49,991 nt of DNA from a virus. Positions 1-49,991 of this stretch are shown in pieces; the first letter of the stretch is position 1; each line of letters starts with the position of its first letter. Made by a program: the position numbers and the translations under genes. The notes under the pieces are model-generated. The model was not told the origin of the DNA. It was given only the letters and a program-made list of their open reading frames with translations, and did not search any database. The stretch is from the IMG/VR virus record IMGVR_UViG_3300021420_000049, positions 1 to 49,991 of that record; one strand, given 5' to 3'.

Positions 1-69
1 AATATGCTTGTACATAGTACGCATCTCAAATTTTAACTGTGCGATATCAAGTTGCGAGGGTTCTATCAT
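1..69 (-). CDS. 5' part of the 56-aa hypothetical gene that is complete at the right end
   Basis: The first 23 codons (starting MIEPSQ) are read here before the window ends. The whole gene is at 49687-49857. The ATG at 69-67 overlaps the TGA of the HNH gene as ATGA. This is the same gene seen twice through the terminal repeat, not a second gene. Confidence 0.75.
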   Translation of the reverse strand, partial: MIEPSQLDIAQLKFEMRTMYKHI

Positions 70-203
70 CGTTTCCGCCTTTGTTCTGCTGTTTTCTTTT
101 TGTGGCAAATTTTGCATATAGCTCTCTGTGGTCCATAGAACATTCGATCTATGAAACTTACTACTTCGCGCCAACTCACAAGAGTACCAAGTGGAGGTTC
201 GTG
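1..203. repeat. Left copy of 203-bp terminal direct repeat
   Basis: Bases 1-203 are repeated at 49789-49991 with a constant offset of 49788 and one mismatch (T at 123, C at 49911). Either the assembly of a circular or permuted genome overlaps itself, or the phage has a real short direct terminal repeat. The repeat lies inside coding sequence and splits two genes across the ends, which favours the overlap reading. The mismatch is the third base of an Arg codon in the HNH gene (AGA against AGG). Confidence 0.97.
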
Positions 204-401
204 ATCCACCTCGGCCATTTGAATTGGCCAAGGTCGTTGACAAATCGGACAATCAAACATTATTTCATCGTTGTGGGATGAATCAATATGAAGTTTATAA
301 GTGGCGGCTTTAAGAACTGCCCGCCGTTCCACTGATCGGCTCCATATAAGCCTGATTGCCGATCTTAGCTTTGTCTCAAGCGTCTTAGGCTTTTTGGCCA
401 T
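66..401 (-). CDS. HNH-type endonuclease, 111 aa
   Basis: A small basic protein with an HNH/zinc layout: CPIC at residues 51-54, a DHEPP active-site segment at 66-70, and CKICH at 96-100 followed by a lysine/arginine-rich tail. The DH pair and the paired cysteines are typical of HNH nucleases that nick or cut DNA; some phages use such enzymes in packaging or as free-standing homing enzymes. Here it lies in the replication block beside DNA polymerase, so its exact job is open. Its start overlaps the previous gene by 17 bp and its end overlaps the next as ATGA. A partial second copy is at 49854-49991. Confidence 0.8.
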   Translation of the reverse strand: MAKKPKTLETKLRSAIRLIWSRSVERRAVLKAATYKLHIDSSHNDEIMFDCPICQRPWPIQMAEVDHEPPLGTLVSWREVVSFIDRMFYGPQRAICKICHKKKTAEQRRKR

Positions 402-579
402 AATACCTTATGCAAAAATCCTGAAATTTACATAATGCTTCATTCATATGAAGTGTTAGCGGTGATTCGCTTGTAGCGATATACTCTTTGTTTGCCGCCC
501 ACATAGCGCGGCCCATATCATCAATGATTAGGTCAAGTTCTGCGTCCATTCGCTGTTGTTCCCTAGACTTTCGCATCAT
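385..579 (-). CDS. Small hypothetical protein, 64 aa
   Basis: A charged, mostly helical protein starting MMRKSREQQ. I chose the ATG at 579 because a GGGGG Shine-Dalgarno run sits 8 bases upstream; an in-frame ATG at 600 is possible. It overlaps the end of the DNA polymerase gene by 17 bp and the HNH gene start by 17 bp, so translation is probably coupled. No family recognised. Confidence 0.6.
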   Translation of the reverse strand: MMRKSREQQRMDAELDLIIDDMGRAMWAANKEYIATSESPLTLHMNEALCKFQDFCIRYYGQKA

Positions 580-2413
580 TCCAATTACCCCCATATCCAA
601 CCTCGGCCTTTAACCGCAATTCGGGCATCCAACTCGGTGCCTGTTCCATCGCATATTTTAAACGAGAAACCCCTGTAGGACCGTCCATAGAAACTGCTAA
701 AATTTCGTCATGCACTTGACCCACGCATTGAATGCCCATAGCCTCAGCCCTATCAATGGCCAATTTGCACAATTCACCCGCTAATGCTTGGCATATATTC
801 TCAATCATCTTACCGCCATAAAGCTTTGTGGGCTCCGCAACATAGACTTTATGATAAACGTCATACACCCATTCATCATTCTCCAATCGTAGGTTTGGGT
901 ACTGTATGGTTAAGCCGGACGGCAAAACAAGCATGTTGCGCTTTACCTTTATGAAAGGCGCAAACCATAAGCACGATATCTTCCCCCCAGATATAAGCGG
1001 TAAAAGATTGTGGGCCTGCGCCCATAGCTTTGGGACATTGAAATAAGTGCTCCGGTACAAGTTCACTGTCTTCCACGCTTCCTCCTCACTTATATCAATA
1101 CCCATTTGCGATTTAACGGTAGCCTTGAACTTCTTCGCGCCCATATTATAACCCAGGCCAAGAATCGAACACTTTCCAAACTGCCGCTCTATTTTATCCG
1201 CTTTTGTAATCTTTCGTCCATACTTCAAAGAGGCAAAATCGGAATAGATATCTTCATCATTTATGATCTTACCCATAAGTTTAGGTTCTTTAGCGAGCCA
1301 TGCCAATAACCGAAGTTCAATGGCGGCAAAATCCCCCACGATAAGTTTATATCCTTCAGGAGCGCATATAGCAGTACGAAGAAAGCTATTACGAGTGAAA
1401 TTCTGAGGATTACCCCCTGCACCGCTTCCCCCCGAATACCTATGCGTCTGTACTGCTCCCGAAAAGCCGACATCAAAAGGGAAAAGGCCAGTCTTTGCAA
1501 CCGCCAAAAGGCTTTCACCCCTAGTTTCCAGGAGATTGCTTTTACTGGCAATTCTGGCCGCGTATAAAAGAGGTGCCCGTTCCTGAAGTCTCGCCAAACC
1601 TTCGTCGGTTTTTGCGAACGCCGGTATAAGCCGTCCAGTTCTGGCGGATTGCTTGGTAGGAACGGCAATATTTTTAGAGGTGAGGTATTCCGCGAATTTT
1701 TTATTGCTGCTAAGCGTAGTTCTTTCAACACCGCTTTTTCTGATAGTTTCTTCGCGCCTCTTTTTTTCATTTTGCACCCCTTCGGATAATACACATTCGT
1801 CAAGCAAAAGTTTGGGTTCGACGAATGCGCGTATTGTCCAGTCCATAGTGGACAACTGGCTTTGCGGGAATTGTGGCGTAAGTTTTTCATAAATCTCCTT
1901 ACAAATGTCCACATCATTCTTACAGTATTCGCCAAGAGCGGCTAATTGCTCCGCCGAAGGCTTTAATATGCCTTCACATGATATCTCACCCTTAGCCTGT
2001 AATCCGAGGTATTCTGCAAGGCGTTTAAGTGAATATCCCGACACATTTTCCCCTAACACAGCCTTAGCTAGCCCTACTGTATCCATCCATGCGAAGGGCT
2101 TCACTCCAAATCGCCAAGCGAGAATAGCACCATCAAACTTGACTTCATGTGCCACTATTACTACATTACTCCAATCCACGGTGCCTATCCATGCTTCAAT
2201 CATATGCATACCAGTCAACAGATGCGTTTTATCGTCATCCAAGAAACGATAAGCCATGCAATGCGGCCAGAAGCGATGATCCCGCACATGCTCGGTAACA
2301 CTCATTGAGCGAAGATCGTAGCCAATCTTGCGATCATAGAAAGTCTCGAAATCCACTACAACAATGCGCTTGCCTTCGTAAGTTAGAATGGCAACTCTCC
2401 TGTTCCTTTGCAT
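563..2413 (-). CDS. polA: Family A DNA polymerase with 3'-5' exonuclease domain, about 616 aa
   Basis: The replicative polymerase of the phage. An N-terminal DnaQ-type proofreading domain shows DFET (residues 21-24), an AHEVKFD segment (Exo II) and YCKNDVD (Exo III). The polymerase domain has motif A (GDFAAIELR), motif B (a QFGK...GLGYNMG segment) and motif C (QVHDE). There is no 5'-3' exonuclease domain, as is usual for phage PolA enzymes. The start is uncertain: the ATG at 2413 lacks a good ribosome site and overlaps the upstream gene by 31 bp. An AGGAGA lies just inside the reading frame, 6 bases before an ATT codon, so a later or rare start is possible. It sits in the replication operon with the PrimPol and OB-fold-like genes. 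Confidence 0.95.
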   Translation of the reverse strand: MQRNRRVAILTYEGKRIVVVDFETFYDRKIGYDLRSMSVTEHVRDHRFWPHCMAYRFLDDDKTHLLTGMHMIEAWIGTVDWSNVVIVAHEVKFDGAILAWRFGVKPFAWMDTVGLAKAVLGENVSGYSLKRLAEYLGLQAKGEISCEGILKPSAEQLAALGEYCKNDVDICKEIYEKLTPQFPQSQLSTMDWTIRAFVEPKLLLDECVLSEGVQNEKKRREETIRKSGVERTTLSSNKKFAEYLTSKNIAVPTKQSARTGRLIPAFAKTDEGLARLQERAPLLYAARIASKSNLLETRGESLLAVAKTGLFPFDVGFSGAVQTHRYSGGSGAGGNPQNFTRNSFLRTAICAPEGYKLIVGDFAAIELRLLAWLAKEPKLMGKIINDEDIYSDFASLKYGRKITKADKIERQFGKCSILGLGYNMGAKKFKATVKSQMGIDISEEEAWKTVNLYRSTYFNVPKLWAQAHNLLPLISGGKISCLWFAPFIKVKRNMLVLPSGLTIQYPNLRLENDEWVYDVYHKVYVAEPTKLYGGKMIENICQALAGELCKLAIDRAEAMGIQCVGQVHDEILAVSMDGPTGVSRLKYAMEQAPSWMPELRLKAEVGYGGNWNDAKV

Positions 2414-2763
2414 GAGCGACAAACATTCTCTTTTATTTGTGCCTTGAGTTTTTCTGCGACCATTTCCGCTCCCGCAAGATTGAAGGCCACGGCAACACAA
2501 TGGTCCTCGCTTTTATCTCCTTCCAAATATTGAAAAAGATGTCGAATCGCGCTTGCGCGAAAACGGGTAAGTTCTTCTTCTGTCGCTGCTTTGCGCCAAT
2601 TCTCTTCGCCATATTTTTTTGCACCCCTCGCCATTAATTCAGCCCATCGCTTTAGGAATGGTCTATCAATAAGATCATAACGCGGCTTGTCATCTTGTGT
2701 ATCTCTTCGCATACCTGTACTAAATTCTTCGCGTTTACCACTATCCTTGGTTTCAAATGCCAT
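2383..2763 (-). CDS. dATP/dGTP diphosphohydrolase N-terminal-domain protein, 126 aa
   Basis: Matches the pattern of the small phage proteins named for the N-terminal domain of dATP/dGTP diphosphohydrolases: DKPRYDLI, then RGAKKYGEENW, a RHLFQYLEG segment and EDHCVAVAFN. The His, Glu and Asp residues suggest metal binding and a role with nucleotides, but catalysis is not shown for this short form. A CxxC close to the C-terminus (CRSCKGTGE) looks like a small zinc knuckle. The ATG at 2763 follows AGGAG; a longer reading to 2799 has no ribosome site. Its end overlaps the DNA polymerase start. Confidence 0.8.
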   Translation of the reverse strand: MAFETKDSGKREEFSTGMRRDTQDDKPRYDLIDRPFLKRWAELMARGAKKYGEENWRKAATEEELTRFRASAIRHLFQYLEGDKSEDHCVAVAFNLAGAEMVAEKLKAQIKENVCRSCKGTGELPF

Positions 2764-2764
2764 A

Positions 2765-2953
2765 TTATTCTCCTTCTTTATCAACTTGTGTTTTAACAAT
2801 CATCCCATATACCCACATAACAAATGCTAATACCGCAAAGAGGATAAAATGCTTATCACCACTAGATGCCAATATGGTAGAAATCATAAAATCTATTGCG
2901 GATAGCAGATAACAGAGTTTATATAGTGTCGATGCTGGTATAAACTGTTCCAT
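2765..2953 (-). CDS. Small membrane protein, 62 aa
   Basis: Two hydrophobic stretches (roughly residues 9-28 and 34-52) separated by SSGDKH, then a charged tail, so a two-helix inner-membrane protein is likely. The start at 2953 has AGGAG 7 bases upstream; the reading frame extends further but without a site. It overlaps the end of the DUF6899 gene by 35 bp and stops one base before the next ATG. Function unknown. Confidence 0.65.
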   Translation of the reverse strand: MEQFIPASTLYKLCYLLSAIDFMISTILASSGDKHFILFAVLAFVMWVYGMIVKTQVDKEGE

Positions 2954-3179
2954 TTGCCCTCTCCTTTTTATCCTCATATGGACTTGCCACTTTCCTGTAA
3001 AGCTCAAGTTTAGCACATTCTAATGCACCGATAGCGGCATTAATGCTCGTATAGCTAACGCCTGACATGATTAGGAAAGAATCCACAAGCTTTGTTATGA
3101 GATAGTTAAGTTCTCCTGGTTTTGTCGGTTTTCGTCCCTCTCCTAAACTTGCACGAATTCCCGCTTCTAAATATGGCAT
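2919..3179 (-). CDS. DUF6899 family protein, 86 aa
   Basis: The pattern MPYLEAGIR, ELNYLIT, INAAIGALECAK, ELYRKVASPYEDKK and NG..Y is that of the phage family DUF6899, usually found once per genome near nucleotide metabolism genes. Function unknown. The ATG at 3179 shares its first base with the stop of the 46-aa gene upstream (TAATG), with GGAGG-like sequence just before. Confidence 0.85.
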   Translation of the reverse strand: MPYLEAGIRASLGEGRKPTKPGELNYLITKLVDSFLIMSGVSYTSINAAIGALECAKLELYRKVASPYEDKKERANGTVYTSIDTI

Positions 3180-3319
3180 TAGCTTATCCTCCCTTCATCA
3201 ATCCAGCCCCATGTAACATCATGCTTTTCCATTATTTTTCGGAGCAGACGTAATGCCGTCAATTCGTCGAGAGTTGTAAGTACACAATCTGAATTATCAA
3301 TCACGCGATACACCTTCAT
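3179..3319 (-). CDS. Small hypothetical protein, 46 aa
   Basis: Short frame starting MKVYRVIDNSD and ending WGWIDEGRIS. The ATG at 3319 has AGGAG upstream and overlaps the DUF4406 stop as ATGA; its own TAA overlaps the DUF6899 start as TAATG. Overlaps at both ends and the good ribosome site make it a real gene. No family recognised. Confidence 0.65.
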   Translation of the reverse strand: MKVYRVIDNSDCVLTTLDELTALRLLRKIMEKHDVTWGWIDEGRIS

Positions 3320-3630
3320 TTTGCTCTCCTTTCCAAATAGTATTTTACAGACTTAATATTTAATCCTAATTGTGCGCCAATATGCACTTCTAAGTTAGCC
3401 CCTCTTGACCGTTCCCATCCCGAAAGAACTGCTATCCCATCACAGTGAATTAACCTAGCGATATCGCGTTTTAGACAGGCTTCCCACGTACCTTCGGGCA
3501 AATCAACATCTAATTCAGCGGGACTCACTACTTCGTAACCCTTTCGCCGCAATCTACTAGTTGCTATGGCAAATGCGGGGAAATTTTTTTCGGGAATACC
3601 CGTCATAGGTCCAGCTACATATAATTTCAT
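3316..3630 (-). CDS. DUF4406 family protein (nucleoside 2-deoxyribosyltransferase-like), 104 aa
   Basis: Starts MKLYVAGPMTG and continues with NFPAF, VVSPAELD, LKRDIARLIHCDGIAVLSGWERSRGA and E..IGAQLGL. This is the DUF4406 pattern, a Rossmann-like fold related to nucleoside 2-deoxyribosyltransferases. The conserved GPMTG, CD and GWE..GA segments are present and the length is complete. A role in nucleotide or nucleoside handling is inferred from the fold only. Confidence 0.88.
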   Translation of the reverse strand: MKLYVAGPMTGIPEKNFPAFAIATSRLRRKGYEVVSPAELDVDLPEGTWEACLKRDIARLIHCDGIAVLSGWERSRGANLEVHIGAQLGLNIKSVKYYLERRAK

Positions 3631-3634
3631 GCCT

Positions 3635-3841
3635 CTACCTCCCCTTTTTACTTTCTAATGCCGCTTTGATTTTGGCAATAGGCCAGTCACTATTTACGCA
3701 TTCCGATGCATAGGTTGTGGCTATACAGGTATTTTTAGGATCATCGGTATATGATCGAAGCCCGATTACTTTATCTGGAACAACCCAAAGTTGTGATCCG
3801 ACTTGAACAAGGACAATAAAAAATAGTTTAGAAGTTGTCAT
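3635..3841 (-). CDS. Hypothetical protein, 68 aa
   Basis: Unrecognised small protein starting MTTSKLFFIVLVQVG, hydrophobic for its first 14 residues and then soluble-looking. The ATG shares a base with the stop of the upstream zinc-ribbon gene (TAATG), so translation is likely coupled. Confidence 0.6.
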   Translation of the reverse strand: MTTSKLFFIVLVQVGSQLWVVPDKVIGLRSYTDDPKNTCIATTYASECVNSDWPIAKIKAALESKKGR

Positions 3842-4035
3842 TATGCTTCTACCTCTTCGTTTTCATAATCGTCCCAGTCGAAACATTCTGAGTGCACTAT
3901 CTCGATACACTTAGACGGATGCTCAATGGCATAATTTACATTGCTATTTATCATTTTATATTTAGCCACCATAATGGCTACTACATTATCGCCATCTTTA
4001 AGAGGATAATCGCAGATAGGGCAAATTTTCATCAT
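3841..4035 (-). CDS. Zinc-ribbon-like hypothetical protein, 64 aa
   Basis: CPIC near the N-terminus and HSEC near the C-terminus suggest a single zinc site. The start is set at one of two adjacent ATGs overlapping the stop of the upstream gene (ATGATG over TGA). Acidic C-terminus (DWDDYENEEVEA). Family not recognised. Confidence 0.6.
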   Translation of the reverse strand: MMKICPICDYPLKDGDNVVAIMVAKYKMINSNVNYAIEHPSKCIEIVHSECFDWDDYENEEVEA

Positions 4036-4277
4036 TTTGGCATTTTCCCAAGCAAGTGGCGATAATACCAAGGAACTTCTGCCTCATCATAAACTAACGG
4101 AATAACAATATCGCCGATTAGGTTATGCTGATGCGAACTAAGTTGCCTGATTTCTTTTTCTAGTTGCATAACTCTCCTGCCTAGACCCTCAATTACGTCG
4201 GCGAGTTTCTCTACTCTTTGTTCGGTTGTTTTTTCTTCCCAATAAAGTTCTCTTTGAGCTTGCATCGAATTGTCCAT
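4032..4277 (-). CDS. Coiled-coil hypothetical protein, 81 aa
   Basis: Residues about 10-50 are heptad-rich (KLADVIEGLGRRVMQLEKEI), followed by a less charged C-terminus. The ATG at 4277 follows a purine-rich AGGGGGCAGAAT. It overlaps the zinc-ribbon gene downstream as ATGA. Function unknown. Confidence 0.6.
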   Translation of the reverse strand: MDNSMQAQRELYWEEKTTEQRVEKLADVIEGLGRRVMQLEKEIRQLSSHQHNLIGDIVIPLVYDEAEVPWYYRHLLGKMPK

Positions 4278-4288
4278 TATTCTGCCCC

Positions 4289-4780
4289 CTAATCCCACAA
4301 GTCTAAGAAATGTTTGGCAAACATTTTCAATCCCTTGTCCATCTTGCGCTTTAACGGTTTATAATCTTCAAATACTAAATTATCCATCTCTTTTACTGCT
4401 ACAAATCCTTCTCTCATAAGACGAAGTCTTGTAGCCCATCCATTCGGTGTCATGCCTATTGGCGTACCGTGTTTTGTGCGCTCTAACTGTTTTAAAGCAT
4501 CTGGCATCCATCCCGACAAGTAAGAGGCCAAATCCCATACATCGCTATCTGAGTATCCCCGATATCCGCGCTGAATGAACCATTTAGCATGGTCATATAG
4601 AGCTATCAGATACTTTTGAGGCTGATATAAATAGGCGGCATAGTTATAATCGCCCAAGGGTGGTGAATATTTGGTCATCCATTTTGGGACAATATTGAAG
4701 TATAATTTGTGCCAGTATATACTGCCATCATTCAAGCGATACTTTTTAGGGATCATTTGTCCATCTAGTTCTCGTTTCAT
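4289..4780 (-). CDS. Hypothetical protein, 163 aa
   Basis: A Trp/Tyr-rich soluble protein with LNDGSIYWHKLYFN near the start, WDLASYLSGWMPDAL in the middle and a basic tail. The motifs look conserved but I do not recognise the family. AGGGGAATGAT precedes the ATG. Confidence 0.6.
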   Translation of the reverse strand: MKRELDGQMIPKKYRLNDGSIYWHKLYFNIVPKWMTKYSPPLGDYNYAAYLYQPQKYLIALYDHAKWFIQRGYRGYSDSDVWDLASYLSGWMPDALKQLERTKHGTPIGMTPNGWATRLRLMREGFVAVKEMDNLVFEDYKPLKRKMDKGLKMFAKHFLDLWD

Positions 4781-4781
4781 A

Positions 4782-4880
4782 TCATTCCCCTTTCATCATC
4801 CACTTCTTAAATTCTAACCAACAGATATCACAACAGCCTTTCCAGTTTCGACGGCTACACCATATACATAATCTAATCAT
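4782..4880 (-). CDS. Cysteine-rich microprotein, 32 aa
   Basis: A 32-codon frame starting MIRLCIWCSRR with two cysteine pairs (CIWC, then CCDIC), so a small zinc knuckle is plausible. Its ATG overlaps the methyltransferase stop as ATGA and its stop lies one base before the next ATG, filling the gap exactly. No other support. Confidence 0.45.
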   Translation of the reverse strand: MIRLCIWCSRRNWKGCCDICWLEFKKWMMKGE

Positions 4881-5743
4881 TTTAAACCCATCAACCGCTC
4901 AAACGCTTCCCGCGCTTGTGCGGGGACAACGGCATTGCCCAAGGCTTGCAAGCGGTCCACCCGCCTGGGTACCCCATCAACCACTCTACCCACGTTGGGT
5001 TCAGATAGCCACCAATCGTTTCTGGGTGGCGTTCGCCCATTGCTCCTACTGTCATCTTCCCATGTGTCCCCGCTTTCTCCGACGGTGCTAATGCTCGTAT
5101 TTTCTTGTGCGCCTGACTCGCGGCTGGTGTAGGCCATAGACTTTCGAATACTGCCTCTTCCAAATTTCCCTTTGGGTTCGCTATATGCGACACTACTATC
5201 ATTGATGCTGATGCCGCTATTTTGCTTGCGCGTGGTGTGGGCCAAGAGAAACCATCTTTCTCTTTTGTGATTCGCTCCCACATCCGCAGCGGATAGCATA
5301 CACCATCTACAGTCATACCCGATGGAGGTAAGTTCGCGGAGAACGATTCCCAAACCTCGTCGTCGTATTGCGGAGACATTTTCAAGGAATATGAAACTGG
5401 GCTTGACTTCTTCGGCCAAGCGCAATATCTGGAAGAAAAGGCCGCTTCGCTTTCCGCCCAAGCCTTTTCCGCGTCCTGCACAAGAAATATCTTGGCATGG
5501 GAAGCCGCCATATATAATGTCAACTTGTGGGAGCATGGCTCCACGAAGAGTGAGTACGTCATCCCAAATTGGTGCGAGAGGTAAGTCCCCTGAGTGCATC
5601 CTAGAGAGCAACACACCTCTGGCATAGGGCTCAATTTCACAATAGGCAATCGGCCTAACGTAACCCTCCAAGGCTTTAGTGATTCCACCGATTCCCGAGA
5701 ATAAATCAAGTCCACGCATGAAAGATAAGTCCACATTAGTCAT
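4877..5743 (-). CDS. DNA (cytosine-5) methyltransferase, 288 aa
   Basis: Transfers a methyl group from S-adenosylmethionine to C5 of cytosine in DNA. Motif I is FSGIGG (15-20), motif IV GGFPCQDIS with catalytic Cys83, motif VI ENVS (121-124), motif VIII a KRERW segment (160-164), and motif X GNAVVP near residue 269. All catalytic motifs are intact. The region between VIII and X (about 170-255) is the target recognition domain. No restriction enzyme partner is adjacent, so it is a solitary phage enzyme, probably protecting phage DNA against host restriction. The start overlaps the PrimPol end by 8 bp. Confidence 0.95.
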   Translation of the reverse strand: MTNVDLSFMRGLDLFSGIGGITKALEGYVRPIAYCEIEPYARGVLLSRMHSGDLPLAPIWDDVLTLRGAMLPQVDIIYGGFPCQDISCAGRGKGLGGKRSGLFFQILRLAEEVKPSFIFLENVSAIRRRGLGIVLRELTSIGYDCRWCMLSAADVGANHKRERWFLLAHTTRKQNSGISINDSSVAYSEPKGKFGRGSIRKSMAYTSRESGAQENTSISTVGESGDTWEDDSRSNGRTPPRNDWWLSEPNVGRVVDGVPRRVDRLQALGNAVVPAQAREAFERLMGLK

Positions 5744-7256
5744 TCAACGCCCGCACTTCAATCCCGTTGTTAACATCTTTCACGGTCGCATAAAAGCTCT
5801 TGTGTGCCGACGCAAGGGTACTCTTCGTGTGCCACACAATGCTTGTTCCTGCTTCCACTTTCCGCACAGTTAAACAAAACTCTGCCGCCGCGCCTATGCC
5901 CACACTTCCGGCCATCGTGCCCATGTGTGGCTCACCTTGTGGTTCTCCACCGGGATAAGCATTTTTGTTTTCGTGGTTAATAAATAGGAACGCACATCCC
6001 GCTTCATCTCTCAAAGCCTTGATTTTATTCAGCACTTGTTGAATCGCCATACGGTCATTCTCTGGCGAATTATGAAATGTGGCGAACGAATCCACAATCA
6101 CTAAATCTGGCCGGTTCGCCAGCAGTTCCCGTCTGAATGCTTGGAACGATTCCTCTAAGTCGAGCCGTATGGTCGTTCCACACTTGATAGATAATTTGCC
6201 GCGTAGATCGGCTTTCGTCAAGCCCTTGGCCGCAATCAATGCACCAAAACGCCGCTGGGTCTCGCCTTTGAACCGCTCTTGATCTATAAATAGCACTCGC
6301 ATCGGAGTAACAGAAAATCGACCCAACCATAAGCCGGAAGTTCTTACACACTCTATGGCTAGGTCCATCGCTAGCCACGTTTTTAATGTTTCCGGCAATC
6401 CAACGACGAATCCTATTGACTTTTTTGCGATAAATGGCTTGCATACCCAGTCCACCTCTGTTATTTCGTTTAGAAATTGTTCAATATCTTCCGTATGACT
6501 TGACATTGTAGCTGTCGGCTGATAGCGTTGCCAAATCTCTTGCACCTTTGCTTCAAGTCCATCAAATGGCCTTCCATCCACAAGAGCGAAGGGTCGAAGC
6601 AGTTTAACAGTGTCAGACTCAGTAAAGCCATGACTCCTAAACTTACCGAGCACACTAACCAATGTATTATGAACATGACCATTTTTTAACTCCTCTAACG
6701 CGGCGGCCATCCACCCATCGGGCTTGCGGATTGTGCTAATCCCAATTTTTTGTGAGTCGGCATTGGGTATTATTGCAAATACAGACGGTAACGGGCTTAG
6801 GTTTATTCGTTTTAGGGGTTGCCCTTGCCACGTGTACCGTTTTCCGTTTGGGTGTAGAGAAGGAGGTACTATGACATATCCTCCTACTCCTCTCGTATCC
6901 ATACCAGGGGCAAGCCGTTTCACAGAGTTCTTCAATTTCCCTTCCGAATCTCTGTAGAAAAGCTGCTTGCCATTTCCCGTTAGGGCACAAATGTTTGACG
7001 ATAGCCTTAAACGACTTCCTGATGCTATCCCCTCTTGCCCGTCCAAATCTACTACCGCAAGGCCGCTTTTGTCCCCCGTCGCCATTCCTATATTCGCATT
7101 TGGACATTTTGTCCACCATTCCTTTATAGTATTTGCATCAGTCGTAGCATCAAGGCAGCCGTTGGGCGCAAGTGAGCCTAATGGCTGTTTATCTCCCGGT
7201 TTGCAAGGAAACACAGCAAAGCCATCAGCGGCATACTTGAGTGCAAAATTCATCAT
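5736..7256 (-). CDS. Bifunctional PrimPol - RepA-like ATPase fusion, 506 aa
   Basis: The N-terminal archaeo-eukaryotic primase/polymerase domain (about 1-165) shows FAVFPCKPGDKQPL, WW...PNANIG, and the metal-binding pair D70/D72 in VVDLDG. The GGYVIVPPSLHPNG segment is typical of the Prim-Pol family. The C-terminal RecA-fold ATPase (about 270-500) has a P-loop GLPETLKT (286-293), DQE (325-327) and a Walker B-like LVIVDS (385-390). It probably primes replication and unwinds or loads at the fork. Two oddities: the usual Gly-rich ..H.. motif after the metal pair reads GNGKQLFYR (Gln98 in place of His), and the P-loop has Leu where Gly normally precedes Lys. Confidence 0.9.
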   Translation of the reverse strand: MMNFALKYAADGFAVFPCKPGDKQPLGSLAPNGCLDATTDANTIKEWWTKCPNANIGMATGDKSGLAVVDLDGQEGIASGSRLRLSSNICALTGNGKQLFYRDSEGKLKNSVKRLAPGMDTRGVGGYVIVPPSLHPNGKRYTWQGQPLKRINLSPLPSVFAIIPNADSQKIGISTIRKPDGWMAAALEELKNGHVHNTLVSVLGKFRSHGFTESDTVKLLRPFALVDGRPFDGLEAKVQEIWQRYQPTATMSSHTEDIEQFLNEITEVDWVCKPFIAKKSIGFVVGLPETLKTWLAMDLAIECVRTSGLWLGRFSVTPMRVLFIDQERFKGETQRRFGALIAAKGLTKADLRGKLSIKCGTTIRLDLEESFQAFRRELLANRPDLVIVDSFATFHNSPENDRMAIQQVLNKIKALRDEAGCAFLFINHENKNAYPGGEPQGEPHMGTMAGSVGIGAAAEFCLTVRKVEAGTSIVWHTKSTLASAHKSFYATVKDVNNGIEVRALND

Positions 7257-7339
7257 TTTCCACCTAAATCTTTCCAGGCTTCACGTTCACGACAAAATTT
7301 ACAGCAGCATTTACGAATACGCTTTACCTTAATAGCCAT
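7253..7339 (-). CDS. Cysteine-rich microprotein, 28 aa
   Basis: A 28-codon frame starting MAIKVKRIRKCCCKFC. Its TGA overlaps the PrimPol ATG (ATGA). Basic, with four cysteines in six residues. No good ribosome site, so it rests on the overlap and the cysteine pattern shared with other tiny genes in this operon. Confidence 0.35.
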   Translation of the reverse strand: MAIKVKRIRKCCCKFCREREAWKDLGGK

Positions 7340-7372
7340 AGGATTAATCTTTCAACAATCGCATCGAATAGA

Positions 7373-7588
7373 TTAGACATATTTCTTTCCCTCTAGCGGC
7401 TTGCAATCTTTCGTAGGATGCAAATCGCATAGCTTCACTAATACATCTTGCGCTGACGCTTTAGCCTTGTTCCATCCGGCAAGATGTTCTAGCAATTTAT
7501 TGATCCGCCGTGCTACCTTGCGGCTTTCCCGAATACATATCTTTAGTTGTTTAACAGCCTGATGTTTCTTCGTTTGTGGTTTCTTCAT
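7373..7588 (-). CDS. Basic hypothetical protein, 71 aa
   Basis: Lysine/arginine-rich helical protein starting MKKPQTKKHQ. The ATG at 7588 has AGGAG 7 bases upstream, although this places the start 38 bp inside the end of the RNA ligase gene. A DLHPTKDCK segment near the end has no recognised meaning. Possibly nucleic-acid binding by charge alone. Confidence 0.55.
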   Translation of the reverse strand: MKKPQTKKHQAVKQLKICIRESRKVARRINKLLEHLAGWNKAKASAQDVLVKLCDLHPTKDCKPLEGKKYV

Positions 7589-8501
7589 TCGATACTCCTT
7601 CAAACTGTTTCTTTAACAACAGCTCTTTATACCATTCTGGTAAGCCACGTATTATTCCCCGCGAAATCTTGGGCCACGCAAATGCGAATAGCTTTTCCTT
7701 AATCTCTTCTTCGCATTCGCGCTTTATATCTGCTGGAACTTCTTTGATTAGTGCGGCAATATCCTGTGGTGAATCAGTTATTAATCCCTTCTCTGCAAGA
7801 TGTTGGATAGCCTTTTGCCAACGCGCCTGTGTATTGTATTCTGCTCCAAGATTGGCAATCATATCTCCCGTAGTAGGATTTTCGGTTTTCCACACATGAG
7901 CATGGGTCTCTTTAAAGGCTTCACTTACAAACTTGCCCATAAGCACTTCCTTATCTTTACCAAAAAGATTATAGAACACAGGTTTAATGACAATGCCCTC
8001 AATCTTTTGTCCACCGAGAACACTATCTTGCAGAAGAAATGACCGGACAAAAGCACCACCCGCCATAATCCCCTCCCATAACAAAGGAACTGTTTCCAGT
8101 CCTATACGATTAGCTTCCATCTGTTTAGCGGAATAGTTTAAAAATCGACATTCACTTATCTCAATATCAAATACAATAAGATGCTGCGCAGGTGCGCGAT
8201 TATAAGCAAGTACATTATGCTTGGGCTTTGCTAAGTATTCACAGCGATAAGTCCAGCCTGGGTGAAGATCATTTCTCAATCGCTTTACTGTTTCCACGGC
8301 TTTAGTGAACATTTTCTCTGGTGCCTCTACTACCATCTCGCAACCTTTCGAGCGCACTCGTAATTCGCCTTCTTCAGTTAAGCAAAATGAAAACTGTGAG
8401 CCATCTATCTTCTCTTCCACATATACGGGTCCCTTTAATAAGTCTGTAAGCGCGGCATGACCAAGATTATAAATGGATGAGTAACTATGCCAACTGGACA
8501 T
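7551..8501 (-). CDS. RNA ligase, Rnl2-like nucleotidyltransferase, 316 aa
   Basis: Seals nicks in RNA through a lysyl-AMP intermediate. Motif I is EKIDGSQ with nucleophile Lys31, followed by RSKG (50-53), ECEYL-like CEYLAKPKHN (88-96), FDIE (111-114, motif III), EGIVIK (168-173, motif IV) and MGKF...FKE (from 188, motif V). A C-terminal helical region from about 205 to 316 follows. In phages such ligases repair RNA, for example tRNA broken by host defence nucleases. No polynucleotide kinase/phosphatase partner is recognisable here. The start overlaps the nuclease gene upstream by 17 bp. Confidence 0.92.
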   Translation of the reverse strand: MSSWHSYSSIYNLGHAALTDLLKGPVYVEEKIDGSQFSFCLTEEGELRVRSKGCEMVVEAPEKMFTKAVETVKRLRNDLHPGWTYRCEYLAKPKHNVLAYNRAPAQHLIVFDIEISECRFLNYSAKQMEANRIGLETVPLLWEGIMAGGAFVRSFLLQDSVLGGQKIEGIVIKPVFYNLFGKDKEVLMGKFVSEAFKETHAHVWKTENPTTGDMIANLGAEYNTQARWQKAIQHLAEKGLITDSPQDIAALIKEVPADIKRECEEEIKEKLFAFAWPKISRGIIRGLPEWYKELLLKKQFEGVSNEETTNEETSGC

Positions 8502-9120
8502 TTGCTTTCCTCTCTATTTCATCAAATATTCCGCGCAATTTCAAGAATTTATTGAATACGCGCTTACCCAATTTAAATGTTTTTGTGGTGAGTTTGTAAT
8601 CTGGTTTATCCTTGCTCACATGCACAATCATCCCTTGTTTAATTTTACTGCCCATCATCTCATTATAAGCAAACGCATACGCGGCAAGCTGTAGGTCCAT
8701 TTCAGGATATATTCTTGCCCCTGTTTTCCAATCCAATACCATAGGAACTTTTTCTAGCCGCCCTATAGCATCGAATGTGCCACTATAAAGATGCACCTTA
8801 CTTATTACTTTCATTTCGGTATGGTCAATAATTCCATTGACACTTTGGGCCCAGCTTATCCAAGACTGAACCATACCATGGATACGGGGCAAACAGGAAG
8901 GATATTTTAACGCTCTGTGGTCTGGTACTCTATTGTCTAGCCAAGCCTCTACACAATCATGGAAAGTCGTACCAATAGCGGCGGCGATTTCCATTTTACG
9001 TGTTGCGCGTTCTCCCCACTTCTCGCGCCACGCATTCAGCCATGGCGCGGGTTTCGACGAGATTATCGTAGAAACACTTGGAAACCATACTCCATCTATG
9101 AATGTTTCACTATGCGACAT
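8485..9120 (-). CDS. PD-(D/E)XK nuclease of the RecB/Cas4 type, 211 aa
   Basis: Residues SGTFDAIGRL (Asp117), VLDWKTG (Asp130, Lys132) and QLAAYAFAY (Gln144, Tyr148) form the RecB-family nuclease core, with His54 and Glu102 upstream. There is no CxxC or four-cysteine iron-sulfur motif, so it is not a classical Cas4. It probably degrades or trims phage or host DNA during recombination. The next upstream genes include an OB-fold-like protein, which fits a recombination module. Confidence 0.88.
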   Translation of the reverse strand: MSHSETFIDGVWFPSVSTIISSKPAPWLNAWREKWGERATRKMEIAAAIGTTFHDCVEAWLDNRVPDHRALKYPSCLPRIHGMVQSWISWAQSVNGIIDHTEMKVISKVHLYSGTFDAIGRLEKVPMVLDWKTGARIYPEMDLQLAAYAFAYNEMMGSKIKQGMIVHVSKDKPDYKLTTKTFKLGKRVFNKFLKLRGIFDEIERKANVQLA

Positions 9121-9428
9121 TAGGCCCTATGCACATATTCGTATCCGGCATCGGCGGCTTGCTCAACAAGTTTAAGATAATCCTGTAGCGTATTCCCCGT
9201 GTTCAACTGCAACAAACCAACACTATGCATACACGCTTGCCACACTCCGGCCCGACTAATACGATCATCTTTGTCGGCCCAATCTTTTTTACTCATTGTT
9301 TCACTACTTGCCAATTTACTCACCGCTTTTTTTACACTGGCGACACGTTCCGTTTGCGCGGGTGTCGGTGATTCTTGTTTTGGTGCTTCTACAACTGGTG
9401 CGGATGACTTCGATTTAAGTAGTGGCAT
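9120..9428 (-). CDS. Hypothetical protein of recombination module, 102 aa
   Basis: The N-terminal half is low complexity and charged (SAPVVEAPKQESPTPAQ). The C-terminal half holds KDDRISRAGVWQAC and AADAGYEYVHRA, a pattern I have seen in phage proteins next to ssDNA-binding and recombination genes. No enzymatic motif. AGGAGATATT precedes the start; the TAA overlaps the nuclease ATG as TAATG. Confidence 0.65.
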   Translation of the reverse strand: MPLLKSKSSAPVVEAPKQESPTPAQTERVASVKKAVSKLASSETMSKKDWADKDDRISRAGVWQACMHSVGLLQLNTGNTLQDYLKLVEQAADAGYEYVHRA

Positions 9429-9436
9429 AATATCTC

Positions 9437-9802
9437 CTATTCGACTGTGACATTAAAAACATGTGCCGGTTGACCTTTCCCCGTTTTCTTTGTTCCACCA
9501 TACGTGATAGTGACAGTCTCACCAATCGCCACTTGAGCAAGCTGCCGCGCTAAACGCGTAGGCGCAAAGGCATCAACCGTACTTCCCTCTTCCGGCTGTA
9601 CTTCTTTTCTATCCTTTCCGAGAAAGAACTTACATGAAGCATCCAACACTTTGAAACTGTAGACAGGACGCGGCCCATACTGTGTTTTCACATCCCGCCT
9701 ACTTGCAACAACACCCTTTAGCATTGCACCTTGTACTTTTAAATCGGCGGTGGGGTTAAACTCTCCGCCTTCGCCGTTCGTGTCTGCAATTACTCGTCCC
9801 AT
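9437..9802 (-). CDS. OB-fold-like (putative ssDNA-binding) protein, 121 aa
   Basis: A beta-rich protein with KGVVASRRDVKTQYGPRPVYSF, a middle APTRLARQL segment and ETVTITYGGTKKTGKGQPAHVFNV at the end. The alternating strands and basic loop resemble an OB fold, and the place beside a RecB-like nuclease fits a single-strand DNA-binding role. This is inferred, as no family was confirmed. The start is the ATG at 9802, 9 bases after AGGAGA; a GTG at 9811 is the alternative. Confidence 0.6.
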   Translation of the reverse strand: MGRVIADTNGEGGEFNPTADLKVQGAMLKGVVASRRDVKTQYGPRPVYSFKVLDASCKFFLGKDRKEVQPEEGSTVDAFAPTRLARQLAQVAIGETVTITYGGTKKTGKGQPAHVFNVTVE

Positions 9803-9803
9803 G

Positions 9804-10034
9804 TTATTCACTCTCCTTTTTGAAATTATGAAACAGTTCTTTTAAGTCCGTATGCCATATATTACCATAGCGATATTTTCTAATCTGTGGACAGACTTTA
9901 CTATTCTCTGTACAGGCATTACCGTAATCAAAGCCTACTATCTTCACTGTATCTCCTTTACATAAATCTGCACCAAAAGGATGATCTTTTAACACTATAA
10001 GGGTATCACCTTTACGAAGTGTAATAGTTTTCAT
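9804..10034 (-). CDS. Hypothetical protein, 76 aa
   Basis: Starts MKTITLRKGDTLIVLKDHPFG and contains KGDTVKIVGFDYG. Two short beta repeats (KGDT) suggest a small SH3-like barrel. One CTENSKVC cysteine pair. AAGGAGAAAT precedes the ATG. Family not recognised. Confidence 0.6.
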   Translation of the reverse strand: MKTITLRKGDTLIVLKDHPFGADLCKGDTVKIVGFDYGNACTENSKVCPQIRKYRYGNIWHTDLKELFHNFKKESE

Positions 10035-10043
10035 ATTTCTCCT

Positions 10044-10562
10044 TTAAAATAATCGCACGGCTAGAACAACGCCAGCGTATTTGTTAGACTGATACACTAT
10101 ACCGCCTTGTAGGTTACCTTTGAAATTGTATGTTACTTTTGCAAATACAATAGGTGGATACATTCCGATTTGATCTGCTATTCCAATTCCTAAATCTAGT
10201 CTCTTCCAGTATAATCCATCCATACCTGCACCTAATCGTACATGATCTGAGCCCAGTAGTCCTAAGAATGCGTGATGCTCAAACCCAAACTGCGGAGATG
10301 TTACTTTAACTGTACCATTCTTTAATACGTCGATTGTCGATGTTCTATCTGGTAGAGTTTCAATTATGCGCTTTCCACCAGGACGAAGTATAACTAGTTG
10401 ATGTGTGTCTGGATTTACTGTTATTTGTTCTGCGTCATTTGACGGCAAAACGGTGGATACTGATGATTTAGGACCATCAGCGGCAGTTCGCTTGCATCTC
10501 CCTAAACCAAATGCCATACCCAAGACGGCAAGAGCCAAAAAGATTTTGTATCTAAGTTTCAT
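10044..10562 (-). CDS. Membrane-anchored or exported hypothetical protein, 172 aa
   Basis: An N-terminal basic start and hydrophobic stretch (KIFLALAVLGMAFGLG, residues 6-21) form a signal anchor or signal peptide. The rest is beta-rich and ends in alternating segments (VTYNFKG, GGIVYQSNKYAGVVLAVRLF) with a terminal Phe, like an outer-membrane strand. The ATG at 10562 follows GGAGG and overlaps the stop of a 42-aa membrane gene as ATGA. It may act in lysis or envelope contact; function unknown. Confidence 0.65.
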   Translation of the reverse strand: MKLRYKIFLALAVLGMAFGLGRCKRTAADGPKSSVSTVLPSNDAEQITVNPDTHQLVILRPGGKRIIETLPDRTSTIDVLKNGTVKVTSPQFGFEHHAFLGLLGSDHVRLGAGMDGLYWKRLDLGIGIADQIGMYPPIVFAKVTYNFKGNLQGGIVYQSNKYAGVVLAVRLF

Positions 10563-10687
10563 TGCATCCTCCGCACGGCTACAAAAAATACACTGGCGAT
10601 AAGAGCATAGCCGTAACACCATGGCTGCGGAGCTACCCAAGCCGCCGAAGTAAGGGCACCGGCGATCATAGCCAAGAAAGTTATCAT
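10559..10687 (-). CDS. Membrane microprotein, 42 aa
   Basis: Two hydrophobic segments (MITFLAMIAGALTSAAWV and YGYALIASVFFVAV) and an arginine end. Linked by ATGA overlaps to the genes on both sides, so it is part of a translationally coupled trio of membrane proteins (56, 42 and 172 aa). Size and topology suit a holin-like protein, but this is inference. Confidence 0.55.
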   Translation of the reverse strand: MITFLAMIAGALTSAAWVAPQPWCYGYALIASVFFVAVRRMQ

Positions 10688-10854
10688 AGTTTGGGTGTCC
10701 CTGTATTACTATAAGCGAAGCTCGCTATAGTAGTGCCCCATACCCCCGCCTCAGCCAAATTCATCGGTGGTAAATGAAATAATGGCGCAAGTAAACGAAT
10801 GATAAAAACTATACCAAATAAATCTACCCATGTTCCGCCGTCTAATGATTTCAT
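10684..10854 (-). CDS. Membrane microprotein, 56 aa
   Basis: Starts MKSLDGGTWVDLFGIVFII, with one or two hydrophobic stretches (about 10-28 and 36-48). ATGA overlaps at both ends connect it to the sigma-like gene upstream and the 42-aa membrane gene downstream. Function unknown; a holin or spanin-like role is possible. Confidence 0.55.
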   Translation of the reverse strand: MKSLDGGTWVDLFGIVFIIRLLAPLFHLPPMNLAEAGVWGTTIASFAYSNTGTPKL

Positions 10855-11228
10855 ACTCTCCCCCGGCTAATTGCCTGTTCACAGAAACTAGTTAGGAATT
10901 TCACCGCTCTATTCTTATACATTTGCACAGCACTCTTACTGATATTAAGAATCTCCGCTGCTTCGGCAAATGATTTATCTTCCCGCATAGTCAACAAATA
11001 CACTTCGCGTTGCCGTCCTTGTAAATGCTCTATGGCCTCTCCAAGTATAAGCTGAGGTGTGGAAGGAATACCGTACTCTGTTTCGGGCAACACATCAGGA
11101 TTGGCCTGGGCTTGTTCTTGCATGTTTAACTTTCCTACATGCTCCCAATAAGGTGAATGTTCCCCACTAGACGAATCTTTATGTGACTCAATTTGTCTAA
11201 TCTTCTGAAGCTTTGTTCTCTTTTTCAT
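10851..11228 (-). CDS. Sigma-region-4-like helix-turn-helix protein, 125 aa
   Basis: The C-terminal 55 residues read EAIEHLQGRQREVYLLTM, then SFAEAAEILNISKSAVQMYKNRA, the pattern of sigma70 region 4 and related HTH regulators. The N-terminal part is basic and polar with no region 2, so it cannot act as a complete sigma factor. It may redirect host RNA polymerase or act as a DNA-binding regulator of late genes. The ATG at 11228 follows GGGAGACAT; an in-frame TTG at 11312 would overlap the upstream gene. Its stop overlaps the 56-aa gene as ATGA. Confidence 0.75.
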   Translation of the reverse strand: MKKRTKLQKIRQIESHKDSSSGEHSPYWEHVGKLNMQEQAQANPDVLPETEYGIPSTPQLILGEAIEHLQGRQREVYLLTMREDKSFAEAAEILNISKSAVQMYKNRAVKFLTSFCEQAISRGRV

Positions 11229-11289
11229 ATGTCTCCCTATACTCTGTAGGCTTAAACTAGCTAAACGTATAACACCTTCATTGGAATTG

Positions 11290-11448
11290 TTATTCTCCTT
11301 GTCCTTCTGCAAGCGATTTTCGTTCTAAACGTGCAGCTTTTTTACGTGCTTTAGCTATCTTTTTGTTAAATATAAATACATCACGGCGCATATGTTTACG
11401 GGCCACGCGTGATTTTGTCGTAACACATTTGCCATAAGCTTTATACAT
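11290..11448 (-). CDS. Basic hypothetical protein, 52 aa
   Basis: Lysine/arginine-rich (FNKKIAKARKKAARLERKS) starting MYKAYGKCVTTKS, with GGAGAAATAATC before the ATG. Charge suggests nucleic-acid binding; no family recognised. A 61-base gap separates it from the sigma-like gene. Confidence 0.55.
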   Translation of the reverse strand: MYKAYGKCVTTKSRVARKHMRRDVFIFNKKIAKARKKAARLERKSLAEGQGE

Positions 11449-11450
11449 GA

Positions 11451-11720
11451 TTATTTCTCCTTTTGCACGGTAACTAACTCAGATATATATATCCCTTTTA
11501 ATCGTTCTTCTGCGGTAATTTTACAATCATCTATATTGCCGTAAAGCCCCGACACGTCGCCGCGAAGCCCCGACACGTTACCGCTAAGCCTCGATACGTC
11601 GCCGCTAAGCCCCGACACGTAGCCGCTAAGCCCCGACACGTCGCCGCTAAGCCCCGACACGTCGCCGCTAAGCCCCGACACGTCGCCGTTAAGCTTTGAT
11701 TTAAACAGTTTTCTTATCAT
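11451..11720 (-). CDS. Heptapeptide-repeat protein, 89 aa
   Basis: Residues 11-60 are consecutive seven-residue repeats of the form GDVSGLS, with variants such as GYVSGLS, GDVSRLS and GNVSGLR. A non-repeat end follows (GNIDDCKITAEERLKG). Regular G.V..L spacing fits a short beta-solenoid or left-handed helix. Similar GDVSGL repeats ending in a N.DDC..T..ER segment occur in other phage proteins of unknown function. AGGAGGAATAAT precedes the ATG. Repeat number is likely variable because the DNA repeats are near identical. Confidence 0.8.
   Translation of the reverse strand: MIRKLFKSKLNGDVSGLSGDVSGLSGDVSGLSGYVSGLSGDVSRLSGNVSGLRGDVSGLYGNIDDCKITAEERLKGIYISELVTVQKEK
11544..11690. repeat. Seven tandem 21-bp repeats within the heptapeptide gene
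   Basis: Units start at 11544, 11565, 11586, 11607, 11628, 11649 and 11670. The plus-strand consensus begins AAGCCCCGACACGTCGCCGC, and units differ at zero to four positions. The 21-bp period keeps the reading frame of the minus-strand gene, so expansion or contraction would only add or remove GDVSGLS units. Confidence 0.97.
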
Positions 11721-11721
11721 A

Positions 11722-12087
11722 TTATTCCTCCTTAGCGATTTTTGTTTTAGATGGTGGCTGTACTAGCCACACTTTAAGATGCCTCACACCGAATTTTTTC
11801 TCCTCCGCATATGTGTACACAAATACATCCACACGTTTTTTATGGCGACGATGCATACAATCATTGACCAAGCGATAACCAAACCCATCAATATACACGC
11901 AATCGCCGTAATGTATAATCCCGCTATCCAAGAAGTCTTGACTAATCGCCACACCCAATTCAGAAACGTTGTCATCATTTGCCGTTCTGCAATGCTCTCG
12001 ACTTGTGCATTCCGGCTTTGTTTGTTCTGGTACGGGCCTGTATGACGTACATGTAAGAATTCCCAATAGAATTAAGTGTACTTGCAT
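11722..12087 (-). CDS. 3D-domain protein (exported, cell-wall associated), 121 aa
   Basis: The C-terminal part has the 3D domain: VAISQDFLDSG, YGDCVYIDGFGYRLVNDCM, HKKRVDVFVYT and KKFGVRHLKVWL, with the Asp residues that give the domain its name. This double-psi beta-barrel occurs in MltA-type lytic transglycosylases and other peptidoglycan enzymes. A hydrophobic N-terminus (MQVHLILLGILTC) suggests export, and the Cys at 13 could be a weak lipobox. It may be a murein hydrolase for lysis. Strong AGGAGGTTAC before the ATG. Confidence 0.85.
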   Translation of the reverse strand: MQVHLILLGILTCTSYRPVPEQTKPECTSREHCRTANDDNVSELGVAISQDFLDSGIIHYGDCVYIDGFGYRLVNDCMHRRHKKRVDVFVYTYAEEKKFGVRHLKVWLVQPPSKTKIAKEE

Positions 12088-12102
12088 GTAACCTCCTTTG
12101 CA

Positions 12103-12339
12103 TCAATAATCCCTCCAACATTCGCGTTTACAATCTCGCTCGCATATCCTGATATCTACTTTGATACCTGAATAAAAACATTCGGGACACGGAACATAAT
12201 TATAGTCACTAGTATGTACATCTTCTTTGTAGACACTATTTTCCCATAGAATACTTCCCCATCTGTCTACAAAGAACTTTATACAGCATTCAGGAATAAG
12301 GGAATGTCTACCGAAGGCAATGTCTCTTTCCCTACTCAT
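12103..12339 (-). CDS. Cysteine-rich hypothetical protein, 78 aa
   Basis: Contains FGRHSLIPECCIKFFVDRW, CPEC, and a C-terminal ICERDCKREC. The IPECCI..F pattern is one I associate with small conserved phage proteins of unknown function; the cysteines probably bind zinc. ATG at 12339 overlaps the upstream stop by 8 bp; upstream in-frame ATGs at 12345 and 12351 are alternatives. Confidence 0.55.
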   Translation of the reverse strand: MSRERDIAFGRHSLIPECCIKFFVDRWGSILWENSVYKEDVHTSDYNYVPCPECFYSGIKVDIRICERDCKRECWRDY

Positions 12340-12673
12340 TTTCATCTTCATAGATGCTTTCTACTTCATCCGCGTCATCCATACCATAATCTTTCTCGTA
12401 AGTATACCAATAATCTGACTGTGCTGCATCTATCAAAGCTTTGTCTATACATGGTCCCACATTTGACATAAACTCCTTTTCAGTGAACCTAGACTCTAGC
12501 CGCGCTAATATATCGTTATTATTATAGAAACGTATGCCGTTTAATGTATCAGAAGGCAGTTTTATCATTACGCGGCTTCGGTCTATGGCTAGATTAAATA
12601 AGTGTACTGCATCCCGTGAAAATCTTTCTCTATCCATTGCCCATCCGCTTGATACTTTAAATGTTTCGTTCAT
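12332..12673 (-). CDS. Hypothetical protein, 113 aa
   Basis: Soluble acidic protein starting MNETFKVSSGW, ending in a Glu/Asp-rich tail (DDADEVESIYEDENE). The ATG at 12673 overlaps the stop of a 41-aa zinc-ribbon gene as ATGA, with AGGAG upstream. No family recognised. Confidence 0.6.
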   Translation of the reverse strand: MNETFKVSSGWAMDRERFSRDAVHLFNLAIDRSRVMIKLPSDTLNGIRFYNNNDILARLESRFTEKEFMSNVGPCIDKALIDAAQSDYWYTYEKDYGMDDADEVESIYEDENE

Positions 12674-12795
12674 TTTAATCTCCTCATACATTCTCGGCAT
12701 AAAGTTTGACCTGTATCATTGTTATATCCATGCCATACGCTCCCTATCTGATCCTCTAAACATTGTCCACAGAAGTACATCAGCTTAGCATCCAT
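12670..12795 (-). CDS. Zinc-ribbon microprotein, 41 aa
   Basis: Two CxxC pairs (CGQC at 9-12, CREC at 33-36) spaced as in a small zinc ribbon, on a 41-codon frame. AGGAGAATC precedes the ATG, and the TGA overlaps the next ATG (ATGA). Confidence 0.6.
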   Translation of the reverse strand: MDAKLMYFCGQCLEDQIGSVWHGYNNDTGQTLCRECMRRLK

Positions 12796-12904
12796 GATTC
12801 TCCTCGTATTGAATTATTTGCTCTCCACAGTCTAAACATATATATGTAGTCATGCCTTCCGTATTCTGTCGAAATTCTAGGCGGTGATTTCCATTTTCGC
12901 ACAT
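12785..12904 (-). CDS. Zinc-ribbon-like microprotein, 39 aa
   Basis: Starts MCENGNHRLEFRQN and carries CLDC at 23-26 and Cys/His at both ends (C2, H7, C39), so a single zinc site is plausible. GGGGGTTAAT precedes the ATG. Overlaps the next gene by 11 bp. Confidence 0.55.
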   Translation of the reverse strand: MCENGNHRLEFRQNTEGMTTYICLDCGEQIIQYEENHGC

Positions 12905-12905
12905 A

Positions 12906-12992
12906 TTAACCCCCTAAACTCATAACCGCTATGCCCAACGCCATTATCACTAACAACCGCACTATCCATAATCCTACCTTCCACCCGTTCAT
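12906..12992 (-). CDS. Single-helix membrane microprotein, 28 aa
   Basis: WKVGLWIVRLLVIMALGIAV forms one membrane helix in a 28-codon frame. Its ATG overlaps the zinc-finger gene stop (ATGA) and it ends one base before the next ATG. The exact fit between two genes is the main support. Confidence 0.45.
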   Translation of the reverse strand: MNGWKVGLWIVRLLVIMALGIAVMSLGG

Positions 12993-13243
12993 CCGATTAT
13001 TGCTCCCTCTTTTTGTTTTGCTTCCCAAGCTCGTACTATACGAAATTTTTCTATAGGGTCCATACGTTTATACTCTCTTTGTTTTAGTTCCTTCGGTTTA
13101 ACTAACAATGTTAATATGTCGCTTACTCCTATTTCTATTTCCTGTTCTTTTTGTTTGTGCGTCACCCCATGTGATAGACTCAAATGAGCATGATAGTCTA
13201 CCCAGTTAGCAAATATTTCTCTGCATATTGGACATAAATTCAT
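12989..13243 (-). CDS. C2H2 zinc-finger protein, 84 aa
   Basis: An N-terminal classical finger CPICREIFANWVDYHAHLSLSH (as C-x2-C-x12-H-x5-H, residues 4-25), followed by a charged helical part. The start at 13243 overlaps the upstream 51-aa gene as ATGA; the longer upstream reading has no site. May bind DNA or RNA; target unknown. Confidence 0.65.
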   Translation of the reverse strand: MNLCPICREIFANWVDYHAHLSLSHGVTHKQKEQEIEIGVSDILTLLVKPKELKQREYKRMDPIEKFRIVRAWEAKQKEGAIIG

Positions 13244-13395
13244 GATAGAACCTCTTCTAGAATACCTTCTGGCGCAATGCGAAGGTTTGGTAAACCATGA
13301 GCCGCGCAAAAGTAGATTGGCCCAAATGTGGGCAATCGCAACACCACATCTGCTGAATGTGTACAATCCATTTTATAACAATCAGGTTTAAACAT
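13240..13395 (-). CDS. Cys/His-rich small protein, 51 aa
   Basis: C6, C11, H13, C30 and H33 (CAAH) suggest a zinc site. It starts at TAATG with the stop of the 88-aa gene, with GGAGG 8 bases before, and ends at ATGA with the zinc-finger gene. Confidence 0.6.
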   Translation of the reverse strand: MFKPDCYKMDCTHSADVVLRLPTFGPIYFCAAHGLPNLRIAPEGILEEVLS

Positions 13396-13661
13396 TAAAT
13401 TATCCTCCATTGTTTTAACCCCTCTATGGATAAATCACTTCCATAGTTAGGATGTGTAGCCGGCCCCATAATCCGCCAAAACTTTACTAATGTCCCATCT
13501 GGAAAACCTTGATTAAATGTGCGCTTAAGCTTTACAGGGCCTATAGCCCCTTGGTTGACAATTCTAGCCCCTAAGAGTACAGATTGTACCTCCATGACCT
13601 CTTCTGGCACACACAAGGCGGCTAGCCTATCACCATTTAATACACGTGTTGTAAGGCTCAT
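13395..13661 (-). CDS. Hypothetical protein, 88 aa
   Basis: Starts MSLTTRVLNGDRLAALCVPEEVMEV after AAGGAGGTGGCCTAAC. Contains KFWRIMGPATHP and ends QWRII. Unrecognised soluble protein; the start was chosen by the GGAGG site over an in-frame ATG at 13691. Confidence 0.6.
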   Translation of the reverse strand: MSLTTRVLNGDRLAALCVPEEVMEVQSVLLGARIVNQGAIGPVKLKRTFNQGFPDGTLVKFWRIMGPATHPNYGSDLSIEGLKQWRII

Positions 13662-13662
13662 G

Positions 13663-14025
13663 TTAGGCCACCTCCTTAGTACGTCGTACATGGGCTATTT
13701 CATTAAAATTTCCGATTTGATAGCCATGCCAAACAGAGTTATCAAAGTTAAACCAAAAATCGAAACGATTGCCACCGAAATTATGCCGCGATTTACGAAC
13801 ACCATAAACATTAAATGATAATGTTCCAGGCCAATTGGTAACTTTTCCATTTACATAATAAAGGGTGTATTGTCCGTTTTTAATCATCGTTTGTGCATCC
13901 TCTTTCCCACAACAATCGAAACAAAATATTTGACCATCAGCATTTTTGCCGTATCCTGTAGTAATGTCATCGTGGTATACCGTTTTAAATCTGCAATTTG
14001 TACATACAATATTTGATATGGTCAT
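13663..14025 (-). CDS. Zinc-binding hypothetical protein, 120 aa
   Basis: CTNC at 8-11 and CFDCC at 35-39 with TTGYGKNADGQ between them form a zinc module; a NWPGTLSFN segment lies in the middle, and the end is basic. This layout is common in unnamed phage proteins. GGAGTGAAATAAT precedes the ATG. Confidence 0.65.
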   Translation of the reverse strand: MTISNIVCTNCRFKTVYHDDITTGYGKNADGQIFCFDCCGKEDAQTMIKNGQYTLYYVNGKVTNWPGTLSFNVYGVRKSRHNFGGNRFDFWFNFDNSVWHGYQIGNFNEIAHVRRTKEVA

Positions 14026-14026
14026 A

Positions 14027-14293
14027 TTATTTCACTCCTTTAGGAGAGATATCCCCCGCAATGAGATTGTCAAAGAACTCTTGCGGCTTTTCACTTGCCA
14101 CTTTACCATAACCCCCTAACCATTGATTAATATGGCAGCTTGTGGTAGTGCTCCAATGCTTCGCTGTTCGATAGAATACAAAGCCTAAGCCTTCGTCGAT
14201 CATTACAGCGACGGGAGTCTTATAGCTGAAAAGTATGTCCATTCCATCCATCGATAGCATTGTCATGTTCGCTTTGATTTGTGATAATTTCAC
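14027..14293 (-). CDS. Conserved phage protein resembling DUF8033, 88 aa
   Basis: Contains LFSYKTPVAVMIDEG, HWSTTTSCHINQWL and an FFDNLI end, the pattern of a small phage family I recall as DUF8033. Function unknown. The ATG overlaps the endonuclease VII stop as ATGA. Confidence 0.65.
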   Translation of the reverse strand: MKLSQIKANMTMLSMDGMDILFSYKTPVAVMIDEGLGFVFYRTAKHWSTTTSCHINQWLGGYGKVASEKPQEFFDNLIAGDISPKGVK

Positions 14294-14619
14294 GGTTTGG
14301 CTCCTTTTAAGTAATCAATTAAGTTTAGAAGTATATTTGTATCGTCGAAACAAAGCCCTAAAGCTCTATTGCAACGAACACAAAGCAATCCCCTAATCTT
14401 TCCAGTGATATGATCGTGGTCTACGCATAATGCTTTTTTAAATTCACTTTCGTGTTTCTGGCATCCCGCGCAACGCCCATTCTGAAGCACTAAGATTTCT
14501 TCGTACTGACTTAATGTGATACCATAATTATACTGAAGATTGCCATTTTGATAGGCTCGAATCTTCGCTCGATTCGTTAGATAATAAACCCGTAACGTGT
14601 CTTTTTTATTTCGATTCAT
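14290..14619 (-). CDS. Endonuclease VII-like Holliday junction resolvase, 109 aa
   Basis: Matches recombination endonuclease VII: YGITLSQYEEIL, CAGC (50-53), VDHDH (67-71, active site), RGLLCVRCNRALGL (77-89) and a C-terminal NLIDYL helix. It cleaves branched DNA during recombination and before packaging. All metal-binding cysteines and catalytic residues are present; the length is close to the family core. A sigma70 promoter ends only 5 bases before the ATG and there is no ribosome site, so a leaderless message is likely. Confidence 0.93.
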   Translation of the reverse strand: MNRNKKDTLRVYYLTNRAKIRAYQNGNLQYNYGITLSQYEEILVLQNGRCAGCQKHESEFKKALCVDHDHITGKIRGLLCVRCNRALGLCFDDTNILLNLIDYLKGAKP

Positions 14620-14624
14620 AATTC

Positions 14625-14653
14625 AGTATACCCCCAAAACGCCCGCTTGTCAA
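14625..14653 (-). promoter_or_regulatory. Sigma70-type promoter for endonuclease VII
   Basis: On the minus strand TTGACA (14653-14648), 17-base spacer ending GGGGG, TATACT (14630-14625). The expected start site (about 14618-14619) falls on the ATG of endonuclease VII (A at 14619). A perfect consensus -35 and near-perfect -10 with ideal spacing. It shares the G-run and box sequences with the promoter at 15191-15219. Confidence 0.9.
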
Positions 14654-14670
14654 GTAAAATATTTGTAACA

Positions 14671-14952
14671 TTATTGATCTAATTCTTTTCTAAGATAGTT
14701 ATGCCACCGTTCTAATCGTTTTGTAGCTTGTTCGCATAGGCCATCTTGATGTATACCCCCCGGTGTATTATTGGCACCGAATGGCATCTTATCGCACGAC
14801 TTACCATGATTGCGGGATATATGGTCACAATCAAGCGGATAGCGATCTGCTACGCTGCACGATACACTACCGTCCCTGTTTGTATGCCAATTAGATTTAA
14901 TCAATGTCCCGTCATCGTTTGTCACGCATTGCTTTTTGGGATTCCATTTCAT
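14671..14952 (-). CDS. Hypothetical Cys/His-rich protein, 93 aa
   Basis: Starts MKWNPKKQCVTNDDG; contains DCDHISRNHGKSCDK and a C-terminal helix (LERWHNYLRKELDQ). Five cysteines and several histidines suggest metal binding. ATG overlaps the upstream stop as ATGA. Followed by about 50 non-coding bases with the endonuclease VII promoter. Confidence 0.6.
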   Translation of the reverse strand: MKWNPKKQCVTNDDGTLIKSNWHTNRDGSVSCSVADRYPLDCDHISRNHGKSCDKMPFGANNTPGGIHQDGLCEQATKRLERWHNYLRKELDQ

Positions 14953-15167
14953 GCTACCACCTCTACAGTGTAAAGTCTGCCAAACATTGATAGATAATCC
15001 GTGTTGCCAAACCCCGTCTCGTAATGTCCCTGAAAGTCTTTGATATACTGCGGATGCAGCCGCGCAGGACCAAATGAGCCGCGTTTGACTCGTAAGCCTT
15101 GTGCTTTTAGCTCTTTCGCTTTAGCGTCTCTATTCGCTTTGTTTTGATACGTTTCTGAGATATTCAT
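14949..15167 (-). CDS. Hypothetical protein, first gene of minus block, 72 aa
   Basis: Starts MNISETYQNKANRDAKAKELKAQGLRVKRGS; a basic helical start then a Tyr-rich end. It is the first gene after the main minus-strand promoter, with GGAGGTAAAATAAAC before the ATG. First position in the operon suggests early, strong expression, but function is unknown. Confidence 0.65.
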   Translation of the reverse strand: MNISETYQNKANRDAKAKELKAQGLRVKRGSFGPARLHPQYIKDFQGHYETGFGNTDYLSMFGRLYTVEVVA

Positions 15168-15190
15168 TGTTTATTTTACCTCCGTGCTAC

Positions 15191-15219
15191 AGTATAACCC
15201 CCACGTTCAAGTTTGTCAA
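15191..15219 (-). promoter_or_regulatory. Main sigma70-type promoter of the minus block
   Basis: Minus strand TTGACA (15219-15214), 17-base spacer ending GGGGGT, TATACT (15196-15191). Predicted start near 15184, giving a 17-base leader with a ribosome site before the ATG at 15167. Consensus spacing and boxes imply a strong early promoter read by host RNA polymerase. Confidence 0.92.
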
Positions 15220-15312
15220 GACCCAAAAGGCTACTACTATATCAGATATAGCAAAAACGCTCATATTTATTTTGAGTGTACCTATTAGACCCATACTCGC
15301 TTGTTATACATT

Positions 15313-15340
15313 TTGGCATTATGAGGCCATATAGTATAGA
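15313..15340 (+). promoter_or_regulatory. Possible plus-strand promoter
   Basis: TTGGCA (15313-15318), 16-base spacer, TATAGA (15335-15340). The match is moderate, and its -10 box overlaps the left arm of the hairpin at 15336-15370. It points toward the plus block, whose first gene starts at 15568. No better plus-strand pair was found in the region. Confidence 0.4.
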
Positions 15341-15370
15341 GAGCCTATCCTACCCGGATATCCTCTCTAT
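15336..15370 (+). terminator. Hairpin with T-rich tail in the divergent region
   Basis: ATAGAGAG (15336-15343) pairs with CTCTCTAT (15363-15370); inside, TATCC (15346-15350) pairs with GGATA (15356-15360) around a five-base loop. TTTATTT follows. Read on the plus strand this looks like an intrinsic terminator or attenuator; it overlaps a possible -10 box, so an operator role is also possible. Confidence 0.45.
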
Positions 15371-15567
15371 TTTATTTGCGATAGCGATGAAGATACGGCG
15401 AGACTGGCGGCTGACACGCTGGATAGGCCACAAGCGATGAGCTTGGTACATTTTGTAAATGCTACCCATGGGGTAGTGGTCTTGTTACGACCGAGCGAAG
15501 CTAGTTAGCTAATCAATAGTTCTTTTTCTTTACTAGTTAACTAGTGAATGGGAGCGAGGGAGCATAG

Positions 15568-15735
15568 ATGATTAAGACTATTTACCGCTTAGGGTATAAA
15601 GAGCTTAAAAGCAGAAAACGTAGAACCTTAACAGGCCACTATGCATATGATAAGCTTACTAGTGAAAAAGCATATAGAATTAAAGCATTATATGCACTAA
15701 AGAATTGGAAGCAGCGTAAGATCACTTACCAATAG
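15568..15735 (+). CDS. Basic hypothetical protein, first gene of plus block, 55 aa
   Basis: A 55-codon frame starting MIKTIYRLGYKELKSRKRR, rich in Lys, Arg and Tyr. GAGGGAG lies 5 bases before the ATG. It opens the plus-strand block directly after the palindrome cluster. Likely nucleic-acid binding by charge; no family recognised. Confidence 0.6.
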   Translation: MIKTIYRLGYKELKSRKRRTLTGHYAYDKLTSEKAYRIKALYALKNWKQRKITYQ

Positions 15736-15804
15736 TCATAGCTTCGCTATATTGATCTATTAAATGATTATAAGTCATCTATTCGAGAATCGGGAGTGTA
15801 TGGC

Positions 15805-16110
15805 GTGGAAATAATGCCTATAGAATCTAGGTCAGGCACTACACCCCACAAGCCCGGCGTACGCTATAATACCGCGAATATTCATTCTAAGCAACCTAGC
15901 GGTATTGCCAATCGTCTACGTGCACACGGTATAGACTGGATAGCATCATTTGGTATGGCTATTCAGAAGAATGATAAAGTATTATTAAGTTTATGGCTAC
16001 GCCTATTGCCCTATCTCATTGTCACGCAAGGTCATAGGCGTGTTAAGAAATTTAAAGGACACGCTAGCAAAGCCGCGATAGCCGCATTAGAAGATTTGGA
16101 GGGGAGATAA
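15805..16110 (+). CDS. Hypothetical protein, 101 aa
   Basis: Contains ANRLRAHGIDWIASFGMAIQKND, SLWLRLLPYL and a basic VKKFKGHASKAAIAALEDL end. The helical, basic build before the terminase region could suit a small packaging subunit, but this is speculation. The GTG at 15805 with GGGAG 8 bases upstream is the preferred start; GTG 15796 and ATG 15814 are alternatives. Ends in TAATG with the next gene. Confidence 0.6.
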   Translation: MEIMPIESRSGTTPHKPGVRYNTANIHSKQPSGIANRLRAHGIDWIASFGMAIQKNDKVLLSLWLRLLPYLIVTQGHRRVKKFKGHASKAAIAALEDLEGR

Positions 16111-16508
16111 TGCCGACAAAGCTTTACACTTGGGTACGCAATCTATTTGATAGGTCACCTATCCATTTAGCGATTGTTAGACGCTATAGAGATGCCAATT
16201 ACAATTATGTAGGCGAATTGTATATGTATCTAGAAAGTAAGAGACCGATATACAATATGATTGGGGTATCACTTGATAGCTTTACACTAGATGAAAGCTA
16301 TGCTATGCAATTGTGGAATCCTCGTACTATGCTAGATTTGGATCATGACTTCTTAGCTCCATTGCCGCCTAACACAATGCGTGTAGGTGCAGCTGATCCG
16401 AAAGACAATGACAGTGTACGAGCGATGATACGCAAGCTGAATAGGCGAAATATTAAGCTAGTGATACAGAATAGATTCATAGAGCATGTAATGGATAAGA
16501 AGATATGA
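16110..16508 (+). CDS. Hypothetical protein, 132 aa
   Basis: Starts MPTKLYTWVRNLFDRSPIHLAIVRRYRDANYNYVGELYMYL; contains PRTMLDLDHDFLAPLPPN and a basic C-terminal helix. Overlaps the gene before (TAATG) and after (ATGA). Not recognised. Confidence 0.6.
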   Translation: MPTKLYTWVRNLFDRSPIHLAIVRRYRDANYNYVGELYMYLESKRPIYNMIGVSLDSFTLDESYAMQLWNPRTMLDLDHDFLAPLPPNTMRVGAADPKDNDSVRAMIRKLNRRNIKLVIQNRFIEHVMDKKI

Positions 16509-16624
16509 AACACAATGGATGTGGTTGTTCTTTGTGTATCTATGCTTGGACGGCCGGACCTGCTAACGAGATATTATTGCCTCTTGAATGGTATGAACAT
16601 GTGGTAAAGGTATCGAATCTATGA
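16505..16624 (+). CDS. Cysteine-containing microprotein, 39 aa
   Basis: A 39-codon frame starting MKHNGCGCSLCIYAW (CxC and CxxC), linked by ATGA overlaps on both sides. Coupling and exact fit are the evidence; function unknown. Confidence 0.5.
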   Translation: MKHNGCGCSLCIYAWTAGPANEILLPLEWYEHVVKVSNL

Positions 16625-16893
16625 ATGAGCGAACACTGTCTAGCGCGAACACTGAGCCGCAGTTATTGCTTGAATCAGGCCCGATGCTCTTGTGTGACTT
16701 CAATCCGAAAGGTTTGCTTCGATTCGCCGGACGTAAATGTATAACATGTGGCAATGAGATAATGGATCATTGGCTACGCCCTGCTGATGATCCTGACTTG
16801 CGCGGAGAGTATTGGTGTACGAAAGATGGTAATCAGTTTAGTCAGGGAATAGAGAATTGCACGATAGATTTGCCAGAAGGATTCAATAAGTAA
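16621..16893 (+). CDS. Zinc-binding hypothetical protein, 90 aa
   Basis: CITCGNE at 40-46 and later cysteines in EYWCTKDG and IENCTIDLPEGF suggest a zinc ribbon. Starts MNERTLSSAN with an ATGA overlap. It is the last small gene before the repeat-rich gap and packaging genes. Confidence 0.55.
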   Translation: MNERTLSSANTEPQLLLESGPMLLCDFNPKGLLRFAGRKCITCGNEIMDHWLRPADDPDLRGEYWCTKDGNQFSQGIENCTIDLPEGFNK

Positions 16894-17070
16894 TCATATA
16901 CCTTTTAGGATACAAAGTTCATGTATCCGCGCAAGGGAATAGCTAGGATAGACATTCAGGCGCAAGGGTGAACTGATTATTCCCGAACGGGAAGAATGCA
17001 GATAGATTTGTCGTAATACCGCATCGGGATGCCCGAACGGGAATATATACACTTGGGGAGATAATATAAC
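16894..17070 (+). other. Repeat-rich intergenic stretch before the packaging genes
   Basis: No gene. Contains GGATACA-7-TGTATCC (16908-16928), two copies of the 12-mer CCCGAACGGGAA (16982-16993 and 17032-17043), each an inverted repeat, an overlapping TCGGG-ATG-CCCGA (17024-17036) and two GCGCAAGGG-like repeats. The end carries GGGGAGATAAT before the next start. Position before the terminase is where pac or cos sites and regulatory leaders often lie; which it is cannot be told here. Confidence 0.7.
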
Positions 17071-17424
17071 ATGGAACAACTGAATCAGCCGCAAGGGCCG
17101 GACTTGAAGCCTACATTGGAGCAGACATTATCGAATACTGAAGCCGTGCGTGACCTATTCGCTAGAGCACATGACTATATTGCTAATGCCAGTCATCCCG
17201 GTCATTTGGGTATGAAGGTGGCGGAAGTGCTTAATTTCCTAGCGTTTCATCACGCTGATTTCAAGATGCGCGGTGAGAAGATTGCTAGTCAGATTGCCGC
17301 CGAAGCTAAAGCCGCGTTGAACAAGGTGGATGTGGAAGCCGCGAAGATGGTGACGAATGCGGTGCTATCAGACGAACATGGTGCAACGGATGCCGTGATT
17401 GTGCAGGAAGCTCCCAAAGTCTAG
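17071..17424 (+). CDS. Hypothetical protein, candidate small terminase subunit, 117 aa
   Basis: An Ala-rich helical protein: EQTLSNTEAVRDLFARAHDYI, then HLGMKVAEVLNFLAFHHADF and ASQIAAEAKAALNKV. It ends directly against the terminase start (stop TAG followed by GTG). The position fits a small terminase subunit, yet no DNA-binding domain is obvious, so this is inference. Confidence 0.6.
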   Translation: MEQLNQPQGPDLKPTLEQTLSNTEAVRDLFARAHDYIANASHPGHLGMKVAEVLNFLAFHHADFKMRGEKIASQIAAEAKAALNKVDVEAAKMVTNAVLSDEHGATDAVIVQEAPKV

Positions 17425-18900
17425 GTGACCGATGCTGAGAAGGCCATCGAAGCCTCATGGCAAATAGGTCGATTGTATGTGCATCTCAACCCTAGCCAAC
17501 GTAAGATATATGATGCGTTCAAGCTAAGTCTAGGTAAGAATTCAAAGTTTGTTGTCAACTGTAGCCGCAAGATTGGGAAAAGCGTACTCGGTCTGTTCCT
17601 CGGAGCAGAGACATGTATAGCTAACAAGAATGCTCTTGTGGCATTCATTGCTCCCACGGTGGATGATGTTCAAGAGTATGTCAGACAACTGTACGATGTT
17701 GTCTTTGCTAGTTGTCCTGAGCATTTAAAGCCCAAGTTACGAAAGACTCAGTTAGTATTCAGGAATGGATCAAAGATACTTTTCAGGGGTGTTGGTAAGG
17801 GTGTAGGCACATCCTATAACAATCTTCGTTCATTCGCCTTTGATTTAATTGTTCTAGATGAAGCCGGATTCTCTGCTAATTTGGATGAGATAGTGGATGG
17901 TGCCTTAGTTTCGACGCTCATCCCACGCAACGGAAACATGCTTCTGTTGTCCACACCCCCCGTCACGCCTGACCACGCGTTTAAAGGTTATTGCGATCAA
18001 GCGGAAATCGACGGGGCCTATATGAAGCTCACAATACGGGATAGTCATTACCCGTTGGAGCGGCAAGAGAAATTCATAAAAGACCTAGGCGGTCTTACAT
18101 CGCATAAGGTACGAAGAGAGTACTTCTGTGAATTCGTTATTGATACGGATTTTCAGTTATGTCCTGAATGGAAGCCTGAATATGAACGTGAGTTGCCCAA
18201 AACGGACAACTTCAAACTTTGGTTCAAGTATGATGCCTTGGACCAGGGATGGACAGATAACTCAGTGTGCGGCTTTGCAAGTGTCGAATGGGCTCCTGGC
18301 AAGCCATCAGTCCTGGTAATACGCGATGAAGTGTGTATGAAAAGCCCGGAACAAACCACCGATTTATTAGCCGAACGCATTATAGCCAAAGAAAAAGAAG
18401 TGTTTGGGGATATGGAGATAAAGAAGCGTATAGCAGACAATAATACGCCATCACTTTTGCAAGACTTTAACTTGCGGCATCGTTTATATTTCTCTCCCGT
18501 AGAGAGTAAGACCTACCTAGATGTGATGGTGTCAGATGTACGAGAATTAGTAAAAGAGGGGCGGATACTCATTAGTCCGAAATGTGTCCAGACAATCGGA
18601 TGCCTGAAGAATGGCGTGTGGACTAAGACGAAGGGTGGAGCGCGGGGCAAGGAATTCTCCCGCTCGAAGACCTACGGCCATTATGATGGCTTCGCAATGC
18701 TAATGTATCTAGTTCGTAGCGTGGATATGGTACATAATCCTTTGCCTCCCGCGTTTAGACAGAATGAAGAGAATACATTTATTCCTAAACAATTACTAGA
18801 AGGCGACAAGGCAAAGACAGCAGAAATAGTAAGTGCAGGATTAGATGAAGCTATGAATCAAGATTTTAATATACGAGACCATAACGAAAGCTATGACTAA
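17425..18900 (+). CDS. terL: Terminase large subunit, 491 aa
   Basis: The packaging motor: an ATPase that drives DNA into the prohead, and a nuclease that cuts it. Walker A is CSRKIGKS (46-53), Walker B LIVLDEAG (141-148) and the coupling motif LLLSTP (172-177). The RNase H-like nuclease domain starts with ALDQGWTD (Asp272), then RIADNN (Asp337) and YGHYDGF (Asp420). GTG start immediately after the previous stop; the usual family length. Overlaps the next small gene by 8 bp. Confidence 0.96.
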   Translation: MTDAEKAIEASWQIGRLYVHLNPSQRKIYDAFKLSLGKNSKFVVNCSRKIGKSVLGLFLGAETCIANKNALVAFIAPTVDDVQEYVRQLYDVVFASCPEHLKPKLRKTQLVFRNGSKILFRGVGKGVGTSYNNLRSFAFDLIVLDEAGFSANLDEIVDGALVSTLIPRNGNMLLLSTPPVTPDHAFKGYCDQAEIDGAYMKLTIRDSHYPLERQEKFIKDLGGLTSHKVRREYFCEFVIDTDFQLCPEWKPEYERELPKTDNFKLWFKYDALDQGWTDNSVCGFASVEWAPGKPSVLVIRDEVCMKSPEQTTDLLAERIIAKEKEVFGDMEIKKRIADNNTPSLLQDFNLRHRLYFSPVESKTYLDVMVSDVRELVKEGRILISPKCVQTIGCLKNGVWTKTKGGARGKEFSRSKTYGHYDGFAMLMYLVRSVDMVHNPLPPAFRQNEENTFIPKQLLEGDKAKTAEIVSAGLDEAMNQDFNIRDHNESYD

Positions 18901-19051
18901 TCCATATTGTGAAAAAGTTAAACGTGGAGATCATACCGCAGAAGATTTTGCTGCATTTCTACATCATTTAGATGATTGCAAAGATTGTTGTAGACGTATA
19001 TATGCTCGCATGATAATCGAATTTAAACAAAGACAAACGGAGAATACCTAG
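18893..19051 (+). CDS. Cysteine-rich small protein, 52 aa
   Basis: A 52-codon frame with LHHLDDCKDCC, a His/Cys pattern like small anti-sigma-type zinc fingers. It overlaps the terminase end by 8 bp and its TAG shares a base with the portal GTG. Fits exactly between terL and portal. Role unknown. Confidence 0.6.
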   Translation: MTNPYCEKVKRGDHTAEDFAAFLHHLDDCKDCCRRIYARMIIEFKQRQTENT

Positions 19052-21129
19052 TGGCCACTTCTAGCATGTCCAGTCTTACCTTTCGAGGATCACCAGATCA
19101 GTATTTTGCCACCCTCGAAACCGAGGAACTTCTTCCCGAACTAGAACGACGAACGCGGGACTATGAAGATTATGCCCTTCGTACAGGCAAGCTCACAGTA
19201 TGGCGCACAAATTGGGAAATGTGGATGCGCTCAGAGATGAAAATTGGCATACGCTTTGGGGGAGATCGTGGACAATACAAACTCATTGAATCAAACATTT
19301 ATCGCTCAATTGTTACAGGACTCGTTAGTACAATCGCCAATCAACGGCCATCATTTCAACCAGAAGCTATCAACGATGACCACAAATCAATGTCCCAGGA
19401 TATTATCTTCGATTCAGTTTCTAATTACTATTTAAAAGTTAAACATATGGAAGATGCCTACAAAATGGGCCTCACGTATGGCCTTGTTACTGGTGAAGGT
19501 TGGTTATTTGAAAAGTGGAATGCAGATATAGGCGAAATTACAGATACGGTTCGTGATCCAATGGGGAAAGAAGTGCCTATCAAAGAAGGTGACGCACAGT
19601 TTACTGTCCTCGGTCCAATGGATGTTATTCGGGATTACACCCGTATGGACACAAATAATGACTGGTATATTATACGAGAATATCTCAATAAGTGGGATTT
19701 GATAGCCCAACGTCCAGATTTGACGGACGAATTGAAAGGATATAGTTTACCCACCACTCTTCAAAGGTTTAGGTTTGGCCATATAGTTGATGCTCAAACG
19801 TCAAATTCTGACTTGATTCCAGTTTATACATTCATCCATAGAAAAACCGCTGCATGTCCAGATGGACGGATTACTACCTATGTTGATGCAGATACATGGA
19901 TACTCGATACCGCGCTTCCTTACGATGAGATTCCGCTTTATCCGATGATGCCAGACCAGACGCTTTTTAACAATTTTGGCAGTACTGTGATGACTTCTCT
20001 AGTCAAATTACAGTATGCCTACGATAAAACGCTTAGTGTTATCGTAACGAATCAGCAAGCCTTCGCAATCACCAACATTGTCATTGACGAGTCTACTCAG
20101 ACTAAACCAGAACAGGTGATTGAGGGCTTGAATTTTATCAAGACGAACATGAAGAATGGTGTTCCTATGGGACTAGAACTTTGTAAAACCCCAGCGGAAA
20201 TATTCAAGTTTCTAGACCTTCTGGAAGCCCAAATGGAGAAATTGAGCGGTTTGCCTTCAATTCTTCGCGGTCAACCTCCTACAGGGGTTGAATCTGGTAC
20301 GGCAATGGCCTTTCTACAGGCCCAAGCCCTTGTTTTCAACTCCCCTATCCAACAAGCCTATATTAGCTTCCTAGAACGAAGCGCAACGGGATTGTTCAAC
20401 ATGCTAAAGAGCTTTGCAAACACAAAGCGCATGATTACAATAGCCGGAGCTAGTAAACAGCCTTATATGGGTGAATTTTCCGGCGCAGATTTGTCAAACA
20501 TATCTCGCGTGATTGTGTCAGCCGGAAATCCAGCGACTCGTTCGGAAGCTGGTAAACTGCAAATCGCACAGGATTTGATGGCAAAAGGTCTAATTAAAGA
20601 TGCGAATCAGTACTTTGAAGTGTTGGCCACTGGTCAATTAGACCCCATGACGGAAGGCCCTGAAGCTGAGAACATGCTTATTATTAAAGAGAATGAGCAA
20701 CTTCGGCGCGGCATTCCTCAGATTGCGGCTCCCTGGGACAATCATGCCAATCATATTCCGCAACATTTTGTTATTATGATGGACCCAGCTTTGCGTCAAA
20801 AGCAAAATGACCCAATAATGGCGGCAACATTACAGCATGTTATGTCTCATGCACAGTTTTTATTTCCAGGTATTACGGCTCCCACAGATCCTAGACTCAT
20901 GGCTTTAATGGGAAATAATGTGCAAGGACCACCCCCGCCCCCGGAACAACCTACACCGGGACCTGTAGCAAATCCTATGCCTACTGGCGGAGCCCCGATT
21001 AATGCTGGTCCTAGTGCTGCCCAGCCGCCGCGTGGGCCTGTTCTACCAAGAAGTACGCCACCCATGGTGGCCAATGCCGCCGCGCAGATGGGAAATGCCC
21101 ATATGCCTGTTACACCGCCCAAAAAATAA
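19051..21129 (+). CDS. Portal protein, 692 aa
   Basis: The dodecameric ring through which DNA enters and leaves the head. Placed directly after terL, the usual length, with SEMKIGIRFGGDRGQYKLIESNIYR-type N-terminal segments (about 70-95), a TGEGWLFEKW segment, the central helical stem area and GVESGTAMAFLQAQAL (about 411-426) near the C-terminal half. The last 90 residues are Pro/Ala/Gly-rich, probably a flexible tail. GTG start, overlapping the previous stop by one base. Confidence 0.9.
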   Translation: MATSSMSSLTFRGSPDQYFATLETEELLPELERRTRDYEDYALRTGKLTVWRTNWEMWMRSEMKIGIRFGGDRGQYKLIESNIYRSIVTGLVSTIANQRPSFQPEAINDDHKSMSQDIIFDSVSNYYLKVKHMEDAYKMGLTYGLVTGEGWLFEKWNADIGEITDTVRDPMGKEVPIKEGDAQFTVLGPMDVIRDYTRMDTNNDWYIIREYLNKWDLIAQRPDLTDELKGYSLPTTLQRFRFGHIVDAQTSNSDLIPVYTFIHRKTAACPDGRITTYVDADTWILDTALPYDEIPLYPMMPDQTLFNNFGSTVMTSLVKLQYAYDKTLSVIVTNQQAFAITNIVIDESTQTKPEQVIEGLNFIKTNMKNGVPMGLELCKTPAEIFKFLDLLEAQMEKLSGLPSILRGQPPTGVESGTAMAFLQAQALVFNSPIQQAYISFLERSATGLFNMLKSFANTKRMITIAGASKQPYMGEFSGADLSNISRVIVSAGNPATRSEAGKLQIAQDLMAKGLIKDANQYFEVLATGQLDPMTEGPEAENMLIIKENEQLRRGIPQIAAPWDNHANHIPQHFVIMMDPALRQKQNDPIMAATLQHVMSHAQFLFPGITAPTDPRLMALMGNNVQGPPPPPEQPTPGPVANPMPTGGAPINAGPSAAQPPRGPVLPRSTPPMVANAAAQMGNAHMPVTPPKK

Positions 21130-21144
21130 CCAAGGAGACCACCC

Positions 21145-21525
21145 ATGTCCATGATCGTTGATAATCGAGCCGTAATTAATATAGTTAATCAGACCACCAC
21201 AACTGGTGTAGTTTTAGATTTGAGTGACATTGATATAATGTCCATCTCTTCCACCTATACCCCTGTTAGTAGCGGAACCGGCACACTGGCTTTATATGAA
21301 TCAGTGGATGGCCAAAATTTCGTCGCCATTTCTGGTCTTACCGTTAGTATTACCATGAGCGGAACGACTATTTGGCATCTTAATCCTGTGTTTAGCCGCT
21401 ATCTTAAAATTTTGTATACGGCCTCGACGGCTGGCATGACTTTGATTGTTACAATGAATGCGCGAAATAATACGGCTAGAAATAATGCTTATGTGGTTCC
21501 AACCCCATCAGTGGTTAATTCCTAA
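21145..21525 (+). CDS. Beta-sandwich virion protein, 126 aa
   Basis: All-beta, Thr/Ser-rich; LALYESVDGQNFVAISGL with later SRYLKILYT resembles the discoidin/jelly-roll modules seen in phage appendages. The first of nine appendage-type genes between portal and scaffold. CAAGGAGACCACCC before the ATG. Confidence 0.65.
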   Translation: MSMIVDNRAVINIVNQTTTTGVVLDLSDIDIMSISSTYTPVSSGTGTLALYESVDGQNFVAISGLTVSITMSGTTIWHLNPVFSRYLKILYTASTAGMTLIVTMNARNNTARNNAYVVPTPSVVNS

Positions 21526-21536
21526 AGGAAAATCTA

Positions 21537-23606
21537 ATGGCCGATTCAGATCCTAGTTTATATAATCTTCGCTATAATCAACTCACGAGTAATCTTGAGG
21601 CTTTTGGTGGCGGAACACCCCAATGGACGCTTGTTGCTCTTAATAATGTTGAGCCTTCTCAGGTGCCAGTTACCCGACAAATTAATACAACTGCCCCATT
21701 ACAGGGCGGCGGGAATCTAACGGCTGATCGTACTCTCTCTATTCCCCAGGCTACAAACTTGGTCAATGGTTATTTGACATCGGGAGATTGGTCTACTTTC
21801 AACAGTAAACAATCGGCAGGAAATTATATAACTGGTCTTACTGGTGATGCTACAGCAGCCGGTCCTGGGACTGTACCATTAACTCTCGCCACTGTTAATG
21901 GGAGCGTTGGCACTTTCACATATGCCGCGATAACCGTTAATGCCAAAGGTCTTATCACATCTGCTTCTTCTGGCGTTTTCGGCAGTTTAACAGATGTAGG
22001 AACCGATGGAATAACTGTAACAGGGGGAACAGGTGCCGTTGTTGGCGCAGGTACGTCTTTATCTCAGCATGTTGCTGATGCCACTCATAATGGTTATCTT
22101 AGTTCTACAGATTGGAACACGTTCAATAACAAAGAATCTGCTGTATTAACAAATACGCATATCTTTGTTGGAAATGTAAGTAATGTTCCTACCGATGTTG
22201 CACTTTCTGGTGACGCAACGCTTGCTAATACAGGAGCCCTTACACTAGCGACAGTTAATAGTAATGTAGGTTCTTTCACTAATTCTTCAATTACGGTAAA
22301 TGCAAAAGGTCTTATTACAGCCGCTTCTTCTGGTACTGCACCCGTTACAAGTGTTTCGGGAACTACTAATGATATTTCTTCAACAGGTGGTACTACACCC
22401 GTTATAGATCTGGTGAATACAGCCGTCACTCCGGCCTCATATACTTATACAAATCTAACAGTAGATGCCAAGGGGCGATTAACAGCCGCTAGTAATGGTA
22501 CTCTTGGAAATCTCACCGATGTAGGTACAGATGGTATTGTTATAACCAATGGCACAAATGCAGTAATCGGTAGTGGCACTTCGATAGCTCAGCATGTAGC
22601 TGATACTACCCATAATGGTTATCTTAGTTCTACTGATTGGAATACCTTTAATGGAAAACAAGCTGCCGGGAATTATATCACCGCCCTTACAGGAGATGTA
22701 ACTGCTTCGGGTCCTGGTAGTGCAGCAGCCACTTTAGCCACCGTTAATAGTAATGTTGGTTCTTTTACGAATTCTTCTATAACTGTAAATGCCAAAGGAC
22801 TTATAATTGCCGCTTCGTCTGGAACGGCTCCAGTTACAAGTGTTAGTGGTACGACTAATCAAATTACTTCTACTGGTGGAACAACACCTGTTCTTGCTCT
22901 TGCGAATCCTCTTACTACACCGGGGGGAATAACAGCGAGTGGTGCAATTTTAGGTACGGATGGTACGGTTAGCTTACCAGGATATGCTTTTTCGGCGGAT
23001 ACTGATGCTGGCTTTTTCAGGGCTGGTGCCGATGATATCGCATTTGCTACTAATGGCGTAAAACAACTAGAAATTGATACCGCTAATATTACTGCCCATC
23101 TTCAGTTGGATATGCAATCTCATAAAGTTATCAATCTTACTAATGGTTCAGCAAGCACCGATGCTGCGGCCTATGGTCAATTACAAAGTTTACAAACGGC
23201 TGTTCAATCAACAACCACTACCACTACTACTACCACTTCTACTACTTTTGTTCTTACTAGTTCGGCGGCGACAATCACTCCTTCAAGTGCTTCTTCGCGG
23301 ATTAAAATAACGGTGAGTGGATGTATAACAGCAAATGCCACGACAATCGGCGGTAGTTCATTCGCCTCTATTGATAGAGCGGGAACAAATCTTGGAGGGG
23401 CCCAGGGGTTTAGCCAAGGAACTTCTATGGTTTCTAGTTCGGCGACTGATGATATTTATCCTTGTGCTTTTACTTATATAGATAGCCCCGCTACCACTTC
23501 TGCAACAACTTATACAGTAACGATTAGATCAAGTGTCTCTACACAAACTACAAAATGGGCGCAAAATGCTATTACGGCGGTTATTATTCTAGAGGAGATT
23601 CGATAA
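21537..23606 (+). CDS. Repetitive tail-fibre/appendage protein, 689 aa
   Basis: The N-terminal module (SDPSLYNLRYNQ...FGGGTPQW, about 5-35) is shared with the next gene and likely attaches the fibre. Then come repeated fibre units such as NGYLSSTDWNTFN, ITVNAKGLITAASSG and LQGGGNLTADRTL. A run of nine threonines lies around 560. The C-terminal 130 residues (ITPSSASSRI, DSPATTS, ending LEEIR) match the C-terminus of the tailspike at 33643-36156. Probably trimeric and receptor-facing. Internal duplications suggest growth by recombination. Confidence 0.82.
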   Translation: MADSDPSLYNLRYNQLTSNLEAFGGGTPQWTLVALNNVEPSQVPVTRQINTTAPLQGGGNLTADRTLSIPQATNLVNGYLTSGDWSTFNSKQSAGNYITGLTGDATAAGPGTVPLTLATVNGSVGTFTYAAITVNAKGLITSASSGVFGSLTDVGTDGITVTGGTGAVVGAGTSLSQHVADATHNGYLSSTDWNTFNNKESAVLTNTHIFVGNVSNVPTDVALSGDATLANTGALTLATVNSNVGSFTNSSITVNAKGLITAASSGTAPVTSVSGTTNDISSTGGTTPVIDLVNTAVTPASYTYTNLTVDAKGRLTAASNGTLGNLTDVGTDGIVITNGTNAVIGSGTSIAQHVADTTHNGYLSSTDWNTFNGKQAAGNYITALTGDVTASGPGSAAATLATVNSNVGSFTNSSITVNAKGLIIAASSGTAPVTSVSGTTNQITSTGGTTPVLALANPLTTPGGITASGAILGTDGTVSLPGYAFSADTDAGFFRAGADDIAFATNGVKQLEIDTANITAHLQLDMQSHKVINLTNGSASTDAAAYGQLQSLQTAVQSTTTTTTTTTSTTFVLTSSAATITPSSASSRIKITVSGCITANATTIGGSSFASIDRAGTNLGGAQGFSQGTSMVSSSATDDIYPCAFTYIDSPATTSATTYTVTIRSSVSTQTTKWAQNAITAVIILEEIR

Positions 23607-24358
23607 TGTCTGACTCAGATAAAAGTATAAACAATTTACGATATAATCAGGTTACACAAGGATTGGAAGGTTTTGGCGGCGGAACGCCTATGTGGACTCC
23701 GCTTGTTCTGGTAGCAGATGGCGGTATTAATCAACTTACAGGTATAGTAACTGCTGGCCCTGGTGTTGGAAGCCAAGCCACCACAATAAATTTAGCATCC
23801 GCTCATCTTTTAGTGGGAAATGGATCGAATGTGGCGGCATCTGTATCTTTATCCGGCGATGCCACTTTATCAAACGCAGGAGCTTTGACACTTGCCACGG
23901 TTAATAGCAATGTTGGTTCTTTCACTTCTGCTAATATTACAGTAGATGCAAAAGGACGCATTACTGCCGCAGCCAATGGAAGCGGTGGAGGTAGTAGCCC
24001 AGTTTATACAATCCTAACTGGTGGCCCCTATACAACTAATGTTAGTCCTATAACCATGACAACTGCCCCCGCAAAAGGGCTTTATCGTATAAACTTTTAT
24101 GTGCAACAGACCGATAGTGGAACTGATACAGGAAATGCTATTGTAACCATTACATATACTGATGCGTTTAATCCTAGTCCTCCTAGTACTTTGGATATAG
24201 TTAATCTTGATGTGTCTAGTGGGCAAGGAAATTTTGCTAATGGAGCGACTTGTATTCAGGTACAGGCCAGTACAACGATATCTTGGCAACTTACCTTTTC
24301 TGGTACAACTGGCACTCCTGCTGTTACGGTCACGCTTGCTCTAGAAAAAGTATTTTAA
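23606..24358 (+). CDS. Short tail-fibre/appendage paralogue, 250 aa
   Basis: Shares its N-terminus with the previous protein (SDSDKSINNLRYNQ..GLEGFGGGTPMW) and one fibre unit (LATVNSNVGSFT..NITVDAKGRITAA), but has a different C-terminal domain from about 145 on (VYTILTGGPYTTNV ... ALEKVF). Starts at TAATG with the previous gene. Two proteins with the same base and different tips suggest alternative receptor binding. Confidence 0.78.
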   Translation: MSDSDKSINNLRYNQVTQGLEGFGGGTPMWTPLVLVADGGINQLTGIVTAGPGVGSQATTINLASAHLLVGNGSNVAASVSLSGDATLSNAGALTLATVNSNVGSFTSANITVDAKGRITAAANGSGGGSSPVYTILTGGPYTTNVSPITMTTAPAKGLYRINFYVQQTDSGTDTGNAIVTITYTDAFNPSPPSTLDIVNLDVSSGQGNFANGATCIQVQASTTISWQLTFSGTTGTPAVTVTLALEKVF

Positions 24359-24374
24359 AAGGAGTACATAGCTA

Positions 24375-25031
24375 ATGGCTGGTCCTGTACCCACATTTCT
24401 GGCCACCCAACTGGCGGCTCAGACCGCATTTAGTGTTCCATTTGGTCTGTTGGCCCTAGTTAATGGGGCCATAACTACTGCAACGGCGGCGGGTGAATTT
24501 AATACCACTGTAGATTGTTCATTATTCACCGCAGAAGATGTTTCTAATCTTCGTATTTATCTAGATAGTCTTGGCTATCTTGTTGAGTTTGCCAAGAGTA
24601 CAAGCGAAAAAGGGCTTCTTATAGATTGGGGTAAGCCGCTTGACATTGATGGAAATACATCAACCGTAGTCACTCAAGGAACGATTCCTTGGATTGTAAC
24701 AGTTGTTCCAAATCCAACTGGTATAAGTTTATTTGCCACAAGTGATACGGTTCCTAATGGTATTGAAACTACACTTTTAACATATCTTGTAGTTCCTGCG
24801 TCATTTCATGTTAGTCAACTTATAGGTTGGGGAACCTACGATGGAGAATTTCTCATTAGAAAAAATGGAACCATTGTAGGGGGTGGTAGAACATCTGCCG
24901 CCGATCGTACTCTGAATATTGTATATAGTGCAGGACAACTTCCAGCAGTAAGCGGTGATACAATAACTGTTACGATATTAGAATATGGACCGGGTATGCA
25001 GCAGTTTCGTATTAATCTATTGGGGGAGTAA
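24375..25031 (+). CDS. Structural protein, probably appendage, 218 aa
   Basis: All-beta; TIPWIVTVVPNPTG, SQLIGWGTYDGEFLIRKNGTIVGGGRTS and TVTILEYGPG. The C-terminal half resembles phage tail jelly-roll modules. Unrecognised family; role inferred from location and composition. Confidence 0.6.
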   Translation: MAGPVPTFLATQLAAQTAFSVPFGLLALVNGAITTATAAGEFNTTVDCSLFTAEDVSNLRIYLDSLGYLVEFAKSTSEKGLLIDWGKPLDIDGNTSTVVTQGTIPWIVTVVPNPTGISLFATSDTVPNGIETTLLTYLVVPASFHVSQLIGWGTYDGEFLIRKNGTIVGGGRTSAADRTLNIVYSAGQLPAVSGDTITVTILEYGPGMQQFRINLLGE

Positions 25032-25229
25032 ATGTCAGATAATGATCCAAATAAAAAACTAAATTTAAAAAGGTTGCAGATAGAGATGTTCGGGCTGCAA
25101 CTCAACCTTCAACGGCTTGAGCTTCGTGTCATGGAGATTGATGAGGAAAAGGTAAAAATAGCAGAGAATACCGAAGCATCAAACAAACGAATAGGGGAAA
25201 TTCAAAAAATATTAAGCGAGGGTAAATAA
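25032..25229 (+). CDS. Small coiled-coil protein, 65 aa
   Basis: Almost entirely a heptad coiled coil (LQIEMFGLQLNLQRLELRVMEIDEEK...). It starts directly after the previous stop. In the appendage cluster, it could trimerise or link appendages; unknown. Confidence 0.6.
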   Translation: MSDNDPNKKLNLKRLQIEMFGLQLNLQRLELRVMEIDEEKVKIAENTEASNKRIGEIQKILSEGK

Positions 25230-25231
25230 CC

Positions 25232-25975
25232 ATGGCAGACTTCGACGCACAATTACCAGTACGAGCTTTAGCGACAGAATTTACAACTGAGGTAGCGAAT
25301 ATTGCCGGTACGACAATCAATCCAGCGGAAGATTATGCTCAGGGAAGCACAACTTCTGGACAAAATGGCGTTTTAGATCAGACCGCTACTACGACAACGG
25401 CCCCCACCTATACGACCGGAACCACGAATCCCATCTCTACGACAACTGCTGGTGCTGTTCGTGTAGATGGAAGTGCGACAACGCAACCCGTATCTGGTAC
25501 TGTTACAGCTAACCAGGGTACGCCTAATGCGACCCCCTGGAATGAGAATATAGCCCAATGGGGTGGAACAGTTACAAGTCTTGGCCAGAAAACCTCTGCC
25601 GCGTCTGTTCCTGTTGTAATTGCTTCAGATCAATCGGCCATTCCTGTCACCTTTTCTACAACTGCATCCACTCTGACCTATTTTACGGATGCCGCTGTTG
25701 CTTCTGGTGCTACGGTTACGCATTCTGTTGCTGGTCCTGTTACTCTTCTTCATGTTCATTCTGCCGGATCAGGCGAAATAAAGATGAATGTAGCCACAGG
25801 AATTACTGGTAGCGAAACTGATAAATGGGTTGGCTTCACAAGTGCATCTAACCAGAACTGTGAATTCGATACCGAGGGAAGTCTTACTATTCCTAGTGGT
25901 TCATCTGTTAAAGTAACACTAAAGAATAGAGATACTGCAGCGCAGGATTTATATCTAACGTTCGAGACTCACTAA
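25232..25975 (+). CDS. Structural protein, appendage type, 247 aa
   Basis: Low-complexity Thr/Ala/Gly N-terminal half with QPVSGTVTANQGTPN and TSAASVPVVIASDQSAIPV, motifs typical of phage appendage proteins. The C-terminal half (TLLHVHSAGSGEIKMNV, VKVTLKNRDTAAQDLYLTFETH) is a compact beta domain. Confidence 0.65.
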   Translation: MADFDAQLPVRALATEFTTEVANIAGTTINPAEDYAQGSTTSGQNGVLDQTATTTTAPTYTTGTTNPISTTTAGAVRVDGSATTQPVSGTVTANQGTPNATPWNENIAQWGGTVTSLGQKTSAASVPVVIASDQSAIPVTFSTTASTLTYFTDAAVASGATVTHSVAGPVTLLHVHSAGSGEIKMNVATGITGSETDKWVGFTSASNQNCEFDTEGSLTIPSGSSVKVTLKNRDTAAQDLYLTFETH

Positions 25976-25988
25976 TCGGGGGAAGTAA

Positions 25989-26729
25989 ATGGCCGATCTG
26001 CCAGTTACATCGGATGAGGGAGCTACACCTGTAGTTATCAATGATCCTGTCACGACAGCAAATGTGGCAGGGGTCAACTCATTATCGGCTCTTAAAACGG
26101 ACAGAACCACCGTGGCTGGTGTTGCCGTGGCCACGGCGGCGGCTGGAATACAGAAAGTTGGATTAACAGACGGCTCAGGAACGGCTCTTACTTCAACAGC
26201 TGTTGGAGCAAAACAGGGATTGGATGTAAATTTGGTGGCTTCGCCAAGTCAATCTGCCGCCGCTTCTGGACAAACATATGCTACGGCTTTTGAGTTTAAT
26301 CTGCCGACAAATGGAACCGAATCCCCAGCGATGTATATAAAAAATCCAAACGCCTCTGGTAAAACATTAATTCTGAGATTTTTAGCCGCTACCTGTGAAG
26401 ATGCCACAAATGGCGCGGCTACAATTCGTATTTATGGTGATCCTACGACTTCGGTAAATGGTACTGCTCAAACAATCTCATCAACGTTTATCGGCGGTGG
26501 GGCCGCAGCTTCAGCAATGACGGCCTTTTCGGGACCAACAGCTTCCGCGAATGGAGGTATTCTTTTCGCTGTAGCTACTGGCTCAGGAAATGTAGTTCAA
26601 CCGGCAGTAATGCCAGTAAATTTTGATGGAATTATCAGATTAGCGGCTAATCATACATTACTCGTTACAGGGGAACCTTCTACAAATAATATGAACTATT
26701 CATTTACTCTTATGTGGCAGGAAGTATAA
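25989..26729 (+). CDS. Structural protein, appendage type, 246 aa
   Basis: The N-terminus (PVTSDEGATPVVIND...) resembles the linker of the previous protein. The C-terminal domain (GQTYATAFEFNLPTNGTESPAMYIKNPN, LLVTGEPSTNNMNYSFTLMWQEV) is a beta sandwich also seen in phage virion proteins. GGGGGAAGTAA precedes the start. Confidence 0.62.
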   Translation: MADLPVTSDEGATPVVINDPVTTANVAGVNSLSALKTDRTTVAGVAVATAAAGIQKVGLTDGSGTALTSTAVGAKQGLDVNLVASPSQSAAASGQTYATAFEFNLPTNGTESPAMYIKNPNASGKTLILRFLAATCEDATNGAATIRIYGDPTTSVNGTAQTISSTFIGGGAAASAMTAFSGPTASANGGILFAVATGSGNVVQPAVMPVNFDGIIRLAANHTLLVTGEPSTNNMNYSFTLMWQEV

Positions 26730-26730
26730 A

Positions 26731-27270
26731 ATGAGAATTGTAAATGTTTCGTATAGCCAGTGGAAAAGCCTTCTTGCATCTAATGATTTAGGTGCCCAAT
26801 ATTTAGAAAACCCCGATAGCTATGATCTATTCGCTATTGAATATCATATATCTTGGGAAACCAAAGTACTCAAAAATGGTGGTAGTGATCAAACAGACTT
26901 TGAGACAAATTATAAAGCGACGGCTAATCAACCCCTAGGATCAAGGCCGTCTGATACAGATTCTAATGCAACAACTTATACTACTACAGGAACAGGGGCA
27001 ACTTTATCCACTACACTTTCCTTTGACCAGTACGCATTGCAAGTTCAAGTTACTGGAACATCTACTCTTACGACCTGGAATGTTGTTCTTGAAGGCAGTT
27101 TAGATAACGTTAACTTTTCTACGATTCTTATATCTACACATGTAATTGGACAAGGAGTTGTATGGGGTAGTTCTCTTATTGCTCCAACGCTTCATATTAG
27201 GTCTCGTGTTATTGCCTTGGTTCTCGGCTCAGCAACAAATATTATTGTCACAATTCTAGGACAGACCTAA
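26731..27270 (+). CDS. Structural protein with beta-sandwich, 179 aa
   Basis: The second half (LQVQVTGTSTLTTWNVVLEGSLDNVNFSTI) resembles the module of the gene at 21145 (LYESVDGQNFVAI), so both probably share a fold. The N-terminal part is distinct. Role unknown. Confidence 0.6.
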   Translation: MRIVNVSYSQWKSLLASNDLGAQYLENPDSYDLFAIEYHISWETKVLKNGGSDQTDFETNYKATANQPLGSRPSDTDSNATTYTTTGTGATLSTTLSFDQYALQVQVTGTSTLTTWNVVLEGSLDNVNFSTILISTHVIGQGVVWGSSLIAPTLHIRSRVIALVLGSATNIIVTILGQT

Positions 27271-27271
27271 T

Positions 27272-28129
27272 ATGCCATTACAACAGAATATAGTCTCCTA
27301 TAATAATTCAAGCACAACTGTTTTAGCGGCCAACGCTACATTTACAGGCGTGTTCGAGAATGTTCTTCAATATCAGGAGATAAGTTGTTTTTGCGTTTCA
27401 GATGTTGGTGGTACACTCTGGCTGGATTTAAGTATTGATGGTGTAACATCCACCGCTTCATATTCTTTTGTCTCAACAGGCAGCATATTTTTCCGGGCTC
27501 CAAGCAATGAGCCTTACGCAAGAATACGATATATCAATGGCGGCACAATTCAAACACAATTCGCCTTGACAACTATCTATCGTCCCGTTGTCGGGGCCGT
27601 GGCTCAACTACCTATTACTTCATCATTTTTTGATGCGTCTTTGGCCAGTACTGAGAGGGCCATACTTTTTGGGAAGAATGCCAGCGGAACATATGTGCAA
27701 ATTCCAGCGGATACTGACACAGGGCTACGAGTTACTAGCTCTCTTGGAACGACTTTAAATAAAACTCAAGTTCAAAAAACAGGAACATTAGTAACTACCG
27801 CAACAACTGTAGATCAGGTAATACTAACCTATACCGTGACGGCTGGTAAAACTTTATATTTGACCTATTTAGAAATCATCGGAGCCCAAACAACTCCTAC
27901 TGGCGGTACAAATGTAGTTTTGGGTACTATAAGTCTAGAAACCCCTTCAGGAACGAAAGTGCTACAGAAAAGATGCGTCGGCGGCGGTGGTGTCTTGCCT
28001 GATGGTCTTATTTTCGCATTTGGTGAACCTCTTTTCATCGCCGCAGGTGTTGTAGTGCGAGCCGTTGTAACTCCTGCCGCTACATCTAGTTTCACTTGGA
28101 CCGCCAATTTTGGCGGATATGAGAAATAA
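27272..28129 (+). CDS. Structural protein, appendage type, 285 aa
   Basis: Two beta domains: N-terminal (VFENVLQYQEISCFCVSDVGGTLWLDLSIDG) and C-terminal (KTLYLTYLEIIGAQTTPTGG, VLPDGLIFAFGEPLFIAAG). The second is of the kind attached to virion tail decorations. Not named. Confidence 0.6.
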   Translation: MPLQQNIVSYNNSSTTVLAANATFTGVFENVLQYQEISCFCVSDVGGTLWLDLSIDGVTSTASYSFVSTGSIFFRAPSNEPYARIRYINGGTIQTQFALTTIYRPVVGAVAQLPITSSFFDASLASTERAILFGKNASGTYVQIPADTDTGLRVTSSLGTTLNKTQVQKTGTLVTTATTVDQVILTYTVTAGKTLYLTYLEIIGAQTTPTGGTNVVLGTISLETPSGTKVLQKRCVGGGGVLPDGLIFAFGEPLFIAAGVVVRAVVTPAATSSFTWTANFGGYEK

Positions 28130-28131
28130 TT

Positions 28132-28629
28132 ATGGCAAGTACCTATTACTCAGCCCCAGTTAATGTGCGTCAAACAGCTGCTACAGCGGCTAATGCTACT
28201 ATATGGGCAATGCGAAATTCAGCGACCTCTACTATAACCGTTTTTATAGAGAAGATAGAGCTTCTTTTGGCTTTTGATTCGGGAACACCTATTACGCGAA
28301 GTACACAGAAATATGATTTAATAAGATTCTCAACTGCTACACCAACTGGCGGAACAGCCATAACAGTTGCACAGATGTATAGCGGAGATACGGGAACACA
28401 AGTAACTGATGCAAGATTTTTAGATACTGGCCTTACAACCACTAGTATGGTCTTTAATGCTCCTTTTGCCACTATTGGTTGCCCTGCCACTGATGCGACG
28501 ACAACCAAATATCAAAGAGATACTATCGCATTAATGCTAGGAGTGGGAGAGGGCTTTTGTATTCGCTTGAATAATGCAGCAGTTGTCGGCCAGAGCATTA
28601 CAGGTGAGATAGTGTGGAGTGAACGCTAA
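28132..28629 (+). CDS. Structural protein, appendage type, 165 aa
   Basis: Beta-rich protein with VFIEKIELLLAFDSGTPITRSTQKY and LMLGVGEGFCIRLNNAAVVG. Similar composition and length to the C-terminal domain of neighbours. TAATG overlap with the following 44-aa gene. Confidence 0.6.
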   Translation: MASTYYSAPVNVRQTAATAANATIWAMRNSATSTITVFIEKIELLLAFDSGTPITRSTQKYDLIRFSTATPTGGTAITVAQMYSGDTGTQVTDARFLDTGLTTTSMVFNAPFATIGCPATDATTTKYQRDTIALMLGVGEGFCIRLNNAAVVGQSITGEIVWSER

Positions 28630-28763
28630 TGACTGTTGCAACCGTTACTGTAGCTGATCCTGCAAATCCTGTAGAACTCCAAGCATGGCTTGATGCTAAT
28701 CCAGCGGCCAGTATTTTTACTATATTGGGAAGCAGCGCAACCTTTTATATTTTATATAGTTAA
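28629..28763 (+). CDS. Small hypothetical protein, 44 aa
   Basis: A 44-codon frame starting MTVATVTVADPANPVELQAW. It overlaps the previous stop as TAATG and ends exactly before the next in-frame ATG. Short, hydrophobic C-terminus. Function unknown. Confidence 0.5.
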   Translation: MTVATVTVADPANPVELQAWLDANPAASIFTILGSSATFYILYS

Positions 28764-28790
28764 ATGAAAAACTCAAAGGAGACGGGGAAA

Positions 28791-29051
28791 ATGAAAACAC
28801 AATCAGTCGAAAAAGATGGAAATAAGAAAGTGGAGAATGTATCTCTTGCTTTTCGCGTAAAAGCACATGGAGATAATCTCTTCTCCGCCGAAATGTTACT
28901 TCTTCAGGACGATATGGTTATTGAATCCCGCCACGGAATTGCCACCACGCTAGGACATGCTATTGGCGCGGCGGATGATCTTATGGATGGATGGGCATTC
29001 AATGAGATAGAACAGAAGGCAGAGGATTATTTCCATAACGTGTTTCTATGA
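28791..29051 (+). CDS. Hypothetical protein, 86 aa
   Basis: Starts MKTQSVEKDGNKKVENVSLAFRVKAHGD after AGGAGACGGGGAAA. Contains EMLLLQDDMVIES and an acidic helical end. An in-frame ATG at 28764 lacks a ribosome site. Not recognised. Confidence 0.6.
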   Translation: MKTQSVEKDGNKKVENVSLAFRVKAHGDNLFSAEMLLLQDDMVIESRHGIATTLGHAIGAADDLMDGWAFNEIEQKAEDYFHNVFL

Positions 29052-29284
29052 GAACAATATCACAACTAGCGATGGAAAAGGCCGCACAAGCATGGTGTTC
29101 GCCCGGAACATCTGATAGGACTATGGATATTACGCTTTGTTGTGAATTTGCTAAGATTCTAGACAAAGAATTGTGGGAACCACATTTGGGATGCGCTACG
29201 ACTAAACAGCTTCTTGATGAGATTAGCGCACGATCTAATCTTAGCTATTCAACGATAGGCATTCATAGACTAACGGGGGAATAA
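29048..29284 (+). CDS. Hypothetical protein, 78 aa
   Basis: Helical; QLAMEKAAQAWCSPGTSDRTMDITLCCEFAKILDKELWEPHLG. It overlaps the previous gene as ATGA. No family known. Confidence 0.6.
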   Translation: MRTISQLAMEKAAQAWCSPGTSDRTMDITLCCEFAKILDKELWEPHLGCATTKQLLDEISARSNLSYSTIGIHRLTGE

Positions 29285-29551
29285 ATGAAAGAGAATGTAC
29301 CGTTGTACATATTAACATTATTACTGTTAGCGGCTACAGTGTATCTAAAGTCGCCAATGATAGCTGTATCTATCGTGGCTTTATGGGGCGTGAAAGCCTC
29401 AGAAGCTATATTCACACGCAAGAACAGAGACGAAGATATTACTGAGATGCTTGCTACTATGGCGTCTCATAAAGCAAAGATGGACGCGCTAACACGCGAT
29501 ATAACAAACGTGAGTGAACGCGCTCGCGTAATTCTTGGGGAGAACTTCTAA
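29285..29551 (+). CDS. Membrane-associated hypothetical protein, 88 aa
   Basis: Two hydrophobic segments near the N-terminus (YILTLLLLAATVYL and IAVSIVALWGV), then a coiled coil (EMLATMASHKAKMDALTRDI). It lies just before the scaffold and overlaps it as TAATG. Possibly a virion or injection-related protein; unknown. Confidence 0.55.
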   Translation: MKENVPLYILTLLLLAATVYLKSPMIAVSIVALWGVKASEAIFTRKNRDEDITEMLATMASHKAKMDALTRDITNVSERARVILGENF

Positions 29552-30531
29552 TGGCCGAAAATAATGCCGCACCAGCTGCACCCGTTGCACCAGCAGTATC
29601 TAGCGACGCACCCGCGTCTAAAGCTGATGCCCAAGCTCTTGCTCCGAAGGCTAGTGCCTCACCAGCCACTAAGGTTGATGATAATGGCGTTGCCGCCGAA
29701 CAGCCCAAAAAGATATTCAAATTGAATGTCAATGGGAAAGAAGTAGAGTACGATGCTTCTAACGAAGATAAACTGAAGGCCGATCTTCAAAAGGTATTTG
29801 GTATTGAAGAGAAAGCCCGTACTTCTGCTCAGAAAGTTGATATGGCTGAGAAACTTCTCGGAATGCTTCAAACTGATCCTCTTGGTTTTGAGAAACAATG
29901 TAAACTTCAAGGAATTGATGCTACCAAGCTTGCCACTGAGATTCTTTACAACCAACTTAGGCTTCAGAATATGACTCCTGAGCAACGCGAATTAGAGGAT
30001 TACAAACAACGCGAAGCAGAAGCTAAAGCTCTTAAAGAACAACAGGAAGCTGAAGCGAAAACCGCCGAAGGTAACCGTAAAACACAAGAATGGGCTCAGA
30101 AGTTCGAGAAAGAGTGCGAAACCGCCCTTAATGCTAATGCTATTCCAAAAACACGGCTTAGCCTTGCTCTTATTGCCCAGTATATTGATGCCGGTTTAGC
30201 TGATAAGAAAGAATATACAGTAGAACAGGTGCTACCCTATGTAGCGCGTGATTTAAAAGAAATTCATCGGTCCACAATGGAAACATTGGATGGCGATGAT
30301 TTACTTGCTTATGTCGGTGAAAATTTGTCAAATAAAATTGCCAAAGCGCGTGTAGATCGTTATAAACGCACTACAGCAAATCCTGTTCCTGATAAAAAGA
30401 CTGTAAATGAGAATCCGCAGAATAAAGTGGATATTTCCAAACTAAAGGGTAAAGCTTATTGGAAAGCTCTTAGACAGCAAAAATCAGAAGCGGGAATTGG
30501 ATTGCATCCAGGCGCACCGGGCAATTTCTAA
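29551..30531 (+). CDS. Scaffolding-like head protein, 326 aa
   Basis: Ala/Pro-rich start (about 1-50), then a long charged helical middle (KADLQKVFGIEEKARTSAQKVDMAEKLLGML; EDYKQREAEAKALKEQQEAEAKTAEGN) and a conserved C-terminus (KLKGKAYWKALRQQKSE). Highly charged helices and the place before the capsid protein fit a scaffold that shapes the prohead and leaves before DNA entry. Confidence 0.78.
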   Translation: MAENNAAPAAPVAPAVSSDAPASKADAQALAPKASASPATKVDDNGVAAEQPKKIFKLNVNGKEVEYDASNEDKLKADLQKVFGIEEKARTSAQKVDMAEKLLGMLQTDPLGFEKQCKLQGIDATKLATEILYNQLRLQNMTPEQRELEDYKQREAEAKALKEQQEAEAKTAEGNRKTQEWAQKFEKECETALNANAIPKTRLSLALIAQYIDAGLADKKEYTVEQVLPYVARDLKEIHRSTMETLDGDDLLAYVGENLSNKIAKARVDRYKRTTANPVPDKKTVNENPQNKVDISKLKGKAYWKALRQQKSEAGIGLHPGAPGNF

Positions 30532-30536
30532 AGATT

Positions 30537-30611
30537 CGCAGAGTGGAGCATTGGTAGCTCGACGGGCTCATAATCCGTAGGTAGGCAGTTCGATTCTGCC
30601 CTCTGCAACCA
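30537..30611 (+). tRNA. tRNA-Met(CAU), initiator type (fMet)
   Basis: 75-nt cloverleaf with encoded CCA. Acceptor CGCAGAG/CTCTGCA leaves position 1-72 as C:A, D arm GAGC...GCTC (A11:U24), anticodon arm ACGGG-CTCATAA-TCCGT, 5-base variable loop AGGTA, T arm GGCAG-TTCGATT-CTGCC, discriminator A and CCA. C1:A72 mismatch, A11:U24 and two G-C plus a G.U pair at the base of the anticodon stem are the hallmarks of bacterial initiator tRNA; an elongator tRNA would have a paired 1-72. It lies in the gap between scaffold and the 78-aa gene and is the only tRNA recognised. Confidence 0.92.
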
Positions 30612-30645
30612 TTTCGGGGACATTTAAAATCAAGGAGAAGAAAAA

Positions 30646-30882
30646 ATGTCCACAGCCACCCCTAAAGCCGCAAATGTTGTGTATGATGGTCCTACCCAGC
30701 AAATCCAGTCTGTTGATCCTAATAACGGTTGGGTTGCTATCAACAACGTGTTGAATAGCTATACTACGACTCAGAAAAACGCTCTCTTTCCTCTACAAGC
30801 GACGATTATTCTCGATACCACTCTGAATAAACTATGCTTTTTTGGAACGGATGCGGCATGGCACACTGTTACATCTGCCTAA
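30646..30882 (+). CDS. Small hypothetical protein before the capsid gene, 78 aa
   Basis: Contains NNGWVAINNVLNSYTTTQKNALFPLQATIILDTTLNKLCFFGTDAAWHTVT, a beta-rich segment like small domains of phage decoration or fibre proteins. Well-placed AGGAG. Then 167 bases without a credible gene precede the capsid gene. Confidence 0.6.
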   Translation: MSTATPKAANVVYDGPTQQIQSVDPNNGWVAINNVLNSYTTTQKNALFPLQATIILDTTLNKLCFFGTDAAWHTVTSA

Positions 30883-31049
30883 AATAGTTTTATCTGCATC
30901 CCGAATTCACGCAAGGGACCAGATTAAGTCAAGTGTGAAGAATGACGTTGATGCGGTTATAACGAAACGTAGAAAGAGGACGCTAACCCCTATCCAAATC
31001 TACTGGACGAATCTCACGCACTCCGACATTAGATTCAAAGGATAATAAA

Positions 31050-32336
31050 ATGAGTGACGTTGATCTATCAGCTTTAAATGGTGACTTTAAACAAGCCTAC
31101 CAAGACAAGATTAAAGACTTAGTTCCCAACTATGCCTACGTGTTGAAGAATACAACCGTGGAAAAAGGGATGAAGCAACTAGGAGACAAGTTCAATGCTC
31201 CTGTTAAAGTGCAATCCGGCCAGGGTTACACGTACAATACCGATGGTTCAGCGTTCGCGCTTAATGCGGCTATTGGGCTTCAGATGGAAAACGCTTTGGT
31301 TCCGGCTTTCAGCCTGATCCGACGTGACAATATCAGCTATACGGCTATCAGCCGCTCAGCTGGTAAGAATAGCTTCGGCAAAGCCGTTGACATTACGCTC
31401 AACGACATGACCGAAGGGGCGGGTTTCCGCCTCGAAGCGACGTATCTCCACGGAACTCGTGGAATTGGTGTTACTTCCTCAACGACCGCTGTTTCTGCCA
31501 CGCAAACGACTGTTCAGCTTACCGCTGCTTCTTGGGCGACGGGCATTTGGGCCTCTTCAATTGGAGCCCAGGTTCAGTTCTACGTTGTGGCCGGTGGTGC
31601 GCTTGTTTCTTCGGGCGCAGATTCAGTGTTCCAAGTGGTTGGTATGAACTTTACTGCGTTCACGATCACGGTTAATGGTACGACCACGGGCAGTACTGCC
31701 CTTGTCGCCGCCACGGCCACTCCTTTGAATGTTGCCTTCAATGGCGCGTTCGGAGCGACGTTTGCGCTTCCTATCGAAGGCGTTGGTTTAATCACCATTG
31801 CTTCCAATATGGGAACGTTGTTCAGCATCAATTCTGTTACCTGGCCCCTTTGGCAGGGAAATACGTATGACGCGGGGCTCGCGCCTCTGTCCTTCGGAAA
31901 ACTACAGAAAGCTATCACGCTCCCCGGCGACAAGGGACTGATGGGCGAAGAGTGCACGGTTCTCGTGCCTTTGACCTCCTTCAGCGACCTCTTGACCGAA
32001 CAGGCTGCGGCTCGCCGATACGGCGATGTGAAAGGGAAAAAGTTTGACAACGGTTGTGATGCGTTGGAATTCTATTCTCCTTCCGGCACGATGACCATTG
32101 TTCCGCACCCGTTGATGAAACGTGGCGAAGCTTTGCTTTATCCGACGGATAGCATTACTCGTATTGGTTCCAGCGAATTGACATTCCAGCTTCCGGGTAC
32201 CTCGACGGACAGCTATCTCCAAGTTCCTTTGGGTGATTTCGCGGGTTATCAGGTTAGAATTTGGGCGGATAATACTATCTTTGCCGAAACTCCTAGCCAT
32301 ATGTGTCTCATTCAGAACATCGTTCCTCGGTCGTAA
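31050..32336 (+). CDS. Major capsid protein, 428 aa
   Basis: The main shell protein. Position after the scaffold, length, and segments such as AYQDKIKDLVPNYAYVLKNT, YNTDGSAFALNAAI, SLIRRDNISYTAISRSAGKNSFGKAVDITLND and a C-terminal DFAGYQVRIWADNTIFAETPS fit an HK97-fold phage capsid protein. A central beta insertion (about 145-250, many Thr/Ala) looks like a surface domain. Its codons look more GC-rich than neighbours, as for a highly expressed gene. Followed by a hairpin cluster. Confidence 0.85.
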   Translation: MSDVDLSALNGDFKQAYQDKIKDLVPNYAYVLKNTTVEKGMKQLGDKFNAPVKVQSGQGYTYNTDGSAFALNAAIGLQMENALVPAFSLIRRDNISYTAISRSAGKNSFGKAVDITLNDMTEGAGFRLEATYLHGTRGIGVTSSTTAVSATQTTVQLTAASWATGIWASSIGAQVQFYVVAGGALVSSGADSVFQVVGMNFTAFTITVNGTTTGSTALVAATATPLNVAFNGAFGATFALPIEGVGLITIASNMGTLFSINSVTWPLWQGNTYDAGLAPLSFGKLQKAITLPGDKGLMGEECTVLVPLTSFSDLLTEQAAARRYGDVKGKKFDNGCDALEFYSPSGTMTIVPHPLMKRGEALLYPTDSITRIGSSELTFQLPGTSTDSYLQVPLGDFAGYQVRIWADNTIFAETPSHMCLIQNIVPRS

Positions 32337-32338
32337 TT

Positions 32339-32384
32339 CCCACCGTCTCAATCTGGTGGGGTTGCCTCCCCGACGACCCCACCA
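32339..32384 (+). terminator. Alternative-hairpin element after the capsid gene
   Basis: Three segments: CCCACC (32339-32344), TGGTGGGGT (32354-32362) and ACCCCACCA (32376-32384). Segment 2 can pair with 1 (6 bp) or with 3 (9 bp), but not both. The strong 2-3 hairpin has no T tract, so it is not a standard terminator. It may mark the capsid mRNA end, a processing site or an attenuator. Confidence 0.6.
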
Positions 32385-32400
32385 ATGTTGGGATAGTAGT

Positions 32401-32429
32401 AGTTTATAGTTGATGGTTTACTATAAACT
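32401..32429 (+). other. Perfect 10-bp inverted repeat between capsid and decoration genes
   Basis: AGTTTATAGT (32401-32410) and ACTATAAACT (32420-32429) with a 9-base loop. It lies 16 bases after the first hairpin and 62 before the next gene. AT-rich, with no T run. Could stabilise the capsid mRNA 3' end or bind a protein. Confidence 0.7.
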
Positions 32430-32490
32430 CATTCGCGTAGCACGTCCTAAGTAAGGCGGTACGCAAACATCTGAAATAAAGGAGTTTTAA

Positions 32491-33024
32491 ATGAGCATCA
32501 CGAACATCGTAGTTACCACGGTTGATACCGCCGCTATGGTATTGGATCAGTTAAATCCGCAAGGTGGTTCTAGTTCTTCAGATTCGTTGCAGAATTTGTC
32601 ACGTTATTTCCAAGGTTTAGGAGATGGAGCATTTTATTACACCACGGTTGCTGAAGCTGTTGGAGCTATTCAGGCTGTTGGAACGCTTACAGTGTCATCC
32701 ACCGGTCCCACGGCTGGTCAAGTCGGAACGGTTGTGAATCAAAACTTGACGGCTGAAGCTAGCGGTGCAAATCCTACCCTCGGTCAGTTTAATGTTAATG
32801 CCTCTCCTACTGTTGTGGCTGCTGGGATGGCTCTTGCTATTAATAGTACGCCCTCCATGAATGTTATGGTTACGGCTACATCTGCACTTGGCGTTGTTAC
32901 AATTACAGCGAAACACGCTGGTTTTACGGGCAATGGCTTGGAATTATCTGCCGGAAATTTGTCGAACGTGGTTGCATCAGGTTTTTCTGGTGGAACTGCT
33001 GGCACAGCCGTTACTTTATCATAA
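32491..33024 (+). CDS. Virion protein, decoration or stabilisation type, 177 aa
   Basis: Ala/Thr/Gly-rich beta protein; AGMALAINSTPSMNVMVTATSALGVVTITAKHAGFTGNG resembles a fold common in phage head and tail proteins. Position just after the capsid gene suggests a decoration or head-completion protein. AGGAG well placed. Confidence 0.62.
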   Translation: MSITNIVVTTVDTAAMVLDQLNPQGGSSSSDSLQNLSRYFQGLGDGAFYYTTVAEAVGAIQAVGTLTVSSTGPTAGQVGTVVNQNLTAEASGANPTLGQFNVNASPTVVAAGMALAINSTPSMNVMVTATSALGVVTITAKHAGFTGNGLELSAGNLSNVVASGFSGGTAGTAVTLS

Positions 33025-33042
33025 TAAAGGAGATTTAATACT

Positions 33043-33567
33043 ATGAATGACGCATTTGATGAAAAAAGGGGAATGGTAAAAAAGCTCCTTGATATGCTAA
33101 AGGCTCACGCTTCTAGCGAAGTGTCTAGCGGCCTTAGTAAACCAGAAGGTGAAGATGATATGCACGGCCTTCAAGTTGAAAAAGTAGAAGTTCTTCCAGG
33201 GCATGAAATGGATAAATCTACTCCTGAGCATGAAGTCGATACCAAGCTAATTCCAGAAGGTCAGCACACCGCGAATCTTGGTTTTAATCAAGGCGGAATG
33301 GCTTATAACAAGGGTGGAGTTGTTGAAAAGGTCAATGCGACTGATCCAACACCTAAAATCCATTCAGGACCTATTCCTTACGAATCGGCGGATGGTCAGC
33401 CTGATAAAGAAGGGGCAGTTCACAAAGAAGTGGGCGAAGGATTGCAGAAACGCGATTCTCTCACCACGACCGAACATGAAGAACCGCTTGGGACAGAATA
33501 TCCTGAAGCAGAGAGTGAACCATCTTCTATGTTTGCTAGTTTCTTGGGCAGAAAGAAAAAGAAATAG
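33043..33567 (+). CDS. Acidic/polar hypothetical protein, 174 aa
   Basis: Helical N-terminus (KRGMVKKLLDMLKAH), then a low-complexity polar body with repeated Gly-Gly (NQGGMAYNKGGVV), and a basic end (SFLGRKKKK). Possibly a virion-associated or ejection protein; the Gly-Gly motif style recurs in the ejection genes downstream. Confidence 0.55.
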   Translation: MNDAFDEKRGMVKKLLDMLKAHASSEVSSGLSKPEGEDDMHGLQVEKVEVLPGHEMDKSTPEHEVDTKLIPEGQHTANLGFNQGGMAYNKGGVVEKVNATDPTPKIHSGPIPYESADGQPDKEGAVHKEVGEGLQKRDSLTTTEHEEPLGTEYPEAESEPSSMFASFLGRKKKK

Positions 33568-33642
33568 ATTAGTAGTTAAGTAAATGCGGCTGGGGGTAGA
33601 CAACCGCAATAAAAACCCCTCAATTTTTATAGGAGAAATACC

Positions 33643-36156
33643 TTGAGCGAAATAATCACATTCCCTCTGCCTAGCGGCCTGAATTATACAATTCCCGATA
33701 TTGGGGATGTAAATTGGGGTCAAAATGTAACGAATTTTTTGGTAGCTATACCACACGGAGTATTCCCTACCGCCGGGCTATTTCCTTTAACCGGCGATGT
33801 TACTTTAACGGGCGGCTTTGGTCTCTTTGCTCCTTATTTTAGATCCACCACAGTCAATCCTGCTACGGCAGGTCAGATCAGTCTTGCCAAAACCGATTCA
33901 ATAGACTGGCGTAATAATGCCAATAGTGCAAATCTTCCGTTAGCTATTAATGGAAGCGATCAACTTACTTTTAATGGAATTGTCATTGCATCAGGAACCG
34001 GGAATGTACTGTCAATTATAGGAACGCCTAATCAAGTTATAGCTTCTAGTCCTACGGGGAATGTCACTCTTTCCCTTCCCCAAGATATTGCTACCGCTTC
34101 TTCCCCAACCTTTTTAAGTTTAACCCTCACTAATGCTTTGACTGTTGGGGCTCCTCCCAATGCAACAGCGGGTACAATCCGTCTCGCTAATGCAGATGAT
34201 ATTGCATGGCGAAATGCGGCCAATACGGGAAATATATTTTTAGAGGTTAATAGCTCAAATCAATTACAGTATAACAGTCATCCTGTATTTGATTCAAATG
34301 GAGTATTAATTAATCTAGGAGTTATCAATGTAAAAGATGCCCCTTATAGCGCAACTGGTAACGGTACTACAGATGACACAGTTGCCATTCAAAGTGCTAT
34401 TAATGCCGCTGTAGGTGGACAAACAGTATTCTTCCCTTCTGGTAATTATCATATTACCGCCGCTCTTAAACTCCCCGCAGGTCCTATTCGACTTTTAGGT
34501 TACAATCCTCTCTCTGCATCTTCAGGAACAACGATCACGCAAACGGCTACAGATTCTATATTCAATCTATTTATCGGAAGTGCTACGGATGCTACGATTC
34601 AAAATATAGAAATTAGTGGCTTTCATTTAGTTGGTGGTAATGACCAGATTTATGTGCAGAACGGTGGTGTTTGGGTTACAATTACAGACGTATTTTTTGA
34701 TAATCCTAGCACAGCTGGTATTTTTATGAAAGGTTTTAATCAGCAATGGTTTGTGAAGAACTGTAACTTTGCGGGAGGACAATACGGAATTTTTCTTAAT
34801 TCCGCAGGATTACAAGCAGATAACTCATCAACTGGAACACCTCCGCTATGGGATAAATGTAATTATGATTCAGTAAACTTTTCGAGTGCGACAATAAATG
34901 GTGTTCATATTGAGCTTCCAACAGGAGTCGGTGGGAGTGCAACTTTCAAAGATGTAGTGGTTAACTTTTGTGCCCAGGATGGTATTGTTCTTGCTGGTGG
35001 AATTGGAAATGTTCTATTCGACACATTGAATACAGAGTCTAATGGTTTTACGGGGTCTGCTCCAATACCCCCAATGCTCGCAAATACTATGGCGGGTAAT
35101 GCCACGGTATCTGTATCTGCTGGTGGAACCTTGGTAAATGGTCAGACTGTTACAATTCAAGGAGCAGGTGTAAATGGGGTAGATTGGTATCCCGTTATTC
35201 AGAGTGGTGGCGGCACCAATGTTCTTGTTATGACCACTACAGCCCCCACTTCTGTAAATGCCGCAGAACTTGTCACGTATTTATATTCTGATGTTAAATT
35301 AATGGGAACTGGCGGCGGTAGTTTATATGCCATAGCATTTAATAATGCTCTTGTGGGCAGTAGTTCCCCAGTTGCCGCTACCCGCTATGGTATAGATCTT
35401 ACTGGATCAAATGATTCAATTGTTACAAATGTTCGTTGCGTTAGACCCATGTATGATCCTAATCAAATTCTTCAAACCTCTGGCACTTATGGGGATATGC
35501 TTGTTCGTAGACCGAATAATTTCCTTACTGAAAGGTTCTATACTTCTTATTCTGGCGGGGTTGGAGATTTAACAAATCCTAGAACTCAACTTACAAGTCC
35601 TGCTGGAAAAGATATTGTTATGGGACTTTTAGACAGCACGGCAAATACTTCAGGAACATTCGGCAACTTTGAGATCAGAAAATCGGATTCTAGCCGAACA
35701 AAGTTATTTGCGGTGAACGGGACAACCGGAGTAGTTACGGGTACAATTACCGGGGCTATAGTTCAAGCTGTTCAGCATACTGATAGCGTTGGTTATACGA
35801 CTACTTCAAGCACATTCCAAACAGGAAGTAGTTTATCAATTACTCCTTCTTCAGCTACATCTAAAATTCGTGTAACGGTTACTGGTTGCGCCTTTAGCGC
35901 AGGTTCAACTACTGAATATTTATCTATTTTTAGAGGGGCTACAAATCTTGCGGGATCTGGAAATCATTTTTCTAGGCTCCAATTATCAAATAGTGCAATA
36001 TCTTATTCAATGTCCTATTATGATAGTCCGGCAACAACGTCTAGCATAACCTATTCTATTAATTTTGCAAATAATGATAATACCACAGCCGTTTTTTCAA
36101 GCGGAGCATCGGCACCAGATGTGGCATATATTTTGCTAGAAGAAATCGCAGGATAA
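33643..36156 (+). CDS. Tailspike with pectate-lyase-like beta-helix, 837 aa
   Basis: The N-terminal head-binding part is fibre-like. From about residue 229 the KDAPYSATGNGTTDDTVAIQSAINAA and TVFFPSGNYHITAAL segment is the signature of the pectate lyase superfamily domain used by polysaccharide-degrading tailspikes, followed by right-handed beta-helix rungs to about 500. The last 127 residues (ITPSSATSKI, DSPATTS, ending LEEIAG) match the end of the fibre at 21537-23606. It likely cleaves or binds surface glycans. TTG start with AGGAG upstream. Confidence 0.85.
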   Translation: MSEIITFPLPSGLNYTIPDIGDVNWGQNVTNFLVAIPHGVFPTAGLFPLTGDVTLTGGFGLFAPYFRSTTVNPATAGQISLAKTDSIDWRNNANSANLPLAINGSDQLTFNGIVIASGTGNVLSIIGTPNQVIASSPTGNVTLSLPQDIATASSPTFLSLTLTNALTVGAPPNATAGTIRLANADDIAWRNAANTGNIFLEVNSSNQLQYNSHPVFDSNGVLINLGVINVKDAPYSATGNGTTDDTVAIQSAINAAVGGQTVFFPSGNYHITAALKLPAGPIRLLGYNPLSASSGTTITQTATDSIFNLFIGSATDATIQNIEISGFHLVGGNDQIYVQNGGVWVTITDVFFDNPSTAGIFMKGFNQQWFVKNCNFAGGQYGIFLNSAGLQADNSSTGTPPLWDKCNYDSVNFSSATINGVHIELPTGVGGSATFKDVVVNFCAQDGIVLAGGIGNVLFDTLNTESNGFTGSAPIPPMLANTMAGNATVSVSAGGTLVNGQTVTIQGAGVNGVDWYPVIQSGGGTNVLVMTTTAPTSVNAAELVTYLYSDVKLMGTGGGSLYAIAFNNALVGSSSPVAATRYGIDLTGSNDSIVTNVRCVRPMYDPNQILQTSGTYGDMLVRRPNNFLTERFYTSYSGGVGDLTNPRTQLTSPAGKDIVMGLLDSTANTSGTFGNFEIRKSDSSRTKLFAVNGTTGVVTGTITGAIVQAVQHTDSVGYTTTSSTFQTGSSLSITPSSATSKIRVTVTGCAFSAGSTTEYLSIFRGATNLAGSGNHFSRLQLSNSAISYSMSYYDSPATTSSITYSINFANNDNTTAVFSSGASAPDVAYILLEEIAG

Positions 36157-36169
36157 GGGGTTAAATTAA

Positions 36170-37114
36170 ATGAGCTTAGATTATACTACTACTACACTCC
36201 TTACTACACTTAGGCTTCTTCCTTTGATGCCCTCTGTTCAAGCCCTATTCTCAGATACAGATCTATTGACTATTCTAACATTCGAGATGACTTCAAAAAT
36301 CTATCCGATGATTGATAATCAATCTGAGGAGTACTTTGTTTTGCGTAATGATATCCCATATAACGCCAATCAAACTGTATTTCCTCTTCCGCCCCGCGCT
36401 CTCGGAGGCAAATTACGCTCTGTATCTTTTGTGGATTCCAATAATAATGAAATTCGCATACCTCGACTACGGCCAGAAGATACTATGTCAAATGTAAATT
36501 CTACGGGACTTGCAATTAATCCGGCCTTGTGGGGTTTCTATGTGCAGAATAATGATTTAATTCTGTTCTTAGGTTCTATCGCTGGAAATACTCCCGCATA
36601 TAAGTTTCTTAGAATGCGATATATTCGGCAACCAAATAGTCTTGTTAAAACAACCGATTGTGCCCAGGTTACCTCAATTAGCGGCAATAATGTAACCGTA
36701 TTGAATGTACCAAGTACTTTTTCAACTTCGGTCGACTATGATATGATATCCAACGTACCTAATTTTAATGCCTTGCAAGATGATTCAGTCTGTACAGCAA
36801 TATCATTTCTAACAATGACATTTACTTCTCTTCCCGTCGATCAATTTGGAAATGTAACATTACAAGTTGGCGATTGGATCTGTCTATCGGGACAAGCTCC
36901 CGTTGCTCAAATTCCCTATTCTCCTGGCTATGATTTACTTTTGCAGCTATCTGCCGCTAAGTGTCTAGAGATTCATGGAGACGTACAAGGTTTTAATACA
37001 GCTATGAGTCAAGCCGCCGATATGAAAAACTATTTGATTAGTATTCTAACCCCCCGCGTAGATGGTAATGTTATAAGACTCACTACACCTAATTCCTTAT
37101 ACGCCTGGGACTAA
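36170..37114 (+). CDS. Head-tail adaptor / tail protein, 314 aa
   Basis: Follows the tailspike and precedes the nozzle. Contains PMIDNQSEEYFVLRNDIPYNANQTVFPLPPRALG, FYVQNNDLILFLG, LRMRYIRQPNSLVK and a helical C-terminus. The order and length suit the adaptor that attaches the tail to the portal in podoviruses. Family not certain. Confidence 0.65.
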   Translation: MSLDYTTTTLLTTLRLLPLMPSVQALFSDTDLLTILTFEMTSKIYPMIDNQSEEYFVLRNDIPYNANQTVFPLPPRALGGKLRSVSFVDSNNNEIRIPRLRPEDTMSNVNSTGLAINPALWGFYVQNNDLILFLGSIAGNTPAYKFLRMRYIRQPNSLVKTTDCAQVTSISGNNVTVLNVPSTFSTSVDYDMISNVPNFNALQDDSVCTAISFLTMTFTSLPVDQFGNVTLQVGDWICLSGQAPVAQIPYSPGYDLLLQLSAAKCLEIHGDVQGFNTAMSQAADMKNYLISILTPRVDGNVIRLTTPNSLYAWD

Positions 37115-37116
37115 CA

Positions 37117-39756
37117 ATGACCCTCGAAACTTCCCCGCAGGAAATACAATTAACATGCAAAGGGCTTTTCACAATGCCCAATGCATTATCGCAAGTTCCA
37201 GATGGTTCATGTCTTATTGCTCAAAATGTTGTGGTGGATTATGATGGCCTTCTCTCTGGCCGACGTGGTATCCGGCAGTTTGGTACGAGCCTACAAACCA
37301 TTACTGGTTCTGTGCATACAAATATATTTCAAGAATTTTTCTATGCGGGATCAAAACTCATCTGGTTTGGAGATGTAACTGTATCAGATACAAATCCGGC
37401 CCGATTTTATTTTGGCTATGATAGTGATAATCTTGGAACGTGGATAGAAACCACGCACCCATTCTCCCCCCCGGCCTATGCTTTTACTGATACATATAGA
37501 TCAGTACAAAGCAATGGCAATTTCTATATGACCTCTACGACGGGTCTATTAAAAACTGATGCACCTTCTCATCCACTTATACAGGCCGGAGGATTACCGG
37601 GACTTGATGGCACCGCCACCCTCACTGGTGCATCAGGATTCATGGCTACAAACACCGAAGTAGCCTATAGAATGACCTGGACTACTACGGATGCGAATCA
37701 TAATGATGTACAGGGCACTCCTTCTACCCGCGTTATTGTGTCGAATAGTACTGGTGGAAGTCGTAATGTGATTCTTGTGTTTACGATTCCACACGGCACC
37801 AAAACCACAGATCAATATACAATATATCGTTCGTTGATGAGCGCAAGCAGTACAACGCAACCATCCGATGAATTGCAACTCACTATACAAGGTTTTCCAT
37901 CCTCGACGGATTTAACGAATGGATTTTTTACCGTTACTGATTCTACACCCGAATCATTACTTGGTGCGGCTCTTTACACCAACTCTGGCCAAGAGGGAAT
38001 TGCCCAGGCTAATAATATTCCCCCCCTTGCAAATGATGTGTGCTTTTTTCAGGGATATGTAATTTATGGGGCGGCCACTACACAAAATAAATTTCTTCTT
38101 AGCCTTCTCTCCACGAATGGCGTAGGGGCTTTAATGATAGGTGATACATTTACGGTAACAACCGGCCTATCGAGTTTTACATTGACAGCAGAAGCGGCAG
38201 AGAATATTCCAGCAGCCCAATTTAAAGTGTTTAGTGGCGGTGACCCAGCAAGCGATATTCTTAACACAAAACAATCTCTTATCCGTGTATTAAATCGTCA
38301 ATCACAGACTCAAGTATATGCTTATGATAGCACCGATGTTAATAGCGCATCATCGCTTCCTGGTGACTTTGTATTACAGGAACAGGGAATAAGCCGTATC
38401 CAATTTGGAGTTAGTTCTTCCAATTCAACAGCTTGGTTTCCAAAGTTAACGGTCGTCCCAAGCGATAATCTCTCTTTGGCGGGGGGTTTCATAGGCTCAG
38501 GTTATTGTTCCAAATTTGAACAGCCGGAAGCCGTACCTATTGCAAATACAATTTCAGTAGGCAATAAATATTTTGAGTGGCTTCGTTGTTTACCGCTAAG
38601 AAATTCAGTCATAGTTCTAAAAGCCGATGGGTGCTTTCAATTAACAGGTACAGCTTTCCCATTTACTGTTACTACACTCGATCTTGGCACTATTCTTACG
38701 GCTCCTGAATCTCCTACAGTCATGTCCAACCAAGTATTCGCCTTTACGAATCAAGGAGTAGTAGCTATAACGGAAACTGGCCCAGGAATTATTAGTAGGC
38801 CAATAGAAAATGAGCTACAAGAGATTAGTTCCTATCTCCACCCTAACTTCCCTGAAATTACATTTGGTACATCCTATGAAACTGATAGAAAATGGATCAT
38901 GTCTACTGTTTCTTCAGTAGATAATTTTCAACTGGCAACTATTCAGTATGTCTATGACATTATTACACAGACATGGACTACCTATCAATATCCCATAGCT
39001 CTTTGGGATTTACATGAATCTCCAACCGAGCATAGATTATATGCCGCTTCAGCCGATGCAACATATCCTTTTATGTTTCAGGAGCGAAAAGCCTTTGCTA
39101 ATTCAGATTTTGCTGATATAGAAATTCCTACGACTATTACTGCATTTTCAGGCACGATGCTAACAGTCACAAGTACGGCAGGAGCGCATATAGGATGGTC
39201 CATTGCTCAGCTAAGTGCTGAAGGCGATAATGAGCCTAGTATTGTCTCGGTAATCTCTGTTATTACAAATATCGTTGACTCGACGCATATTGTGGTGAAA
39301 GATATAAAGAACTGGAACTTAGCCGCGTCTTTTACGGCCTATGAACAACCTATTAATATAGATGTGCTATTCACTCCTATAATCGGTGTACGCGAACTTA
39401 ATGGGGCTAGGGGTAATCCTGGTACTGTGAAATTCTTCCAAGAAATTCAGCTATTCTTTCAGAATATCGCCTTTGATTCGATTACATTTAACTTTTCTTC
39501 GGATTTTGTAGCTTCGACTACACCTGTTATATTTACTCCCTTTATTCAAGATACTGGGTGGGGTACATTTCCTTGGGGAAGCGGTCCATGGGGCTCAGGT
39601 GCGGCACCGCTCCAAAGTTTACGAAATTATATTCCTCTAGGAGCGCGTAGGGCCCATTGGCTGAATGTGGAATTAATTCTATCACAAGCTATGGTGGCGT
39701 TTAGCTTCGCTGGTCTAGTATTAACCTATAGACCGACGACTACACGCTCTAAATAA
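37117..39756 (+). CDS. Tail nozzle-like protein (beta-propeller), 879 aa
   Basis: Large beta-rich protein; PNALSQVPDGSCLIAQNVVVDYDGLLSGRRGIRQFG at the N-terminus is typical of podovirus tail-hub/nozzle proteins. WFGDVTVSD, FYMTSTTGLLKTDAPSH, YQYPIALWDLHESPTEHRLYAASADATYPFMFQER and a C-terminal jelly-roll-like end follow. It probably forms the hexameric tube through which DNA exits. Confidence 0.75.
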   Translation: MTLETSPQEIQLTCKGLFTMPNALSQVPDGSCLIAQNVVVDYDGLLSGRRGIRQFGTSLQTITGSVHTNIFQEFFYAGSKLIWFGDVTVSDTNPARFYFGYDSDNLGTWIETTHPFSPPAYAFTDTYRSVQSNGNFYMTSTTGLLKTDAPSHPLIQAGGLPGLDGTATLTGASGFMATNTEVAYRMTWTTTDANHNDVQGTPSTRVIVSNSTGGSRNVILVFTIPHGTKTTDQYTIYRSLMSASSTTQPSDELQLTIQGFPSSTDLTNGFFTVTDSTPESLLGAALYTNSGQEGIAQANNIPPLANDVCFFQGYVIYGAATTQNKFLLSLLSTNGVGALMIGDTFTVTTGLSSFTLTAEAAENIPAAQFKVFSGGDPASDILNTKQSLIRVLNRQSQTQVYAYDSTDVNSASSLPGDFVLQEQGISRIQFGVSSSNSTAWFPKLTVVPSDNLSLAGGFIGSGYCSKFEQPEAVPIANTISVGNKYFEWLRCLPLRNSVIVLKADGCFQLTGTAFPFTVTTLDLGTILTAPESPTVMSNQVFAFTNQGVVAITETGPGIISRPIENELQEISSYLHPNFPEITFGTSYETDRKWIMSTVSSVDNFQLATIQYVYDIITQTWTTYQYPIALWDLHESPTEHRLYAASADATYPFMFQERKAFANSDFADIEIPTTITAFSGTMLTVTSTAGAHIGWSIAQLSAEGDNEPSIVSVISVITNIVDSTHIVVKDIKNWNLAASFTAYEQPINIDVLFTPIIGVRELNGARGNPGTVKFFQEIQLFFQNIAFDSITFNFSSDFVASTTPVIFTPFIQDTGWGTFPWGSGPWGSGAAPLQSLRNYIPLGARRAHWLNVELILSQAMVAFSFAGLVLTYRPTTTRSK

Positions 39757-39757
39757 C

Positions 39758-40183
39758 ATGCAATTACCACTGTACCGAAGAATTACGGAAGAGGACCTTG
39801 GCGATGCACCAAAAGGTGCATGGAAAGGCAAATTGCTCTATGGGCTTAATCTATTCATGCAACAAATCTATACAGGATTGTCGAATAATCTTACTCCCGA
39901 ACAGAATGATATTGTCCAAACCAAAACATTTAGTATAGTCGGTTCTTCAACCGTTAGTAAAAATATCTATAGTTTTGCTACAAATTATGTCTATAATCCG
40001 TTGGGTATGGATCTTCTTTCAATCCATCCCACAGATGGAAGCACCCAAATTTTCAGTACTGCTCCTTTTGTCTCATGGAGCTATTTAAACGGCACTTTTA
40101 ATGTGCTAGGAATAACTGGCCTTACAGATTCGGTTCCGTATACAATTACGATACGAGTTTGGTGGCCAGCTGTTATAAACTAA
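39758..40183 (+). CDS. Small tail/virion protein, 141 aa
   Basis: Starts MQLPLYRRITEEDLGDAPKGAW; contains NLFMQQIYTGLSNNLTPEQNDIV then a beta-rich half ending TIRVWWPAVIN. It lies one base after the nozzle gene and likely completes the tail. Family unknown. Confidence 0.6.
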   Translation: MQLPLYRRITEEDLGDAPKGAWKGKLLYGLNLFMQQIYTGLSNNLTPEQNDIVQTKTFSIVGSSTVSKNIYSFATNYVYNPLGMDLLSIHPTDGSTQIFSTAPFVSWSYLNGTFNVLGITGLTDSVPYTITIRVWWPAVIN

Positions 40184-40193
40184 GGAAACTGCT

Positions 40194-41588
40194 ATGGCCT
40201 ATGTCTCAAATATGACAGCTGATGAGGATCAAAAAACTCCTTCCCAAGGAGCCGTACCCCCCGCTGGGGGAGGGGCCGTACAATTGGCTCCCTCTAGCGG
40301 AATAGGAAATGTAGGTGCTGCCGCCCCATCCGCGCAACCCGGACAACCAGGAGCAGGAGGAAGCTTTGCCACGCTAGATAAATATCTTACAGCTAATCAA
40401 GGCCAAGCCCAGCCTCTTGCTGATAAATTATCCCAAGGGATTGGTCAAGAGTATAACACTTTATCGGGGCAAAATGCTTCCACACTAGGCGGAATAAATC
40501 AACAAGTAACAAATGCTCCCGGTTATACCGCTAGTAATCCTGCCACCCTGGCGGCAGAAGCGGCCAACCCCGTTTCCTTTGCAAATGACCAAGGAAATGT
40601 AAAGCAATTTCAGGGCCTTCTTACAAATACTTATAGTGGTCCAGCATCAGCCCAAGCTACGCCAGAATATACTAATCAGCAAAGTGCTATAAATAATGCC
40701 ATAGCACAAGGGCAACAACAAACTACTACAGAAGCCGGTAGACAACAACTTTTATCGCAAAACGAAGCGGCTCCCTCGGCTTCTGTAACGGGTCTTAATA
40801 GTGCGATTCTTTCCCAAAGTCCAACGGCTCTTAATCAGATAGAAAGTGCCTATAAACCGTTCTCGTCGCTCCTTACTGATTTATATTCAGGCGCACAGGA
40901 TGTAAATGCCAATATTGGAAAAGAGCAAGCAGATGCACAACAATCTTCAGCGGCGGCAAATAAACAAATAGCAGATCAGATAGGTGCATTAAATACCGGG
41001 ACTAATGCCGATCTTGCGAAAGCAACAGCCGCAAGAGATGCTTATAATGCCGCCGTAGCGCAGAATCAAAATGTCTGGAACCCTGTTAATACCCAAGTTA
41101 ATAGTCTAGATGAACTTCTTGCAGGGATTACACAAGGCCAAACTCCTGCCACTGGGGGGGCTACCACTATTGCTAATCCTCTTGGGCAATATGTTAATGC
41201 TCCTTTTAGTGCTAATGCACCAACATTACAAACAGTTGCTACACCCCAAGAATATGCTCAAGCCAATGCATTCCAGAATCTATTGGCCGGACTTAATACG
41301 GGAATTGCGGCTCCTAATTTAACCCCCGCAACAGCCGCACAAGCTGGAACTTATCAAGCCCCCACCGCTCCCACAATCACTGATCCAAAAGCGCAAGCAA
41401 AAGCTTTATATGATGCTATGAATAAAACAATAAGCGCACCGGGACCAAATAATACACAAGTGTCAAATCCTTGGTTTAATAGTTATCAAGGCGGTCAACA
41501 GTTTCAAAATGTATTTAATCCGCAGTATCAGAATTTAACTAATCTACTAAATAAAATTTACGGCAGTAATATAGCCGCTAGCGAGTAA
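40194..41588 (+). CDS. Internal (ejection) virion protein, Ala/Gln-rich, 464 aa
   Basis: Long Ala/Gln/Asn/Gly-rich chain with a helical middle, e.g. EQADAQQSSAAANKQIADQIGALN. Low hydrophobicity, few Cys. Composition and location before the two other ejection-type genes suit proteins packaged in the head and ejected to cross the envelope. No enzyme motif found. Confidence 0.65.
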   Translation: MAYVSNMTADEDQKTPSQGAVPPAGGGAVQLAPSSGIGNVGAAAPSAQPGQPGAGGSFATLDKYLTANQGQAQPLADKLSQGIGQEYNTLSGQNASTLGGINQQVTNAPGYTASNPATLAAEAANPVSFANDQGNVKQFQGLLTNTYSGPASAQATPEYTNQQSAINNAIAQGQQQTTTEAGRQQLLSQNEAAPSASVTGLNSAILSQSPTALNQIESAYKPFSSLLTDLYSGAQDVNANIGKEQADAQQSSAAANKQIADQIGALNTGTNADLAKATAARDAYNAAVAQNQNVWNPVNTQVNSLDELLAGITQGQTPATGGATTIANPLGQYVNAPFSANAPTLQTVATPQEYAQANAFQNLLAGLNTGIAAPNLTPATAAQAGTYQAPTAPTITDPKAQAKALYDAMNKTISAPGPNNTQVSNPWFNSYQGGQQFQNVFNPQYQNLTNLLNKIYGSNIAASE

Positions 41589-41599
41589 GGAGATTTAAA

Positions 41600-42877
41600 A
41601 TGGGACTGTTCGATTCATCTGACACAAACGCTCAAGACTATCTAAAACAAGCCCTTGCGGCCTATACCCAGGCCAATGTTCCTACTGTTGCCTCTGAAAC
41701 AGTGAATAATCTTCCTATGCAATCTGTGCAAGGAGTTGTTAATCCGAATCAGATTCAAGTGGCCAATCAAGCTCCATCAGGTTATAATAATATTTCCCTA
41801 GATCCTTCTACTAGAGCGGCACAGATTAATGCTTTGAGTCAATATACCAATTTGGCCAATGCTGGTGGTCTCGACCCAGCGGCAAAACTTGCGTTGCAAC
41901 AGACGATAGATGCGGCAAATACGCAAGCGCAAGGCGCAAGGGGAGCCCTACAAGAACAAGCGCAAGCGATGGGACAGGGCGGCGGAGATTTTGCGTTGAC
42001 CCAACAGGCTATCGCTAATCAAGGTGCATCTAATAATGCCGCTACACAAGGATTAGAAACTGCCGCCATAGCGGAAGCCAATAAACAAGCCGCATTAAAT
42101 CAAATGGCAAATATTGGTGGACAAGTTAATGCCTCAGATTATGGCCAAGCGGCAAATAAAGCGGCGGCTCAGAATACTATCAATGCCACAAATCAAGGTT
42201 ATCAAAATGCCGCTAATACAGGCAATGTGGCTAATCAGATTCAAACGGGGGAATTCAATACTGGTACTGCTCAAGGCGTAAATGCGGCGAATACAGCGGC
42301 AGGACAAGGCCAAGTATATTATAATGCAGGATTACCACAGCAACAGTTTAATAATGAATTAAATAAAGCGGCTGGTGTGGCTGGTGTTAGTGGTCAACAG
42401 GCGGCGGCAGCGCAAAATGCTCAGAATCAAGGCAATGCTATGGCCGGGTCTTTACTTGGAGCGGCGGGTACAATTGGCGGAGCGGCATTGGGTGGTCCAG
42501 CCGGAGCAGCACTAGGAAGTGCGGCGGGTAAAATGGCGACCAATCAACTTAATCAACCCGCACCTAAAGCAGTAAATTCTGGCACGACATATGCCCACGG
42601 TGGCTATACATGCTATGCTGATGGCGGAATGGTACACGATCATGCCATCTGCATGAAACTTGGTAGCTATGTCCCAGGAAAAGCTGAAGTGGATGGCGAT
42701 AGCGAGAAAAACGATACTGTTCCAGCCATGTTAAGTCCGGGTGAGTTAGTTATCCCGCGATCAGTTCCGAAAGACGGCCCTCATATGGAAGAGTTTGCTA
42801 AAAATGCTCCTGTACCCGGAACAGGAAAGAAAGTAGACTTAACAGGTTTTACTAGTGGCTACAAGAGGAGTAAATAA
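41600..42877 (+). CDS. Internal (ejection) virion protein, 425 aa
   Basis: N-terminal Ala/Gln-rich helical body, a Gly-rich hydrophobic stretch (SLLGAAGTIGGAALGGPAG..., about 286-306), then YVPGKAEVDGDSEKNDTVPAMLSPGELVIPRSV, the motif seen near the C-termini of many phage ejection proteins. The stop overlaps none; the next start follows at 42879 with AGAGGAG. Confidence 0.78.
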   Translation: MGLFDSSDTNAQDYLKQALAAYTQANVPTVASETVNNLPMQSVQGVVNPNQIQVANQAPSGYNNISLDPSTRAAQINALSQYTNLANAGGLDPAAKLALQQTIDAANTQAQGARGALQEQAQAMGQGGGDFALTQQAIANQGASNNAATQGLETAAIAEANKQAALNQMANIGGQVNASDYGQAANKAAAQNTINATNQGYQNAANTGNVANQIQTGEFNTGTAQGVNAANTAAGQGQVYYNAGLPQQQFNNELNKAAGVAGVSGQQAAAAQNAQNQGNAMAGSLLGAAGTIGGAALGGPAGAALGSAAGKMATNQLNQPAPKAVNSGTTYAHGGYTCYADGGMVHDHAICMKLGSYVPGKAEVDGDSEKNDTVPAMLSPGELVIPRSVPKDGPHMEEFAKNAPVPGTGKKVDLTGFTSGYKRSK

Positions 42878-42878
42878 C

Positions 42879-44879
42879 ATGCCTTTTGAATCGAAATCTC
42901 AACAAAGATTTATGTTCGCTAAACATCCTGAAATTGCTAAAGAATTTGCAGCTGCTACGCCTGATATATCCAAATTACCTGAGCATGTCAAAAAGATGGA
43001 TGAAGGCGGTATTGCGGAGCCCGACGACAAGAAATTTGCCGCTGACCTTGGACAAGGTATCAAAGAAGGTGTTAATCACGATTCAGATGCCGTGAAATCA
43101 TATCTTTCAAGTAAATTTGCCCAATTACTTCATCCTGGGATGGGGGAAGATGTGCCCCAAACTACAATGCCACAACCAAATCCCACTACCGCACCCCAAT
43201 CAGGAATGGCGGAAGGTGGTAAAGTGGAACGATCATCTTTAGAGCATCCTGTTCCAAATGGCATGATGGCTCGTGCGATGAGTGATGGCGGTTATCCACA
43301 CGTTACTTTTTTAGAAAATGAAAGTCCTTCTGAAGTGAAAAAAGATACTCATATGGAGGGACACAAAGCAGGGCCGATGGATGTTACTGAAACTGGTGAA
43401 AAGAATAATCCTCCCCATATGGCAGAAGGAGGATATCCGCATGTAACTTATACAGGAAATATATCTCCGGCTAAAGTTAATGCTATTACTCATGCCGAAC
43501 ATGTTCCTCATACACCTGCCACATCTACTGAAACAGGAAGAAATGATGATCCTACACATATGGCAGAAGGTGGTAAGACTCCACATTTTCTTGAAGGTTT
43601 GAAGAAAGGAGCTTTGCACAAAGAACTTGGAATATCAGAAGATAAAACTATTCCTGCAAAAAAGCTAGAACATGCGGCTAATTCAGATGACGAAACGCTT
43701 CGTAAGCGAGCCCAATTCGCTATAAATGCAAAGAAATGGCACCATGCTGAAGGTGACGTAATTCCGCACGAAGAGAAAATGAATGAAATTTATAAAGCGA
43801 TGGGTATAAAGAAATATGCAGATGGTGGATCTGTACCTCCACCTACTCCGGCTGGCCCACCGGCTCCGCCAAGTCAAAATGATCCTGGTTTTTGGGATCA
43901 GATAAAAAGTGTTCTTGGTCAAGTAGGTGGAACATTAAGTAATGCTCTCCCTACAATGCCCGGTGTTGCTCAAGGGACTGCTGATATTGCTGCCACCCCC
44001 GGAATAGCTCCGGCTATTAATGCAGGACTAGGTACCAATCTTCAAGGTCCAGCGGCGGTTCCGCCGCCTGTTGCACCGCCTCCACCCCCCGCCGCACCGG
44101 GATTACCACCTGTTGCGCCTCCTACCGGGATTCCCGGTGGCACGGCCAGTTCTACACCGCAACCCGCGATGCCGAACCTTGGCACTCTATTCAACCAAGA
44201 CACTTCAAAACTTACCGCAGGGGTAAATCCAGAAGATAGACAGGCTCTTGTACAGAAATTACAGGACCAACAACATGGATTGGGTGCTGTTATTGCCCAA
44301 GCGGTATCTGGCCTCGGTGATGCCATTGCCGCAAAAGGTGGTGTCCAGCAACATTCTCTACAGAATATATTCTCAATGCAAAAGCAACAGCGTGATGAAG
44401 CCCTGGCTAATTTTGACAAGGCCCGTCAAGACAGACTACAAACGGTATCTGTGCAAACTCAACTAGGCGATAATGCTCTAAAACAAGCTGCCGCAATAGA
44501 CGCATATGGTGTGGACGATCATTTGAATGGCATGATAGGGGCTCCAAAAGGTACAATGAAGAAAGATCTCCCCACCTATTTTCAAATCATGTCAGCACAA
44601 GTGGCAAAGCAAGAAAAAGATGCAGATTTATATATGAAATCTCATGCTCAAGCCTCAACTGATGTTGACAACGCGGTAAAAAATGCCTCTGTTTTAGGTA
44701 TTAAACCTAGTGCGGCCCAACTTGAGGCTAGTGGTGCAAAACTCGCAGACCAGTACTTTAATCGTGCGCGTGGAAACATTCTTGTAAAGCCTTCGGATGG
44801 TGGACAAGCACAATGGATTCCGGCACAGAATCTTTCCAGAGCTAAGCAAATGGACCCAAATCTTAGTGTTCAACCATAA
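42879..44879 (+). CDS. Internal (ejection) virion protein, 666 aa
   Basis: Starts PFESKSQQRFMFAKHPEIAKEF after Met; the QQRFMFAKHP motif is frequent in phage internal proteins. Repeated MAEGG motifs (about residues 105-255) punctuate the N-terminal half, then a Pro-rich linker (PPPTPAGPPAPP) and a Pro/Ala run (about 388-425), and a long helical C-terminal half. The start at 42879 has an AGGAG; in-frame upstream codons overlap the previous gene. Confidence 0.72.
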   Translation: MPFESKSQQRFMFAKHPEIAKEFAAATPDISKLPEHVKKMDEGGIAEPDDKKFAADLGQGIKEGVNHDSDAVKSYLSSKFAQLLHPGMGEDVPQTTMPQPNPTTAPQSGMAEGGKVERSSLEHPVPNGMMARAMSDGGYPHVTFLENESPSEVKKDTHMEGHKAGPMDVTETGEKNNPPHMAEGGYPHVTYTGNISPAKVNAITHAEHVPHTPATSTETGRNDDPTHMAEGGKTPHFLEGLKKGALHKELGISEDKTIPAKKLEHAANSDDETLRKRAQFAINAKKWHHAEGDVIPHEEKMNEIYKAMGIKKYADGGSVPPPTPAGPPAPPSQNDPGFWDQIKSVLGQVGGTLSNALPTMPGVAQGTADIAATPGIAPAINAGLGTNLQGPAAVPPPVAPPPPPAAPGLPPVAPPTGIPGGTASSTPQPAMPNLGTLFNQDTSKLTAGVNPEDRQALVQKLQDQQHGLGAVIAQAVSGLGDAIAAKGGVQQHSLQNIFSMQKQQRDEALANFDKARQDRLQTVSVQTQLGDNALKQAAAIDAYGVDDHLNGMIGAPKGTMKKDLPTYFQIMSAQVAKQEKDADLYMKSHAQASTDVDNAVKNASVLGIKPSAAQLEASGAKLADQYFNRARGNILVKPSDGGQAQWIPAQNLSRAKQMDPNLSVQP

Positions 44880-44900
44880 ACTCACTAATAAGGATATAAA

Positions 44901-46892
44901 ATGGCCATTGATTTCTCTTCTTTAGACGCAACGCCAGCCAAAACGGGCAAGATTGACTTCTCTGCCATCGGCGGTATTCCAGCTGTGGGCCAAGATGAGC
45001 CTATAGATGAGACAACGGCTCTTGGGGCCGCTGGGCGTGGCGCGGTGGGAATGCTTCCCATGGGCACACAAGCCTATTCTGCCCTCGCGGGAGCGGCAGA
45101 GAATAAGCCGTATTTACAAGAGAGAAAAGAGGTTGAAAAAGAGATACAATCTGACATTGCAAGCCATGAGCCCTCTCGTCTTATGGGACAAGCGGCTGGA
45201 ATAGCGGCTCCCGCGCTTCTTACAGGTGGTTCTAGCGTCCCGGCGACCCTTGGTGAGGCCGCAGGTCAAGGAGCAGCCATTGGGGCCGGATTTGGGGCAG
45301 GAAACGCTATAGATACACTTGCTAGTGGAGGCTCAGGAGGCCAAGCAGTTGGCCAAGTGGCCCTAGGGGCAGGATTAGGCGCGGCGGGGGGAGCGGCGGG
45401 GCAAAAGCTGGCTGGATTGGCCGGAGAAGCCGTACCGGGATTAGAAACCTATGCCGCTAAAAAAGCGGCCCAGGGTGTAGGGATGGGGTCTGAAGAATTA
45501 GGCAACATGACGCAACCAGAACTTATTGATACCGGCAAAATGCTCATGCAGAAAGGCATTATAAAACCGGGGGCATCTACCCAAGAAATGTTTGATGCCG
45601 CCAAAGCTATGCAAGACCAATATGGCGATCAGATTGGTCAAATCGGAAATAAAGCGGGAGAATTAGGTCTGCATACAGATATTAAACCCCTTTTAGATTC
45701 TTTAGATGCTAAATATCAAGCCGCTTCTATGCTTCAAAATCCAGATGAAATGCGAAATGCAAATTTCTATAAAAAAGGGATGGCGGATATATTGACAATG
45801 GCGCGGCAGAATATATCTTCTGGCGTAGCTTCTAATGAAGAAGGAATGGTTCCGCAACAAATTTATTTTGACCAACTCCAAAGACTCAAGAAATCTTATG
45901 GAAATTCAGCATTTATGAATGGTACTGTTAAAAATCCAGCTGCGGCGGATGTATATAGTGCCCTTAGTGCTGGTCAAAAATCCATCGTGGCCAGTGCCGC
46001 TGATAATCCTAATCTTACCCCCGAATTAAAAGATGCTATGGCAGGTTATTCCAAACTGCATCCTGTTGTGGATGGTTTACAAGACGTTCTTGGCCGCGAA
46101 AGAGCCGGAAATATGCCAGCAAAGGGCTTTGGTATGATCGGTAAACTTGTAGGCCAATTACCCGGACAACAGACACCTGCTATTAATGCTTTAACTTCTT
46201 TAGGGCTACTAGGCGCGGGGCATCCTTTATGGGCTATCGGTGCGGCTACAGCCACCCTTCAAAATCCCCGCGCTATGTCAAATCTAGCCCAGGGGGTTGC
46301 TAATCGCATTCCCTCTATCGCTGGGGCATTACCTACGGTTGGCGCACAAATAGCTGGCGGAGCGGTGCAACAGAATATGGGCGAAACAAAGCCTGTTCAT
46401 ATAACTCAGGGAGGGGGGCAACCCGCAACTATCTCTACCGCTGTGAATATTGATCATCCGGCCTTAGCTCAGTGGAAATCAACATTTCAGAAGAATGCAG
46501 CCCAGGCAAAAAACACTGGGGAAGTGCAAAAATCAAATGCGGTAACCGATTTTGTGCTTAGCCAACGAGATCCTGCTTATGCCGCGGCTAAACAGAAGGC
46601 AAATGATGCGCCCGTAGCTCAAAATACAGCGGCTCCTACTGGAATGGCTGATGGCGGGATTGTTCCAGACTTAGAAGATAAATTTGGGAAGCCAGTACCC
46701 GGATTTGGGAGTACACTACCGGGATTAGCTAGTCAAATGGCAAACCCTACACATGAAACTCCCCCCGCACCGACAGATACATTGCCGACTAGTACTACGC
46801 AAAAATTCAATCAGCCATTTAATACGGCTATGGAAGAAAAGTTAAAAGAATTCCTTAGAAATTCAAAGGAGAAAAACAATGCCGGGTCTTGA
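44901..46892 (+). CDS. Large Gly/Ala-rich ejection protein, 663 aa
   Basis: Hydrophobic Gly/Ala segments around residues 95-180 (GAAIGAGFGAGNAI, ALGAGLGAAGGAAG) suggest membrane insertion, with amphipathic helical regions on both sides. C-terminal GMADGGIVPDLEDKFG echoes the ejection family. It may form the channel across the cell envelope. Ends 14 bases past the start of the 57-aa gene. Confidence 0.7.
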   Translation: MAIDFSSLDATPAKTGKIDFSAIGGIPAVGQDEPIDETTALGAAGRGAVGMLPMGTQAYSALAGAAENKPYLQERKEVEKEIQSDIASHEPSRLMGQAAGIAAPALLTGGSSVPATLGEAAGQGAAIGAGFGAGNAIDTLASGGSGGQAVGQVALGAGLGAAGGAAGQKLAGLAGEAVPGLETYAAKKAAQGVGMGSEELGNMTQPELIDTGKMLMQKGIIKPGASTQEMFDAAKAMQDQYGDQIGQIGNKAGELGLHTDIKPLLDSLDAKYQAASMLQNPDEMRNANFYKKGMADILTMARQNISSGVASNEEGMVPQQIYFDQLQRLKKSYGNSAFMNGTVKNPAAADVYSALSAGQKSIVASAADNPNLTPELKDAMAGYSKLHPVVDGLQDVLGRERAGNMPAKGFGMIGKLVGQLPGQQTPAINALTSLGLLGAGHPLWAIGAATATLQNPRAMSNLAQGVANRIPSIAGALPTVGAQIAGGAVQQNMGETKPVHITQGGGQPATISTAVNIDHPALAQWKSTFQKNAAQAKNTGEVQKSNAVTDFVLSQRDPAYAAAKQKANDAPVAQNTAAPTGMADGGIVPDLEDKFGKPVPGFGSTLPGLASQMANPTHETPPAPTDTLPTSTTQKFNQPFNTAMEEKLKEFLRNSKEKNNAGS

Positions 46893-47052
46893 AAAGAGAA
46901 TTTCTAAGCTAGAAGAGTCTATGGAAAAGCATCTCATTGAGTCAGGGGAGATTAAGGGGGATTTGAAATGGCTTAAAAAGGCTATATATTTTGTTATGGG
47001 TTCCCCTCTAGCCATAGAAGCACTACATCACGTTCACTTGTTAGGTAAATAA
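46879..47052 (+). CDS. XhlA-like coiled-coil/membrane protein, 57 aa
   Basis: Residues 4-32 are a heptad coiled coil (GLEKRISKLEESMEKH), then a C-terminal hydrophobic helix (IYFVMGSPLAIEALHHV). This layout matches XhlA/hemolysin-type phage proteins in lysis cassettes. AAAGGAG precedes the start, and it overlaps the end of the ejection gene by 14 bp. Function inferred. Confidence 0.6.
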   Translation: MPGLEKRISKLEESMEKHLIESGEIKGDLKWLKKAIYFVMGSPLAIEALHHVHLLGK

Positions 47053-47053
47053 A

Positions 47054-47587
47054 ATGGAGAATAGCGTATGGATGCAATGGTTTGTCCAGGCTGTAACCTA
47101 CGTATCACGCCTATTCGTATCTTTGAACGGGCAAAGCACTCTGCCCAGTGGTGGCGCATCACCAAATGCCCCCGCGAACGATGCGGATTTAACATCGACA
47201 TTGAAAAGTGCGACAATCCTAGCCATCGTACGAAACCCGAAACTAGAGACGACCGACGCTCTTTTTGGAACGATGAACTATAACGGTGAGTTTATAGGTT
47301 GTACTATGGAACGAACGGCAGTTGCAATCCCCGAAGGAACCTTTCGCGGGTATAAACGTGATTCAGCGCATTTTGATATGAGAGTTGTAGGCATTGATGT
47401 TCCGAATCGAAGTAATATCGAGTGCCATCCCGCAAATCAACCGTCGCAATTGTTAGGATGTGTGGCAGTAGGGGAAAGCAAAGATGGTGACGCGCTTGAC
47501 AACAGTAGATCGACGTTTGATCGGATGATGTTAGCTGTTCCAGAAGAATTTACCGTAGAAATATCGTCATTGAAATCGAATAACTAA
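47054..47587 (+). CDS. DUF5675 family protein, up to 177 aa
   Basis: From about residue 53 it has the DUF5675 pattern: GTMNYNGEFIGCTMERT, VAIPEGTF, DMRVVGIDVPNRSNIECHPANQPSQLLGCV and VPEEFTVEI. The H..AN.....GCV stretch resembles the active-site line of L,D-transpeptidases, so a murein role is conceivable. The first 50 residues are low complexity and are read from DNA that also encodes the zinc-ribbon protein at 47068-47283; the true start may be later (TTG 47201 has no ribosome site). Confidence 0.75.
   Translation: MENSVWMQWFVQAVTYVSRLFVSLNGQSTLPSGGASPNAPANDADLTSTLKSATILAIVRNPKLETTDALFGTMNYNGEFIGCTMERTAVAIPEGTFRGYKRDSAHFDMRVVGIDVPNRSNIECHPANQPSQLLGCVAVGESKDGDALDNSRSTFDRMMLAVPEEFTVEISSLKSNN
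47068..47283 (+). CDS. Zinc-ribbon protein overprinted on DUF5675 gene, 71 aa
   Basis: Starts MDAMVCPGCNLRITPI and has CPGC (6-9), HSAQWWRITKCPRERCGFNIDIEKC (two further Cys pairs) and a charged end. Well-formed zinc ribbon with GGAG 8 bases upstream. It lies in another frame entirely within the first part of the DUF5675 reading. The zinc-ribbon sequence is more convincing than the low-complexity N-terminus of DUF5675. Confidence 0.6.
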   Translation: MDAMVCPGCNLRITPIRIFERAKHSAQWWRITKCPRERCGFNIDIEKCDNPSHRTKPETRDDRRSFWNDEL

Positions 47588-47653
47588 GTAAAAGAAAAAT
47601 ATAATCATTACGCAGTATCCTATCAATAGCAAACACAACCCCCGAAAGCTCAT
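47567..47653 (-). CDS. Single-helix membrane microprotein, 28 aa
   Basis: A 28-codon frame that is nearly all hydrophobic (LCLLLIGYCVMIIFFFYLVI). Its ATG overlaps the upstream stop as ATGA, and its 3' end runs 21 bp into the DUF5675 gene on the other strand, so this is the convergence point of both blocks. Confidence 0.5.
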   Translation of the reverse strand: MSFRGLCLLLIGYCVMIIFFFYLVIRFQ

Positions 47654-47841
47654 TTCCCCGCCTTGCAAGCCGCATAGCCATCCATCAATCCATATCTATA
47701 CATACTCATAAGAGTAAGCGCGAATCTTTTACTTTTTTGATATCGTACTATTCCATCTCGGCAACCTATCACATATGTGTAGCCAAGAAGAGGAAATAGA
47801 ATAAAAGAAACTCCGACTACTAGACCTAGAAACCGTTTCAT
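47650..47841 (-). CDS. Small membrane-anchored protein, 63 aa
   Basis: Starts MKRFLGLVVGVSFILFPLLGYTYVIG, one membrane helix or signal anchor, then YRYGLMDGYAACKAGK. The start overlaps the protease stop as ATGA. Position beside the protease suggests a linked envelope role. Confidence 0.58.
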   Translation of the reverse strand: MKRFLGLVVGVSFILFPLLGYTYVIGCRDGIVRYQKSKRFALTLMSMYRYGLMDGYAACKAGK

Positions 47842-48569
47842 TCTCCACCCCCAAGTAATGTCTGTAATATCTGGCCTATTGATGGCGATTTCCATGCCTT
47901 CAAGAAGTCATGTATTGTCTTTGCCGCCACTCCGCCATGCACTCCGCTCTCCGCCCCCCGATAAACTAGCGTCCAATCTGTCAATGCCACGACTTCACCT
48001 TGTTCATTGATCCAAGGACCGCCACTATTTCCCCCGTAAAGTACCCCATCCGTCAGTAAGAAGTTATCCCAATCTCCGCTTACGATTCCAAAACTAACAA
48101 ACCACTTCATAGAGCCCATTGTATTGCCGATGATCGTAATGGGCTCTCCATCATAGTGCATCTCTTGAAATACTGCATAATGTTCCACATATACGGCCTT
48201 ATTAAGCTCAAGAATGGCCAGATCATTACTCCGATTGATGAATACTGGCCTTCCTTTGGCTACTACACCCACAGGATAAGGAAATACCCATAGATCATTC
48301 TCTCCATTCTCTACCATATGGGCACATGTAAGAACATGTGTAGAATCAATAAGCACACCAGTTCCACGACCAACTCCGCCAAAGCCCTCATTACTAAGGA
48401 GAACCGTAAAGGCTTTCGTTCTATTTATAGCTTGACGATTAAGTTCATAACCATGATAGCGCGTAGTAGGGATTTTTACTCTCGGCACAGGTTGTTTCTC
48501 TTTAAGATAACCGGCTAATCCTAGACCAAGTAGTGTTAATATGGCTATCGTTCGTAGAATTCGTCTCAT
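47838..48569 (-). CDS. Trypsin-like serine protease, exported, 243 aa
   Basis: Catalytic triad: His84 in VLTCAHMV, Asp116 in SNDLAILEL and Ser182 in GGNSGGPW. N-terminal RRILRTIAILTLLGLGLAG is a signal peptide or anchor, so it acts in the periplasm or at the membrane. Chymotrypsin-fold proteases of this type occur in some phages, possibly to process virion or host envelope proteins; target here unknown. Lies at the end of the minus block near the convergence with lysis genes. Confidence 0.9.
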   Translation of the reverse strand: MRRILRTIAILTLLGLGLAGYLKEKQPVPRVKIPTTRYHGYELNRQAINRTKAFTVLLSNEGFGGVGRGTGVLIDSTHVLTCAHMVENGENDLWVFPYPVGVVAKGRPVFINRSNDLAILELNKAVYVEHYAVFQEMHYDGEPITIIGNTMGSMKWFVSFGIVSGDWDNFLLTDGVLYGGNSGGPWINEQGEVVALTDWTLVYRGAESGVHGGVAAKTIHDFLKAWKSPSIGQILQTLLGGGE

Positions 48570-48772
48570 TGATTCTCCTTTGGTTTGACTACTAGTATTT
48601 TCTTCCCCGCCAATACAGAAGCAACATCTCTAAGATACTTGGCTTTCTTTCGCCGCACTAATTCGCGCATAACTAATATCCGGGCATCCCGATTCTGTAT
48701 ACGATATAACTTGCATATACGAAAGAATAATTCAGCGGTCCTTATATCAGTAAGAAATCCTTCTTCACTCAT
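48566..48772 (-). CDS. Hypothetical protein, 68 aa
   Basis: Basic helical protein (ELFFRICKLYRIQNRDARILVMRELVRRKKAKYLRDVASV). ATGA overlaps with the exonuclease upstream and the protease downstream. Not recognised. Confidence 0.6.
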   Translation of the reverse strand: MSEEGFLTDIRTAELFFRICKLYRIQNRDARILVMRELVRRKKAKYLRDVASVLAGKKILVVKPKENQ

Positions 48773-49524
48773 TTTATTCTATCCCCTGTAGCCCATTTAC
48801 CACACATCTGACATTGCCACCGTTGATACCTGAATTTATTCTTAATGGAGGTACCTTCTTTTGTCATCCGTCCTTTCTCCCCGCATGTCTTACAAAGCGC
48901 GGAAACTTTATCAGTGACAAATGGTGTCGGCATTGATTCGGGTGCCCAAGCTCGTATTTTCATATAAAACTCTTCGGTGGAAAGTACATCGTGTGTATTG
49001 TATAGCTTCATTTCATTCCATGCTTGTTTATTTCCAGCTAAACATTCCTTCCATATGGTCAAGCCTGGAAACTTTCTATGGGAGAGCTTTTTATACTTCG
49101 TGCATAGCTTATGGGTGAGATAGTCTAAACCATTTGATGTGAAAGCGGCCACCTTGCGCACAAGTTTATAAGTGTCTATATGTTTATATGGCTTTGGCGG
49201 CTTCATTCCATGGAGGATAAAACGCGCATTGAGCTTTGGCGCATCAAATCTTTCGCCATTTTGGGTAATAACAATATCAGCTTCATTAAGTAATTGCCAT
49301 AGTTCTTTAATAATGGCATGATCATCTTCCAGGGGTATAGTATTCCGTTGGTCACGGTAGATAAGCTTTGATGGAGGATCACCAAGCCACTTGGCTCCCC
49401 ATGCCAATACATACCAATCGGTTTTTAGCTGCTTCACATCAATATACTGATCTTTAAGACCCCAAATATAAGCTGTCATCGGAGCAGTTTCGATATCGAA
49501 TACCAATACCCGTAAATTGCTCAT
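48769..49524 (-). CDS. DnaQ-like 3'-5' exonuclease with zinc ribbon, 251 aa
   Basis: RNase H-fold exonuclease: DIET (Asp10, Glu12; Exo I), NGERFDAPKLNARF (Asp94; Exo II) and YNTHDVLSTEEFY (Asp179; Exo III), like the predicted PolB-type 3'-5' exonucleases. A C-terminal zinc ribbon follows: CKTC (211-214), CQMC (238-241). May process DNA or RNA ends, in addition to the proofreading domain of the polymerase. Confidence 0.85.
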   Translation of the reverse strand: MSNLRVLVFDIETAPMTAYIWGLKDQYIDVKQLKTDWYVLAWGAKWLGDPPSKLIYRDQRNTIPLEDDHAIIKELWQLLNEADIVITQNGERFDAPKLNARFILHGMKPPKPYKHIDTYKLVRKVAAFTSNGLDYLTHKLCTKYKKLSHRKFPGLTIWKECLAGNKQAWNEMKLYNTHDVLSTEEFYMKIRAWAPESMPTPFVTDKVSALCKTCGEKGRMTKEGTSIKNKFRYQRWQCQMCGKWATGDRIK

Positions 49525-49700
49525 TTAATCTCCTTTGGAAAGTTCGGATCAGAACAGCATCCATCACAACCGTGTATTCCGCCATGCCCTATTCCATGTA
49601 AACATGAATACTCTTTTGCTCCACCAAAGTTAACGCGCTGAAATGGCCAATGCCACGGCTTGTCTTTCTTAATAAGTTTTCGCTTCTTAAAGCGTTTCAT
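49521..49700 (-). CDS. Cys/His-rich small protein, 59 aa
   Basis: Basic N-terminus (MKRFKKRKLIKKDK), then CLHGIGHGGIHGCDGCC, a dense metal-binding motif that I recall in other phage proteins. ATGA overlap with the exonuclease downstream; overlaps the 56-aa gene upstream by 14 bp. Confidence 0.62.
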   Translation of the reverse strand: MKRFKKRKLIKKDKPWHWPFQRVNFGGAKEYSCLHGIGHGGIHGCDGCCSDPNFPKEIK

Positions 49701-49857
49701 TTTTTGCCTTTTCTTCTGCTATTACTTCTGCAAGTATGTTCGCCCCGCATATCATTTCATACAAAACCTGCAATGAACCTTCAAAGCCAATATGCTTGTA
49801 CATAGTACGCATCTCAAATTTTAACTGTGCGATATCAAGTTGCGAGGGTTCTATCAT
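49687..49857 (-). CDS. Hypothetical protein, 56 aa
   Basis: Starts MIEPSQLDIAQLKFEMRTMYKH at an ATGA overlap with the HNH stop (an in-frame ATG at 49962 exists but lies within HNH). The C-terminus is helical (ILAEVIAEEKAKNETL). Also begins at 69 in the left terminal repeat copy. Function unknown. Confidence 0.6.
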   Translation of the reverse strand: MIEPSQLDIAQLKFEMRTMYKHIGFEGSLQVLYEMICGANILAEVIAEEKAKNETL

Positions 49858-49991
49858 CGTTTCCGCCTTTGTTCTGCTGTTTTCTTTTTGTGGCAAATTT
49901 TGCATATAGCCCTCTGTGGTCCATAGAACATTCGATCTATGAAACTTACTACTTCGCGCCAACTCACAAGAGTACCAAGTGGAGGTTCGTG
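49789..49991. repeat. Right copy of 203-bp terminal direct repeat
   Basis: Same sequence as bases 1-203 except C at 49911 in place of T at 123. See the left copy for interpretation. Confidence 0.97.
49854..49991 (-). CDS. 3' part of the HNH endonuclease gene (terminal repeat copy)
   Basis: The last 45 codons and stop of the HNH gene, cut by the window edge. The complete gene is at 66-401. The single base difference is silent here (Arg93). Confidence 0.85.
   Translation of the reverse strand, partial: HEPPLGTLVSWREVVSFIDRMFYGPQRAICKICHKKKTAEQRRKR

Follow-up and report, generated by a model that had tools for sequence, protein, structure and literature searches.

What do two copies of one short palindrome do in the last gap before the terminase genes of a soil phage? 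The virus record analysed here has a length of 49,991 bp and is referred to as the window. Its gap at 16894-17070 lies between a 90-aa open reading frame (ORF) and a 117-aa ORF; the latter is followed by the gene for the terminase large subunit (TerL) and by a portal-like ORF. The original prediction had placed in this gap two 12-mers 50 bp apart, an overlapping competing hairpin and a GGATACA/TGTATCC hairpin, and had read them as a packaging recognition site or a leader with switching structure. The elements themselves were all recovered. The 12-mer CCCGAACGGGAA has exact copies at 16982-16993 and 17032-17043 (+ strand), 50 bp from start to start, both hairpins are present where predicted, and the gap is indeed the one before the terminase, with a putative small-terminase gene first and TerL next (Table 1).

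Table 1. Positions of the palindromes and neighbouring features in the window.
Feature	Position	Strand	Remarks
Palindrome copy 1, TTCCCGAACGGGAA	16980-16993	no strand	Exact match to TTCCCGNNCGGGAA
Palindrome copy 2, TGCCCGAACGGGAA	17030-17043	no strand	Differs from TTCCCGNNCGGGAA by one mismatch; spaced 50 bp from copy 1
36-bp spacer separating the 14-mers	16994-17029	no strand	Sequence not common to unrelated phages
Competing inverted repeat, TCGGGATGCCCGA	17024-17036	+	Overlaps copy 2; related forms in L007 and G009
GGATACA/TGTATCC inverted repeat	16908-16928	+	Arms 16908-16914 and 16922-16928; outside the twin site
Probable ribosome-binding site (GGGGAG) for the 117-aa gene	17055-17060	+	TCGGGGGA-like in relatives
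117-aa ORF, in small-terminase position	17071-17424	+	Predicted all-helical
Terminase large subunit (TerL)	17425-18900	+	phrog_2, E 5e-24

The palindromes in the window are a real, non-random pair. With one mismatch allowed, CCCGAACGGGAA matched the window three times, where 0.09 matches would be expected, and the pattern CCCGNNCGGG-N36..44-CCCGNNCGGG occurred once in the window but in none of 100 dinucleotide shuffles. The GGATACA/TGTATCC repeat is part of an upstream hairpin region whose sequence is partly conserved in seven leaders. A second module, of two hairpins upstream of the twin site, TTATCC...GGGTATAA...TTATCC...GGATA, was found with partly conserved sequence at 16894-16945 of the window and in L007, L009, L017, L031 and G010. 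When the motif ATTTTAGCCGTAAACSG was sought without mismatches, the hits were the L031 contig, L009 and a coincidental match in coding sequence.

Relatives of the locus were gathered as 18 loci by protein searches, one more by profile, and further TerL relatives. The resulting family has 24 members including the window, with L008 (a near copy of L007) and L094 (a copy of the L093 region) omitted. The gap before the 117-aa gene ranged from 18 to 279 bp in the 17 distinct relatives measured, and in some of them the interval separating these genes was just 18-43 bp. Around this gene, the canonical pair was found in none of the 23 window relatives at up to three mismatches, and the twin pair was likewise missing from the whole records of relatives (0/11). 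It was absent even where TerL was 78-93% identical. The phage collection searched contained no close relative of the window genome and no match to the 117-aa protein or to DNA 16600-18900, and the collection of genome contigs searched contained no relatives of the 117-aa protein or of TerL.

By its position, the 117-aa ORF is a putative small terminase (TerS). We saw no helix-turn-helix (HTH) in its protein and found no database family for it; the structural model consisted of helices only (pLDDT 79), with no significant PDB match and no match in the fold search at E <=0.001. Across the family, conservation of synonymous codons was raised at codons 53-69 of this gene (window 17227-17277). A packaging site embedded in the gene is one possible reason for this conservation, simple codon preference another.

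The same pair was present in phages unrelated to the window, at nearly the same spacing. As a control, the single-copy pattern CCCGAACGGGAATA was scanned in IMG/VR, and 80 loci were kept among the matches listed. A second copy with at most three mismatches lay at 49-51 bp in 25 of these 80 listed loci; when the second copy was sought 40-60 bp around each, it was found in 18 distinct loci, always at 49-51 bp. Exact pairs with a spacing of 35-65 bp numbered at least 71 (at least 35 at 49 bp, at least 26 at 50 bp and at least 10 elsewhere), although these counts include related contigs, a single group of which accounts for many of the 49-bp pairs. We also made a complete scan with the centre left free, for TTCCCNNNNGGGAA occurring twice at a spacing of 38-68 bp. 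Among 80 examined of the 101 stretches obtained, 33 of 48 distinct pairs were at 49-51 bp (12 at 49, 14 at 50 and 7 at 51). The remaining 15 had other spacings, with minor groups at 60, 46 and 39 bp (L342, L355, L360, L388 and others). Pooling the matches listed gave 112 distinct pairs with a spacing of 20-120 bp, of which 68 were at 49-51 bp; the pools were gathered with motif-based patterns, and related contigs inflate the raw counts. The 2-bp centres of these 68 pairs were identical in both copies in 40 cases and inverted in 3. Near-duplicate contigs were collapsed in the free-centre and pooled counts, as well as in the site-position and arm-change counts given below.

By our definition, a twin site consists of two TTCCCGNNCGGGAA copies that are 49-51 bp apart, have no more than three mismatches in the 24 fixed bases and occur about once per genome. 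The window holds one such site, the sole pair in its genome, with 23 of the 24 fixed bases matched (one mismatch) and a spacing of 50 bp. Spacers were richer in A/T than their flanks (0.30 vs 0.41 for pairs at 49 bp, 0.41 vs 0.48 at 50 bp and 0.54 vs 0.58 at 51 bp). Copies 49 or 50 bp apart are in different reading frames, and hence do not represent peptide repeats. In the freshwater contigs L227, L231, L232 and similar ones, the palindromes are followed by n6-GTAAGAAAAAGT-like repeats with a 49-bp period.

Chance, or a local turnover of repeats without function, would agree with the absence of the pair from close relatives and with a gap that is rich in varied inverted repeats. We nevertheless regard this explanation as very improbable, since the shuffles yielded no such pair and the spacing in the window agrees with that in unrelated phages, where the spacing peak disfavours chance.

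The number and position of the sites were studied in 25 records of 33 to 456 kb, mostly picked as site carriers. An exact pair was present in 21 of these records; 20 contained one pair, and G037 contained three, at its two contig ends. The spacing was 49-51 bp in 20 of the 21 and 38 bp in G029. Among 41 distinct sites, 18 were inside ORFs (10 against and 8 along the ORF), 18 were intergenic and 5 overlapped an ORF end. Of the 21 site-containing ORFs, 20 were scanned against PHROG: five encoded cobS-like ATPases, one a TerL and one a DNA polymerase, and ten had no PHROG family. No family was common to them, phrog_249 occurring in 5 of the 20. Similarly, no PHROG or Pfam family occurred in more than 5 of the 68 flanking ORFs (SprT-like in 5, RusA-like in 2). 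One of these 68 ORFs, adjoining a site, encodes an Acb2/Tad1 hairpin-domain protein of an anti-defence family. A tRNA scan of 37 loci revealed any tRNA or tmRNA in seven; a tRNA gene lay 3-7 nt away from the site in L113, L127, L144, L358 and L407, but not in L185 and L316. The window itself has one tRNA-Met gene, at 30537-30611 (+).

Among named isolates, Synechococcus phage S-RIM8 carried the pair at 35696-35759, in an intergenic position between two small ORFs. The pair was absent from seven of the eight cyanophage records, and the canonical pair was absent from the cobS gene of all eight named cyanophages. The cobS gene of S-RIM44 contained a degenerate pair with four mismatches and a spacing of 50 bp, and the surrounding protein stretch was common to all eight, which suggests that base changes create the pair in situ. 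In cobS-like genes, the pair seems to have formed inside a conserved coding sequence. Its absence from seven of eight cyanophages and from all 23 window relatives shows that the twin site comes and goes.

Changes in the palindrome arms distinguish a DNA dyad from an RNA hairpin. In 57 sites with one perfect copy, we scored the 342 arm pairs of the partner copy: 296 were unchanged, 46 were changed on one side, and none were compensated. The 46 one-sided changes comprised 7 G-T, 7 A-C and 32 other combinations. Moreover, the G and C flanking the 2-bp centre, which would be loop bases in an RNA hairpin, were conserved like the arms. One-sided changes without compensation, with G-T as frequent as A-C, point to a sequence-specific DNA dyad and not an RNA hairpin. 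The dyads are sequence-specific and double-stranded, with a fixed spacing, and are widespread in unrelated phage contigs, usually as one pair per genome.

The family of the window provides the evidence for a structured RNA. According to this explanation, the terminase mRNA would have a structured 5' leader, in which a hairpin located 10-15 nt ahead of the ribosome site, accompanied by others upstream, would stabilise, process or tune the transcript. The hairpin of the window could switch between CCC-GAAC-GGG and TCGGG-AUG-CCCGA. RNAalifold placed a hairpin at the second palindrome in ten leaders aligned without structure. At this position, 81.4% of cells were paired against 64.6 ± 4.2 in shuffled leaders, and covariation was 0.568 against 0.283, with 0 of 500 shuffles as high in either case and slid versions only 29-46% paired. 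For pairing, double changes and covariation alike, the second palindrome scored above every one of the 500 shuffles and every slid version. Inverted repeats scoring at least 6.5 preceded the ribosome site in 13 of the 24 members, against 4.1 ± 1.6 in shuffles; these 13 include L003 and L016, though both were classed as lacking the array. Fold z-scores below -2.5 occurred in 9 of the 24 members, compared with 3-7% of genes in gap bins, a background of 440 genes of which some are also family members. Long gaps were rich in inverted repeats, 12 leaders together having 22 where shuffles had 9.6 ± 2.9. In total, eight of the 24 members had the full array, two had parts of it, six had other hairpins and eight had none. 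An RNA model (R1) recovered its own ten leaders and, at the same site, L003 (E 0.01), L001, G011 and L013 (E 0.18-0.41), with no second site in 541 kb; its signal is partly that of the common ribosome site and start codon.

Other results speak against a leader RNA. The array is patchy, requiring six changes on the TerL tree and clustering no more than shuffled labels. A strand preference was lacking, with G-T to A-C ratios of 12:7 and 5:3 in the family and 7:7 in the widespread set. The minus strand also had low z-scores (mean -1.20), such that both strands folded about equally, and the gap of the window, folded as RNA, had an unremarkable stability (z -1.6). Rfam gave no match. The pairs of unrelated phages showed no compensation and were located in ORFs and gaps of every orientation. 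As a full explanation the leader RNA was therefore demoted to a family-level rival by the unrelated pairs and the zero compensation, and we consider it rather unlikely. The switching leader proposed originally keeps some support from the compensation at the second palindrome within the family and from the competing hairpin in the window, but the widespread form shows no compensation. The covariation in relatives named as a check gave a divided answer: compensatory changes were found at the second-palindrome position, but the canonical pair itself in 0/23.

A further alternative is that the window pair is a packaging initiation site (pac) resembling that of phage SPP1, which covers the promoters and beginning of the small-terminase gene and contains direct repeats (PMC4737164). 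The window pair lies directly before the gene in small-terminase position, overlapping the beginning of the putative small-terminase region, which is similar to the repeats located just before the small-terminase gene in SPP1 and its relative SF6. Those repeats differ between relatives, boxA being missing in SF6 (PMC4737164), and thus need not be conserved, so that packaging is possible for the window. One pair per genome would also suit a pac, as would circularly permuted contigs. Six contigs of 49.9-50.8 kb (the window, G002, G004, G005, G009 and G011) were colinear with six different start points, a map that fits circular permutation or circular forms; deriving cos or pac from the contig ends was dropped, because six different starts decide neither way. 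In other phages, however, the same site is far from the terminase, at tRNA arrays and in cobS-like and DNA polymerase ORFs, and one site is inside a TerL ORF (L335), which makes packaging unlikely as a general role. The pair is also absent from relatives with nearly the same terminase (see above). Furthermore, the SPP1 boxes are direct repeats of another sequence recognised by an HTH small terminase (PMC4737164), whereas no HTH was seen in the 117-aa protein and the twin pair, unlike the SPP1 boxes, also occurs away from terminase genes. Packaging is accordingly an improbable function of the pair in the window. From the packaging recognition site proposed originally, recognition by a protein survives as the most likely reading, but packaging is made less likely by the relatives and by the unrelated sites elsewhere.

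We consider it probable that the two 12-mers are halves of a paired DNA site, most likely bound by a protein and present about once per genome. The consensus consists of two TTCCCG-NN-CGGGAA dyads with centres 49-51 bp apart and A/T-rich inner flanks. Half-sites of TTCCCG around a 2-bp centre resemble a homodimer site, and each dyad may thus be bound by a homodimer. Two dyads at a fixed distance suggest one complex across both, in which two dimers or one tetramer would span the A/T-rich DNA between them. In the window, 11 bp would separate such a complex from the downstream ribosome-binding site of the terminase operon. Either the host or the phage could supply the binding protein. Two candidates were rejected: ParB, whose N-domain was found in 3 of 29 records and not in the window, and a sigma-70 region 4 protein, found in 4 of 25 site-bearing records.

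The least certain step concerns the role of the site, which may be to mark a place in the genome, such as the start of replication or segregation, the start of packaging, or a recombination target. A place marker is likelier than control of one gene, since the site is near-unique, occurs anywhere including within ORFs and is not linked to particular neighbouring genes. More tentatively, and at somewhat less than even chances, unrelated lineages may independently evolve and keep one twin-TTCCCGNNCGGGAA address site (49-51 bp) for a conserved, possibly host, factor that serves a step common to tailed phages.

Several known systems share some of these properties. The sites of ParB and Noc (parS and NBS) are also short palindromes, have arms of the TTCC/GGAA type and mark a position on the replicon, but their centres are unlike that of the twin site, and they are not known to have a fixed 50-bp pairing. 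The rarity of the ParB N-domain noted above also sets parS apart. REPINs consist of two palindromes at a set distance; they are mobile and numerous within a genome, whereas the twin site occurs about once per genome and its spacer and flanks are not common between carriers. The sequence is also similar to that of the Group I site of BldM in Streptomyces, TCACcCgnncGgGTGA, a 16-bp dyad bound by a homodimeric response regulator, which has the same CCCG-NN-CGGG core with a 2-bp centre (PMC4125116). The BldM site has TCA/TGA as its outer bases, whereas those of the window and of the widespread set are TT/AA. Moreover, BldM sites are promoter sites of a host regulator in one genus, and the accessible part of that account describes no 50-bp pairing (PMC4125116).

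No description of such an element came up when literature, largely open-access, was searched for the core sequences or for palindrome pairs of phages. The twin site may therefore be a new form of a familiar type of element, the paired operator-like DNA site, possibly with a categorically new role. An exactly spaced signature common to otherwise dissimilar phages would indicate one unrecognised interaction. Any genome can be screened for this signature, and a 64-bp bait offers a direct handle on its protein. If that protein is a host factor, many phages would address the same host function at one place in their genomes.

Other features were noted elsewhere in the window. Two strong sigma-70-like promoters (TTGACA-17-TATACT) at 15219-15191 and 14653-14625 (-) drive leftward genes. 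A phage protein with a sigma-70 region 4 domain is encoded at 10851-11312 (-), and also in G002, G004, G005 and G011. Finally, an RNA ligase gene is located at 7551-8501 (-).

Follow-up and report, generated by a model that had tools for sequence, protein, structure and literature searches.

Does the only tRNA gene of an uncultured phage encode an initiator rather than an elongator tRNA, and what could a phage gain from it? These questions are raised by a locus on an IMG/VR phage contig of metagenomic origin, whose full 49,991 bp are referred to below as the window. Its plus strand encodes terminase, portal and tail-type proteins, its minus strand replication proteins.

The tRNA gene and its class

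In the whole window ARAGORN detected a single tRNA, a Met(CAT) tRNA with the anticodon CAU at positions 30537-30611 on the plus strand. The same gene gave the only Rfam match at the gathering threshold (RF00005, 30537-30608, 57 bits, E 9e-10), and both searches thus agreed with the initial annotation that the window contains exactly one tRNA. The predicted RNA fold is a cloverleaf in which C1 and A72 are unpaired. By direct reading, the tRNA possesses C1xA72, G2:C71, C3:G70, A11:U24, the anticodon loop CUCAUAA, A73 and an encoded CCA. The C1:A72 mismatch and the A11:U24 pair, both named beforehand as initiator hallmarks, are therefore present, and position 1 is a C mispaired with A72 and not a G or A pairing with it. 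The G-rich anticodon stem, a further hallmark claimed, was found in part. Its 5' strand is indeed GGG, but the third pair is G31.U39, so that the stem (G29:C41/G30:C40/G31.U39) reads GC/GC/GU instead of the textbook GC/GC/GC.

The sequence was compared with the CAU tRNAs of E. coli and other bacteria. Its identity to six bacterial initiators amounted to 77-84%, versus 58-69% to five elongator Met/Ile2-type CAU tRNAs, and the best values of up to 84% were obtained with initiators of the Bacillales type. The E. coli tRNAs metU, metT and ileX contain G1:C72 and C11:G24, unlike the window tRNA. With bacterial tRNAfMet (e.g., E. coli metZWV) it shares C1xA72, G2:C71, C3:G70, A11:U24, the CUCAUAA loop, G29:C41, G30:C40 and CCA, and with the Sporosarcina initiator (L079:677-751) additionally a short D-loop and G31.U39. 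Cellular initiators combining a short D-loop with U39 also occur in Kurthia, Psychrobacillus, Pedobacter, a Cytophagales MAG and others. On the other hand, the window sequence differs by 16-23% from the six bacterial initiators, and most of its phage relatives have lost the G-C pair at 29:41 as well as U8:A14. Since the residues of the window copy, the identity scores and the conservation across relatives described below agree, the assignment to the initiator and not the elongator class is well supported.

The capsid-proximal slot in related phages

The tRNA lies between two structural genes of the same strand. A 326-aa ORF (29551..30531, +), which is conserved in relatives and scaffold-like by position only, ends 5 nt before the tRNA; PHROGs and Pfam revealed no family match for it. 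Downstream, a 78-aa ORF (30646..30882, +), apparent from the ORF list and the slot sequences, and a structured leader of about 160 nt separate the tRNA from the putative major capsid gene, which fits the initial placement of the tRNA just before the capsid cassette. Small ORFs similar to the 78-aa ORF reside in the slots of L002, L004, L007, L010 and L013, and there was no PHROGs or Pfam match for the 78-aa ORF itself. The putative capsid protein (31050..32336, +, 428 aa) was assigned by its position, by a weak match to NF033394 (capsid_maj_Podo, E 1.6e-6, below the cut-off of that family) and by its 27% identity, extending over about half of the 428 aa, to a protein of the Silvanigrella phage CP017838, in whose capsid region ARAGORN found no tRNA. 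A PDB sequence search gave no useful match for the capsid protein, and its AlphaFold model (pLDDT 37) was too poor for a structure search.

A search of IMG/VR with the capsid yielded 15 related contigs, all of metagenomic origin like the window; three further capsid scans, including an alignment-based one and one based on L011/L012, added none. Megablast of window positions 26000-46000 against known phages gave no matches. The capsid was also absent from the 84,980 cellular genomes searched and thus provides no clue to the host or to lysogeny. The slot before the capsid gene was read by eye in 14 contigs including the window, L012 (insert in the capsid gene) and L016 (beginning inside the capsid gene) being left out. 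A tRNA occupies the slot in nine of them (window, L003, L004, L005, L008, L010, L013, L014 and L015), while the slots of L002, L006, L007, L009 and L011 are devoid of it; the alignment of L002 to the window skips just the tRNA. Presence and absence require at least three changes on the capsid tree. The tRNA is therefore dispensable for these phages. That nine of 14 contigs keep such a tRNA in the slot, eight of the nine with C.A at 1:72, argues that the window tRNA is not a chance match, the nine copies sharing ancestry and not being independent observations. The insert of L012 (upstream of 6001; L066:4001-5826) apparently interrupts the capsid gene after its first codons, encodes an HNH-like protein and is probably an intron.

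The nine tRNA copies were aligned by hand on cloverleaf positions. Pair counts omit an extra C that three copies (L003, L004 and L015) have on the 3' side of the acceptor stem, and a duplicated C in the L005 row is located in the variable loop, leaving the stem counts unaffected. Although pairwise identities are as low as 51-81%, 176 of 180 stem pairs other than 1:72 are Watson-Crick or G-U pairs, many of them with compensatory changes. All copies share the loop CUCAUAA, G2:C71 and G30:C40, and all except L005, which has U-A, carry C.A at 1:72. C3:G70 occurs in six copies and U.G in the other three; 11:24 is purine:pyrimidine (R11:Y24) in 7/9. CCA is encoded by every copy but that of L013. Other parts have changed. 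Only the window and L008 retain G-C at 29:41, the anticodon stem being AU/GC/variable in the remaining seven, so that G30:C40 is the sole invariant pair of the three. Inspection of the alignment further disclosed seven copies in which U8:A14 is missing and U14 and A21 are able to extend the D-stem. The data establish the fold and class of the tRNA and the conservation of initiator identity across the relatives: given the preserved stem pairs and C.A at 1:72, the fold and the 1:72 initiator mark look selected, whereas most of the sequence drifts. All nine genes are preceded by TT at -2 and -1, and a pair between U-1 and A73, bridging the C.A mismatch, would be possible.

In six relatives the slot harbors a second tRNA-like cloverleaf (L003:5760-5835, L005:5759-5833, L014:957-1035, L008:277-342, L013:5352-5420 and L015:5692-5759), which lacks CCA and whose anticodon arm is not conserved. 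These elements belong to two sequence types, with the T-loop TAGTGGTTAAT / TATTGGTTAAT or TGCAAGT. Since tRNA-like elements of the slot do without CCA or a conserved anticodon, the CUCAUAA loop and position 1:72 of the Met-type tRNAs are not kept merely for the sake of a cloverleaf shape. L004 contains at about 5753-5825 (L037:2753-2825) a tRNA-Ala(TGC)-like element adjoining the Met-type tRNA, which reaches 45 bits with the Rfam tRNA model, lacks CCA and has an odd T-loop.

The leader of the capsid gene (30889..31049, +) ends at the Shine-Dalgarno site and is common to 13 aligned contigs (window, L002-L010 and L013-L015), directly before the capsid start; inspection by eye indicated a diverged version in L011. 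The leader comprises helices H1/H2, a pseudoknot (H3), H4, H5 and the conserved hairpin GGACGYUAAYNCCUAUCC at 30978-30995. To assess the helices, strand pairing within each contig was compared with that after swapping strands between contigs in 20000 permutations, using strand regions defined by rules chosen after the sequences had been inspected. Own-strand pairing of H3 and H5 exceeded 20000/20000 permutations, while the value observed for H4 was reached by 100/20000. With RNAalifold, run on a MAFFT alignment, no pairs other than those of H1, H2 and GGA/UCC were recovered, and the fold energy of the single sequence is ordinary (z 0.05); H3 to H5 therefore rest on the permutation test. Rfam gave no relevant match for the leader, which we regard as a candidate cis-regulatory RNA and a candidate new RNA motif. 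L021 and L028 matched the leader pattern alone, without the rest of the leader or this capsid context, and were dismissed as chance matches.

Proposed function and competing explanations

In bacterial initiators, formylation is aided by C1xA72, G2:C71, C3:G70 and A11:U24, and P-site selection is governed by the three GC pairs of the anticodon stem (PMC7949028). The 3GC mutant of E. coli (UA/CG/AU) fails to initiate, yet it is charged, formylated and bound by IF2 (PMC10486304). With an AU/GC/variable anticodon stem and the canonical U8:A14 gone, it is doubtful whether seven of the nine phage copies are efficient initiators. However, anticodon-stem variants become able to initiate once the host initiator is depleted (PMC7949028), and this is why use of the phage tRNA at times of scarce host tRNAfMet would be fitting. 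We think it likely, though by no means assured, that the window gene makes a genuine trans-acting initiator-type tRNA, which would serve to start phage proteins whenever host tRNAfMet is in short supply.

From the sequence features, we infer how such a tRNA may be expressed, charged, formylated and used in initiation, and why it may have been retained. It would be transcribed together with the late structural genes; RNase P and 3' nucleases of the host would trim its two ends, host MetRS would charge it with Met, and host Fmt would formylate it thanks to C1xA72/G2:C71/C3:G70/A11:U24. IF2 would bring it to the P site, where it could start phage proteins. The reason for its retention may be a loss of host tRNAfMet during infection, e.g., to a VapC-like nuclease, the phage copies differing at the cut site. 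VapC of Shigella/Salmonella cleaves tRNAfMet between A38 and C39 (PMC4105405). None of the nine copies has C at residue 39, which is U, G or A instead; this is suggestive of VapC escape but no proof of it. U39 alone is no sign of nuclease escape, because it also occurs in some cellular initiators. Replacement of tRNAfMet cleaved by host nucleases appears plausible, and the evidence would also be consistent with the boosting or bypassing of translation initiation suggested at the outset.

A possible RNA-repair partner of the phage tRNA is an ATP-dependent RNA ligase (PF09414) encoded at 7551..8501 on the minus strand (Pfam E 3e-15, KIDG and EGIVIKP motifs). Relatives of this ligase are restricted to two tRNA-bearing phages of the group (G002 and G007, 72% and 70% identity). 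It is absent from two other tRNA-bearing relatives of about 50 kb; with 3/5 tRNA-bearing versus 0/2 tRNA-less genomes of this size, the numbers are too small to infer an association. RtcB was absent from the phage group.

A more far-reaching version, which we rate as distinctly unlikely, would be that the lineage possesses private initiators that have kept the formylation identity, dispensed with the GC/GC/GC stem, become proof against tRNAfMet-cutting nucleases and been paired with the pseudoknotted leader, securing capsid translation under a host initiation shut-off.

Among the competing explanations, a role in cis deserves most attention, even if we consider it unlikely. The tRNA would then be a processing or stability element, cleaved by RNase P and 3' nucleases so that the capsid mRNA acquires its 5' end or has it protected, and use of the tRNA in translation would be secondary or absent. 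The location between two structural genes of the same strand, before the capsid gene, agrees with this, as do the cloverleaf elements without CCA or conserved anticodon, the structured leader and the TT kept at -2 and -1 in 9/9 copies. However, the stems have changed in sequence, whereas the CUCAUAA loop and C.A at 1:72 belong to the best conserved parts. RNase P is not known to require either of these two, and a purely cis-acting element leaves the invariant anticodon loop and the mismatch unexplained. The lack of the tRNA in five relatives also speaks against it.

The RNA might alternatively be a decoy soaking up a tRNAfMet-targeting toxin or modifying enzyme and not be meant for translation. 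An anticodon loop that remains invariant while much else drifts could be understood in this way, and three phages of the group encode an RNA ligase. But a VapC decoy should retain the target stem and C39, neither of which is retained, and CCA and the formylation determinants would be superfluous, making a decoy very unlikely. We give little credence to a recently captured host tRNA without selected role, or an integration relic, despite the up to 84% identity of the window copy to Bacillales-type initiators and the patchy presence among relatives: the compensatory changes between deeply diverged copies indicate long selection within the group, none of the proteins scanned was recognised as an integrase, and the capsid was not found in the 84,980 cellular genomes searched. 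For an elongator Met or Ile2(CAU) tRNA serving codon compensation speak the CAU anticodon, which is common to both classes, and the elongator-like L005 (U1:A72, U11:A24). This reading nevertheless has hardly any probability left, because for the window copy 1:72, 11:24 and overall identity all favour the initiator and refute elongator Met/Ile2 identity at the sequence level.

Should the phage tRNAs indeed work as initiators, they would reveal, in the manner of natural experiments, which initiator features cannot be spared: in the nine diverged copies, the weak 1:72 end and G30:C40 have persisted and the other two GC pairs have not. It would then also become possible to test directly whether phages carry initiators as a means of surviving toxins that cleave tRNAfMet.

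Comparison with tRNAs of other phages

Phage tRNAs have been proposed to replace host tRNAs cut by anticodon nucleases, in a study which reports that phages mostly avoid encoding tRNA-fMet where it is the target of VapC-LT2 (PMC10264068). The tRNAs of our group resemble those replacement tRNAs in two respects: at the nuclease cut site they deviate from the usual host tRNA, and some members of the group possess an RNA ligase. In contrast to the avoidance of tRNA-fMet reported there, the initiator is here the very tRNA carried.

Our literature search yielded few papers in which phage initiator tRNAs are named. By blastn, the window tRNA matched six records of known phages, among them Aeromonas phage AP1 (MT713136) and a 735-kb phage (LR756501), whose tRNAs both combine C1xA72 with CAU. 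Initiator-type tRNAs in phages are therefore not new, and such a gene is less exceptional for a phage than the initial annotation had implied. AP1 and LR756501 are jumbo/huge phages, whereas here the tRNA is the sole one of a phage of about 50 kb and lies in a recurrent slot before the capsid gene. What seems to be new is a lineage with such a capsid-proximal slot and structurally deviant, initiator-marked tRNAs. That the fast-changing tRNAs in the same slot of the relatives keep the initiator mark suggests that these phages may bring their own protein-starting tRNA. The tRNA of LR756501 (L093:1501-1569) is of the initiator type and, like the copies described here, has an eroded anticodon stem (A29:U41, G30:C40, G31.U39).
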